DNA of 64,000 bases, taken from Diacronema lutheri. Taxonomy: Eukaryota > Haptophyta > Pavlovophyceae > Pavlovales > Pavlovaceae. The stretch's first letter is position 1. The number at the start of each line of letters is the position of its first letter. The notes below the pieces were generated by a model. The model made no database searches. It saw nothing but the letters and a program-made list of their open reading frames with translations, and had not been told where the DNA came from. The stretch lies in assembly GCA_019448385.1 (NCBI GenBank), contig JAGTXO010000016.1:744001-808000 (forward strand), read 5' to 3'. Below, one piece after another: positions 1 through 64,000 of this stretch. Position numbers and translations under genes: made by a program.

Positions 1-622
1 CCGATCGGCGCGCCCGGCCGCCGGCGCCGCTGAGCCCACGCGCGGCGCGGGCGGCGCGCGCGCGCGCGGGGCCGCGCCGCGCGCCGCCAGCCGCCCGCCG
101 GCGCGACCCGCTGCTCGAGGCGACGCGCAGCCGCGCGCGTTTGCGACGCAGCGCGCGCCGACCGCGCCCGCGGGCGGCGCGCGCGCCGCGCTCGCGCGCG
201 CCGGCGGCGGAGGGTGGGCAGGCGGTGATGGCCGTGACGGTGGCGGTGACGGTGGCGAGTGGGCAGGCGGTGACGGCGGTTACGGCGGTTACGGCGGCGG
301 CGGGTGCGACGGCGCGCCGCGCGCGCCAGCGCCGCGCGTCGCCTCGGCGTCCGCCGCGCTCGGCGTTGCGCGCGGCGCGCGGCTGGGTGCGAGGGCGGAC
401 TGGGACTCAGGCGGGGACGGCGCACAGTCGACGGCGGGCGCGCGCTCAACCGCGGGCACGCGCGCGGGCGCGCACGATGGCGGGCGGAGCGGCGGCGGTG
501 GCGCGTGCGGCGGCGACTGGCCGGGCGATGGCGGCGGCTGCGGCGGCGGCGCGGCGCGTTCGGCGCCGCCGCCGACGCCGCCGCAGCCGCACGGCCGCCG
601 CGCAGCGCAGCGAGGCCGTGGC

Positions 623-1378
623 GTGGAGGGGGCGCGTGACGCGCGCTCGAGCGGTGGTCGCGTCGGCGGCGGCGGCGGCTCCTCGTTCGGTGGCGGCGGC
701 GGCGTCGGCGGCGACGGCGGCGTCTTCAACGGCAACGCGCGCAGGGCGTCGGCCGACGTGCGCGTGCGTTTTACCGACAGCACGCGCGGCGGGCTCGGCG
801 CCGCGAGCGGCCTGAGCTGGGCAGGCGGCAGCCGACCGCCATTGCCCGCGGACCGTCCAATGCGCAGGCCAGCCACCAGCGGCGGCGGCGCGTGCGCCGG
901 TGGCGGCGGCGGCGGCGCGACGGGCAGGCCGGCGCGATGCGTGGCGGGCGGCGCGCGTGGCGGTGGCGCCTGCGCGTGGGGCGGCGGGATCGGCTCGGGC
1001 AACCGCACGAGCGACAATAACCCCCTGCTCGGCTTCGGCTATGGCGCGGGCGGCAGCGCGTACGGTACGAACGCGGGGCCCTCCGTCTTCCGCGCGCGCG
1101 CGCCCGCCGCCGGCGCGCCGGGCGGCGGCGCGAGCGCGGCGCGCGCGGACGGAGCTGGCGGTTGGGCGGCGGCGGCGGCGCGTGGCGGCGGCGGTGGTGT
1201 GGACGCGCCGCGGCTCGCCGCGCACGCGGCCAGCGCGGCGAACGCGGCTCGCCGCCGTGCGGTCGGCCTCGGCGCGTGCGGGTGCGGCGGTAGCGGGGGC
1301 GGCGGCTTTTCGGGGATCGCGTGCGGCAATCGTACGTCGGCGGACAATCCGTTATTCGGAGCCTATCGAGGGCCGTGA
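623..1378 (+). CDS. Gly/Ala-rich protein, C-terminal part (5' end unresolved)
   Basis: This frame runs open to a stop at 1378 and is almost all Gly, Ala and Arg. Two short non-repetitive motifs break the low complexity: GNRTSDNNPLLG near residue 131 and GNRTSADNPLFG at the very C-terminus. A conserved motif used twice, the second directly before the stop, argues that this is the coding frame rather than GC-driven noise. The upstream part (bases 1-620) is open in several frames on both strands and I cannot place the start or any intron; the gene may begin left of the window. It converges on the RIC1-like gene, with the two stops only 36 bp apart. I recognise no family and see no membrane segment or catalytic motif. 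Confidence 0.3.
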   Translation: MEGARDARSSGGRVGGGGGSSFGGGGGVGGDGGVFNGNARRASADVRVRFTDSTRGGLGAASGLSWAGGSRPPLPADRPMRRPATSGGGACAGGGGGGATGRPARCVAGGARGGGACAWGGGIGSGNRTSDNNPLLGFGYGAGGSAYGTNAGPSVFRARAPAAGAPGGGASAARADGAGGWAAAAARGGGGGVDAPRLAAHAASAANAARRRAVGLGACGCGGSGGGGFSGIACGNRTSADNPLFGAYRGP

Positions 1379-1414
1379 CGGTCGGCAAATGTCACCGTCA
1401 CCGTCACTCGTCAC

Positions 1415-3927
1415 TCACAGCTCGGCAGCCTCAGTGCGCATTTTGACGAAACGGTGCAACGACTCGCGCAACTCTTGACTACGCGACGGCCGCTCGGCGT
1501 CCGCATCTGCCGCGCCCGCCCGGCCCTCGCCCGCCTCGCCCATCGCGCAGAGCAGCCGCTGCGCGAGCGCGAGGGCAGCGGCCGTGCCGTACAGCTCCTC
1601 CTCGACGATGGCGAAGTTGGCGCCGCTCGCATAGTCGCCCGTCGCCGCGCACGCTGCCGCGAGCTCGGCGGGTGTCTGGCGCACGGCCTTGAAGAGGGCG
1701 GGCCAGCGCTCGGGCCGGCTCGCGCGCGCCGCGCGCACCACGAGCGACGCGAACCGCGCGGCGGCGGCGCGGCCGTCGTCCGGCGGGGGCGGCGCGCGCG
1801 CGTCGCGTGCCTTGCCGTCCGGCGCGCGCGCGTCGCGTGCCTTGCCGTCCGGCGCGCGCGCGTCGCGCAACGACGACGAGGCCGCCACGGCGGCCGCGCG
1901 CACCAGCGCCAGCGCGGCCGCGAGCGGCACCTCGGTCGCGCGCCCGCGCCGATTTGTTTGCTTTGTTTTGGAATTCCCATTCGTGTCATCCGGCGCGCGT
2001 TCGCCCTCGAAGCCGCGCGCCTCCTCCTCCACGGCCTCGCACAGCAGCGCGACGAGCACGTGCTCGCCTCGCGCGAGCGCGTCGTCGTCGTCGTCGCGAT
2101 CGGCGATGCCCACCGCGCCGGTGGGCAGCGCGTCGTCGTGGCCCGGCGCGAGGCAGCGCGTCGCGAGCTCGAGCGCCGAAACCCATGCCGACCACCGCCG
2201 CGCGGCAGTGTCGGCGAGATGGAGGGAGGTGTCGTCACCGTCACCGTCACCGTCACCGTCACCGTCACCGTCACGGTTACGGTTACGGTCACCGTCACCG
2301 CACGCGGCGGCAGCGGCGCCCGCCGCCTCGTCACGATCGGCGCCATCGCCCGACGGAGCGTCGTCGAGCAGCGCGTCGTCGAGCAGCGCGTCGTCGAGCA
2401 GCGCGCGCAACGTCGCATGCAACGAGCACGACCGCACGAGGTTGGGGAGGGCGTGCGCGCCCGCGGCCTCGCGGCTCGTCGCCGCGGCGAGCACGCCCGA
2501 CACGCTGTCCGCCGCGAGGTGCAGTTTGTGCCGCTCGGCGCCGTGCACCGCTTCGACTGTGCGACGGCGGAGCGCGCACGTCACGGCCGGCGCGGCGGGC
2601 AGCTTCGGGCCGTCGCACGCCACGCCGCACCGCGCGCGCCCTGCGCTCGCGCCACGAGCCGCGAGCCGCGCGCGCAGCGTGTGCCACTGCACCGTGCCCC
2701 CAGCCGTCGACCGCGCGGCGCGCTCGATCTCGCCCTCGTCGCCCTCGCCCAGCCACGCGTCGTCCGAACGCCGCGCGGCCGCGCCGGGCGCGCCGCCGGG
2801 GCCGAGCGCGCGCTCGGGCGCGGCGGCCGCGATGGAGAAGAGCTCGGCCTCGGCCTCGCACTGCGCCGCGTCCGCGCCGCGCGCCGCGCGCGCGTGGCCC
2901 GCGCGGACGCTCAGGATGGCGGTCGTGCGCACACCAAGACACGCCCACGGCGACACGGCGCAGCGAACGGCGGCCGCGGCGGCGCGCGCCGCGTGCGCGC
3001 CGCCGACCCAGCGCGCGCCGACGCGCGCGAGCGTGTGCGGCTGGAGTAACGAAGGGACTGGCTCCGCGCCCGCGTCGCTGCCTCCGCCGCCCTCGCCGTC
3101 GCCGACGCGCAGCTGCGCAACGCACGCGCGCACGCGACCGTCCGACCAACGCACACACAGCAGCACGCCCAGCACGCGTGCGCGACGCTCGTCACCCGCG
3201 GGCACCGGCCGCGCGACGAGCGCCGAGCACACGCACGCGCCGCCGCCGCCGCTGCCGTTACGCCCGTTACGCCCGTTACGCCCGAGCGGCGCGCACGCCA
3301 CGAGCCGCGCCGCGCGCTCGGGCGGCGGCGACGCGCCGCGGCCGGGCGCGCGCGCGGACTCGGCGTACCCGACGGCGTGTGCGCGGTCCGGTGGCGGCGC
3401 GCGGTCCGGTGGCGGCGCGCGGTCCGGTGGCGGCGCGCGGTCCGGTGGCGGCGCGCGGTCCGGTGGCGGCGCGCGGTCCGGTGGCGGCGCGCGGTCCGGT
3501 GGCGGCGCGCGGTCCGGTGGCGGCGCGCCGCCGTCGCGCGCGGCGGCGCGCACGGCGGCGACGGCGACGGCGAGCGTGGCGGGCGCGAGGTGCGGGTCGG
3601 GCCGCCGCCCGGCGCACGGCAGCGCCGCCCACTGCGCCGAGAGGAGCTCGTGCTGCGGCGAGAGGAGCTCGTGCTGCGGCGGCGGCCACTGCGCCGCTCG
3701 CGCCACGTCCGCCGGCCGGTCGTCGGCCGCAGGCGCGTCGCACGGCTCGGCGTGGCCGACGGCTTGCGCGGCGGCCTCGCGCGCGTCGAGCAGGGGCGTG
3801 AAGCACAGCTGCACCGGCCTCGGGCCCACCGCCACCACCTCGCCGTCCGGCGCGCGGACACCCCCGTCGACGCCCACCGTCGCGAGCAACACGGCGCAGG
3901 CGCCAAGCGGCGGCGCGCGCGTACCAC

Positions 3928-3958
<31 letters not shown>

Positions 3959-6900
3959 GGCGGTGGCGGTGGCGGTGGCGGTGGCGGTGGCGGCGGTGGC
4001 GGTGGCGGCGGTGGCGGTGGCGGCGGCGGCGGCGGAGGGCGAGCGCACGAGCGGTGGCGCGGCGCTCGCGGTTTGAGGGCCGCTCGCCTCGCTGCGCTCG
4101 GCGGGCAGTTGTAACCGAAAGAGCACGAGCACGATGGCGGCCGTAACGCCCAAACCGAGCGCGACGACGAAACTCAACGATGGCGGCGGGGGCGGCGGAT
4201 GTGGCGATGCGGCGCGCGCGCCGGTAGCGGCGCGAGGTCGCCTCGCGTCCGCGCCGCTGCCGCCCGCCGGCAGCGGCCGTGCGCTCACGCAGGCGCGCGG
4301 CGCGCGGCGCGCGCCGGGTGCGCCAGTGTCGTTCAGCAGCAACGCGTGCACGTGCGCGGCCCACAAATGGTTGGGCGCGCCGTGTCGCGCGCCAATGACG
4401 GGCAGCGCTACATCGAGCAGCGCGTCGTCGAGCGCGAGCGCGCTGGTGGCAAAGAGCGTCAGCCGCACGGCGGCCAAGCCGTCGCGCGCGCGCTCGCCCG
4501 CGCCCGCGCCCGCCCCGCCGTCGGCATACTGAGTTTCGGCATACCGAGTTTCGGCAAAACGAGTTTCGGCATAACGAGCGTCCGCGGCGCCCGAGACGCA
4601 GAGCAGCGCGTCGTCGCCGAGCCACGCGAGCGCGCACGGCTCGAGCGCCGCCTCGTCCGTCGCGCGCGCGAGGAGGCGCCAACGGCCATTGCGCAAATTC
4701 AGCATGGCGACGCCGCACGCGCCGCTGAGGGCGAGGTGGTCTCCGGACGCGGAGAGCGCAACGTGGCGGATCTCTGAATTGAAAGGCGGCGCGGGCGCGG
4801 GGCCGTACGGCTCGTCGCCAAGCACAACGCATCGGCTGCCACCGCCGCTGCCGCCACTGCCACCGCCGCTGCCGCCACTGCCACCGCCGCCGCTCGCGCC
4901 GCCGCAGGCCCCACCGCCGACCGCGCCGCCGGCGGCGCCGGCCGCGTGGCGCGGCGCGCGCGGCGCGATGTACTCTGGCGGCGCGTACACGCACGCCCAC
5001 GAGGCCGGCGGCGAGGCCGAGGGCGTGGCGAAGTGGGCAGCAGCGGCAGGCGAGGCGGGCGGCGCGGGCGCGGCCGGCGCGAGCGGCCCGCCGCCGACGC
5101 CATCGTTGAGAAGCGCGACGCAGCGGCCGGCGGCGAGCGCGCGCGCGCGCGTGAGCATGCTCGTCCAATGCGCGACCGCCGCGCTCGCGTCGGCGCGCGC
5201 GTCCAGGATGGCGGCTGTGCCGTGCGGGTCCAGGATGGCGGCTGTGCCGTGCGGCTCCAGGATGGCGGCTGTGCCGTGCGGGTCCAGGATGGCGGCTGTG
5301 CCGCGCGGCTCCAGGATGGCGGCTGTGCCGTGCGGGTCCAGGATGGCGGCTGTGCCGCGCGGGTCCAGGATGGCGGCTGTGCCGTGCGGGTCCAGGATGG
5401 CGGCTCTGCCGTGCGGCTCCAGGATGGCGGCTGTGCCGTGCGGGGCGGCGTCGGCGGGCCACGAGAGGGACAACGTTGCTGAGCCGACCGGCTGCCATAG
5501 CGCCCACTCGACCACGTGGCCGCCCGACGCCGCGTAGACGAACGCGCCGCCTTCGCCCCAGCACGCAACGACCGGCGCGCGCGGCCGCGCGTCGTCGCCG
5601 TCGGCGGTGGCGACGGCGGCGCACGGCGTGCGGCACGCGCCGCCGCCGCCGCCGCCGCCGCCGCCGTCGTTGTAGTCAGCCGCGCCCTGCAGGGCCGCGA
5701 GCAAGCATCCGCCAGCCGCTGCGTTCGCGAGGAGCAGCAGCCGCCCTCCGCGGCACGCCGCGCCGCCGGCCGCGCCGTCGGCGCGCCCGGCCGCGAGCTG
5801 CACGCACAGCACGTCGCCATCCCCGCTCCACGCGAGCGCCACGGGCGGGCAGTTCAGCAAAGCGGGCAGCGAGCCGAGCGCGCCAACATCGACGACCGCC
5901 GCGAGGCGCGCACGCACGCGCAGACGCCCGGCGCCGCCGCCGTCCGCGCGCTTGGCCTCCGCCGCGCGCTCCTCCGCGCCCCGTCGCGGGAGCGGCACGA
6001 TGGCTTCCACGATGGCTTCCACGATGGTGAGGTCGTAAATGCGCACCACGTGGCGCTGCGCCTCGCTGCCGAAGCGCACGGCGAGCTGCGCGCGCGCGGC
6101 GCACAGCGCGGCGCTCGTCTGCGCCCAGCCGCGCGCGCCATCGCGCACGCCGCCGTCGCCGTCGCCGTCGTCGTCGCCGTCGTCGTCGCCTTCGCGCGGC
6201 GGGCCGGCGGCGGCCGCGCAGGGCGGCGCGAGCACGCGCACGCGGAGCGGGGCGTCGACGTCGCCCATCCGCGCGACGGCGCCAAGCGGCGTCTCGCCCG
6301 CGCGACACACGACGAGGCCAACCGCGCCGCCGGCCGCAGCTCCGCCACCCGACCGTCCGCCGCCATCGTGCCGCAGCGCAAGCACCATCAGACCGAGCTG
6401 CGCACACTGCGCGATGGCAACCGCTGCAACCGCCGCAACCGCCGTAACCGCCGTAACCGCTGCGACCGCCGAAACCGCTGAGACTGTTCCGGCCGGCGGC
6501 TCGTGCGCGCGCGCGCCGTCCGGCCGGGGCGCGGCGGACGCGCGCGCCGCGTGCGGCGAGCTGAGCGCGCGGCGCAACGACGCGCTCGCCGAGCAGCCGC
6601 CGGCCAACGCCGCCGCCCGCGCGCTCAGCAGCGGCGAGTGAGGCGGCGCGGCGGCCGCCGGCGCGCCGGCGCTCGACGGTAGGCCGGCGCTCGGCGCGCG
6701 CACGAGCCGGAAGGGCGCCGGTCCAGCGCCGTTGGTCCGGCGCGGCGCCGCGCACGCAGACGCACGCGCGTCGCCCCCAGGCGCCGCCGCGCTTGCCGCC
6801 GGCGCCGGCGGGAGAGCGTCCGCCATCGTGCCGGGTGGGGCGATGGCGGCGGTGGCGTCGGCGCGCGCGGCCTCGACGGTACTAGCGCTGACGGGCAAGC

Positions 6901-7176
6901 TGCACGCGCGCCGCCGCGCCAGCCCGCGCTCGCCCCTTAACGCCACGTCCACGGGCGCCGCCGCTGCACGCCGCGAGCCGGCGCGCGCGGGAGGCGCGGC
7001 CGCGCCGCACGTCGGGGCCCCGTCCGGCGGCGCGGTGCCGCTGCAGCTGCGTGTGCGCGAGCGCGGCGCCGTGGATAGCACGCACGCCTCGTGCCACGTG
7101 GCGAGCGGCGCCGCGGCCGGCGCGCCGCTCGCGCCGTCCGCCGCCGGCGCGCCTGCGCGCGCAGCGCGCGGCGCGC

Positions 7177-7213
<37 letters not shown>

Positions 7214-7945
7214 GCACGTCGCGCGCTGGCGCTGCTCGCGCGGCACGTCAGCGCCGAGCACGAGCGCGCCCTCCTCGACGTCGCTGCCACGCACGCGCAG
7301 GTAGCGCGGCTCGTGTGGCGCCCGCCAGCGCAGCGCGACGAGTTGACCGTCGCGGAGCGAGATCAGCATGGCCGCCGCGCTACAGAGCAGTGTTGAGGAT
7401 GGCTCGGCGTGAAGGTGGATCACGTGCAGCGCGCGCAGCATGGGCGGGGCGCGCGCGCGCGCCGTCGCCGTCGCGCTGCTCGCGCGCGCGTGCGCGAGCG
7501 CGCGCTCGACGAGGCCGGCGCCCGCCTCGCCGCCGTGGCCGCCGTCCGCAAGGTCGTCACGCGCCGAGACGGCGAAGACAGTGACGCACGAGGGCTGCCG
7601 CAACGCGAGCCGCGCGCCGCTCGGCATCCACGCCAGCTGCTCGTCTGAAAAGCGCGCCGCGCCGCAGCCGGCGCGTGCCGACAGCGGCTCCGCGACGCGC
7701 GGGCGCGCGCACGTCGCGAGGAGGCGACCGCGGTCGCGGCCGCACCAGAGGGCGAGGCGCGAGACGGACGCGGCGGCGAGGATAGCGGCGGCTTGCGAGT
7801 AAGTGAGCGCGGTGAGGGGCCCGTCGCCCTCGCCCGTCGAGCGCTCGGCTCTCGCGAAGACGAAGCTCATCCGAAGGGCGTCTCGAGCGCTCTCGATCCG
7901 GTCGGCATCGTGCGCGCTCGGAAAATGGATCAAAAAACTGTCCAT
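1415..7945 (-). CDS. RIC1-like WD40 protein (Golgi Rab GEF subunit family), very long
   Basis: One uninterrupted frame of about 2,176 residues. RIC1 partners RGP1 as the exchange factor for Rab6/Ypt6 at the Golgi. The N-terminus (starting MDSFLIHFPSAHDADR) has beta-propeller strands, such as QLAWMPSGARLAL, then VHLHAEPSSTLLCS, and later a GFALY-like strand and an AWLGDDALL strand. The last ~100 residues read RPERWPALFKAVRQTPAEL, then a block rich in Ala/Leu helices ending LRESLHRFVKMR, as in the RIC1 C-terminal helical domain. The start at 7945 is chosen because upstream codons run into the divergent gene. Long Ala/Gly/Pro/Arg inserts and several in-frame minisatellites roughly double the usual ~1,400-residue length. 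Family call rests on pattern recognition of divergent motifs, so a different WD40 trafficking protein is possible; undetected introns could remove some low-complexity stretches. Confidence 0.55.
3377..3529 (-). repeat. 18-bp coding minisatellite (PPPDRA repeats)
   Basis: About eight near-perfect copies of an 18-bp unit (GCGCGGTCCGGTGGCGGC) in the RIC1-like gene. In the minus-strand reading frame each unit encodes PPPDRA, so length changes keep the frame. Confidence 0.85.
5204..5443 (-). repeat. 27-bp coding minisatellite (HGTAAILDP repeats)
   Basis: Nine tandem copies of a 27-bp unit beginning CCAGGATGGCGGCTGTGCC, with a few point differences between copies. On the minus strand each gives a nine-residue repeat HGTAAILDP/EP within the RIC1-like protein, next to a propeller-like strand. 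Confidence 0.9.
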
Positions 7946-7966
7946 TAAGTATTCGACGTGCAAAAC

Positions 7967-7979
7967 AGAACTTTTAAAA
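7967..7979. promoter_or_regulatory. AGAACTTTTAAAA motif in a divergent promoter
   Basis: This 13-mer lies in the 54-bp gap between the divergent starts at 7945 (minus) and 8000 (plus). The identical 13-mer occurs at 56591-56603, again between two divergent starts. Its core TTTTAAAA is a palindrome and could serve both directions. It is AT-rich against a ~75% GC background. Its role as a core promoter element is inference. Confidence 0.45.
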
Positions 7980-7999
7980 CGTTTGCCTATTTTTGGACG

Positions 8000-9085
8000 A
8001 TGTCGGGCGGAGAGACGCAGCTCAAGGTGAGAGGGCGGCTGAGCTGCAAGCGATTTGAGCTCACCTGGTACCTGCACGACGCCGTCGCGTTCAGCAATCC
8101 GGTGCGCGATCGCGTGCTGCGCGTCCTGTATGGGCCCTTGATGAGTCGAGCTAACGCCGGCTCGAGCATCGACTTTGCGCTCTTCCGAAGCCCGCCCCAG
8201 CCCACCGCTGGCGTTCGCGTGAGTCTCCGCCTCGCGTGCGTGGTGCACAAGGACGGCGGCTATGGCGTGGTGATGGGCCAAGGTGACTCGTACAACGTCA
8301 ACATCGGCGGCGTGAGCCCGTACCTGCGCACGTTCCGCGCGGTCGGCTACGAGGCGCACATGCGCGCAACTGCGCTCGAGTTCCAGGTCGCCACCGGCGT
8401 GCGCCCGCACCCGTATGTTTCCACTGTCGAGTTCATTTGGCCGTCCCTGGCCGCGGCGTCCGCTTTGGCTGCGCCTGCTGGCGCCGCACCTGCCGCCGAG
8501 CCGCACGCTGCGCCCGCGCCAGGGCCGGCCGTCGCGGGGGCCGCGCCCGGCGCCGACTCGCCAACCGGCGCCGCGCCTGCGCCCGCGCCCGCGCCCGAAG
8601 CGACCGTCGCTCGGCGTCCTGTCGCCGCTCCCGTGCCGACGCAGCAGGATGACGAACGTCTCTGTACTCTGTCGGAGCTTGTGGAATGCTTGGCAGAGAA
8701 CCTCGACACTCGTGGCGTCTTGCCCAAGCTGGATGGAACACCTGAATCCACGACGTACGGGCTCAAGGCCGCGGCCGGTGCGGCCGGTGCGGACGAGGAC
8801 GCGGCCGGTGCGGCCGGTGCGGACGATGACGCGGCGTCGATAGGCAGTGCGGCGAGCCGGCCACTGACGCCGGACGACGCTCAATCGCCCGCCGCTGGCA
8901 GTCGCGCGCGGCACGAAGCGCTGGCGCTGGCGCCGGGCGCACACGCGAAGCCGACGCTCGAGCCGCCGCTCCCGCGCTCGGCTCGAGGGCGAAACGCGAT
9001 GCCCTGTCGCTCGTCAGACGGCGAGACCGCCCTGCCGTTGAGTGGCGCGTGCGACGGCGACAGCTGGCGGAGCAAGAGAAGCTGA
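8000..9085 (+). CDS. Unknown protein, globular N-half and Ala/Pro/acidic C-half
   Basis: A 361-residue frame. Residues 1-155 (MSGGETQLKVRGRLSCKRF onward) have normal composition with alternating hydrophobics, for example VSLRLACVVHKDGGYGVVMG, and look folded. Residues 156-230 are an Ala/Pro linker, followed by a short helical stretch (TLSELVECLAENLDTRG) and a Gly/Ala/Asp repeat GAAGADEDAAGAAGADDD. I recognise no family, signal peptide or membrane segment. An upstream in-frame ATG at 7958 exists, but the AGAACTTTTAAAA promoter motif lies between the two ATGs, so the start at 8000 is preferred. It is divergent from the RIC1-like gene and converges on the glutaminase fusion, with 127 bp between stops. 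Confidence 0.5.
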   Translation: MSGGETQLKVRGRLSCKRFELTWYLHDAVAFSNPVRDRVLRVLYGPLMSRANAGSSIDFALFRSPPQPTAGVRVSLRLACVVHKDGGYGVVMGQGDSYNVNIGGVSPYLRTFRAVGYEAHMRATALEFQVATGVRPHPYVSTVEFIWPSLAAASALAAPAGAAPAAEPHAAPAPGPAVAGAAPGADSPTGAAPAPAPAPEATVARRPVAAPVPTQQDDERLCTLSELVECLAENLDTRGVLPKLDGTPESTTYGLKAAAGAAGADEDAAGAAGADDDAASIGSAASRPLTPDDAQSPAAGSRARHEALALAPGAHAKPTLEPPLPRSARGRNAMPCRSSDGETALPLSGACDGDSWRSKRS

Positions 9086-9212
9086 GGGAAGGGGGCACGG
9101 TCCGGCGGCACATTTTCGGCTCAGCGGGTGAGCGACGAGCGCCGGCCCGCCGAGCAGCTAGCATGAGCCAAGCTTTTTCACGACACTGCCATGCCTTGCG
9201 CGCGGCGCGCGC

Positions 9213-12200
9213 TCAATCCTCGAGCGTCGCCCGCGTGCGCACATCCTTCCCGTTGCCGCCGTTGCTGATGGGCTCCGGCGCGACGCGCGCATCCCCGGAC
9301 TTGCGCCCGCCGACGCCCGGACTGCCGGACCTGCGGCCGCCCACCGTAATGTCGCTCCTGCGCGCCTCGCTGTTCGTCGTGCGCCGCTCCGCTTTGATGC
9401 CGCCCTTGTTCCCGCCGGACTTGTTTGCCTTGGTCGAGCCCTTGATCATCACGTCGGCCATCTCCGACGTGTTGCGCTTCTTCTTGAAGGGCGAGCCGCC
9501 CTGCTCGTCCTTGCTCTTGAGCACGTGCAGTCCGAGCGACTCGGACATCGACTTTGCGACGAGCACGCCGCGCGCCGAGTTGCCGTTCGGGTCGAGGCGT
9601 GGGCTGCGCGCCGCACGCCGCACGCCGCGCGGCCGTGCGCAGACGCGGGCGCTCGGCGCGTGAGATGGGAAGACGGAGGGGGAGGACGAAGGGGGAGGGG
9701 GAGGGGAGTGCGGCTCGGCAGTTGGTACGCAGCGGGCTCGGCGGTGCGCGCACCTGAAGACGGCAAAGCCGCACACGCCGGGCACGACACACATGATAAG
9801 CCCGGCCACGCCCGACTTGGCCGGGATGCCAACGTCCACGATCCTGCGAGATTTTGCGGGCGCGCGCGACGCGGCGGTGAGCGCGCGCGCCCACGGCGGC
9901 GACGCCAGAGCTGCGGAGCGCCAGCCGCGGCAAGTGGGCGGCGGCGCGCGCACCATCGGCCAGCGCCGTTGTACATGCCGCACGACATCATCACCGTGAC
10001 GGTGTGGTTGGCGAGGTCCTCGTTCATCACCTGCTCGCCCGTGACCGGGTTGACGCCGCGGTTGGCAAACGTGGCGGCCATGACCGCCGCGTCCTCGGCG
10101 GTGACGAGGAGGGAGCAGGCGCGCGTGTACGCGTCGAGCGCGACGTTGGGGCTCTTCTCGATGATGTTTTTGGCGTGCAGCGTGTCGGCGATCATCTGGT
10201 TGTTCGAGTTGGTCGCCATCTCCGACTGGTAGACGCTTCTGTCCAGCTTGCATCGCTCGGGCACGTAGGCCATCTTCTTGCACTGATCCTCGAAGAAGGT
10301 GTACCGCGCCTCGGCCGTGTTTATCGTGTCGAGCATCGACGCGGAGACGATCGCGCCGGCGTTCACGTACCTGCGGAGGCAGACGTGAGCCGAGGGCGAT
10401 GGCGCGCGCGCGAGCGCGTTCGCGGCGTTAGCGAGGGACGCTTGCGCGTGCGCGCACTCGCGGCGGCGGCGGCGCGCACGGGTTGAAGGCGCGGTTGTGC
10501 GGGTCGATGTTGACGGCGTTGAAGGGGAGGCCGGAGGGCTCCTCGCCAATCTTTGTTGCAACCTCCGCCTTGCCCTTGGCGTCCATGGCGAGCATGTACA
10601 GGATGGGCTTGCATGCGGACTGGATGGAGAAGGGCACCTCCGTGTCACCGACGGAATAGATGGTGCCCTCCAGGTCGCACAGCACGATGCCAAACTTTTC
10701 GGGGTCGGCGTCGCGCAGCTCGGGGATGTACTGCGCCACCTCACCCGAGTCGAGCTCGAAGATCTCCGTGTACGTCTCCTCGAGCACCTGCTGCACGTTG
10801 TCGGGCAGCTTGGCGTTCGCAAACGCGGACAGGATGTCGAGCCGCCGCTTGTAGTACCACATGCCCGCGACGCCGCAGCAGATCAGGAAGGCGACGCCCG
10901 CGCAGACGCCGGCGATGATTGGCGTGAGGTCCGTCTCGCGGCCGAGGTTGATCACCGTCGAGCTCGACGAGCCGCCGCCACCGCCGCCGCCCGACGAGCC
11001 GCCGGACGACGCCGCCGGCGCGGGGTTGCAGTCGTACGTGTAGAGCGCCGAGAGCACCACCTCGCGCAGCGACGAGTTGGCGGGGACGGCGCCGATCTCG
11101 GAGATGGTGTTCGAGATGTCGTCGCCCGTGAAGAGCCAGCTCGCAAACTCGAGCGCCAACGAGATGCCGTCGCCCTTGATGATCGAGCCGGAGGGCGCGC
11201 ACTGCGACGGCCCGACCAGATCCTCCTTGATCACGAGGGCGTACGCACGCGAGAAGGGCCAGCAATCGTCCGAGGTGGAGGCGCCCGCATCGTAGACGCG
11301 CGAGACGCGGCCGATCTTTGCCGACGTGAGGGACACGCGCGCCTCCGGCTCGTTGATGCACTTTGCGATCGTGTCGGCGCTGAGCGTGATCGGCGGGCTG
11401 CCGGCCGCGCGCGCGACGCGCGCGATCGGCGAGCTCGCGCCGCCCAGCCGCGCCCACATGCCGAACGCGGACTGCGAGAAGGCGACGATGGCGGCGGTCT
11501 GCGCGTTTGACGTAGTCAGCCGCACGCGGCTGCCGAGCGCCGCCCAGTCCGCCGGCTCGAGCCGCTGCTTCACGCCGATCGCCGCCGCAAACTCGGCCGA
11601 CGCGCGCGAGAGCGTCGCCGTCACGACCGCCGTCACGTCCGACTCGTCGGTGCGGAGCGCGACGATGATGTCGGTGTTGGCGAGCGCCGGGTCGATCTCC
11701 GACCACTTGGTCACGTTGCCCAGGTAGATGCTCGCGATCTGCTCGAGCGTGAGCGTCGGCGCCGGCGCCGAGCCGAGGTGGACGAGCGGCGCGATCGCGG
11801 CGGTGAAGAGGTGCGCCGCGACGATGTCGTCGGGCACGGCGGCGTTGGCGATGCCGGCGGCCTCGATGGCCTGCACGCCGATGCCGCTCACGATGTCCGC
11901 GCTGCCGTACGCTGCCGACATGGGAATTGACGTGTTGACGAGGAGCGTGTGCACGCGCGCGTCGCCCGTCGTCGCGAGCGCCGACCAGGTGATGCGCGGG
12001 TCGACCTCGCGGTAGACGGACACGTAGTTTGCAAAGAGCGGCGAGGCGAGCTCGGCGACGAAGGCGTACTTGAGCTGCACCTTGGCCGGCTCCTTGGCGA
12101 GCACCGGCTCCGCTGGGTCGCAGTAATTCTCCGAGAGCATGTCAGCGAGCAGGTTGCGCGCGATGAAGTCGGGCAGCATCGTGAAGCCGAGCTGCGTGCC

Positions 12201-13671
12201 GATCGCGATCGTCGTCGGGCTCGTGTAGAACCACTCAAGGAAGGCGAGCGTGGCGACGCGCGTCTCGCACGAGTACATGCTCGGCGCCTGCAGCATGTAG
12301 TTGACGAACGCTGGCGCCGGGCCGATCCCCTTGCGCAGCACAAAGTAGGTGTAGCCCGCGATCGGCCACGAGAAGGTCGACGCCGCGTCCATCAGCTCGG
12401 CGTTGCCGCGCTCGTCGAGGTTGCCGCCGAGCTCCATCAGCGCGAACGAGACGGAGGTGGGGCCCGCTACGACCGCCTTGCCCGCCCGGTTGATCAGCTG
12501 CGCGAAGGGCACGCCGTTCGCCACCGCGTCCGCGAGCACCGCGTAGCCGATCGAGCCGTCGATCGAGAAGACGCCGGCGACGACGCCCGCGTTGCCCTCG
12601 CCGCGGACGTACTTCCACTGGCGGCCGCCGTGCGACGGCTTCTGGCACGTCACCTCGCCCGACGTGCCAAAGCCCGAGTTTTGCAGCCACGAGACGCCCT
12701 CGCACTGGTGGGCCTTGCAGCCGACGTTCGTCGGGCAGAGCAGGCAGACGCCGGTCACGCCGTCCTCGCACCAGTCGAGCACCTGGCGGCGGCCGCGGGG
12801 GTTTCGGGAAGGGGGATGAGAAGGTGCCGCTCCAGTACGTTGAGAACGGAGGGGCCAACAGCGCATCGTGCGCGCGCAGGCCGCGGCGGGCGCGCGCGCG
12901 CGGCGCGGCGCACATCGCTGCTGCCGGCGCGCGTCGTGAACGTGGGCTCAAAGAGGCCGAGCGCAACCGTGAAGATCTCCGTCGTGCCGGAGCCGTCGTT
13001 GCGCACGACGGGAGTGATGGTCGGGTCAGCCATGTTCTTCAGGATCGTCGCGATCTGCCCGTTCGCGCCGCCCGGCTGGATCGCAAGGATCGCCGGGTCC
13101 GTCCACTCGTAAATGTCGCCGAGGAAGATGGCCGGCAGCGTCGCGCGGTCGAGCACGAGGTCGAGGCCCTGATCTCGCAGCGCCTTGATGTTGTATACGG
13201 GCACGACGGCGGCAGCAACAGCTGGATACATCTGCGCGCGCACGCGCGTGCGCGTGGGGGCCGGCGGTGCGCGCGCGTGAGCGGCGCGCGTGCACGAGAT
13301 CGAGCCGCGCGCGCGCGCACGCGTACCTGCAGGTCGGGCGCGGTCGTGTATTGCGAGCTTGAAATGAGCGAATCGGAGCCGGCGACATCGACGGTGTGCG
13401 CGACGGCCGAGCGCTTGCCCGTGCTCGAGCCTGTGCCCGTGTAGCCCACGGTGCCGTACTGCGCGTACGCGAAGGACGCGAGCTGGTAGAGGGACTGCGC
13501 GAGCGTCGCGCCGGCGCCGCAGACGGTGTCGGGCGCGGCGGTGCGCACGACAGCCGGAGTGCGTGACGCGTCGAAGCTGATGCAGCCATTGAACGTCTGC
13601 GCATGCACGAGCGCGAGCCCGACGGCGGCGAGCACCGCGCGGAGGAAACCGCCGGCAGCACGTGCCATCAT
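9213..13671 (-). CDS. Secreted-side tandem PstS-like domains + transmembrane helix + cytosolic glutaminase
   Basis: Six exons (13671-13327, 13231-12914, 12782-10480, 10370-9954, 9843-9754, 9603-9213), all joining in frame, 1,287 residues. A signal peptide (MMARAAGGFLRAVLAAVGLA) precedes two PstS-like substrate-binding domains. The first has IFLGDIYEWTDPAI, NDGSGTTEIF and DGSIGYAVLADAV; the second has IYLGNVTKWSEIDPAL and a FSQSAFGMWARL stretch. One membrane helix follows near residue 840 (IIAGVCAGVAFLICCGVAG), then KRR, then a serine-dependent glutaminase: FSIQSACK (SxxK nucleophile), EPSGLPFN, NPYVNAGAI, CSLLVTAEDAAVMAAT, CGMYNGAGRW, GIPAKSGV, LDPNGNSARG. The tail (~90 residues) is Lys/Arg/Gly-rich. 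The layout predicts an extracellular or lumenal anion-binding part coupled to cytosolic Gln-to-Glu conversion; phosphate or another anion as ligand is inference. Donors are GTGCGC except the first, GTACGC. Confidence 0.9.
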
Positions 13672-13842
13672 CGCAACCTTCGCTATGTTTGCATTCGCCG
13701 TCGGGCCGAGCTGCGCATAACAAACAGACTTGCGCAGGAGTGAAACGGCCAAATCGCTGACGTCTTGACGAAGTGTTGCAAATCGAGGGCATCGGGCGTC
13801 TTCCATTATTTTTTGGGTTGTGAATCGGCGTCTTCCTGATGA

Positions 13843-15675
13843 TCACTGCCAATCGAGGGCATCGGGCTCGGAGGGCGGCCCCTCCGTCTCAGCCCCAGGC
13901 CGCGTGCGCCGCGGCGAGCGCGTGCTGCGCGCCACCTCGCGCGGCAGCGACGGCGTCGGCGGCAGTGCGGCGAGCGGCCCGGCGGCGGTGAGCGCCGCGG
14001 CGAGGAGCGGCGCGAGCGCAAGCAGCCGCAGCGGCCATCCGCGCGCGCTCGGCCGCGGCGCGCCGCCGCGCCGCTCGGCCGCATCCGCGTCCGCCTGTGC
14101 GCGCGCGAGCAGCTGGCCGACGAGCGCCGGCCCCACCGCCTCGCACGCCGCGCGCGCGCCGCCGAGCGCCCCCTGCGTGCGGCCGTGCGCGCGCGGCGGC
14201 GCGTGCGCCGCGGCGAGCGCGGCGAGCGCGGGCGAGGCGAGAAAGGCAACGCTCAGCGGGAGCAGCGCGCACGCGGCGGAGGCGGCGTCAGTCGCCGATC
14301 CGAGCGCGAAGACAGCCGCGCAGTTGGCGAGCAGCGCGGCGCGGAGCACGCGCAGCTCGCCGCCGCGCATCAGCCGCGCGCGGCCGAGCGCGGCCGCGGC
14401 GACGAGCGCGACGAGCGCGAGGGCGCCGATGAGCGCGAGCAGCGCGCCCTGCTCGTCCGCGCTGAGCCGCAGCGCCGACTGCAAGTACTGCGGGACGAGG
14501 GGCAGGAGACTCTGCTCGCACAGGTTGAGCAGCGCGCACACGACCACCGCCTGCGCCACGCCCGGCGGCAGCGGCGGCGCGCGCCGGCGGCGCGCGGCGG
14601 TGTCGGCGGCGAGCGCTGGAAGCGTAGGTCTCGAAGGCGGCTCCCCCGCCGGGCCGCCTTCAACCATCGCGCGCTCCGCCACCGTCGCCGCGCGCGGGCG
14701 CGAGACACCGCCCGGCCCCTCGTCCGCCTCGAGAGCGGCCTCGCCCACGACGTCTACGACGTCCGCGACCGCGGCGCCGACGGCGCCGACGGCGCACACC
14801 GGCGGCGCGCGCGCGGGCAGCAGCGGCAGCCGCGCCTCTGCGCCCCACCGGCGCGTGCCCGCACATCCCGCGGGCCGCTCGCGCCCGGCCGCGTCGCGCG
14901 CACCGGCCGTAACGGCCGGCGGGTGGAGCGTGCGACTCGCGTCGGCCGGTTGAGCGCACGATGGGCGGTCCAACCCCGCCCCGCGCTCGGGCCTTGGCGC
15001 GCGCTCGCCCTCGGCGTCGGCGTCGGCATCAGCATGCGCGGGCAGGCCGACGAGCGAGAGCAGCGCGCCGCAGCCCGCCAGCGCGCACGCCGCCACGTAC
15101 GGCGCGCGCGCGCCGGCGGCGCGCGCGAGCTCGAGGCCGGCGAGCGGCGCGGCGGCGAGCGCCGCGGAGTAGCAGAGCGCGGGCAGCGCAAACGCGGCCA
15201 GGCCGCCATGTGCGCGCGCGACGGCCGCGCACGCGAGCGCGTAGCTCCCGGAGAGCGCGCCCGCGCACACGTACAGCGCGCCGAACGCGAGCGCGCGCCG
15301 CGGCGCGAGCAGGTCGACGCGGCGGGCCGGGGCGAGCGCGAGCGCCGCGTGCGGCGCGGCCGAGGCGAGCGCGCACAGCGCAAGCAGCCAGCGCAAACGC
15401 GCGGCGCTGCCACCCGCGCGCGCCGGCGCGTCGGCTGCGACGCCCACGAGCGGCGTGCCCATCGCCGCGGCGAGGCCGCGCAGCCCGGCGCCCAGCCCTG
15501 CGAGGCGAAGCGCGCGCTCGCGCCCGTACGCGGCCTCGAGCAACGCTGGCAGCGTCGCGGCCGGCAGCGCGAGCGCGCATGTGCTCGCGAGGAGGACGAG
15601 CGCGCACAGGCGCGCCGTGTGCGCGGGCGGCGCGTCGCGCGCCGCGCCGTCGATGCGTGGGAGATCGCCCATCAT
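13843..15675 (-). CDS. Major facilitator superfamily transporter (MFSD14/TetA-like)
   Basis: A 610-residue membrane protein, single exon. Six hydrophobic segments follow the start (LCALVLLASTCALALPAATL; FGALYVCAGALSGSYALACA; YVAACALAGCGALLSLVGL), then a ~150-residue Arg/Ala/acidic central loop, then six more (VVVCALLNLCEQSLLPLVPQ; LLALIGALALVALVAAAAL; CALLPLSVAFLASPALAAL). The motif QGALGGARAACEAVGPALVG matches the QGxxxGxRxxxxxLGPxLxG signature of MFSD14 (Hiat1)/TetA-type carriers. The start is the MMGDLPRID pair at 15675. The substrate cannot be read from sequence. The last codons share a 17-bp direct repeat with the upstream region of the glutaminase fusion, which lies downstream on the same strand. 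Confidence 0.8.
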   Translation of the reverse strand: MMGDLPRIDGAARDAPPAHTARLCALVLLASTCALALPAATLPALLEAAYGRERALRLAGLGAGLRGLAAAMGTPLVGVAADAPARAGGSAARLRWLLALCALASAAPHAALALAPARRVDLLAPRRALAFGALYVCAGALSGSYALACAAVARAHGGLAAFALPALCYSAALAAAPLAGLELARAAGARAPYVAACALAGCGALLSLVGLPAHADADADAEGERAPRPERGAGLDRPSCAQPADASRTLHPPAVTAGARDAAGRERPAGCAGTRRWGAEARLPLLPARAPPVCAVGAVGAAVADVVDVVGEAALEADEGPGGVSRPRAATVAERAMVEGGPAGEPPSRPTLPALAADTAARRRRAPPLPPGVAQAVVVCALLNLCEQSLLPLVPQYLQSALRLSADEQGALLALIGALALVALVAAAALGRARLMRGGELRVLRAALLANCAAVFALGSATDAASAACALLPLSVAFLASPALAALAAAHAPPRAHGRTQGALGGARAACEAVGPALVGQLLARAQADADAAERRGGAPRPSARGWPLRLLALAPLLAAALTAAGPLAALPPTPSLPREVARSTRSPRRTRPGAETEGPPSEPDALDWQ

Positions 15676-16574
15676 CCTCTCGGCGCATGGAGCGGGAAGT
15701 TTCGGAACGTTCGCCTTGGAAGCGAACGGCACCTCGTTCGTCGAGCGGCGGCGCCTCCCACACCTCTTGGGCGGAGGTGGTCGGCGTGATCCTGCGCCAC
15801 GTGACGCAGCTCGCGCGCTGTGTGCCCACGCAGGCTGCGCGCGACGTTGCCGCCGAGCCGCCGGGGCCGCCTCCGCCCGAGCCGGCGCCGCCGGAGGCAA
15901 CTCCGCCGACCAGCGCTCGCGCGAGCGGCCGGGCGCCGCGCGCGCGGACCCCGCGGCTCGTGCGCCGGCGGACCGCGTCGGCTCGGCAGCGCACGTCGCG
16001 CCACCGCGCGCTGACGGCGCCGCGTCGCCTCCGGAGGCGCGCGCGCCCGGAACGCCACGGCCACGCTCACTGCCGCGGGCACGGCGCTCGCCTTCGCCGA
16101 CGGCCAGGTCTTCGCGCGCGCCGCGCGCCAACGATGCGCGTGTCTCGACCGTCGCGGCGACGCGCGCGCAGCAGCTGTCCTCGCCCACGCGCAAGGCGTC
16201 GACCACCGCCGCCAAGGCCGGCGCGCCACGGCGTGCGCCGCGCAGTCGCGAGGTCCAGGAGCGGCGCGCTGGCGGACGCGGTGCGCGCCTCGGTTGTGCG
16301 CCTCGAGGCGGAGGCGGGCGCGGGGTGCGCTGACACGGCCGTCGCTGCAAGCGCGGCCGCGAGCGCGGTCGCAGCCGCCGTGTCACGCAGCGCGCCGCCA
16401 GCATCTGCAACTTCCATGGCAGCCGCTGCCAATGTGGCCACCGTGGCGGCACGCGCGTAAGGCGGCGACGTCGCGCGCGAGCACGCGCGCCGACGCCAAG
16501 GCCACGGCGGTGAGCGCGGCGCGCGTGGCCGAGGCGGCGGAACATACTTAAAGCATTTCTTTTCCTCACGCGCG
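15676..16574. other. Gap between MFS gene and MAP kinase, no supported gene
   Basis: About 900 bp open in several frames on both strands because of GC content. The MFS frame runs on upstream to 16578, and a plus-strand frame from an ATG at 15687 ends in an Ala-rich stretch at 16460. Neither shows a recognisable motif, so I call neither. Confidence 0.4.
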
Positions 16575-18343
16575 TCACGAGCGCGCGCGCTTGGCCGGGC
16601 CCGGCGCGCCGTGCTCGCCGTCCGGTCCGCCCTCCGCCTCGCGCCCACCGTCTGCGCGCGTCTCACCATCGCGCCGCCGATCTTCCGCAACGACCGCACG
16701 CTGGGGCGCGCTCGCGCTCGCAGGCGCGCCATTCGGTTCCGGCCGCTCGCGCCGCGTGTGGTCTGCCGCTGCGCGCGTGCCTCCGCCGCTCTCGCGCTGC
16801 TGCCGCTCGTAGGCGTGCACGCGCGCCTCGCGCACGACGCACGACTCGGCGGCGATCTGGCAGTACAGTGAGCGGAGCTGCTTCCAGTCAAGGGACGTGT
16901 CGGCCTCAAAGTCAAGCGAGACGGGCTCGGGCGCGCTCGGCTCGGCCGCCTCCTCGTGCAGGTCCGCGAGGTACGGGTGCGAGAGCGCCTGCTGCGCGGT
17001 GCACCGCTTGCGCGGGTCGAACTTTAAAAGTTGGGCGAGGAGGTCGAGCGCCGGCTCGGAGGCGGTCGGCACGAGCGCGCGCAGCGGCTGGGCGGGCGGC
17101 GGCTGCTTGAGCAGCGCGTTGTCCGCGTCGTCCGCGCCCCTGAGCGGCCTCATCTTGAGCGCCGTGTCTATTGCCGACACGAGCTGCCACGCAAAAACGT
17201 GCCGGCGGTGGTTGGACGAAAAGGGGGGGGTGGGGGGGGGGGGGGGAGGGGGGGAGCGGGGTGGCCGCCGGGCGCGGGGCGCGGGCGCGCGAAGTGGACG
17301 GTCAGCGCATGACGGCGCGGTGGTGCGGTGGTGCGGTGGGCGCGCTCGCGCGCCGCGCGCGGCCGCGTGTCGGCCCGTCGGCGGCGCACCCGTGGGTCGA
17401 AGCCATCGCGCTCGGCCTTGGAGGGCGGCAGCTTTGACAAAATGAGCTGCAGCTGGTCGAGGGAGGAGCCGCCTTTAAAAAGGGGCGCGCGCCGGAGCAG
17501 CTCGGCGAAGATGCAGCCGGCGGACCACATGTCCACGGCCGCCGTGTAGCTGCTCTCGAGCATGAGCAGCTCGGGCGCGCGGTACCACCTGACGCACGCC
17601 GAGCACCCCGACACCCCCCGCACGCGGTCGGCAAAAGAAGGAGGGTGGGGGGGTGGGGGAGGGGGTCCCGCGGCGCGCTGCGCGGCGCCCTGCGCTGTGC
17701 AGCGCGGGCGGATGGGCGGCGCGCACCTCGTGACGACGTACGTCGTGAGCCGCGCCTCGGCGTCGGCGTCGACGGTGCGCGCGAGGCCAAAGTCGGAGAT
17801 CTTGAGGCCGCAGTTGGCATTGAGGAGGAGGTTGCCCGGCTTGAGGTCGCGGTGGATGACGCCGGCGGAGTGAATGTACTTGAGCCCACGCAGCAGCTGG
17901 TATACAAAGAAGCGCACGTGGTCCGCCGAGAGCAGCTGGCTCGACTGGATGACGCGGTGCATGTCCAGGTCCATCTTTTCGAACACCAAATACACGTCGC
18001 TGAAGGCGAGCGGGTCGGATGGGACGAGCACGTCGCGGATGGGAAGCACGTTCTCATGCCGCATGTGCCGCAGCAGGCAGATCTCGCGCAGCGTGCGCTT
18101 CGCCTCGATGAGGTTGGCGTTGGGCGCGAAGATGGACGAGATCTTCTTGATCGCGACCTCGCCGTCGTCGCGCTCGTCCTCGCCGTCGGAGGGCGGCGGG
18201 TTGACGGACGGGTGCGAGTGCGCGGCGCAAACAAGCCCGTAAGCGCCCTGGCCGATCAACTTGTACGGCGTGTAGCACGTGTCCACCTCGAAGGGCAAGC
18301 TGCCCACCGTGACCGTGTGCTTGCGCGGCGCGGGAGCGGCCAT
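16575..18343 (-). CDS. MAP kinase (CMGC), TTY activation loop
   Basis: Three exons (18343-17727, 17588-17390, 17183-16575) give 474 residues. All kinase landmarks are present: GQGAYGLV loop, VAIKKI lysine, [10 protein letters not shown] catalytic loop, DFGLAR, then [16 protein letters not shown], and [10 protein letters not shown]. The dual-phosphorylation site reads Thr200-Thr201-Tyr202, so the TxY is TTY rather than the usual TEY/TDY/TGY. A 15-20 residue acidic insert ([14 protein letters not shown]) sits in the N-lobe before VAIKK. The C-terminal segment [25 protein letters not shown] is typical of MAPKs, followed by an Arg/Ala-rich, probably disordered tail. The intron 17589-17726 splits the WYRAPE signature just after TR; intron 17184-17389 holds a poly-G run (poly-C in the sense strand) before its acceptor. 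It is divergent from the ABC-F gene, 212 bp apart. Confidence 0.9.
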
Positions 18344-18555
18344 CACGTGAGAAACGGGGAAGACCTTTGGCTTCGGGTTGCACTGTGGGGCCTTTTCCAG
18401 TTTCCCCCCTCCGGCTGCACTGGGCGGCTTTGTCCACGGAGGCGCCCATCGCGGGGCCCCCATCACGCGCGGGGTGCGAGGCGCGCATCCATCCACCGAC
18501 GGCCGCGTGGCGGCGAGGGGCGGCGCGGCGCGGCGCGCACGCGTGAGCAGGCGGG

Positions 18556-22939
<4,384 letters not shown>

Positions 22940-23989
22940 AGTGCGCGCCGGCCGTTGGCGGAGGCTGGCGCGGCCGAGCCGTCGCGCGCCGCCGCCCCGT
23001 CGGGGCGGGCCGTCGGCGTCAGCTGTGCGCGCGCCGATGTGGCGGTGGCACTGCGGCCCGCCGCGCACGCTGCGTGTGTGGTAGCTGTTGGACGAGCCCC
23101 CCCACCCCCCCCCCCCCCTCCCCCCCCCCGAGGGGCCGCGGACATTGGCAGTTGTATACACATGGTCACCGCCAGCGTTCCTACACAGCGTCACTCTCAG
23201 TCAGACCCGCGCGAGACGCGAGTGGAGCTCCCCCCGTGTGCGATGTGCTGCGCAGAACGGGCGGCACGCCCCGCTCCGTTCTCGTGCGCGCGCGCCAAGC
23301 GCCGGACGGGCTTCGTCGCGCATGGCGGCGGGCGTCGGGTGCTTGATCGTGCCAAAGGCGCTGTCCCACAGCACGGTGAACATGCCGAAAGTATATAGGG
23401 CGCGGTCCGGGCTGGTCCGGCCAGTGTAAGGCTGAGAGTACGACCCGGGTCGTACAATCAAGGGTTAAAAGCCAGCCAATGAGCGCTCGAGGGGTCGGGG
23501 CGAGGCTTATGACGAGCCTAGGACCGAGACACCCTCCTGACCGGCCGATTTGGAGTAGAATTCGGGGTCGAGCGGGCGCGGCGGACGGAGGGCCCGAGCC
23601 GGGCCGACGGAGGGTCCGACCCCGGGATGCGGGCGACCGGAAGGGCTTGGGTGATTTACGCCTAGTAGAATAGAATGGCGGATTCCGGGGGGGCTCGCAA
23701 CTGGCATCGCGCAAGCTGAGGCCCCCTGACTGACCGGACCGCGCCGAGTGCGCGTGCACCCCGTGGAGGGCGCGGCCAGTCGGACACTCTTCGCGACTGA
23801 GCTCGCCGCGGCATACCGTGCGCTGCGCCGGCGCGCTACTTGCCGTTGGCCGAGCTGCGGGTGTTGCGCACCGCCGTGTTGCGCAGCCAGCGGCTGGATG
23901 CGCCGGTGGCCGGAACCTTGGCGCGCTTTGGCTAAGCGACCTCGGCCTGCACAGACTCGAACGCGTGCGTAAACTCGAGGCGTTGCAGG
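22940..23989. other. No gene seen; palindrome and TATA-like sequence
   Basis: Downstream of the ABC-F stop. It holds a poly-C run near 23100-23130, TATATAGGGCGCG at 23392-23404 followed by a GGTCC...CCAGT block (23404-23425) that recurs near 58.4 kb, and a perfect 18-bp palindrome at 23438-23455. No frame shows a recognisable product. Confidence 0.5.
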
Positions 23990-24109
23990 TGGCGAGCACG
24001 TGAGTTCGCGTAGGAGGTCTTGTACTCGGTGGCCTGACTGTCGACCGACGAGAGCTTGGGCGAGTTCGGCGGCACGTTGGCTCACTTGGGCTCGGTGCGC
24101 GGCTCTGCC

Positions 24110-24142
<33 letters not shown>

Positions 24143-25080
24143 CTTCGGACTCGCTGCCCGGCTCTGCCTGTGCGGGCGCGATGCACTCGGACTCGATGCC
24201 CGGCTCTGCCTTCGTGGGCGCGGTCGCGGGCACGGGCGCGCCCTCGACCCCGTCGCGGTTGAAGACATCGAACTCGACGCACACGCCGTGGTCCTTGAAG
24301 TCGGTGGCCTCGCTGTCGTTCGCGTAAGCCTCGGGCGAACTCGCAACGAGCGACGACATCTCGGCGTGGAGCCAGCACATCTCATGCTGCACCGCGTGTT
24401 CAGGTTCTCGAGCGCTCCGTTGAAAGAGTCACTCTCACCGAGGCGCTCGCTGCACCACACCAGATAGCCATCGAGCTTGTGAGCGTGCTCGTGCGCCCGT
24501 GCGAGGTCCTTGGAGAGCGCGTCGGCGCGCGCGCACATGCCGTCGCATGACTTGGCCGGTGTCATGCTGTGCTTCCAAGGCCTGGTGCTCGGCGTTGAGC
24601 GTGTCGTGATCCTCGCGAACGAGCTGCAACCAGCTGCAGCAGCCGCGCGACGCCGCTGTCGCCGACGATGCGCTGGAGCATGTGGCCCATGAGGTGTGCG
24701 CGGCACGTGGCGAGCGCCACATTTTTGCGCAGCAGCGCGAGGATCCGGGCGCCGCGGACGAGCCGGCCCATGCACTTGAGCGCGTAGATTCGGCCGCACA
24801 TGCACGCGCCGACGACCGAGTCGGCGGGCCCGCCGTCGAGCCAAAAGTTGGCCTCGGCCGCATCGCGGCGGCGGGCGACGCGCTGAAGGATGCGCACGCG
24901 GTAGTGCCGGTCGACGAGCAGCTCGTCGCCGAAGATCTCGTCGGGCAGCAGCTCGGAGACGTTCTGGGGGTACATGCTGTGCGAGCGTGCACGCGACGAG
25001 ATCTCGTCGGGCGTGCCGTCCGTTCGTTCAGAGCAGAGCGCGTCGGACCGGCAGACAGACGATGCAGCGCGCGAAGGCAC
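23990..25080 (-). pseudogene. Degraded gene for an unknown helical/coiled-coil protein
   Basis: Minus-strand peptides of normal composition lie end to end but in more than one frame: SMYPQNVSELLPDEIFGDEL, then CMCGRIYALKCMGRLVRG and HMLQRIVGDSGVARLLQL, a helical stretch with DTLNAEHQALEAQHD, then ADALSKDLARAHEHAHKLDG, and finally MCWLHAEMSSLVASSPEAYA with a Glu/Pro/Ala tail. Low-GC-bias amino acids (Met, His, Asn, Tyr, Cys) set it apart from the shadow frames, so it was once a gene. The frame changes without convincing splice sites, so I call it broken. I recognise no family. It lies beside the foldback element and may belong to the accessory block. Confidence 0.35.
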
Positions 25081-25393
25081 CTGCGGCGCGCGGCGTGGCC
25101 TCGCGTGCCGTCACGAAGCCGCCTGCGCGCACTGCGGAGGCGGCGAGCGCGACGAGGGCGGGCGCGGACGAGGTGCTGAGCGGCGTCACGTACGCGCCCT
25201 CGCTCGCCGAGCTCGACGCCGCGGCGCTGACGATGCGCGCGGCGTACCACACCGACCGCCCCTGAGACGATGCGCGGCGCCCGCGGAGGACTGGTCCGTT
25301 GGCGCGCAAACCGTGGGCGAAAGGGCGCGAAGCCAACGGCCGTCCGCGCACGTTCAAACGCGCGCATACGGGTGGCATCCTCCCACCTTCGGC

Positions 25394-26257
25394 GCCGCTT
25401 TCTAAAAGGGTGTAGGGTGTAGGGTGTAGGATGCAAAACAAGCCCTCCCCACATTTGGGCCCGACGTCATTCCTTCTTCGAAGCCGTGACGTTACTCACA
25501 TACGAGTACTTTTACTTAGTGTAGGATGTATCTATTCTCTAAGTATTTGCATAGTGTAGGGTGTAGGATAAGTACGGTTATGAAAGTCCCATAGGGGGGA
25601 GAAGGAATGACGCTGTGACGAAAGAAGGAATGACGTCGGGCCCAAATGTGGGGAGGGCTTGTTTTGCATCCTACACCCTACACCCTACACCCTTTTAGAA
25701 AGCGGCGGCGCCTCGGAGCATGGCGGCTCGACAGCATGGCGCCTCGACAGCATGGCGTCGTCCAGCGTGGCGTCCAGGATGGCGACTGCGCCCGGGCCGT
25801 GACGCCGCGACGTCGTTCGGCTGCGTCACGGAGGAGCGCCATCCGTGCGCCACGGAGGAGCGGCAGGACCACGACGCGGCGTGACGCTGGACGACGCCAT
25901 GCTGTATAGGCGCCATGCTGTCGAGCCGCCATGCTCTGAGGCGCCGCCGCTTTTCAAAAGGGTGTAGGGTGTAGGGTGTAGGATGCAAAACAAGCCCTCC
26001 CCACATCTGGGCCCGACGTCATTCCTTCTTTCGTCACAGCGTCATTCCTTCACTCCCTGTAGGACTTTCGTAACCGTACTTATCCTACACCCTACACTAT
26101 GCAAATACTTAGAGAATAGATACATCCTACACTAAGTAAAGGTACTCGTATGTGAGTAACGTCACGGCTTCGAAGAAGGAATGACGTCGGGCCCAAATGT
26201 GGGGAGGGCTTGTTTTGCATCCTACACCCTACACCCTACACCCTTTTAGAAAGCGGC
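25394..26257. mobile_element. Foldback element: two opposed MITE-like units around a palindromic core
   Basis: The 864 bp form one large inverted repeat. Each end is a ~313-bp unit (25394-25706 and 25946-26257) that itself has ~84-bp terminal inverted repeats (GCCGCTTTCTAAAAGGGTG inwards); the two units are reverse complements of each other with few differences. Between them the core 25707-25945 also begins and ends with inverted arms of ~75 bp (GGCGCCTCRGAGCATGGCGG). Total arms are ~385 bp around a ~100-bp spacer. The TIRs contain three tandem TGTAGGG heptamers. The units are much less GC-rich than the surroundings and carry no frame of their own, as in non-autonomous MITEs. I could not identify a clear target-site duplication. 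High arm identity suggests recent formation or gene conversion. Confidence 0.85.
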
Positions 26258-26357
26258 GGCGCCTCAGAGCATGGCGCCCGCCCGCTCGAGCCGGACCTCC
26301 GCGCAGCCGGACTCGCCCCGCCCCGGGCTGCTCTGGCTGGGCGACGTCGTGCGCGCC

Positions 26358-26670
26358 TCAGAACGCCGCGCTCGCCACGCGCACGTAGCCCTCGTCCGGG
26401 TCCGGCTCGGGCGCCGCGTCGCGCACCGAGCGCGACGCGGCCTCGACGCCCGGCGTTTCGGCACGCGAGGCGACGGATGCCTCGTCCGGCCGGCCCCACG
26501 GCAGCTGCAGCTCGAGCTGGCGCTGGATGATGCGCGGCGTCGCCACGCGCCCGTGCTGCACCTCGCGACGTCGCGCGCGCACGTAGAGCACGATCGCCAC
26601 CGAGCCGCTGAGGCCCATCATCGCGCCGAGCAGCACCGAGATTGTGGTCTCATTGTCTGCTTGGGCGCGA
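26358..26670 (-). CDS. Possible C-terminal exon of a single-pass membrane protein
   Basis: A minus-strand frame encodes a clear hydrophobic helix (TISVLLGAMMGLSGSVAIVL), then YVRARRR and a polar cytoplasmic-type tail (PRIIQRQLELQLPWGRPDEAS), ending at 26358. It could be the last exon of a host gene whose upstream exons are not present here, since the helicase gene starts divergently at 26833. Confidence is low because only one exon-sized piece is visible. Confidence 0.3.
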
Positions 26671-26832
26671 ACGGAAAACGCGCGAAGGGTGGCGACGAAG
26701 ATCGTTGGGTTGGGTTGGGCCACCGGCTCCCGAGGATTGCTTGTGGCGCTCGACTGACCGTTGGCCCAGCTTTTTTTTTTCTCGAACCTACTGTGGAGCC
26801 GCCTGCAGCGTGATCTCCCGCGCACAACGACC

Positions 26833-29230
26833 ATGGCCGCCATCGACCTGCGCGCCTTCGACGCGGCGCTCGTCAACTGCGAGATCGTGAGCACGCGGCC
26901 GGTCAAGCCGAGCGAGCAGGCGCGCACGGTCGACAAGCTGAGCTACGGGCCGTCGCGCCGCGCGCTCGCCTTCGTGTCGCCGCCCTGCGTCGTCGACTGG
27001 CCCGAGCTCACGGGCGACGGCAACTTTGGCACCATGTACGGGCCGACGGACGTCGACAAGGCGGCGTACACGGCCGGCGTGACCGACAAGGAGCTGCCGA
27101 TTGAAGGCGCGCCGCTCGCGCAGATGGACGCCTACTTTGGCGCCCTGCGCGCCATCGACGATCAGCGCGTCGAGACGGTGCACGCGCGCCAGAAGGAGCT
27201 GCTCAACACGCGCGGCCTCTCGAAGGAGGAGGTGCGCGGCAAGCTCTCGCCCACCGTCAAGCCCAAGTACGAGGACGACACGCTCGCGCACACGCGGCTG
27301 AACATGTCGACGCGCACGTTCACGTGGGCGGGCTCCGAGCGCGTCGTGCCGCTCGTCGACGCGCGGCGCGAACCGGTCGACGAGATCCGGCACGAGGACG
27401 TCTGCGCCATCGCCACGCAGCTCGACTGCGTCTACACGGGGCTCACGGGCTCGATGTTTGGCACCAAGTGGAACGTGTGCGGGGTCATGCTCCTGAAGCG
27501 CGCCGAGCAGCGGCCGCAGCCCGGCTCGGACGCCTTCGCCTCGTACGGCGTGCCCGCCTGGGCCGACACGTTCGACTCCACGGGGCTGTACGTGCCCGAC
27601 GAGCGCGAGCGCGCGGCGGCGCTCGCGGCGGTGGCCGGTCTGCGCACGGCGCGCGCGCCGGCCGGGCCGGGCGGGCGCGAGCTCGCGCGCGCGCAGGGCT
27701 ACCATCGCGCCGAGCGGGCTGCGAGCGCGGCGGCGGCGCGCGCGGCGATGGCCGAGGGCGGCCAGCAGTGCGCGCTCCACGGCGCGGTCGTCAAATCGGC
27801 GCTGCGCGGCGTGGGCAACCGGCTGCATCTTTGCGACGCGCCGGGCGGAACGGGCAAGACGTTCGTCGAGCGCGCCATTATCGCCGCCGTGCGCGCGGAT
27901 GGGCACGCGGTCGTCGTGGGCGCGTCCTCGGGCGTCGCCGCCACGCTGCTGCCCGACGGCCGCACCTTCCACTCGACCTTCAAGGTGCCCGGCGGTGCCG
28001 ACTCAGACGGGCAAGCCGTTCAATGGCGTGCCGCGCTCCGAGCGCGGGCGCTCCCTGGCCGCCGCGGCGGCTGGTCGTGTGGGACGAGGCGCCGATGCAG
28101 ACGCGGTGCCACCTCGACTCGCCTGATCGGTGTTTGCGCGACGTGACGGGCGTCGACGAGCGCTTCGGCGGCGAGACGCTGCTGCTCGCCGGCGACTTTC
28201 GCCAGTGCTTGCCGGTGGTGCGGCGCGGCTCGCGCGCGCAGATCGTGCGCTCCTGCCTCAAGTACTCGGCGCCGTGGCAGCACGATCGGCAGCACGCCTT
28301 GGTCGAGAACGTTCGCGCCTCGAGCGCGGCGCGCGACACGGGCGACGCGCTCGGCGCGGGCGAGTGGGCGGAGCTGCTGCGCAGCCCCGGCGACGGCGCC
28401 GTTCCCGCGGCGGTGCCGGCGGCCGGGGCCATGCCCGGCGCATTCCCGCTCGATCCCGTGCAGCTGCCCGAGGCCGTCGGCGGCGTCCCCATCCGCGTGG
28501 GCTCGGCCTACCCGACGGAGCTCGTGACGACTTTGTCCACGGCGCGACGTGTTGGACCGACGACGGCTCGCTGTGCGACCGCGCGGTGCTCTGCGCCAAG
28601 CAGACGGACGTGGCGCGGATCAACTGGCTGGCGATCGGCCGCTTCCCGGGCGCGGCGGCGAGGTGCGCGTCGGCGGACGAGCTGGCGCGACGACGGGGCG
28701 GGCAAGCAGATTGCGCGGGCGTCGGTCGAATTCCTCGACTCGCTCGAGCACGCGCAGATGCCGCACCGCGTCCTCGACCTGAAGCCCGGGATGGTGGTGA
28801 TGCTGCCGCGCAACCTCTCGTCCGGCGAGGGGCTGTGCGGCGGCACGCGGCTGATCGTGCGCGGCGTGCGCGCCGGCGGCCGGCTGCTCGAGTGCGCACG
28901 CCCCGGCGCGGCCGCCGGGCGCGACAGCACCGTGCTCGTCGCGCGTGTCGACCACCACTCGCCCGACGACGGCACGTTCGCGCTTGTGCGGATGCGCCGC
29001 CAGTTCCCCGGTGCGGCCGGCGTAACGAGGCGCAGGGGCAAGCGCTCGGGTGCGCGGGCGTGTGGCTCGCCGAGCCGTGCTTCACGCACGGCCAGCTCCA
29101 CGTGGCCGCTTCGCGCGTCGGGCACACGTCGCGCGTCCGCTTTGCGCTCGGCGCGGACCTCGTGACGCGCAGCGTCGTCTTCAAAGAGGTGCTCCGCGCG
29201 GTCAGCGGTGGCGAGGCGGCGGCGGCGGCG
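26833..29230 (+). CDS. PIF1-type superfamily 1 helicase with an unknown N-terminal domain
   Basis: The first ~240 residues (MAAIDLRAFDAALVNCEIVS onward) form a compact domain with GSMFGTKWNVCGVMLLKRA; they resemble ssDNA-binding-type proteins of algal DNA viruses to me, but this is weak. PIF1 motifs follow: Walker A APGGTGKTF (27838-27864), VVWDEAPM (28077-28100), GGETLLLAGDFRQCLPVV, PGMVVMLPRNLSSGEGLCGG and the C-terminal FTHGQLHVAASRVG near 29089. The WDEAPM...GDFRQxLPVV wording is that of Helitron and giant-virus/algal-element PIF1 helicases rather than the cellular telomere helicase. The motifs are spread over more than one reading frame, so the gene is either cut by introns I cannot define or broken in a few places. 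No Rep/HUH domain was found, so Helitron membership is not supported. Confidence 0.65.
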
Positions 29231-30740
29231 CTCGCCGCGGCCGCCGTCGCCGCCGCGCGCGAATGCGCGGCGGCGGCGCGCGGTGGCGGCGGGCGCGGAC
29301 GGCGCGCGCGGCGCCGGCGGCGGGCGGCGCGCTGGCGGCGGGCGCGCCGCCGGCGCGCGGTGCTGGCCAGCACCCGCCGGCGCGACGCCCGCCGCGCCGC
29401 TCGCGCCGACGCGCAGCCGTCGGGTGCTCGCCAGCACCGCGCGCCGCGCGACCGGCCCGCGTACCTGCGCGCCCTTCTAGGGCGCGCAGGGCGGCGCCAA
29501 TGCGGCCGGCGCGCAGGGGCCTCACGCTGGCGCGCTGCCCGCCGCCGCGTGGGTCGCCGCTGCGCGCGTGCCGTCGGCGCTGCCGCCGCCCGGCGTCGCG
29601 CTCGCGCCGCAGCCGCAGCCGCCGCCGCCGCCGTCGCCGCCGCCTGCCGCCTGCCGGCAAGCTGGGCAAGTGCGCAGCGGCGGCGACGGCGGTGCGCGAC
29701 CCGGCGAGCAGGCGGCGCGCCGCCGAGCCGGGGGCGGGCTCCGTGGGCGACGAGGCTCGCCCGCCACTCGCACTACTCGCGCGCCAAGTGCGCACAACGC
29801 GCCCCCCCCCCCCCCCCCCCCCCCACCCCACCCCCCGATGAATTTAATGCTCATACCATGGCGTCGCGCCACGGCAGTACGCCCGTGGCCCCGGCGGCCA
29901 GCCTCGCGCCGCTACGCCGTGTCGTCGCGGCCGGCGCACACAGCGAACTGTGTTTCCGCGGCACATGCCCGGCTGCTCGCGCGCTGCAAGCTTGCCGAAC
30001 TGCTCGCGCTGGAATGGCGCGTTGCGGGCGTGCCCGCGCACCGCGCGTGTGCCATGCGCGTTCCGGGAGCGCCGCGCCGCGCGCCAAAGCGGCGCGCGGC
30101 GGACGTGCGGCCTCGGGCCGAAGAGGGGCCGGCGCGACCGGCCGCGAGGCGGGCGCAGACGCTCGGCGTGCCGGTCGATGCGTCGTCCAAATCCGCGTCG
30201 GGCGGATGCGCGCCTGGGCCGGCGCTGCGTGCAGTCGGCGGGGCCCGGCCACGCGCTCGGGCGTAACGTTCGCGCCTGTTCGGCCGAGGCGCCCTCGCCG
30301 TCCCCTCGCGCCGGCAACGTGCGTGCGGGCCAGCACGCAGGCAGCGTACGATGCCACGGCAGCGGCGAGCGCGTCCCCGCCGGTGTGCCGCTCGGCGCCC
30401 CGTCACGCGCAACGTGCGCGCCGCCCGCTGCATGCGCACGCATACGCGCGCTGGCAGCGTGCGCACAATTGCCCGGGCAAGATCGTCCCGCGCTCGCGCC
30501 GCCGACGCATCATTCCATGCGTCCGTTTCGGCATCTGCCACCATCCACCAGCCCTCGAAAGCCGGCTTGCGCGTGGGCGCCCGTCCGGTGCGAGAAGCGG
30601 CTCGCGTCCTCGCGCGGGGCGCCTCCGCGCCAGGCGCCCGGCGCGCGCTCGTCTTGCCGCGCCACCACGCTGATCTGCGCCTAACCCTCGCTCGCCGATT
30701 CCCCCGTCGTCCCTGCTGCGCAGCCCGCAACAGCGCGCGC
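29231..30740. other. Spacer between helicase and USP-like gene, no supported gene
   Basis: Arg/Ala/Pro-coding in every frame on both strands. A poly-C tract lies at about 29804-29824. I see no motif, repeat array or RNA gene that I can support. Confidence 0.4.
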
Positions 30741-32174
30741 ATGGCGCGTGCACGGCGCGGCGCCTTGAGCAAGTTTTACGTCGTCGGTCGGCAGCCTGTG
30801 GAAGACGCGTTTGACGGCCCGATGTGGCCGGTGAGAGTGCCCGGCGTGCCGCGTGGTGAGCGCCTGCACGGCTTGCCGGGCTCGGCGCGCGCCCAGCCAG
30901 CCTCCCTCTATCCCGCCGCAAACCGTGCGTGCGCACCCCGCACACCCGGCGCTGCGCGGCGCGGCGCAGGCGCGAAAAACGAGGGCAGCGCGTGCTACAC
31001 GACCGTCCTTATGCAATCGCTCTTCGCCCTGAACATGCTCCGTGCGATGCTTCGCTCCGCTTCGCGCCGTGCCAACAGCGTCGAGAGGGCGCGTTTTCGG
31101 GACTTTGGCACGCTGATCGAGGACACCAGGGCGCCGACACGGCTGTGTCTTGTGTCCGTCATCGACGTCATCTCGGGCCGTGGCGCGCGAAGGACGCCGC
31201 AGGATGCCGCTGAGTTCTTCCGGTTGCTGCTCGGCCGAGTGCCCGGGCTCGCTGCGGCCTTTGAAGCCGACACACGCGTCGGGCCAGTGCTCGAGCAGAT
31301 CGCCGTGCCTTCAGAGGCCGGCGAGGGCATCGCCGTACTCGTCAGCGTCGGCGGCGATGCGGCGCGCGCGCTTGCACACGCTCTGGGGGGCGCCGCTGGG
31401 CCGCCGCGGGATCGCCACACGAACGCGGGCCACTCGGGCGTGCTCACGCCAGCCAGCATTGCTGTCGAGGCGCCGCGCACGACGCGCGGCAATGGCTCGC
31501 AGTGCAAGAACAACCGCGCGCTCGTGTGCGCGCCGCGGCTGCTGCTCGGCGGGCGCGACCACCTCCTCGTCGCCGGCGTGGTGCACGTGGGCGAGGGGCC
31601 GATGAGCGGGCACCTTGTCGCCATCGTGCTCCGCAACGAGGCTTGGTTTCCGTGCGACGACTACAACGTGCGGCGGCGCGCACGGTCGCTCGGTGCCGCG
31701 ACCGGCGGTCGAGCGCAGCCGCGACCGCCCCGTCCTCCCGCGCGGCACGCGCGCGTGGCCTGAAAGCTCGCGCGCGCGCCTGCCGCACGCACGCGCGTTG
31801 CCCGCGCAGATCTACAACGTGCCTGAGTCCGACGCGCTGGCGTGGGCAAGTGGTGCGAGCATGCTCGTTCACAGCCGGCTCGACGTGGAGCCGTTGGACC
31901 CGGCGCTGGGCTCAGCGTCACCGCCGTCGGCCGCATCGCCTGCGTGGCCGAGCTCGGAGCCCGACGCGCCGACCTTGCCGGCAGCCTGGCCGCGGGTGCG
32001 GCAGATGGCAGCGGTGCCAACAGATGCGACGATCGGCATCGCGGAGACGGCTGCAGACATCTCTACGGCGGCGATCGGCCCAGCTGCGTGCGAGGCCCGC
32101 CAAGTTGTCTCCGTGACGCGCGCATTGCCAACAGCGGTGAGTGCGTCCTCGTCTCCGGCGGCCGCTGTGCCCCC

Positions 32175-32205
<31 letters not shown>

Positions 32206-32385
32206 ACACAACTCTCCCTACCTTCTTCCTCCTTTCGCACCTCGCACGCGCACGCCGTCCGCTGTCCGCTGTCCGCGGCCCAAATTGCCTTGCGGAAGCC
32301 GAGCAGGCAGAGCCCTGCTTGGATGGCTCCAGCGCGCATCTTGTGGATGGCGACGCTGTGGGCGAGCACGGACGCTCAAATGTGA
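30741..32385 (+). CDS. Ubiquitin-specific-protease-like (C19) cysteine protease
   Basis: A papain-fold deubiquitinase signature: Cys box KNEGSACYTTVLMQSLF (Cys codon at 30993), the helical QDAAEFFRLLL that matches the QDAxEFL segment of USPs, and the His box MSGHLVAIVLRNEAWFPCDD (His codon 31611, Asp at 31656-31661). An intron 31668-31809 (GTGCGG...CGCAG) joins DDYN to IYNVPESDALAWASGASMLV, which supplies the last strand of the fold. Catalytic Cys, His and Asp are all present; the finger region typical of large USPs is nearly absent, giving a minimal domain of ~300 residues. The start at 30741 is the nearest good ATG; the 3' end is uncertain because a poly-C/(CA)n tract at 32167-32212 may be intronic. 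Its position between helicase and giant gene suggests it belongs to the same element. Confidence 0.6.
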
Positions 32386-32750
32386 CCAGTGGCGCGCACG
32401 TGCACGTGCGCTAACTGGACGTCGAGCGTGTGCGCCTTGTCCGCACGTGTGCACTCACGTGCGTCTGCGGCGATCTGCCCGGCGTAGTAGTCCGCGCGCG
32501 CGGGAGCCGCGTCGGCAGTAGGAGCAGGATAACGTACTTGCGCCTGACGAGGACGGCGAGAAGTGCGGCTTTTCGCTCGGGGTCTACCATGCCGCCGAGG
32601 TTGGCGCTGGCGCGCGTGAGGCAGTCGGAGCGCGCTGGGCCCGGGTTGAAGGCCTCACCCCGGGGGACGGGAGGATTCAAGGCGCCGAGCCGCTGCGGGT
32701 GCGGCGGGAGGCCCCGGGCGGGTGTGCTAATGCGGCTCGATGGCCGCCTG

Positions 32751-32783
<33 letters not shown>

Positions 32784-33185
32784 CGTTGGGCCGCCCGCGG
32801 AAACGGAGGTGAGCGTGTGGGAGCGGCGCGCGTCGGCGCGCGCGGCTGGCGTGCAGCACGGATAAGTCTTGTGTGGACTTCGCGGGGCGGATCCCGGTGC
32901 AGGGATTGCCGACGTAGGCCGCGAGCGCGAGCAGGGCGGGGATGAAGACGGATGATGGGGTTGGGGCCAAGGCCGCCGCACCCGCAGCTATCACGGTGGC
33001 AGCGACCGCCACGGTCAGTGCGAGGCTCGCGTGGCCGCTGCGCGGGCAGCTCGCCCGCCAGGTCCAGGAGGGCCGGCCTGCGGCCTCAGTACCCAGCGTT
33101 GGGCATGTCAGCGTCTGCGTCTGCGGGCCCGCCACTGCGATGGCGCTTTGAGCCTGGCGCACCAAAACGCAATCGGTCCGCCGAT

Positions 33186-33216
<31 letters not shown>

Positions 33217-35123
33217 CGAGGCGTGCGCGGGGGCTTGGGGTGGGCTCCGGGTGCCGGCGCTGTGCCAGCGGCGGGCTTGGTTGACGCCGTCTCGCCGGGG
33301 CCCTTGCGCCTTGCGGCGCGAGCGTCGCGGAGGGGCGTCGGCTGCGCTGGCTCCGCGTCGGCGGTGGCGTGGGGCAGGCTCTTGTGGAGGGCGGAGCGCT
33401 CGCGCACGAGTCGGTTGCCAAGGCGGGCTGTCTGCGTGCCGTTGGGCTGCGCTTGGGCAGGTAGGACCTGCGGCCTCGGGGGCGGGCGGGTTTTCGTGTT
33501 GGGCCAGGCGGCAACGCGCACCGGCCGTGTTCGCGGCCGGCAGGCGGACGTCCGCAGCGGGGCGGAGAATGCGGGTGAAGCGCTTGCACGGGCGCGGTTC
33601 GCACCTGGCGGCCAGGCGATCACGAACCGTTGGGTCGCCCGGCTGTTTGGTGGAGCCGAGGGCAGCAAGGATAGCGAGCTTGGCCGCCTCATCGGTGACG
33701 AGCGGCACTGTTGCCCAGCTCTGTACCTCGAAGCCCTGGATGTGCAGGCGTCGGGGAAGTTCCCGGCAGCGTCGCCTGCGTCCGTCGAGAGGCGGACCGA
33801 AGTCGCGCCCGTGCCCCCGTTGGCGACACCGAGCTCTCGCTCGTTCACACCGGCCCGCCGACGCGGGCGCGTGGTGCGCGCGCGTTGGGTGCGTGTCTGC
33901 CTCGAGCAGCGTGCCCAGTCGCAGTGTGGGCGCGTGTCCGTCTGCCTCAAAACGCCACGTGGAGGGGAAGGCGCGGGGCGGGCTCGCCGAGGAGGTGCCG
34001 CCGCTCGCTGCCACCCGGCGCGGGCTCGGGGCAGCCGTCTTCGGGTGCCGCGCTCTTCGCGCCATGCACGAACGTTCCGCCGCGCTCGCAGCGCGCGAGC
34101 GCACACACAGAGCGCGCGGCGACCCCGGCGGGGGCAGTGCGTCCCGGTGGCACTCGCGGGCGCGCGCCTGGCCTGGGCGCAGCTGGGCGCGTTGCCGCCC
34201 GCGCAGCGAGCCGCCCGCGCGCCTCGCCGCGCGCGCGCTTCGTCGCACGCGTGCGCCCTGCATGCACGCGCACAGCGCGCGGCGGCTCGGCGCAGTGCAA
34301 GGCAGAGCGTGCTGCAACGGTTGCGAGGGCGCGCACGCGCGGCGCGGCGCGCCCCTGTGTGGTCGCCTGCGCGCGGCGCGTGGTCCGGACGCAGCTCGGT
34401 GGCGTGATGCCGTTCGTGCAACACAGTGCGCGTGAGAGCCGCACGTGCACACCTGCAGTGCAACGCGGCATTGCGCGCGTTGCGTGGGCGGAGCGCGGCT
34501 GGATGTGCTTGAGGTCGCGCAGCATGCCGCGCGCCGCGCGCTGTGCGGCGCAGCGAGTCGGCCATGCCCCTGGTCCTCGTCTCCGGGGGGGGGGGGGGGG
34601 GGGGTGGTGGTGGCAACCAGGATCCGCCAGCGCGTGGTGGGCGCCGTCCAACTCCCAGTCAGGATGCGCCCCGTTCTTCCCCGACACTCTCCGTCCAAAC
34701 CCGCCGCCCAGCCTGCCGCCGCACCCGCCGCCAACGCCGCCGCGCACCCATCCGCCGAGCTCACCTCGCGCGCGCTCGCGCTCACGCTGCGCGACGAGGC
34801 TGCGCAGGCCGGCGCGCGGCCGTGCAGAGCAGCGCAGGCCGGCGCGCGGCCGCGCGCGCGCGCTCACGTTGCGGCCGCGCAGCGAGCTTTCGCCGCGTCG
34901 CAGCCCCTCCGAGCAGCCACGATGCACGCCCCCGGAGGACGTTGGCCGCGCTCGGAGGCCGCGCTCGGGCGCGCAAAGAGAGGCGGCGCGGGCAAACGAG
35001 TAGGCTCGGCGCGCTGGCGGGTCCTGGTTGTGGGAGAGCGGGGCATTCTCCAGGGCATCATGTAAATTCTCCCGAGTATCATCCGGGCCGCCATCCGGAC
35101 ACTGACGTGCCCACAGTCTGCAG
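32386..35123. other. Region upstream of the giant gene; possible minus-strand exons
   Basis: No gene can be called firmly. Three poly-G runs on the plus strand (about 32754-32783, 33188-33219, 34580-34602) are poly-C on the minus strand and each is followed there by a CAG, as in the proven introns of this window, which hints at a spliced minus-strand gene. Minus-strand peptides of normal composition include GFEVQSWATVPLVTDEAAKL near 33.7 kb, a hydrophobic stretch ASLALTVAVAATVIAAGAAA near 33.0 kb and GGMVDPERKAALLAVLVRRK near 32.6 kb. I recognise no family. Confidence 0.3.
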
Positions 35124-38100
35124 ATGGAGGACTCCGTGAAGGACGCTTTGCCCGGCGGGCGGGGCGGCTCGGACAGTTTCTCGCTGGCCCTCAGCACCAT
35201 TCTGTCGCCGGGAGATACCCACCCCCACGTGGTCCCATCCACTTGCCTCATCGCCCTGCTGCGTTACGCGGATTTCGGCACGAGCAGGGTTAGGGTGGGC
35301 GACACGGGGTGCTCGCAGCATGCGCTCAAGGTGGCGCTGCGCAACCTGCGCAAAGCATGCGCGGATGCGGACCGGTTTGGGCAGGTGCTCGTGGTCGTGC
35401 TACCGCTCTGCCTCCGCGCGTCCAGCGGCCTCGTGCACTGGACGGCGGCGTACCTGCTCCTCGCGCCGCCCGCGCAGCGCGGCGCGCCGCCCGGCGCCGC
35501 GCTCGCCCTGCTCGCCGATTCGCGCACCTTGGGCAACGGCGAATCGGCGTACGCCACGGCGGCCGGCGTGCTCATCAAGAAGCTTGCGCAGCGCATCGGC
35601 AGAACAGCGCCGCCCATCGATGCCTTCAAGGCGCCCCCGCAGAGTGGGGCCGCGTGTTGCTTCGCCGCGGCAACAGTCGCGGCCGAGGTCGTGGCGAGCG
35701 CATCGACGCTCTACGGCCGCCGCGCGAGTGTCCTTGTCGACATCAAGAAGGCTTTGGACGCGCGCCTCGCGCGCCTCACGACGGCCGCGTACGAGGAGAC
35801 CCGCGCGCGCACGCTCCGCGCCGCCATCGGCGCTCTGCTCGGCGACCGCGCCAGGCGCTTCGGCCCGTTCACCCGCGAGGCCGCGCGGCTCGCCGAGGCC
35901 GCGCGGCTCGCCGAGGCGTGCGATGCCAGTGTCGGCGGATCCGCGCCCGACGGGCTGCTGCAGGCCGTCGAGGCGGCGCTGCGCGCGCCCGACGACCGCA
36001 TCGCACGCACGGCCGCGCTCGACGCGCTCACGGGCGCTGCAGGCCGCGCGCTGTCGACGGCGGCCAGGCCGCGCGGCGCGGCGGCGCCAAGGCCGCCGTC
36101 GCGAGCGCCACCGCCGCGTGCGCCGCAGCGGCGCGCCGCCTCGGCGTGGGGGCCCCGACCATTCAGCAGCCTCGGCGGGGGCGAGGGCGACGGGGACGAT
36201 GGCGACGCCACCACCGCTGACGACGGGGAGGGCGCGGAGGACGGGGACGACGACCCCGCGGGCGCGGCGGCTGCGGCGGTGGCGACGGGCACGGCGGCGA
36301 CGAGCGCGGTGGCGGCGGGCGCGGCGCCAACCTCGCCGGCGGCGGCGGACGGCGGTGGCTCGGCGCCGCTCGAACGCCGCTGCGTCTACACTGCGCCTGA
36401 TGAGGGCGACGCGGACGCGCGCGTGTACGACGCCAAGGACCCCGAGCAGCTAAAAGCGGGCAGGGCGCGGCTACGGGCGAACAGCGGGCGCGCGCCCGCC
36501 GTGGTCGACACGCTTTTCGCGCACGCGACGGGCACGATCGTCACGCGGCAGCGCACGGAGGGCGTGACCGGCGCGGGCATGCACCACCTCGCCGCCCCGA
36601 CGCAGGGCGCGGGGTACGGTACCGTCGTGCGGGCCGAGCTGGGCGAGCCCGGCTTCGCGGGGACGACATGGCACATGACGTCGGGCGTGGAGAACCAGCC
36701 GCGCGCGGTACGAGCGGCCGCGCGCGCGTACGCGCACGACGGCTGGGGCGGCGTGTACAATGCGCACGAGGACTTTGCCGCCTTCGAGGGCTTGCCGCGG
36801 CTCGCCGCGCCCGAATCGCTCGCGGCCATCGCCGGCGGGTCGGCGGACGCGGTGTTCTGCTGGCGGTCCGGCCGGTCCGTCATCGGCGAGGTGACGACGG
36901 TTCACTTCAATGGCGACCGCGCCGCCGCCATCGACCACGCGCGGGCGCTGCGCGTCAGGCCCGATTGGCGCTCGCAGCCCAGGATCTACGAGGCGGCGTG
37001 CGGCGCGGAGGGCACGGTGCTGCTCGTGTGGGTCGTGCCCGACCGTCACAAGAACCCGCGGCTGGACTGGGCGCCGATTCTCGTCGTGATCCACCTGCCC
37101 GCCGACCCCGACTGGCTCGCGCGCGCCACGCCGGCGATCGCGAAGGCGCGGCGCGAGGTCGAGGACGGACGCGCGCGCGCGGAGGCGCGCGGCGTGCCGC
37201 AGCACCTCGCCTACACGCTGAGCCCACGCTTCCGAGGCACCGCGCCGCGCGGAGCCGCGCGCGTGCCGCCGCGCCTCGGCGCGAGCGACGCGCGCGAGGC
37301 GCGCGCGCTCGCGGCGCTCGAGCCGGCGCTCATGTTCGCGCCGGCCTGGCGGCGCGCGGTGCGCGCGGCGAGCCGCGCCCCCGGCAGTGGCGCCGCGGCC
37401 GTCGAGCGCGCGCTCGCGCGCCTGCACAACGCGCTCGAGCCCGATGACGAGAGCGCGCCCGAGTCGACGCGCGTCGCGCCGCTCGCCGCCGCGCTCGAGC
37501 AGTCGGCGGGCTGGCCGGCGGGCACGGCGCGCATGGCGGCAAGCGTGACCAAGGGCCCCGGCGTCGGAGATGGCGCAGGTGGCGACGAAGCGATCAAGGT
37601 GGAGGAAACGGCGAAGACGAGCGGCGACGGCTGCACCGGCACGCCTCCTCTGCGCCCGGCCGCGCGCGCGGCCGGCGCGGCGGACGACGGAGGGGCGGCG
37701 GTCGTGGCGGGCGTCGAGGGCGAGCGCGACGCACTCGCCAAGACGGGTGCCGGCGGCTGCGACGACGAGGCTCGCGAGCCGCTGTCGGCCGGCAAGCCCG
37801 GCGCACTCGCCGCCGCGGCGACCGTCGGGGGTCTCGGCGAGCTCGTCGGCAGCCTATGCGCGTGGCTGGCGCGCGGCGCGGCTGGCGGCGCCATCGCGGC
37901 CATCTCCCCCGGGACGGCCGCGCGCGGAGCAAACGGCACGCCGCAGCGCGCCGAGCCGCCGGCCGCCGGCGATCCCGTCGCTCCGCACGCGCGCGTCGCC
38001 GCTGCGGCGCCCTTGGCGGGCAGCGCGGCGGCGCCGTCGTCGGCCGCGCGCGACGCGCAGCGCGGCGTCGCGGGATTCGACGCGGCCGCGCACGCGCACG

Positions 38101-41100
38101 CGCGCGACGGCAGGCGGGCGGCACGGCGGATGCGCAAGCAAGAGGGGGCGGTGCACAGGGCCTTCCGCAAGTCCCTCTGGCGCGACGCGACGTTTGTCGA
38201 GTTCGTTGAGAAGCTGCGCCCCGACGGCAGCGCGCAGCTGCTCGCGCGCGAGCCCACGCGGCACGCGGCGGCGGTGCTGTGCGAGCTCGCGCGCGGCCGC
38301 GACGGCGCGAGCGGCGCGGCCGGGCTGCTGCACGAGATGAGAGCCGCCGATGCGCGCGCGCGCGAGGCCGCCAAAGCGGCGGAGGCAGCGCGGCTTGCGC
38401 ACGGGACGCTGCGCATCGTGGCAACCGTGGCGCTGGGCGGTGCGGTCTTCGCCGGCATGTCAGCGCTGGTCGTTGCTTGCGCGGCGCGCACGGCGACCGG
38501 TGCGCTTTTTGGGGCCCGCCGCCCGCGGGCGGCCGCGCGCGGAGCCGACGACGCGCTCGGCACGCTGCAGCGCGCCGAGCCGCCGCCCGCCGACAAGGGC
38601 AAGCGCAGGCGCGCCAGAGCCAACGACGACCCCGTCGACGCGGCGCGCAAGGCCGTGGGCAAGGCGGAGGGCAACTGCCGCAAGGCAGCCCGCCGGCTGC
38701 ACCTCGCTGCACTGGGCGAGGAGGAGGCGCAGCAGCGCGTGCTCGACGCCGAGGCGGCGGAGCAGCTGGCGCGCTCGCGCGAGCCGGCCGGCGGCTGGGT
38801 AGGCAGCGCGCGCGCGCGCGCGCGCGCCCCGCCGCGCGCGCGCCCGTCGATTGGCGTGCGCGCAGCGCAGAACGGCGCGCCAGCTCCGTCACCTGCGCGC
38901 CGCCGCGCCCGTGCCCCTCGCGCGCAGGGGCGCCCTGCGGACCTGCGGCTGCAACAGGCGCACTTTGGCATTCGCGAAGATGCCGACGCGGATGTGCGCC
39001 GCGCGCACGAGGCGCTGCGCCGGGCGAGACAGGGTGTGGCGTGCGCCAAGGCCAACGTGCGGCAGATGGAGGCGGCGTTGCTCAACGCGACGCGCTGCGC
39101 CACCGCGGTGCTCGCGCCGCGTGGCGTGCCGGAGGGTGACGAGCAGGCCGCGGCGAGAGAGCAGGCGGCGCTGGACCGGGAGGCGCCGCCGGCCGCGGAA
39201 CGCGCGGCGCCGACGGCGCGCTCGCCCTCGGAGCTGCCGTCCGAGTGGGGCCCGCCAGCGGTCGGCCGGCGCCCGACGCCGCGTGCACTGTCGCACGCCG
39301 CGGGGTGCGGGGACGACAACCCGTTTGCGCCGCTCGCAACCGTCAGCGGTGATTGGTCGCCCACGCCGAGCTTGCGCCCGCCGTCCTCGCCGCCGCGGCA
39401 GCCGCCGTCCGACCGCCGCAGCGCGCAGCGTCGCAGCGCGCGCGCGCGGCCGCCGAGGCCGACCGTTTCACCCGAGGAAGCGCTCGCAGCCGAGCGCCAG
39501 GCGCGCGCGCTGTCGGAGCAGGCGGAGCAGAGGCGCGCCAAAAAGGCCGCCGCCAAGGCCGCGCGCCGCGCCGCGCGCGCCGCCGACAAGCGGACGGCGC
39601 GCGTCGTCCACGCGTGCGTAAGCGCCGCCTTGCAGCGCGTCTGCACGAGCGTCGCCACGGGCACGCCGCTCGCCGTGCTCCGCGAGCGCGCCGAGAGGCC
39701 GCGCGCGCCGAAGGCCGCGCCCGCGCCACCACGCCGCGCAGCGGACGGCGGCCGCGCGCTCCGCCACGCGCGCCGTGCGGCCGATGCGGCGGCGGAGCGC
39801 GAGGCGGCGGTGGCGGCCGACGCCGACGAGCGGTTCGAGCGGCAGCCCTCCGCCGCCCGGTTCGACGGCGGCGATGGCGGCGGAGGCGGCCACGTCGAGG
39901 CGAGCGCGCGACCGCGCGCCGGCGAGGCCGGCGAGGCTGGCGCGCACGGCGCGCCTGGCGCAGCGGGGCCCCCGGCGGCGTCGCTCGCGTCGCGCAGCCC
40001 GTGTGATGCGCGGCGCACGGCACGCCTCCCGCACGCACGCGCCGCAGCCACCTACGCAGGCAACGGCGGCTGGGGTGGCAACGTCGGCGGCGACGTGTGC
40101 GGCGATTGTTTCGGCGGCGGCGGCGTCCGTCGCGACGCCTGCGGCGGCGGCGACGCCACCTGCGGCTGCGGCGATGGCGGCGTCGGTGCTGGCGCTGGCG
40201 AGGCCCCTGCACACGGTGCGCCGGCGCGCGCGACGGCGTCGCGCTTGCTGCGCTTGCTCGGCGCGCCACGCGCCGTGCTCGGTGCGATGGCGCACGCCGC
40301 GGCCGTGTTGGCGCGCGGCGTGGCCGCAGCCGTCGCTGGCGTGCGCGCCGCCGCGCGCGCCGTGCGGCGCGCGCGCCGCCGAGCGCCTTGCGCGCGCCGC
40401 ACGGCTGCGCGGCGCGCTCGCAGCCCGCCGATGCGCGACGTCGACGGCGCCCTGCGGCCCTCACCGTCCTGGCCGCGCACACGCCTCGTCTGCGGCCGGC
40501 GCCTCGCGCCTCTGCGCCGCGCGGGCGCGCGCCCGCCGCCCGCACACGCCGCGCCGAGTTCCCGCGCGCGCGCTGCGCAACCCGACAGCGACGCGCCGGC
40601 GTGCGCGCCGCGGCGCTCGGCGCCTGTCGGTGCGCCGCCGCGCGCGCGTGGCCTGTGCGCGGCGCGCGCGCGGCGCGTCCTCGACGTCGCCGGCCGCGCG
40701 GCGCGGAGCGCGCGCCTCGGCGCGCGCATCACGCGCCAGCGCACGCCGGGCCCGTCATCGGAGCCCAGCACGGCCGAGAGCGGCGACGGCGCGGGCGCCG
40801 GCGGCATCGGCGCGGCGGCGCCTGGCGCGGCGACGATGCGCGCCACCGGCGCGCGCGCAGCGCGCGCTGCGGCGGCGGCGGTCGGTGGCGCCTCGCGTCT
40901 CGCGCGCCGCGCGATGGCAAGCGCCGCCGCCGCTGCCACCTCCATAGCCGGCGCTGCCGCCTCCACCGTCGCCGCCGCCGCCGTTGCCATCGGCGCGGCC
41001 GTCACGTCACCGGCGTTCGCCGCGGCGCGTGGCATGGCGGCCGCATGCGTCGCTGCCTGCGCCCGCCCCACCGCCGCGCAGGCGGCCGCGTCGCGCGCGC

Positions 41101-44100
41101 TCGGCGCGCTCTTCGTGCTCGTCGACGCGGCCGACGCGGCGGGCGACAGCGACGCCGCGCTCGGCGCGCTCGCGGCCGCGGTCGACGCGACGGAGCTGCG
41201 CCCGCCGCCGGCCTTTTGGCGCGCGGGCCGCGCCGCGGCGTACGCACCGCGTCCGCCGCCCCTCAACTCGGCGCGGCCGCGCTACAACCGGCGCGCGCGC
41301 GCACCTAGCCCTCCCGTCGCGGCCGCGCGGCGCAATCTCGAGCGCGCGGTGCGCGAGCTCACGCGCGCCGCGCGCGCTGAGCGCGAGCGCGCGCCGGCGC
41401 CGCGCGGCGCGCGCGGCGGCGTGCTCCACGCGCTGCGCGCGTCGCTCCCCGTGCACGCGCGCGTTGCGCTCGGCACGGACGCGGAGCTGCGCGCGGACAT
41501 TGCCGCGTTCGCGCGCGCGCGCCGCGAGCTGCACAGCCTCACCGACGCCGAGGTGGCGGCGCTCGCGCGCCCGGACGGGCCGCCGCTGCCCGTGCGGCTC
41601 GCGTGCACGGCGGTCGCGCGCGCGCGCGGCGTGACCGTGCTGCTCGACATCGTGCCGCGCGGCGGCGGCGCGCCCGAGCGGCTCGTGTGCCGCGCCCGTC
41701 GCCGCGGCGCCGCCACGCGCACGCCACGGCCGACAGCCGCCGTTATCGCGCGCGCGCCTTGCATAGCGGCGCGCGTTGGCCACACTGAGCCGGCGCGCGC
41801 GTGCGCGGGCGGACCGATCGGGGTCGTGCGCCTCCGTTCAGCGCGCCGCCGTTCTTGGCGTGGGGCGCGGCTCGACGTGCACACCCGCGAGCGGCTGGCC
41901 ACACCGGTGCCATGCCACGTCGTGGCCTGCGCCGCCGCCTCGGCCATCGGCGCGTGCGTCGCTCGCGCGCGGCTTGGGCTTGCACGGCTGGCGCGCGCGT
42001 GGCCCTGCGCCTCCGCTCCACTAGCCACTGCTGCTGTCGCCTTCGCGCCTGCCGCCGACGGTGTTTTCCCCGCCGCACTAGCCGCTCCTGCATCCGCCTT
42101 CGCGCCTGCCGCCGATTTTCCCGCCCCACTAGTTGCTCCTGCATTCGCCTCCGCGCCTGCCACCACCGGCGTTTTCCCCGCGCCACTAGCCGCTCCCGCT
42201 GTCGCGTCCGCGCCTGCCGCCGCGGGCGTGTCTTCCGCCCCACTAGTCGCTGCCGCTGCCGCCCTCCAGGCCGCCTCCGACGGCGTTTTCCCCGCCCCAC
42301 TAGTCGCTGCCGCTGCCGCCTTCCAGGCCGCCTCCGACGCCTTTTCCCCCGCTCCACTAGCCGCTGCCGCTGCCGCCCTCCAGGCCGCCTCCGACGGCGT
42401 TTTCCCCGCTCCACTAGCCGCTGCCGCTGCCGCCCTCCAGGCCGCCTCCGACAGCGTTTTCCCCGCCCCACTAGTTGCTCCTGCATTCGCCTCCGCGCCT
42501 GCCACCACCGGCGTTTTCCCCGCGCCACTAGCCGCTCCCGCTGTCGCGTCCGCGCCTGCCGCCGCGGGCGTGTCTTCCGCCCCACTAGCCACTCCTGCAT
42601 CCGCCTTCGCGCCTGCCGCCGATTTTCCCGCCCCACTAGTTGCTCCTGCATTCGCCTCCGCGCCTGCCACCACCGGCGTTTTCCCCGCGCCACTAGCCGC
42701 TGCCGCTGCCGCCCTCCAGGCCGCCTCCGACGGCGTTTTCCCCGCCCCACTAGTCGCTGCCGCTGCCGCCCTCCAGGCCGCCTCCGACGGCGTTTTCCCC
42801 GCCCCACTAGTCGCTGCCGCTGCCGCCCTCCAGGCCGCCTCCGACGCCTTTTGCCCCGCTCCACTAGCCGCTGCCGCTGCCGCCCTCCAGGCCGCCTCCG
42901 ACGGCGTTTTCCCCGCTCCACTAGCCGCTGCCGCTGCCGCCCTCCAGGCCGCCTCCGACAGCGTTTTCCCCGCCCCACTAGTTGCTCCTGCATTCGCCTC
43001 CGCGCCTGCCACCACCGGCGTTTTCCCCGCGCCACTAGCCGCTCCCGCTGTCGCGTCCGCGCCTGCCGCCGCGGGCGTGTCTTCCGCCCCACTAGCCGCT
43101 CCTGCATCCGCCTTCGCGCCTGCCGCCGATTTTCCCGCCCCACTAGTTGCTCCTGCATTCGCCTCCGCGCCTGCCACCACCGGCGTTTTCCCCGCGCCAC
43201 TAGCCGCTGCCGCTGCCACCCTCCAGGCCGCCTCCGACGGCGTTTTCCCCGCCCCACTAGTCGCTGCCGCTGCCGCCCTCCAGGCCGCCTCCGACGGCGT
43301 TTTCCCCGCCCCACTAGTCGCTGCCGCTGCCGCCCTCCAGGCCGCCTCCGACGCCTTTTGCCCCGCTCCACTAGCCGCTGCCGCTGCCGCCCTCCAGGCC
43401 GCCTCCGACGGCGTTTTCCCCGCCCTACTAGTCGCTGCCGCTGCCGCGTCCGCGCCCCCCGCCGCGGGCGCGTCTTCCGCCCCACCAGCCATCGCCGCCG
43501 CGCCCGCCGCCAACGCGCGCACCGCCAACGTGCCCGTTGCCAACGAGGCTACCGCCACCGAACCAGCCGCCCTTGAGCTTCCCCTCCAACCCGCCAACTC
43601 GGCGCTGCTTGCGTGGGCGGGCGACGCGGCTGCGCGCCGGCTGGCCGCCGCCGCCGCGAGCGCCGGCCTCCCGCAGGCAGAGGTGGAGCGCATCGCCAGC
43701 GGCGACATGCTCGCCTCAACCGTCGACGCGTGCTGCGAGGTCGTGCTGCGCGTGCACGGGCAGGCCGGCGGCGGGCATGTCTGCCACGTGCCGCTCGCCG
43801 CGCAACCCGCGGTGTTTCAGGACGACGCCGAGCGCGCCGCGCTGCTGCACCGCCTGCGCAGCGAGGCGACAACGCAGGCTGTCATCGGCGTGTGGAGCCC
43901 GTCGGACGAGCGCGGCGGCGCGGGCGGTGACGACGGCGCGCAGCTCGCCTCCGGCCATTTCACCGCGTTGCGCCTTGTGCGCGTCGCGCGCGCGGGCGAG
44001 CATCGCTACGACGCGGTGCTCGTCGACACGCTCGCGTCGCCCTGCAGGCAGGCGCTCATGCTCGCCAAGGCGATAACTGCCACGCTGCACGCGGCGGGTC

Positions 44101-44560
44101 TCGACATTTCGCGCGTGCGCCGCGCGCTGCTGCTCAACGAGGCGGCGCAGCGTGGCGCGACGTGCGGCCTCGCGATAGTGGGCGCGCTCAACGACGCGCT
44201 CGCCGCGGCGGGCTGCTCGTCCGCGCCGCGCACGTTCAGCGTGGCGGACATGTACGCTGTCGGCGAGCGCCTCCGCGTCGCGCTGACCGGCGCGGCCAGC
44301 GATCGTGCGCCGGGCGGCGTCTGCGCGGTCAGGAGCGCGGTGCGTGGCGGGGGCAGCCCCGATCGCGCCGAAACGCCGCCGCAGACGCGCGGCGCCAAGG
44401 CCGCCGCTGGCGTCACCGCCGCCGCCACCGCCGCCGCCACGCCGCCGCCGCCCGCGCTGGGCGCCGCCGCCGCCGCCACCGCCGCCGCCGCCGCTGCTGC
44501 CGCCGCCGTGGCCGCGCCGCCACCGCCGCCACCGCCGCCGCCGGCCGGCGACGAGGGCGA

Positions 44561-44629
<69 letters not shown>

Positions 44630-47600
44630 GCGCACGTTCTTGAAGCTCGCGCCCAGGGCGCGCGCGGCCGCCTCGGCGCGTGAGGCGTTGCGCGCCGCGT
44701 GTGCGCGCGCGGACGCGGCGGCGTCGTCACACGCGTCGGCGCCGCACGCGCCCGCCGGTGCGCGCCGCCGGCGGCGCGCGGGCGCAGGCGAGCTGGCGCT
44801 CGCGGCTGCGCGCGCGCTCGCCTCGACGGAGCACGGCGATTTGACGGACGACGCGCTCGAGGCCGCCATCGAGCAGGAGCTGGGCGACGAGCGCGGCCAA
44901 CTGCTGCTGTGCACGCGGGGCGCAGCGGCGCAAAGGCCCGCGCTTTGCCGGCTCCTGAAGCACGCGTGCGCGTCGGCGCGCGCGGCGAAGCGCGCGCAAT
45001 TCACGGTGTTCGTCGTGCGCGCGCCCACGCGCGGCGAGCGGGGGGGCGCCGCCGCGACGCGCGTGGACTCGGTGGTCGAGCTGTCGTGCGCGCTGCACGA
45101 GAAGGCGGGCGCGCTCGGCGGCCTCCAGAGCGTCTGTGTGCGTGGCTTTGCCCTCGAGCGCCGCCGGACACTCGACGCTGGCGCCGAGGCCGGCGCGTCC
45201 GCCATCGGCCAGGACGAGCAGGTCGAGGCAGAGGCGGGCGAGGCGTCCGTCGCCGGCGTGACGATGGCCAAGCAGCTGCGTCAGTTTGCCGAGCAAGCTG
45301 CCCGCGACGACGTGCTCTTCCACGTCGCCGTGTCCGAGGCCGACGCCCACGCCCGGCTGGCGCGCGTTGCGGGTGACTATGTCGGCGCGTACAGCGTCGT
45401 GCTCGCAGTCGCCGGGCTCGTCTGGCTGGCCAAGGCCGACGAGGTTGCGCCGGCGGCCGCCCAGCCCGCCGCCGTGCCGCCCGCCGCCCCGCCTGCTGCC
45501 GCCACGTCCGCCGACGCCGAGCGCGACGCCTCGCCTTCCGACCGCCTGCGCGCGCTGACGCTCGCCGTGCGAGTCGCGCTCGCGCGCGGCGTGCTGCGCC
45601 ACCTCCTCGCCGACGCGTCGCCGGGCGCGTCCGCGACCGCTGGCGGTAGTTGCGCGACGCCCGTCGAGGCGGCCACGTCCGCCGCCGCGCCGCCCGCCAC
45701 GGGCGTCGTGACGAGTGGCGTTGCGGCGGGCGCTGTGGCGGCCGCACCGGCTGCTGCGGGCGGTGCGATGGCGGGTGCATCGCCCATCACGCGGCCGGCG
45801 AAGCGCGCGCGGCGCACGCTCACCGCCGCTCCAGCCGCCTCGGCCGTTGCGGCCGCTGGAGGCGCACGCGCGGGCGCACGCGGCGCGGCCGGCGCGCCTC
45901 GCGCGCGCGCCGCGCGCGCGCCGGCCGAGTACGTCTGGCTTGCCATCGCGCGCCGGATGCTGGCGGCGCGACACGCGGCGGCCGCGGGCGGCGACTTTGT
46001 CGCGTCGTGCGTCGCCGCGATGCAGGCCGAGTACGGCGACGGCTGTGCCGTCGTCGTCGGCGACGCGCCTGATGACGCCTTGGTCGAGGCTGCGGCGGCG
46101 GCGCTGCTCGAGGGCAAGCACGCGGCGGTGAGCCTCGGCTGCGTCGACCGGCCGGCGGTGCTCGTCGTGCAGCGCGCCGTGGACGCGCCCACGTCGCGCG
46201 TGCACGGGTGGTGCGCGCACGCGGCGGGCGCCGCCGAGTTTGACGAGGGCGCCGCGCACGGCGTGTTCAACGCGATCGTCGAGCGCGCGTGGGCGCTGCG
46301 TCCGGACCCGGCCGACGGCAGCCCGCCGCCCACGCGCACGTGGGAGGTCGAGCAAATCGCTGGCGACGCGCCCGACCAGGCGGGCGTGGCCGCGCTGCGC
46401 GTGCTCTACGCGCTCGTCGCGGCGCACGGCCGCTACCGCTCGGCCGCCGCGCTCTTTGGCGCGCTCGCGCAGCTGCACGCGCCCGACGCCGCCGGCGCGC
46501 GCGCGGAGGTCGTCGCGGCGGCGTGCGCGGTGCCGCCCGGCGCGCGGCCGGGCGCCGCGCCGGCGGCCGCGCGGGACGACGCGAGGGAGCGCGCATGGGA
46601 CGGCGCGCAGATCGCCGCGCTCGCCGTCGGCGCGGACGCTGCGCGCAGGCGTGTCGCGCCCGTGCGCGCGCTCGTCGACGCGCTCGGCACGCCACCGACC
46701 TCGGCGATCACGGGCGGGCCGGCGGTCCGGCTCGCGGGCGCGGGCGACGGCGGCCACGGTGCACGGTGGGTGGGCGGGCAGGCGGCGACGCCCGCCGAGC
46801 AGCTGCCGAGGGAGCTGCTGCGCGCCTACCACGAGGCGGTGCTGTGCGTCACGCCCGGCAGCCTCCAGCTCGGCCCGGCGGCGCTCGACGCGGTCACGCG
46901 GCCGCGCGAAAACGACACGCTGGAAGGCCTCCTCGCGCGCGTCAGCTGGCAGTGCGGCGCGAGGGCGAGCACGTGCGCCATGCTCGCCACGTTTTCCGAG
47001 CAGGCGGGCACCGGCTCGCGCGTCGCGCTCAAGGCCCTCCGCACGAGCTCCGACCTGGCCGGGCTGACGGCGGCTGCGGTCGGGCAGCAGGCGCCGCAGA
47101 CGCCGCCGCCGCCGCTTCTCGTGATGCTCGGCCGCTGCCCCAGCCCGCTCGTCGGCGGCGGCCTCTTCCCGCCCGACCGCGCGACGGGCGAGCCGGCGGT
47201 GCACGCGGCGACGTCCGAGCTCGCCGTCGAGCTGCTGCGCGACGCGCGCGCGCTGGCCGGCACGGACGGGCGGCTCGTCGTGCTGTGCCTCGAGGCGTCC
47301 AACCCGCTCTGGTTCTGCCCCAAGGTGCGCGAGCTCGAGCTGCCGCGGACGCGGTCGGACGGCGTGCGCGCGTCCGGCTGCACCTGCCCTGCGACGTGCA
47401 GCGATGCGCGCGGCGCGGCGGGTGGCGCTGCCCGCGGCGCATCGACGCGGCCGGCGGCGCGCGCGATCAACAAGGCGGTGCTCGACCACTTCGTCGCGCT
47501 TTTCGGCCGCGAGGGCTTCGCGACCTTTGAGTTTGCGGGCGGCGGCGAGGCGAGCTGGCTGTGCGACAGCGCGGCCGGCACGACGACCGTCGCGGCGTGC

Positions 47601-50600
47601 GCGTCGCTGCCGCCGCGCATGGGCGATGGGCAGCTGGCCATCCGGCGGCACACGCTCGGCACGGGCGCCGACGCGCCGGCGCACGCCGTCGTCTCGCTCC
47701 GCGTCGCGCACGTGAGCCACGCCATCCGCCGCGCGGCGGACGACGGCGGCGCGCGCGCCGAGCGGATGGCGCGCGCCGCGCGCGCGTTCTGCGATGTGGC
47801 GGCCGCGCTGCGCGTCGACGCGATCCTGGCGGAGGTGCCCGAGGACCGCCCGACGGGCACGCCCTTCCTTGGCGGGCTGCTCAAATGTTGGGACAAACGC
47901 AACGGGAGCTGGACGGCGCCAGCCACGCTCGCGCTCGGAGACGTGCGCGAGGTGGCCAAGCGGACGGCCGACGCAGCGGCCGGCCGAGCGGACGAGGTCC
48001 CTGCGGCTGGCCGTCCGCAGGTCGCGGCGCGCGCGTGCGCTGGCGCGATTGGCGGCGGCGCGGGCGCGGCGGGCGCCTCGGACGCTGCGCCGCGTGCACT
48101 GGCGGGCGCGTCGGGTGCGCGCACGGACGGCGGCCCTGCCGACGCACCGCGCCAGCTGGAGAGCCGCTACGGCGAGGCGAGCAAGCTCGACCTACCCCAA
48201 GATTCCACTACGGGCCGCGTCCTCGACGCTCGCGAGGCCCAGGACCGCGCGCGCGTGCCTGCTGCGCCCGACGGCACAGCGCTGCGCCGCGTGCTCGACG
48301 CCGTCGGCGCGGGCGCGCCCGCGCAGCGCAGCCCGCGCTGGCACGACGAGCGATGGGAGGAGGTCACGGGCAGCAAGGTTGGCGACGTCGTGAACGACAA
48401 CGCCGGCGTCGCGCACGAGACGCTCACCGACGAGTACGTGCACCGGCGGCGGCGCGAGGTGCGGACCAAGGCGACGACCGCGGGCATCCTCGGCGAGGCC
48501 GTCGCGCTGCGCAAGCTGGCGGCCGCGTACGGCATCACCGTCGTGTGCAACCTGCCGATGGTGCGTGCGGACCCGCACGACAAGAGCGCGCCGTTCGCCT
48601 TCTCGCCGGACGGGCTCGCCATCCTCCCCGAAAACAACGAGCAGGTCCTCGTCGAGGTGAAGACGCTCACCAAGGCGGGCGCCACGGCGCACGAGGACGG
48701 GCCGCCGCAGCCGCACCGCGATCAGCTGCAGCTCGGCATGCACGTCCTCGGCGTGAGCAAAGCGCTCTACGTGCAGTACCTCAGGCACGAGGACCGGATC
48801 GTCGTGCACGTCGTGACGCGCGGCGCCGGCTGGCTTGCATTCGCGCAGCCGAGGGTGCAGGCCTTCTGGGCGCGCGTCGTCGAGCGGCGCGCGCGGCTCG
48901 AGCGCGCGCGCGCCGACCACCCGGCTGCGAGCCGGCGGCACCGGCGGCAGCAGACGCCGGCCGGGCCGCCGCTCGTGCTCGCGCTGGACGGGCGCATCCC
49001 CGCCGCGCGCGCCGCCGCGCTGCACGCCGTCGCGCACGGCACCGCGAGCGCGGCGGCGGTGACGGCGGCGGCGGCGACGGGCGACGCGACGGCGTTGCAA
49101 GACGCGATCGCGGCGCTGCGCGCGCCCGTCGGCAATGCGGCGATCGACAGCGCAGCGCGTGCGGAGCGCGCGGCCGTCGAGCGGGCGATCGCGTACCTCG
49201 GGCAGCCGGCAGGCGACGCCGCCGCCCGCGGCACGGCCGAGGCGGCCGAGGAGGAGAGGACGGTCGACGCCGACATCTGCGCGTTGCTGCACCAGCTCGG
49301 CGCGAGCGTGGCGCACGTGCACGTCGAGGACGCGGATTGCGTCACGCGTGAGCACTGGGGCGGGGCGGTGCTCGCTGCAGCGGGCGACCCGTCGAGCGCC
49401 CCCGCCATTTCGAGCGTCATCGTCGCGCACATCGTGCGCCTCGCCGGCTTTGGCGTCGAGCTCCCGCAGTCGATTCGCGTCGCCCCCAGCACGGCCGACT
49501 GGCACGAGGGCTGGCTCGACGTGCAGTGCGTGCTGCTGCGCACGCGCCGGCGCGGGCGGCGCGACGACGACTTTGTGGCCGTCGTCAGGCGCGGTGGGCG
49601 CTGGTTTGCGTGCGAGCCCGGCCGCGCGCGGCGGCTGCAGTGGCGGTCGGTCCTGCGCCGCGCGCGCGGCGGCGTCGACGGGACCGGCGAGGAGGCGTTC
49701 GCGGTCGTCTACGTGCGGCGCGGCGACGCGGCCGGCGACGCGGCTGGCGACGCGCAGGCCGAACGGGCGCGCGGCGGGCGCGCGCGCAGGCGCACGCGCG
49801 GCGGCACGCGCAAGCGCAAGCGCGGCGCCTCCGCCGGGCTCGAGGCGGCCGCGCCCGCCGGCGCGCCGGCGGGCGCTGCTCACCGCCCGCCCGCCAGGCG
49901 TGCCACGGTCGCCGCGCGCACCACGCGCTCTGTGACCGACGCGCGGCACTCGGCGCCTGCCGCCACGGTTGCACCTGTCTTCGACTGGCGCGCCGGCCGC
50001 CCGCCCCCTGCCGCCGCCGCCGCCGCCAAGCGCGGCCAGGCGCTCGAGCCGGGGCAGTTCGCGCGGCCGCGTGGGCGCGCGCCATGGGGCAAGGTCTGGG
50101 ACAGAGTCTCGGGTGCGTGGGCGGACAAGCCGACTGGTGCTGCCGTCGCCGCCGCGCCGCCGCCGCTGCCGCCCGCCGCCGCGCCGCCGCCCGCCGCCGC
50201 GCCGCCGCCCACCGCCGCGCCGCCGCCCGCCGCCGCGCCGCCGCCCGCCGTCGCGCCGCCGCCCGCCGCCGCGCCGCCGCCGCCGCCGCCACCGGCGGCG
50301 CTCGGCCGCCGGCAGCACGTCGGCGCGGGCGGCAGCGCGGCGGGCCGGCGGCTCGCGGCCATCGCACGGCGGCAGCGCGGCGTGCGCGCGCCGCCGCCCG
50401 CCGCGCGCTTCCTCGCCACGCTGCCGCCACCGCCACGCGACGGCCTCGCGCGCACGAGCAAGCAGGCGCGCGCGAGGCGCAACGCGGACGGACGGCCGGC
50501 GCACGCGCGCGCGGCCAACGCGCGCGCCTTCTACCGCGGCGTGGAGCTCGGCGTGCACGCGACGCGCGCCATCGTCGACGCGCGCCACGCCGACCTGCCG

Positions 50601-53600
50601 CAGGCCGTCTTCGTGGCGGAGGCGCGGGCGATCGTCGCGCGCTCCGCCGGCGGCGGCGCGCTGCTCGCGCCGGACGACGTGCGCGACCTGTGCGACGCGC
50701 AGACGGACGCCGATCGCGCTGCGATCTGGGCGTCGGTGGGCGCGCACGAGGCGACGCGCATCTTCGCGCTCGTCACGCGCAACGCGAGCTTGGCGGGCGC
50801 GGCGCTGCTCGTGCTGCACACGCCGGCGGGCGCGCCGGCGCGCGCGCTCGGGCTCGTGGCGACGCGCTCGCGCGCGCCGTCGACGGGCGCGCCGCGCGAC
50901 GCGCACAGGGCGCTGGTGCAGCGGTTGGACGTGCTGATGGACGCGATCGCCGCGGCGCGAGGCGCGTCGCCGCTCGAGCTCGAGCTCGCGCTCGCGCCCG
51001 AGCCGCAGAGCGCGTGCAACGCGCGTGCGGCCGCGCTGCTCTGCCTGCAGGCCGTCGCGGACGCGAGCGGCCGTCCCGCCGCTGAGGACGCGCTGGCCGC
51101 GCTCGACGACGCGCGCGGCATCGACCGGCACTGCCACGCCGTCCGGCAGCAGATCGAGGCGAAGCTCGCGTGGCGGCGCGCCGACGGCGCCGTCGGCGTT
51201 GACGGCGCCGACGGCGCGCCCGCGCTCGCGCCTGCCGCCGCACCGCCGGCGTGCGCGCCGGCGCACGCTGCCGGCGAGGCGGCGGTCGACCAGGCGATCG
51301 TCACGCGGGTGCGCGACGCGCTGCGCGCGTGGGCGACGACTGGCACCGCGCCCAGCGCGGCGGTGCTCGACGACGCCTGCGCCGCGTACACGGCGCGCGC
51401 ACGCGCGCGCAAGGACGCGCGCACGGCGCTGGGCCCGACGCGCGCGGCCGAGCTGCTCGCCGCGGCCGCGCGCGGCGGAGCCGACGGGGCGGATGCCGCG
51501 CGCGCGCTGCTCGGCGGCACGCCGCGCCTGCTCGTCGTGCTCCTCTGCGTGCCCGTCGCCGCGCCGTCCGGCGAGCCGCCGCGCCCGGTCGGGCTGCTCG
51601 TCGCCGACCGGCCGACGGACGACTCGCGCCCGGCCGCGCTCGTGCGCTACGACTTTGCGCCGCTCGACGCGGACGTGGCCGTCGCGGTCGGCGCGCATGC
51701 CGTCGCGCTGGCCAGTGCGATCTGGCCGCTGCTCGCGGCCGAGGGGGAGCCGCGGCCATCGCCCGTCGTGCGCTCGCAGCCGCGCGGCGGCGACGATGGC
51801 GCGCGTGCGCTCGCAACGTTCGCGTGCCTCGACGCGCTGATGACCGCCAGCGTCGGCGCGCACGGCCTCGCGGGCGGCGCGGGCATGCTGCCCGCGCTGG
51901 TCGCGCGAGGCGCCGCGGCCGCCCAGCGCGAGCGGCAGCTGCGCGCGGCCGCCGAGAGGCTGGGCGGCACGGCCGCTGGGTGGCCGGACACGGGCGCGAG
52001 CGCGGCGGGCGCGAGCGTCGACGAGGAGGCGCGCACGTACGAGGTCGAGGCGGTCGTCGACGAGCGCCGCAAGGCGGGCAAGAAGGTGACGTTCCAGTTC
52101 CGGATCAGGTGGCGGGGCTACGACGAGAGCGCCGACACGTGGGAGCCTGAGGCCAACGTGAGCAGCGACCTCGTCGCCCAGTTCCGCAAGACGCGCGACG
52201 AGCAGAAGCGGCGCGCGGGCGTATCGGGCAGCGGCAGCGGCGGCGCGGGCGCGGCGTCGGCATTGGCGTCGGCGCCGCTTCGCGCGCACGGCGAGTCGGG
52301 CGCCGCGGGCAAGCGCGCCGCGGCGGGTGCCGCCGCGAGCGCGCGCGACGCCGCGGGCGCGCGCGCGCCGAGCGTTCCCCGCGCGCGCGGCGTCGAGCGC
52401 GCGCGCGTGGACGAGCCCGCTGCGCCGAGCGCGCGCGCCGCCGGCGGCGCGACGGCGCGCACGCGCGGCAGCGTGCTCCCGGGCTTCGTGGTCAAGCGCT
52501 CGACGCTCAACGCGGGGCCGCAGGCGGTGACGGCGCAGCCCGGTGCGCGGAAGGAGCTGCGGCGCATCGCGGCGGCCGTGCACAGGCTCACGACACAGGC
52601 GTACCGCGTCATCAACAAGGTGGTGCGCGACGAGGCTGCGGTGGCGAGCGCGCAGGCCGTCGGCGCGGCGTCGGGCGGCCCGTCGACCAGCGTGCACACG
52701 TCGACCACGATGGACAAGGGAACCGTCCGTGCGATCTTCTCGGCCATCGGCTGGCACAAGGACGAGAGCACGTACGGTGCAGCGCCCCGAGGCAAGCCCG
52801 CCGAGCAAGCCGCCGCGCAGACCAAGGCGGCGACGGCGCGCGCCGTCGGCGAGATGGCCGAGGGCGTCCAGCCCGTCTGCGCGGTGGGCCTCACGGAGAT
52901 CCTCGAGGCGGAGGCGACGCAGGTGTCCACCGCGTGCCTGATGCATCCATCGCGCGTCGTGAACGGGCTGCTCCGCGACGTCGTCCGCGCGGCAGTCGAG
53001 CGCGACGAGGCGCTCGTCGCGCTGCCCGAGATGCAGCGAAACGCGCGCGTGCGCGAGCTGTGCGAGCGGCTGCTGCGCGGCGACGTGGAGGGCGCGCGCG
53101 TCGGCTGCCCCGCCGCGCTCGACCGCCACCTGCCCGACATGGTCCTCCACAAGATCGACTACAAGTGCACGCCCACGAAAAGGTGGAACTACGACCGGCA
53201 CACGACGCGCTACTTCCTCGTGCAGATCCGCACCCTGCAGCACGTGGCCGAGGGGCAGGCGCTGCTCTGCCGGCTCGCGCACATCCACACGCAGCTGACC
53301 GGACGGCCGCCGCGGTACAATGTGGCGCCGCTGCGCACGCACAATGTGCGCGCGAGGCGTGGCTGCCGCTGCCGCCGCCGAGGGCCCAAGCGCGCGCGCC
53401 GCCGCCGTGCGCGCCGCCCCGCGGCCAGGTTGGTCACGCGCCCGCGCGCTCGCGCGCCGCGCGCTGCGCGCAGGTGCCGCGCAACGTGCGCTTCGCCGCG
53501 AGCGCCATCTGGGTGACGCTTTCGGATGACGAGCGCAAGGAGCTGCGCGCGCGGCTCAAGGCGCTGGACCTGCGCGACCACGATGGCGAGCCGATCAAGT

Positions 53601-55198
53601 GGACAGGCACAAACGGCAACACCCCGCCGATGTCGGACGTGCGCGTCAGGTACGCGGTCTTTGCGACGCGCTTCGACATCTCCAACCGCGTCTTCGACTA
53701 CGCCGGGCGCGAGCGGCCGCCGGCCGATCTGCCGTGGCACGCGCGGCGCTCGTGGGTTGGCCTCGCGCCGCTGCCGCGCGTGCCGCTTCCGGGCCGGCAG
53801 CCCGTCAAGTCGGTGGTGACAGATGGCGTCGCCGTGCACGCCGTCGGGACCGTCCTCGTGCCGAAGGCGCAGGCGCCGGCCGGCAGCTCGGGCGTCCTGC
53901 ACCGCTGGCGCCGGCCGGACGGGCGCATCGCCGTCGCGCTCGGCTCCGAGCTGCGGCGGGCGATCGACGTCGAGGCGGCGGTCGTCGTCGCGGCCGACCC
54001 GAACATGGGCAACATCACCACCTACTCTGCGCACGTCGGGCGGGCGGCCGTCTGGCGGCAGTTCACGCAGCGCGCGCGCGCGCGCGCCGCGGGCTTTGCG
54101 CGCGAGACGGCCAAGACCAACGCGGCGCGGCGGCGCGTGCGCAAGGACGGGCGCGGCGGTGAGTTCAGCGTGGAGGCGGACGAGGCGCGGCTTGGCGAGG
54201 CGCACAGCGCCAAGGTGCTCGACGAGGGCGAGTTCCACGCCTTCCACCGCGAGAGCGCGCGGGTGCGCGAGCGCGCCGCCGAGCACGTGTACGACGCGCC
54301 GGCGCGCCGGAAGGAGCGCTGGCGGCGCGACAGCGGCGGGCGGTCCAACGCGGCGCGCGTCGCCGAGGCGCTCATCGCGGCGCACTGTGTCGACGGCGTG
54401 ACGCGCGACCGGCTGCTCGTGTGCGTGGGCAAGTGGCTGCGCGACCACAAGGGCGCGCAGCCCAAGGGCGCGCCGCCCGCCTTCCAGGTGGGGCTGCTGC
54501 GCGAGCTGCGGCGGCGCGGCGTCGCGGCCGTCTTCGTGCCCGAGCCGTACACGTCGATGCACTGCTCGATGCCGCGGCTCGCCAAGGGCGGCAGGCTGCA
54601 GCGCTGCGGCGCGGAGCTCGCGCAGAACCCGCGCCTGCCCGTGGCAAAGGGCGGCACGCGCACGGTGCACGCGCTCGTCATCTGCCCGGCGTGCAACGGC
54701 GGCAAGAAGCCCGTGCACCGCGACTACAACGCCGCGCGCAACATCTTCTACGACGTGCACGACATGGCGGCGCACGCGGCCGGGCGCGACACCACGTCGA
54801 CGCCTGAGCGCTTTGCCCTCGTGCTCGCCTGGTGGGCGCGCGGCGAGGTGTGGGAGCGTGAGGAGCGCATGGTGCACGGCGAGGGCGACGACTGCGACGA
54901 CGAGTGCGACGGCGACGACGAGGGCGACGACGAGGGCGACGACGACGACGACGACGATGGCAGCGGCGACGGCGGCGGCGGCGAGGGCGACGGCGACGGC
55001 GACGGCGACGGAGGCGGCGGCGGCGACGACGACGATGACGGCGGGGGAGGCGGCGGCGGCGACGGCGGTGGCGACGACGGCGGCGGGCGCGGCGGCGGTG
55101 GCGGCGGCGGCTCTCGCGCCCGCACCCCCGCCCGCGGAGCTGCCAGCGCCAGTGCCGGCGGCGGCAGCGCGCGCGGGCCGAAGCGCGGCCGGCGTTGA
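35124..55198 (+). CDS. Giant multidomain element protein: Ulp1-like proteases, YqaJ nuclease, chromodomain, Fanzor
   Basis: One frame to 53345, an intron 53346-53473 (GTGCGC...GCGCAG), and a second exon to 55198: ~6,650 residues. Order: (1) Ulp1/C48-like protease with His105, Asp132, Gln173, Cys179; (2) a coiled, Ala/Arg-rich region with a membrane-like helix near residue 1100; (3) the repeat array at residues ~2300-2780; (4) a second Ulp1-like fold with His2945, Asp2968, Gln3009, Cys3014; (5) further related but degenerate folds; (6) YqaJ-type nuclease at ~4400-4585 (GILGEAV, FSPDGLAIL, VLVEVKTL, QLQLGMHVLG); (7) chromodomain 5639-5695 with its Tyr/Trp/Tyr cage; (8) Fanzor with RuvC Asp (53996), Glu in PEPYTS (54542) and Asp in HRDYNAARN (54722), zinc ribbon CPAC, and a long Gly/Asp tail. 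The frame is intact over 20 kb. Start chosen at the first ATG before the protease; an upstream exon is possible because CTGCAG precedes it. No capsid, polymerase or integrase seen. Confidence 0.8.
42030..43450 (+). repeat. Coding tandem repeat with higher-order structure
   Basis: The unit is ~60 bp and encodes about 20 residues of the type APLVAAAAALQAASDGVFP, with CCACTAG in nearly every unit. Units of different type are themselves arranged in a higher-order block of ~505 bp: the GTTGCTCCTGCATTCGCC start recurs near 42127, 42475, 42635, 42980 and 43147. Blocks are almost identical, so the array is young or kept uniform by conversion. All length changes keep the frame. Confidence 0.9.
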
Positions 55199-55597
55199 CG
55201 CACGGCCGAGCCGCGCAGCGGTCGACGCTTTGCGGGCTCTGCCCAGGTCGCGCGCGGCTGGCGACGCGTGCCGCGCGCGGCACGACCGTGCACGCCGCCA
55301 CCCGTGGCCGAGCGCGCCGCACCAGCCGGCCCGCTCCAACCGCCGTGCGGATCACGGACGCTCGCTACGGCTCGTCGGCGCGCGTCACCTGCGCCGGCGG
55401 CCACGGCGCCGTCTGCTCCGGCCTCGTCGCGAGCAGCCCGACCGCTGCTCGCCGCCCGCACGCCGCCGCAGCAACGCTGCGCGTCGTGCTCCCCCGCTCG
55501 CCAAACGCGAAGAGCTCCCTCACAAGGACGTCCTTCCGAACGGCCCGCGCTGCACTCGGGGCGCGATCGTGCCCCTGATCGGATTTGGCTTGACCAT
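55199..55597. other. Gap after the giant gene; likely element boundary
   Basis: About 400 bp between the Fanzor stop and the 3' end of the desaturase gene. It has an 18-bp palindrome at about 55266-55283 (CGTGCCGCGCGCGGCACG) but no hairpin cluster like that at 58.5-59.0 kb. The right end of the element should lie here; I cannot identify a terminal repeat. Confidence 0.4.
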
Positions 55598-56517
55598 CTA
55601 TACGTTGTATTTGTGGTGGAGGACGTGGTAGTCGGCGCCCATGAGGGGGTAGGGCAGGTGCGGCTCGCCAATGTGGATGTACATGGTCCAGAGCCCGAGC
55701 GTGGTCGCGACGGCGAGCACGGCGGCATACGGCACGGGCACGAGCAGCTGCGAGAGCGGCAGTGGTAGGCCCTGCAGCGTGCCGTCGATCGGCTCGAACG
55801 CAAAGCCCGTCCAGACCGTCATCTCGCTCGAGCGCTTGGCCGCGTGGTGCTTGGCGTGCTGCGCGATGCCGCGCGCGTCGGCGGACCGGGCGAAGCGCCG
55901 CGGCGTGAGGGCCGCCCCACGCCGCGCAACCAGCCTCGTCCAAACGGTCATCTCGCTTGAGCGCTTGGCCGCGTGACGCCGCGCGCGCGCGCGGACCGGG
56001 GCGCGCGCGGCGCATGCATTCGCGCGCGAGCGCGCACGTTGAAGGCGGTTTTGCCAAAGGGTAGGCGGTGGAGGAGGCCCCAATGGACGAGGAAGACGCC
56101 GAGCTCGAAGAGCACAAACCACACCACCGTCCATGCGAGCGCGTGCGCGGGCCCGCCACACTCGGCGAGCGAGAAGCACGCGCGCGAGAGCCCGCGCGCA
56201 TGCAGCCACTCGTTCAAGAAGCCGACGCAGCTGTACATCTGGAAAGCGACTTCGCTCTCGCGGCGGTGCTGGCGCCGCAGCGCGATTGGCGCGCGCGCGG
56301 TGCCGCTGCGCGGCGCGAGGCGCTCGACGGCCGCCTGCATCGCGCCGCCGCCCGCGTAGTAGACGGCGCGCACGGCGAGCGCATAAAACATGTAGACGAC
56401 GAGCGCGGACGTGGCCAACGAACTCGTGGAGCCGCCCGCGCCGGTGACAAAGGCGACAGTGGCCGCCGACGCGCCGAGATGGCGCAGCGCCCACGCCACG
56501 CTCGTCGCCGCGAGCAT
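55598..56517 (-). CDS. Sterol C5(6)-desaturase-like (fatty acid hydroxylase superfamily)
   Basis: Two exons (56517-56038, 55858-55598) give 246 residues. It is a di-iron membrane enzyme: four hydrophobic segments and three His boxes, HWGLLH, HAKHH and YHVLHH. The stretch between boxes two and three (FAFEPIDGTLQGLPLPLSQL, PYPLMGADYH) follows the plant/fungal C5-desaturase pattern in which AFHPxDGxxQ and PLMGAxYH occur. Its role would be the delta-7-sterol C5 desaturation step of sterol synthesis in the ER. The intron 55859-56037 lies exactly between the first and second boxes. The frame stops three residues after the last box, where relatives carry ~20-40 more, so a further 3' exon (possible GTATAG donor at the stop) or a short C-terminus is likely. 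Divergent with lysA. Confidence 0.8.
55808..56000 (-). repeat. Duplicated exon 2 start inside the desaturase intron
   Basis: A segment covering the 3' splice region and the first ~15 codons of exon 2 (55808-55890) recurs, partly shortened, at 55936-56000 within the intron. The intronic copy still encodes AAKRSSEMTVWT but lacks about 18 bp around the acceptor. Confidence 0.8.
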
Positions 56518-56590
56518 CGCTCCCTCCCGCCCTCGCTTGTCGGTGTGGACGGCTCCGCCGCGCGCCGAAAAGTCGCGGCTTCACCGACTG

Positions 56591-56603
56591 AGAACTTTTA
56601 AAA
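56591..56603. promoter_or_regulatory. AGAACTTTTAAAA motif in the desaturase/lysA divergent promoter
   Basis: Identical to 7967-7979. It sits between the minus-strand start at 56517 and the plus-strand start at 56674, 71 bp before the lysA ATG. A bidirectional core-promoter role is inference from its two occurrences. Confidence 0.45.
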
Positions 56604-56673
56604 TGTGAGTTTTCTGCTTTTCGCGTCTTCGCGCACGCGTCACGCCATCCCCGTCTCCTCGCGGTGGGCCACG

Positions 56674-58359
56674 ATGCGCGCCCTCGTTGCGGCCCTCGCC
56701 CTCGTCCCGTTGGCCGGCGCGTTCCGCGCGACGGCGGCGCGCGGCGCGGTCGCGGGCTCGGCGGTGGCCCGCCGTGCCGCGCCCGTCGCCGCCGTCTCGC
56801 CCGGCATCGCCGCCACGTCCGCGTCGAGCCCGCGCTTCTTGTCGGCCGAGCTCGCGCGGCGCGTGCGCGCCGAGTTTGGCACGCCGGTGTACGTGTACGA
56901 CGCGGCGCTGCTGAGCGCGCAGGCGCGCACGGCGCTCGCCTTCCCCGCAGCGTACGGCCTCACCGTCCGCTTCGCGATGAAGGCGTGCCCAAACCGCGCG
57001 GTGCTGCAGCTGCTGCGCGGGCACGGCGTGTGGATCGACGCGTCGTCCGGGTACGAGGTGCGGCGCGCCATCCTCGCCGGGTTCAAGCCGGAGCAGATCT
57101 CGCTCTCGTCGCAGGAGATGCCCGACGACATTGGCGCGCTCCTCCAGATGGGCGTCGAGGTGAACGCGTGCTCGCTCGCGCAGCTCGAGAAGGTCGGCTG
57201 CGCGGCGCCGGGTGCGAGGGTGGGCGTTCGCTTCAACCCGGGCGTCGGCTCGGGCGGCACGGGCAAGACGAACGTGGGCGGGCCGTCGAGCTCGTTTGGC
57301 ATCTGGCACGAGCAGATGCCGCAGGTCAAGGCGCTCCTCGCCAAGCACCGCCTCGTCGCCACGCGCGTGCACACGCACATCGGCTCCGGATCGGATCCGG
57401 CCGTCTGGCAGCAGGTCGCGTCGCTCACGCTCGCGCTCGCGCGCGAGCTTCCGGCGGTGGAGACGGTGAACCTGGGCGGCGGGTACAAGGTGGGACGAAT
57501 GCCCGGCGAGGCGTCCACCGACCTCGCCACCGTCGGCGCGCCCGTCCGCGCGGCGTTCGAGGCGTTCGCCGCCGAGACGGGCCGACGGTTACGCCTCGAG
57601 ATCGAGCCAGGAACATTCCTCGTCGCGAACGCGGGCGCGCTCCTCGCGACGGTGCAGGACGTCACGTCGACCAAGGGGTCGGGCGCGGGCGGGCACGACT
57701 TTGTCAAGCTCGACGCGGGCATGACCGAAGTCCTGAGGCCATCGCTCTACGGCGCGCAGCACCCCATTTCAATTCTGCACGCCGCGCCCGCCGCGCCCGC
57801 CGGCCGCGTGGGCGGGTACATCGTCTCGGGCCACTGCTGCGAGAGCGGCGACCTCTTCACGTGCGCGCCGGGCGAGCCCGAGGAGCTGCTCGAGCGCGCG
57901 CTCCACGCGCCGCAGATCGGGGACTTGTGCGTCGTCGACGGCGCGGGCGCCTATTGCGCGGGTGCGCCGCCCGCCGCCCGCCGCGAGCGCCGCGCGCGCC
58001 GCCCGCCGTCGTCCGCGCGCGCGCGCGCGCGCGCGCGCCGGGGCTGCGGCGCGCCGCGCGCAGCCCCGGCCCGTCCCACGCCGCCGCGCGCGCGGCGCGC
58101 GCCGACGGTGCACTGCTGGCGCTGCGCCGCCGTCGCGCGTCTCGCGCCATTCTCGCGCGCGCGAGGCGCAGGCATGGCGACGAAGAATTACAACTCGTTC
58201 CCCGAGGCGGCGGAGGTCCTCGTCGGCCTCGACGGCACCCCGCACCTCGTGCGCGCGCGCCAGTCGCTCGAGCAGGTGCTCGCCAACGAGTTGCCGCTGC
58301 CGCCCGCCGCCGTGCAGGGGCAGCCGGCCGCCGCGGCCGCCGCGGCCGCGCGCGAGTAG
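56674..58359 (+). CDS. lysA: Diaminopimelate decarboxylase, plastid-targeted
   Basis: Two exons (56674-57961, 58172-58359) make 491 residues. It is a PLP-dependent fold-III decarboxylase, last step of lysine synthesis. Visible motifs: PLP lysine in RFAMKACPN (Lys103), HTHIGSGSDP, NLGGGYKVG, EIEPGTFLVANAG, DAGMTEVLRPSLYG, HCCESGDLF (the Cys-Glu-Ser-Gly-Asp segment) and GAYCAGMATKNYNSFPEA, split by the intron. The N-terminus MRALVAALALVPLAGAFRAT is a signal peptide ending AGA|F, followed by an Ala/Arg/Ser-rich stretch, which is the bipartite plastid signal of algae with secondary plastids. Upstream in-frame sequence reaches 56605 without an ATG, which favours the start at 56674. The 210-bp intron is a multiple of three and open, so retention would insert 70 Arg/Ala residues. 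Confidence 0.92.
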   Translation: MRALVAALALVPLAGAFRATAARGAVAGSAVARRAAPVAAVSPGIAATSASSPRFLSAELARRVRAEFGTPVYVYDAALLSAQARTALAFPAAYGLTVRFAMKACPNRAVLQLLRGHGVWIDASSGYEVRRAILAGFKPEQISLSSQEMPDDIGALLQMGVEVNACSLAQLEKVGCAAPGARVGVRFNPGVGSGGTGKTNVGGPSSSFGIWHEQMPQVKALLAKHRLVATRVHTHIGSGSDPAVWQQVASLTLALARELPAVETVNLGGGYKVGRMPGEASTDLATVGAPVRAAFEAFAAETGRRLRLEIEPGTFLVANAGALLATVQDVTSTKGSGAGGHDFVKLDAGMTEVLRPSLYGAQHPISILHAAPAAPAGRVGGYIVSGHCCESGDLFTCAPGEPEELLERALHAPQIGDLCVVDGAGAYCAGAPPAARRERRARRPPSSARARARARRGCGAPRAAPARPTPPRARRAPTVHCWRCAAVARLAPFSRARGAGMATKNYNSFPEAAEVLVGLDGTPHLVRARQSLEQVLANELPLPPAAVQGQPAAAAAAAARE

Positions 58360-58400
58360 GCCTATGTATGGCACGGTCCGGCTGGGCGGCCAGTAGGGCA

Positions 58401-58413
58401 TATATAGGGCGCG
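58401..58413 (+). promoter_or_regulatory. TATA-like box TATATAGGGCGCG
   Basis: The same 13 bases occur at 23392-23404. Both copies have a related GGTCCGG...CCAGT block beside them (58375-58394 and 23404-23425), though in a different order. It could be a promoter within a repeated element or a terminal sequence of one. Confidence 0.35.
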
Positions 58414-58524
58414 CACGCGCCCCATACATGATCGCAATCCTGGCCCCTGCGGTCGGCGTGCGCACGCACGCTCTCCACAGGGGCAGGGGCGCGTCGTCTG
58501 GGACCGCCGCATCCAAAAAGCAAC

Positions 58525-59044
58525 GGGCCCCCGGCCAGCACGGCCGGGGGCCCACAGCTGAGCTCGCCCAAACTGAGCTCGCCCAAGCTGCGGCAGACGA
58601 TGTGACCTCGTTTGCGTGACGCCGGCGGCCTGTGCCATCGGCGCAAGCTCCGAGCAGAGGGGACCGCACACCTAGCAGCGGCCTGTGCGCGAACGCAGCC
58701 GCGCGCGCCTGTGCGCGCGCGATCCGCGGACGCGGTAACCCAAGTGCCCGACCGCCCCGTGCACACGCACGGGGCGGATCGGCCCGACGGCCTGCTGCTG
58801 GAGGCAAGCAACTTGCCTCCGACAGCAGCGCCGCCGTACGGAGCGTGCAGGTCTGTGCGCCTTGCGGCGTGGTGGTGATGCTTGCGCGAGCGCGCGTCGG
58901 CAACCGCGGTGCGTGGCGAGCGGAGGAGCTCGCCACGCGCGCGGCCGCGCGCGTCAGCTCGGGCGCGAGCGAGCGGCGAGGGGCTGCGCCGCCGGACACG
59001 AGCGCGCGGTGTGCGCGCGCGCGCGCTCGTCCGGCGGCAGCCCC
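58525..59044 (-). ncRNA. Candidate Fanzor omega RNA / structured right end (five hairpins)
   Basis: Directly downstream of the minus-strand Fanzor stop lie five strong hairpins: 58980-59044 (about 24 pairs with two 2-nt bulges, 6 bp from the stop), 58911-58938 (11 perfect pairs), 58792-58828 (9+6 pairs), 58748-58782 (15 pairs, one bulge) and 58525-58553 (12 perfect pairs, 5-nt loop). A 14-bp direct repeat CTGAGCTCGCCCAA is at 58558 and 58573. TnpB and Fanzor guides are known to be transcribed from the 3' end of the nuclease gene into the element end. The transcript, its ends and any guide segment are inferred. Confidence 0.45.
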
Positions 59045-59049
59045 GTCGC

Positions 59050-60288
59050 TCACGGCCCGCGCAGCTCGAGCGCCTTCTTGTAGATGTTGCGCGCGGCGTT
59101 GAAGTCCCGGTCAAAGATGGTTCGGCACCACGCGCAGCGCACGAGCGTCTTGACGACGCGGTTGGTCATCGGGCTCGACGGGTCGTGCTTGCGCACGCGG
59201 ACCTGCCAGCGCGTCTTGGTGAAGAAGTCGCAGCAGCTCTTGCCGTCGCACTTGCTGCAGTCCTGCGACGTGTAGCTCTCGTCGATGAAGCCGATCGTGT
59301 AGCCACGCGCGCGGAAGGCGTCGACGATGCCCATCGTCTGCGACGGCATCTTGCCGCGCTCGTGCCACTTGCCAAACTTGGGGTAGTGCAGCTGCAGACT
59401 CCAGTCGCCGACCGCGATCACGACCTCGCCCGGCCCGCCGTACGTCGCCGCGAACGCGTCGACCATCCTGCTGTGCGCGCGCTGGTGGTTGGAGTAGGCG
59501 TGCATGCGGTGCGTGCGGAACCACTCGTGCCCGTACGCGCCTCGCAGCAGCTCGCGCGCCTCGCGACGCTCGTCCTCGTTGAGCAGCGGCGCGCCGTGGC
59601 CGTCGCGGCCCGCGAGCGCCTCCTCGAGCTGCGCGATCGAGCGGCGCTGCGGGTCGCCGCGCACGACTGTCATCTTCTTGCGCCGCAGCATCCGCTCCGT
59701 CGCGCGGCGCTCGCCGGCGAGCCGCCGGTGCCGCGCCGCCGACCAGCTGAGCGTGCGCGGACGCGTCGCGCCGAACAGCGCGCACGCCCACGCGAAGAAG
59801 AGCTTGTTCTTGCCCGGGTCGAACACGACGATCTGCTCGGGCGTGTAGCGGCGCAGCGTCTCGCGGTCGAGGTAGTCGGTGCGCCCGAGCTCGTCGCGCC
59901 CGCCAAGGCGACTCGCGAGTGGCGCGTCGCACGTGCGCAGGACGGACGCGGCCTTGCCGTCCGTCTGGATCGACGAGACGTGGCCACCCGCGCGGTTGGC
60001 GCGCCGGAGCGCGCGCGACTCGGTCATCTTGAACACCACGTTGAAGATGCGCGTGCGGTTGCTGCCTGCGGTGATCGGCAGCCCCGCGCGGTAGCCTCTG
60101 CCGACCGCCCGCTCAAAGTCCTCGGTGCAGCGCAGCCAATCCTGGAGGAAATGGGCGTCGATGCGGAGGAAGTGGCCGACGATGAGGCTCTTCTTGCCCG
60201 AAAGGCGCTTCGGGCCGATCGGCTTGTCGCCGTTGGCCTGCCGCGCGGCGTCGAGCACGCGGAGCATCGCCATGTACCCGTCGCCCAC
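59050..60288 (-). CDS. Fanzor (TnpB-like RuvC, RNA-guided nuclease family)
   Basis: A 412-residue frame with the full catalytic set of the family: RuvC-I Asp157 in VVFDPGKN, RuvC-II Glu337 in IDESYTSQDC, RuvC-III Asp395 in FDRDFNAARN, and a zinc ribbon with Cys344/Cys347 and Cys385/Cys388 (SKC, CAWC). This matches eukaryotic Fanzor proteins, relatives of the IS605/IS607 TnpB that cut DNA guided by an omega RNA. The frame is entered at a GTG (60288) or an ATG at 60273; an in-frame stop lies just upstream after a plausible peptide (ELFDADYDGDHNMG), so an upstream exon may supply the missing N-terminal lobe, present in the two other Fanzors of the window. It is head to head with the next Fanzor. 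The C-terminus ends right after the RuvC-III motif with no tail, and the hairpin cluster follows. Confidence 0.85.
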   Translation of the reverse strand: MGDGYMAMLRVLDAARQANGDKPIGPKRLSGKKSLIVGHFLRIDAHFLQDWLRCTEDFERAVGRGYRAGLPITAGSNRTRIFNVVFKMTESRALRRANRAGGHVSSIQTDGKAASVLRTCDAPLASRLGGRDELGRTDYLDRETLRRYTPEQIVVFDPGKNKLFFAWACALFGATRPRTLSWSAARHRRLAGERRATERMLRRKKMTVVRGDPQRRSIAQLEEALAGRDGHGAPLLNEDERREARELLRGAYGHEWFRTHRMHAYSNHQRAHSRMVDAFAATYGGPGEVVIAVGDWSLQLHYPKFGKWHERGKMPSQTMGIVDAFRARGYTIGFIDESYTSQDCSKCDGKSCCDFFTKTRWQVRVRKHDPSSPMTNRVVKTLVRCAWCRTIFDRDFNAARNIYKKALELRGP

Positions 60289-60362
60289 GTTGTTGCTCTC
60301 GCCCGGCGGGCGGTATCAACCCATGTTGTGGTCGCCATCGTAGTCGGCGTCAAAGAGCTCCC

Positions 60363-60773
60363 AAGCTGCTGTGGTCCGGCGACACGGCCGGCGCGGCGCC
60401 GCGGCTGCCGCCCGCGCTCGCGCAGCACGCCGACTGGCTCGTGCTCCCATGCGACTACAGCACGGATGACCCCAAGGTCAGGCACACGACCAACTACTTC
60501 CTGACGGTGCGCGCGCGCGCGCGCGCGCGCGCCGCGCGGCGCGCGCGGGGACGGAGGGGGCTACGCACGGGCCGGCCGCGCGACGGTGGCCGCGCCGTCC
60601 GCGCGGCGCGCGCGCGTGCCGCGGCGCGCCCCGCGCGCGCGCGCTCCGCGGCGTGGCGCCGCGGCCGGGCATGGACGGGCGCGCGCCGCGCGGACGACGT
60701 GCCGCGCGCGCGCGCAGCAGGGCCACGGCGCGCGGAGCGCTCGACGGCGCTGATGGCGTGCTCCCCGACCTCC

Positions 60774-60840
<67 letters not shown>

Positions 60841-62531
60841 TTCCTTCCCTTGCGTGCGCCGCGCAGCCGGATAAGGCGGCGATGGGCGCGTCGCTGCTCG
60901 CGCGCCTCGCGATGCTCTACACGCACGTCACCGGCGAGCCGCCGCCGTACGCGCTCTGCCCCCGGCGCATGAGCATGCAGAAGCGCTTTGTCGACCTGTC
61001 CGCGCAGGACCTGTACCTCCTGCTCGACGAGGACGACACGGCCTTCGTTCGCGAGTGGGCGCGCGAGCTGCCGACGGCCGACGGCGTGCCGCACGACGAC
61101 CCGCACAGCGCGACCAGCGACCCGCGCGTCAGGAACATGATCTTCGGCCACTTCGTCAACCTCGACGAGCGGGCGATGCGGTGGACAGGCCAGCAGCTGC
61201 CCGGCAGCGACGTGACGGCGGAGCAGCGGCCCACGTATGTCGGCACCGCCGTCCCACCCGCGACCGCGTCCGCCGGACCGCAGCTGGCGGTGTACCTGCG
61301 CCACAACGGCCACGCCTGGCAGGTGGTCGTGCCGGTGTTCAAGCCGCCGCCGCCCGGCGGCAGCAAGTCCTTCCTCGACGATTGGCGCGATCCCAACGAA
61401 ACGTTCGACGAGGCGACGCCCAAGCAGCTGGCCGAGGCGATCGAGGTGCACGGCCTCAAGACGGCCACGGTGGACCCCGGCTCCGACGGCTTCGTGACGT
61501 ACGCGCCGAACGGCCACGGGCTCGAGCCCACCTCGGTTCGCCTTACGCAGCGCGAGCGCGCCGCGCGCGCGGGGCACGCGCGCGAGCGCAGCAAGCTCGA
61601 GGGCGCGCGGCAACGGCCGCTCGTCGAGCCGGGCGCGCGCGCCGGCCCGTCGGGGCCGGGCGGCGCGCGGCCGCGCGCGCCGCGTGCTCCGCCGACGGCG
61701 GCCGCGCTCGAGGCGGAGCTCGGCGCGGCGCACGGCGGGCGCACCGCGCTCGGCGCGAACGACCAGGCCGCCTACGCGCGCGCGCACGAGCGCGTGCGAC
61801 GGGCTACGCTGCCCGTGTACGGCGCGCGCGCGCGGCTGCGCGCGCGCAAGCGGCGCGGCGGCGCGAACCGGCGCGAGTGCGCGCGCGCGGCGGCGCGGAT
61901 CGTGCGCGCGCACGCGACCGACCGAGGGCTGCGGCCAGACCAGCTGCTCGTGCTCTTCGGCGATTGGCTCCACCGGTCGCGTGGCGGCGGCTGCGTGCGC
62001 GGCAAGGCGCCGGCGCTCGGCGTCGGCGTGCTGTGCGCGCTGCGCCGGCGCGGCGTCGCGGCGACGCTCGTGCCCGAGCCGCTCAGCTCCAAGTGCTGCT
62101 CGCAGCTGCGCGAGGTGCGGGGCGCGCCCGCTGCGAGCGCGGCGCCGGCCGCCGACGCCGGCGCAGGCGCTCCCGCCGACGACGGCGCGCCAACGACGGC
62201 GGACGAGGCGGCGGGGCAGCCGCCGCCGCTGCAGCGATGCGGAGGCACGCTGCACCCGTACGCGCGCAGCTCGCCGAGCGGCCGCGGCGCGTGGCGGGCG
62301 ACGCGGTGCGACGCGTGCGGCATCATCTACCACCGCGACTGGACGGCGGCGCGCTGCATCTACCACGATGTGCTCGACATGGTCGCCGACCACCTCGGCA
62401 GGCATGAGCGCATCACGTCCGAGCCCGGCCGCTTCAAGCGCGTCAAGCAGGTCAAGGCCTTTTGGCAGCGCGCCCTCGGTCGCGAGAGAGAGCACGACGA
62501 GGGCGAGCTGCAGGTGAACGAAGACGAGGCG

Positions 62532-62563
<32 letters not shown>

Positions 62564-62566
62564 CGG

Positions 62567-62597
<31 letters not shown>

Positions 62598-62727
62598 GGC
62601 GGCGGCGCCGGCGCCAGCGGCAGCGGCGTTGGCGTCCTCGGCGGCGGCCGCGGCGGCGGACGCGGGGGCGGCCGCGGCAACGGTGCTGGTGCCGCCGGCG
62701 CCGCCGAAGGTGCCGCAGCCGCCGCCG

Positions 62728-62758
<31 letters not shown>

Positions 62759-63170
62759 TGCCGCTGCCGGCACCGGCACCGGCACGACCGGCGGCAACGC
62801 GCGAGGTTCGCTCGCGTCCGCACGCGACGCGGCGCCGGAGGCGAAGCGCCAGCGTCGCGTCAGCACGGCAGCCGCGAACGGCGCAGCCCCTCGCCGGTCG
62901 GCGGCGACCTTGCGGCGGGGCGGCTCGGCCAGCCCGAGCACGCGCGCCACGCCCCCGGGCCCGAAGCGGGCACGGGCGAGCCGCAGTGGCGCACAGGACG
63001 CGGCCGCCGCCGTGCGCGCGCGCGCGCACGCGGCGCCGCGCGTGGCGGCGCCGCGAGGCGGCGCAGCCGGTGGCGCGACGAAGCGCGCCTGCCACACCCT
63101 GCTGGAAACAACGCTTCATGGCGATCTTCAGCCTCAGCACGAGCCGCTTGCGGCTTCGCACGCCCCGTAA
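60363..63170 (+). CDS. Fanzor with long Gly/Ala tail, 5' end incomplete
   Basis: Two exons visible (60363-60506 and 60867-63170; intron GTGCGC...GCGCAG containing ~65 C residues), about 815 residues. RuvC residues: Asp in TATVDPGSDG (61473), Glu in LVPEPLSSKC (62076), Asp in YHRDWTAAR (62337), zinc ribbon CDAC just before. The region LPPALAQHADWLVLPCDYS...HTTNYFLT then ASLLARLAMLYTHVTGEPPPY aligns with CPAALDRHLPDM...HTTRYFLV and ALLCRLAHIHTQLTGRPPRY in the giant protein, showing common descent. The giant protein has ~90 more Fanzor-like residues upstream of this point, so this gene lacks its N-terminal start within the visible sequence: an upstream exon, or truncation where the minus-strand Fanzor begins. 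The C-terminal ~220 residues are Gly/Ala/Arg-rich, as in the giant protein. Confidence 0.8.
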
Positions 63171-63792
63171 GGGTCGTATAGAGCTGGATGTGCACGGCTT
63201 GGATGGTCGCCGTGCTGAGCTGGTAATGCTTCGGGCTGAGGCCACACGCGACGCTGTGCAAGCTCGGGCCCTCGGCGGAACTACACGGGACGTGGCCGGA
63301 TTGGCCAGCGCCATCCGACCCCACCACCGTCCTCCCTGCTCGTCGGTGTGTAGACGTCGAGGAAGCGGCACGCCCTCGAGCGTGCCACGGTGTCGCAGCG
63401 CGTACGCCTGCACTTCGTGCCCCACGTCGTCTTGGCCTCCGGCGCCGGCGGCCGCCATCCTCGTGGCCTTTCCCGCCCAGAAACTTCAGTTCCTGATCAT
63501 CATGAACGCACGGCGCAAATTGACGGCGAGAAAGCAGACGAGGAACGCGCACCTCAACGGCGCGGGTCACAAGCGGATCCACATGGTGCGCGCGCACATC
63601 GGCAAGCTCATGCTCTCGTCAAATTTGGGCAGGCAGCTGGAACACAAAGTCGAGAAAGCAAACAATCAGCTTTGGACCAAACAGATCGCCTGAGTCAGCC
63701 TCGGTGTCGTAGTATGTATGAGTAGAGATGTCAGATCAAGATGTCAAAGTAACGGCCTCCCTGCTCGCCGCGGCCTTGTCGGGCTCGCGGAT
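63171..63792. other. Spacer after the Fanzor gene, coding status unclear
   Basis: A plus-strand frame overlapping the Fanzor 3' end in another frame (from an ATG at 63118 to 63693) encodes MAIFSLSTSRLRLRTPRKGR and a basic C-terminus with KLQFLIIMNARRKLTARKQT. Codon use is less GC-biased than in shadow frames, so it may be a real small gene or another exon, but no family is recognised. Confidence 0.3.
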
Positions 63793-64000
63793 ATGGCAGG
63801 GAGGCCACTGGCGCTCATGCCCCCGGTGGCGGAGATGCCGCAGCCTTTCGCAATCGCGCTGATGGTCGCCACCCGGCTCCGCCACCTGCAGGCCATCGTC
63901 ACCTCGTACACGGGGATCTACGACTACCTCGTTTCGCACCGGCTCGGCCCCGATTTTGTCGACACGGCGACGGCGAAGCACGTGCTCGCGAACCTGCCCC
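63793..64000 (+). CDS. Unknown protein, N-terminal part cut by the window end
   Basis: An open frame from ATG 63793 reads MAGRPLALMPPVAEMPQPFA, then an amphipathic helix IALMVATRLRHLQAIVTSYT and GIYDYLVSHRLGPDFVD, running out of the window. Balanced composition (Tyr, His, Phe, Ile) suggests real coding sequence. The second ATG at 63817 could also be the start. No family recognised. Confidence 0.35.
   Translation, partial: MAGRPLALMPPVAEMPQPFAIALMVATRLRHLQAIVTSYTGIYDYLVSHRLGPDFVDTATAKHVLANLP

Follow-up and report, generated by a model that had tools for sequence, protein, structure and literature searches.

A probable giant DNA transposon, recently amplified in Diacronema lutheri, carrying a Fanzor nuclease and a RecE/YqaJ-type exonuclease

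The analysed window comprises 64,000 nucleotides of a Diacronema lutheri contig and contains a mobile element of 32,208 bp on the forward strand (positions 23396–55603), located directly 3' of a TATA tetranucleotide (23392–23395). Its limits are given by the positions at which homology to other copies ends and by an in-frame empty site. The left terminus (23396–23430, forward strand), TA[G/C]GGCGCGGTCCGGGC..., was defined by junction comparison, and the right terminus (55574–55603, forward strand), ...GGCTTGACCATCTATAC, was observed in 20 of 21 junctions. In the Diacronema lutheri assembly, the exact left pattern with its preceding TATA occurs 174 times and the exact right pattern 193 times, and the reversed control patterns of both termini gave no matches. 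These ends bear out the original prediction of a giant mobile element; the extent given there, 35124–55198, misses the left third with its PIF1 helicase and UCH-type deubiquitinase. Copies of the element account for about 11–12% of the assembly of this compact, 43-Mb genome. Copies on three other contigs (C9, C75 and C29) are collinear with the window over the stretch between about 24.5 kb and the right end, with a gap in the tandem repeat described below. The element, present in nearly 200 almost identical copies, is best read as a giant DNA transposon that has multiplied recently in Diacronema lutheri.

TATA precedes the left end in all 21 junction pairs examined, and its density in the window outside the element is 0.16 per kb. 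At the window locus, removal of the element without any target duplication restores a fatty-acid-hydroxylase gene in frame, and the empty site contains a single TATA. The repeat adjoining the element at two other loci (L070 and L052) has its own TATA at a third (L069), where the element is absent behind it. A 12-bp repeat was present on both sides in one of the 20 fetched junction pairs (L050/L051). The flanks differ at 21 loci, although a few of them have repeats in common. Comparison of the two ends did not show them to be inverted repeats of each other (6 of 20 positions agree), and the terminal hairpins were not significant (fold z −1.79 left, −0.28 right). Candidate inverted repeats at the termini were noted by eye. 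Integration at a TATA core by a very divergent tyrosine or serine recombinase, as in a Crypton- or IS607-like element, would fit the lack of a duplication and the TATA found in the same orientation at both junctions, and Cryptons and IS607-type elements are among the Fanzor hosts described in PMC3627910 and PMC10711439. However, the C that follows TATA at the right end is part of the element itself, which would not follow from a simple core exchange, and no recombinase-like match was obtained by motif scan or Pfam; we consider this reading rather unlikely.

The left third of the element contains a small ORF on the reverse strand (24562–25080), with coding-like GC3 and without a Pfam match, and a set of nested inverted repeats (25390–26276) with arms of 207, 174, 104 and 89 nt that are 95–99% complementary. 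A PIF1-type helicase region is encoded on the forward strand at 26833–29400 (Pfam PIF1, 1.7e-15 and 1.5e-24; Pif1_2B, 1.2e-12), its N-terminal part having no assignment. The region before the helicase (26833–27732) has an SSB-like appearance by eye; structure prediction from the single sequence gave a mean pLDDT of 34. Within the helicase domain the reading frame shifts twice. The first change is present in all five other copies compared, and the second has the same length in four of them and one base fewer in the fifth. None of the candidate introns across the two changes was convincing, and since the changes recur in other copies, the sequence suggests that the helicase may be inactive. Further downstream, an ORF with a UCH-type ubiquitin hydrolase domain was identified at 30351–31760 on the forward strand (Pfam UCH, 3.4e-9).

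A giant ORF at 35124–53345, on the forward strand like all further features described here, forms the exon-1 side of the giant protein and is probably split by an intron at 38.8–38.9 kb. As had been predicted, a frame of about 18 kb leads into a Fanzor core: an ATG frame of 6,130 codons extends from 35124 to 53516, and the protein continues in another frame to 55198. The most plausible intron before the core (53346–53473) is our choice among several GT-AG pairs. This was thought to be the only intron; a second GT-AG intron is likely at 38799–38927 or, with an alternative acceptor, at 38799–38870, which contains a (GC)n tract of copy-variable length. The unbroken frame across this tract is kept in 9 of 131 matched copies, and the stretch at about 38.8 kb, formerly read as coding, is probably intronic and open by chance. 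The (GC)n tract lies in this likely intron, and it is a variant of its length that makes the 6,130-codon frame a single one; the giant gene therefore probably has at least three exons. A 57-bp tandem repeat of about 25 units at 42013–43490 adds an Ala/Pro-rich coding stretch.

The GC content of the region is 75–80%, so long frames are cheap, and a frame of 1,716 aa is also found antisense within the giant ORF. Such antisense frames, as well as five contigs (C1, C12, C8, C3 and C14) that end at, or one base from, the right end of the element, would be compatible with a 6,650-residue protein that is a host gene or a chance frame in GC-rich DNA, the copies being an assembly artefact. However, codon-position GC tracks the giant frame between 35.1 and 53.4 kb, apart from the tandem repeat (41.8–43.6 kb) and with near-ties with other frames at 38.7–39.1 and 45.4–45.9 kb, and it tracks the exon-2 frame at 53.5–54.9 kb. 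When the window was compared with five other copies, the tandem repeat being left out, 90 of 272 differences were synonymous (67.7 ± 6.6 expected) and none was a stop (3.0 ± 1.7 expected). Around the 43.6–44.4 kb part, 113 of 149 copies have an open frame of 4,000 codons or more. Together with the differing flanks and the host gene interrupted at the window locus, these results refute the artefact reading, raw reads aside, and leave it a negligible probability.

The predicted YqaJ nuclease and chromodomain were both recovered within the giant protein, as a RecE/YqaJ-type exonuclease domain at 48324–48950 (PHROG 434, E 2.9e-16) and a chromodomain at 52038–52190 (Pfam Chromo, 6.6e-13). On the window copy, the Pfam YqaJ profile (E 0.0036, 18 bits) and the NCBIfam lambda-exonuclease profile (2e-6) scored below their cut-offs; on the C71 copy, Pfam YqaJ reached 28.2 bits, over the cut-off. 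The SUMO-protease folds of the original prediction found no support: the giant protein had no such match in Pfam, NCBIfam, PHROGs or PDB sequences, a PF02902 search of the genome gave nine matches with none in the window, and against a profile built from three of the matching proteins the giant protein scored no better than shuffles. The accompanying idea of proteases processing a polyprotein had nothing in its favour but residues selected visually. Six degenerate Ulp-like repeats in a row within the giant protein, suggested by eye-matched motifs, were also dropped, as BLASTP of the first against the second and own-C48 profiles gave no support. PDB sequence searches returned chance-level matches or none, and an AlphaFold model of 43647–44319 from the single sequence had a mean pLDDT of 40, too low for the fold to be judged. 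Residues 400–760 of the giant protein have a PD-(D/E)XK-like appearance by eye.

Lambda Red and RecE-type exonuclease modules occur in phages and large DNA viruses. The element has the YqaJ/RecE exonuclease domain in common with these modules, but no annealing protein was identified in it, and its RecE domain belongs to a giant protein and precedes a chromodomain and Fanzor. The size, the RecE-type nuclease and the helicase would also be consistent with an integrated virus-like element, or what is left of one, instead of a transposon, and mentions of YqaJ occur in papers on giant viruses. Yet a Pfam scan of 31 ORFs, pieces and translations yielded no match to capsid, polymerase or packaging proteins, and four queries against viral contigs (IMG/VR) found no relative, which makes a viral origin very improbable.

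The Fanzor part comprises an N-terminal portion (52470–53345), assigned by position and without a profile match, and a RuvC core, TNB domain and acidic/Gly-rich tail (53474–55198). The predicted Fanzor nuclease was upheld by a match just over the cut-off to the TnpB/Fanzor C-terminal TNB domain (PF07282, 2.4e-6, 28 bits against 26.3); the NCBIfam guided_TnpB profile reached only E 0.058. The sequence follows the motif D-X(125-275)-[TS][TS]-X-X-[C4]-X(5-50)-RD given in PMC3627910, with 185 residues from the D of ADPN to TS, four Cys whose first pair is irregular, and RD. The displaced catalytic Glu is the E of EPYTSMHC, separated from the first Cys by six residues, and RuvC-I reads DPN, not the DPG described as near-exclusive in Fanzors (PMC10711439). 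The TATA preceding the element is close to CATA, the motif reported for SpuFz1 (PMC10432273). By analogy, the 3' non-coding end (55199–55603) is a candidate guide-RNA scaffold region; the fold of the last 300 nt of the element was not significant (z −1.46).

A variant of Helitron or Helitron2, replicating by rolling circle with Rep supplied in trans and with Fanzor and the other domains as passengers, also deserves consideration. As described in PMC3627910, these elements have a PIF1-type helicase, insert at a fixed tetranucleotide without duplication and in some cases carry Fanzor; Chlamydomonas Helitron2 inserts after TTTT, and some of its insertions have 7–19 bp duplications. The element resembles them in its PIF1 helicase, its insertion after a fixed tetranucleotide and the lack of a duplication at the window locus, but uses TATA in place of the TTTT or A/T described there. 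One Helitron_like_N match was found in the genome, outside the window (C63:35738–36019, E 8.3e-23). Within the element, however, Rep was absent by Pfam, motif scan and Helitron_like_N search, and the terminal folds are not significant. A strong excess of 3' ends has been described for one-ended insertions, whereas the exact left and right ends of the element are near equal in number, with no such excess. We regard this explanation as possible, if unlikely.

The analysis establishes the element and its termini, how many copies there are, which genes it carries, the TATA rule and the lack of a target duplication at the window locus; every enzymatic step of a mechanism we infer. With somewhat less than an even chance, we favour a replicative transposon of single-strand type (HUH; IS605- or Helitron2-like) whose Fanzor cuts empty sites, repair then copying the element in. 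A copy would be inserted directly 3' of TATA without target-site duplication in the single-strand (HUH) style, with strand transfer performed either by a domain of the giant protein that escaped recognition or by an enzyme supplied from elsewhere. The guide RNA of Fanzor would extend past the right end into the flank, which would serve as the guide, and Fanzor would read TATA as its motif and cut the matching empty site on the sister chromosome or the homologue. Resection of this break would fall to the RecE/YqaJ exonuclease, and the PIF1-type helicase would assist repair-driven copying of the element into the cut site; the chromodomain would serve as chromatin anchor for the complex, and the deubiquitinase may act upon host regulation. 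The exact ends, the TATA rule, the empty site, the TATA of the repeat at L069, the lack of a terminal inverted repeat, the closeness of TATA to the SpuFz1 motif, the Fanzor motif with its displaced Glu and the joint presence of a RecE-type exonuclease, PIF1 and UCH count for this mechanism. The lack of a recognised transposase, the PIF1 frame changes, DPN, the insignificant folds and the 12-bp repeat at L050/L051 count against it. No HUH, tyrosine-recombinase or DDE domain was found in the element by Pfam on ORFs and pieces or by motif scan. Distinctly improbable, in our estimation, is a self-contained RNA-guided cut-and-copy element that needs no classical transposase, in which Fanzor would cut sites flanked by TATA, and break-induced copying of about 30 kb, also to new sites through short TATA homology, would be driven by the RecE-type exonuclease and PIF1 helicase that the element itself encodes. 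Since no enzyme that could move the element was recognised, its standing as a new class, as suggested originally, is only possible.

IS200/IS605 elements with TnpB insert 3' of a tetranucleotide without duplication, lack inverted repeats and encode an RNA-guided nuclease. The Diacronema lutheri element likewise inserts 3' of a tetranucleotide, without duplication or inverted repeats, but it is eukaryotic and about twenty times larger, and a Y1 HUH transposase was not found by Pfam or motif scan. With the Fanzor1-bearing eukaryotic transposons described in PMC3627910 and PMC10711439, it has in common a TnpB-like Fanzor with a displaced catalytic Glu inside a DNA transposon. It differs from those descriptions in its 32-kb size, its PIF1 and UCH genes, the absence of a recognised transposase, the joining of Fanzor to an upstream chromodomain and giant RecE/YqaJ protein, and DPN in place of DPG. 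Literature searches returned no paper joining Fanzor, transposon and YqaJ, and none joining Helitron and YqaJ. A single match in bacterial and archaeal genomes (L086) was dropped, as it overlaps unrelated genes on the other strand.

Fanzors ride in transposons, and the service they render to them is unsettled. The element is young and present in many copies; its ends are exact, and its fixed target motif would at the same time be the one recognised by Fanzor. Each of its approximately 190 right flanks would be a natural guide, and recombination enzymes are present in the same element. For these reasons, the hypothesis of RNA-guided copying is directly testable in a culturable alga, in which one giant element family fills about a tenth of the compact genome.

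The genome searched comprised 43.49 Mb in 103 contigs, including contig C9 (3,042,068 bp), and the published D. lutheri NIVA-4/92 assembly is described in PMC8379373 with 103 contigs, 43.503 Mb, a longest contig of 3.042 Mb and 73.25% GC. The copy of the element in the window splits a host gene of the fatty-acid-hydroxylase/sterol-desaturase type, with the left flank before 23395 and the right flank at 55607-56584 (minus strand). When the left flank up to and including TATA (23395) is joined directly to the sequence that starts at 55604, the frame HHKYNYTFGMFTVLWDSAFGT is preserved; three alternative joins do not keep it. Against the FA_hydroxylase profile, the joined translation aligns over positions 63-132 and reaches the profile end (1.9e-8), whereas the match of the right flank by itself ended at profile position 112. 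The frame-preserving join and the extended match together define a 32,208-bp element at 23396-55603, placed after TATA without duplication; the final C at the right end belongs to the element. One insertion (flanks L050/L051) is exceptional, with 12 bp present on both sides.

Homology between the window and five aligned copies extended from ~23.39 to 55.60 kb, with internal deletions in some copies. The junction set consisted of 21 pairs, namely the flanks of 20 further insertions and those of the window. TATA precedes the left end, TA[G/C]GGCGCGGTCC, in all 21 junctions, with GA replacing TA in one, and the right end is GACCATCTATAC in 20. Element position 3 (window 23398) varies among the 21 copies (G in 11, C in the other 10), perhaps reflecting two subfamilies. 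An exact-pattern search of the genome returned 174 left and 193 right ends and no match to reversed control patterns. Among the matches listed, the two ends could be paired for 25 insertions; the end probes lie 30.5-31.7 kb apart in 15, ~21.1 kb apart in 7 and at other distances in 3. At a mean length of 27.4 kb, from pairs that are not a random sample, 174-193 copies would equal 10.9-12.1% of the assembly. The copy on contig C70 (L026-L028) is an older 21-kb form, 90-99% identical and lacking ~32.2-43.6 kb, and 7 of the 25 paired insertions are of similar length. Some flanks (L052, L056, L068-L071) carry common repeats ending in GTTAGTATA, probably the ends of other adjoining elements with the same TATA target. 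Contigs C1, C12, C8, C3 and C14 end at the element's right end, exactly or one base off, most likely as assembly breaks at the repeat.

The long frame running into the Fanzor core was confirmed as an ATG frame of 6,130 codons (35124-53516) that goes on in another frame to 55198. Codon-position GC tracks one single frame over 35.1-53.4 kb and then the exon-2 frame up to 54.9 kb, except in a tandem repeat and at near-ties (38.7-39.1 and 45.4-45.9 kb). When the window was compared with five other copies, 90 of 272 differences were synonymous (67.7 +/- 6.6 expected) and none created a stop (3.0 +/- 1.7 expected), a signal that is only moderate because the copies are young. Among 131 copies matching the N-terminal 300 residues, the frame continues beyond a (GC)n tract at 38.8 kb in only 9; it spans 1,345-1,351 codons in 116 and has another length in 6. 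Four additional bases occur at this tract in 3 of 4 copies compared. The tract is preceded by a GTAGGC donor and followed by two CAG acceptors (38870 and 38927); each of the two candidate intervals has a length divisible by three in the window copy. A spliced intron here would account for the open frame in the window and its loss in other copies. A further GT-AG intron is likely, and the single intron originally proposed was not confirmed. Downstream, the 43.6-44.4 kb segment matches 149 copies, in 113 of which the surrounding frame reaches 4,000 codons or more. The giant frame is read as one gene with more than one exon.

Of the domains predicted for the giant protein, profile matches recovered the RecE/YqaJ nuclease (PHROG 434, 2.9e-16), the chromodomain (6.6e-13) and the TnpB/Fanzor C-terminal domain (2.4e-6). 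The SUMO-protease folds had no match in Pfam, NCBIfam or PHROGs and no relative among PDB sequences. A C48 profile search of the genome gave nine matches, none inside the window, and a profile built from three of these proteins did not score the giant protein above shuffled sequence. These folds are unsupported rather than excluded. The Fanzor contains the alternative Glu and the published Fanzor motif (PMC3627910), and has DPN in contrast to the DPG described as near-universal in Fanzors (PMC10711439).

The left third of the element encodes a PIF1 helicase (1.7e-15 and 1.5e-24, plus a 2B domain), a UCH deubiquitinase (3.4e-9) and a small minus-strand ORF. Upstream of the helicase, nested inverted repeats (25390-26276) could form a long hairpin. 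Two frame changes fall within the PIF1 domain, at 27960-28060 (identical in 5/5 other copies) and about 29010 (of the window's length in 4/5, the C70 copy being one base shorter). They represent either tiny introns or a decayed gene; an intron search across both gave no convincing candidate, and the amplified lineage may therefore carry a broken helicase. Among the element ORFs and pieces scanned, no transposase of the HUH, tyrosine-recombinase or DDE type was recognised. The genome's one Helitron_like_N match lies outside the element (C63:35738-36019, L082, E 8.3e-23), and this Helitron Rep is a possible trans partner.

The absence of duplication, the left tetranucleotide and the same-orientation TATA at both cut sites, rather than inverted repeats, would suggest a single-strand mode of transposition like that of IS605 or Helitron elements. 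The tetranucleotide of IS605 systems also serves as the nuclease recognition motif, and the right flank as the guide. The CATA required by SpuFz1 (PMC10432273) is close to the TATA of this element. An RNA-guided cut might then be followed by RecE-type exonuclease resection and PIF1-helped long repair synthesis; we infer all of these enzymatic steps. Fanzor genes within transposons are already described (PMC3627910, PMC10711439), and no precedent was found in the open-licence papers searched for this gene combination, size, copy number or chromodomain joined upstream of Fanzor. The element is filed as a Fanzor-bearing DNA transposon without a recognised transposase, and is not classed as a Helitron.
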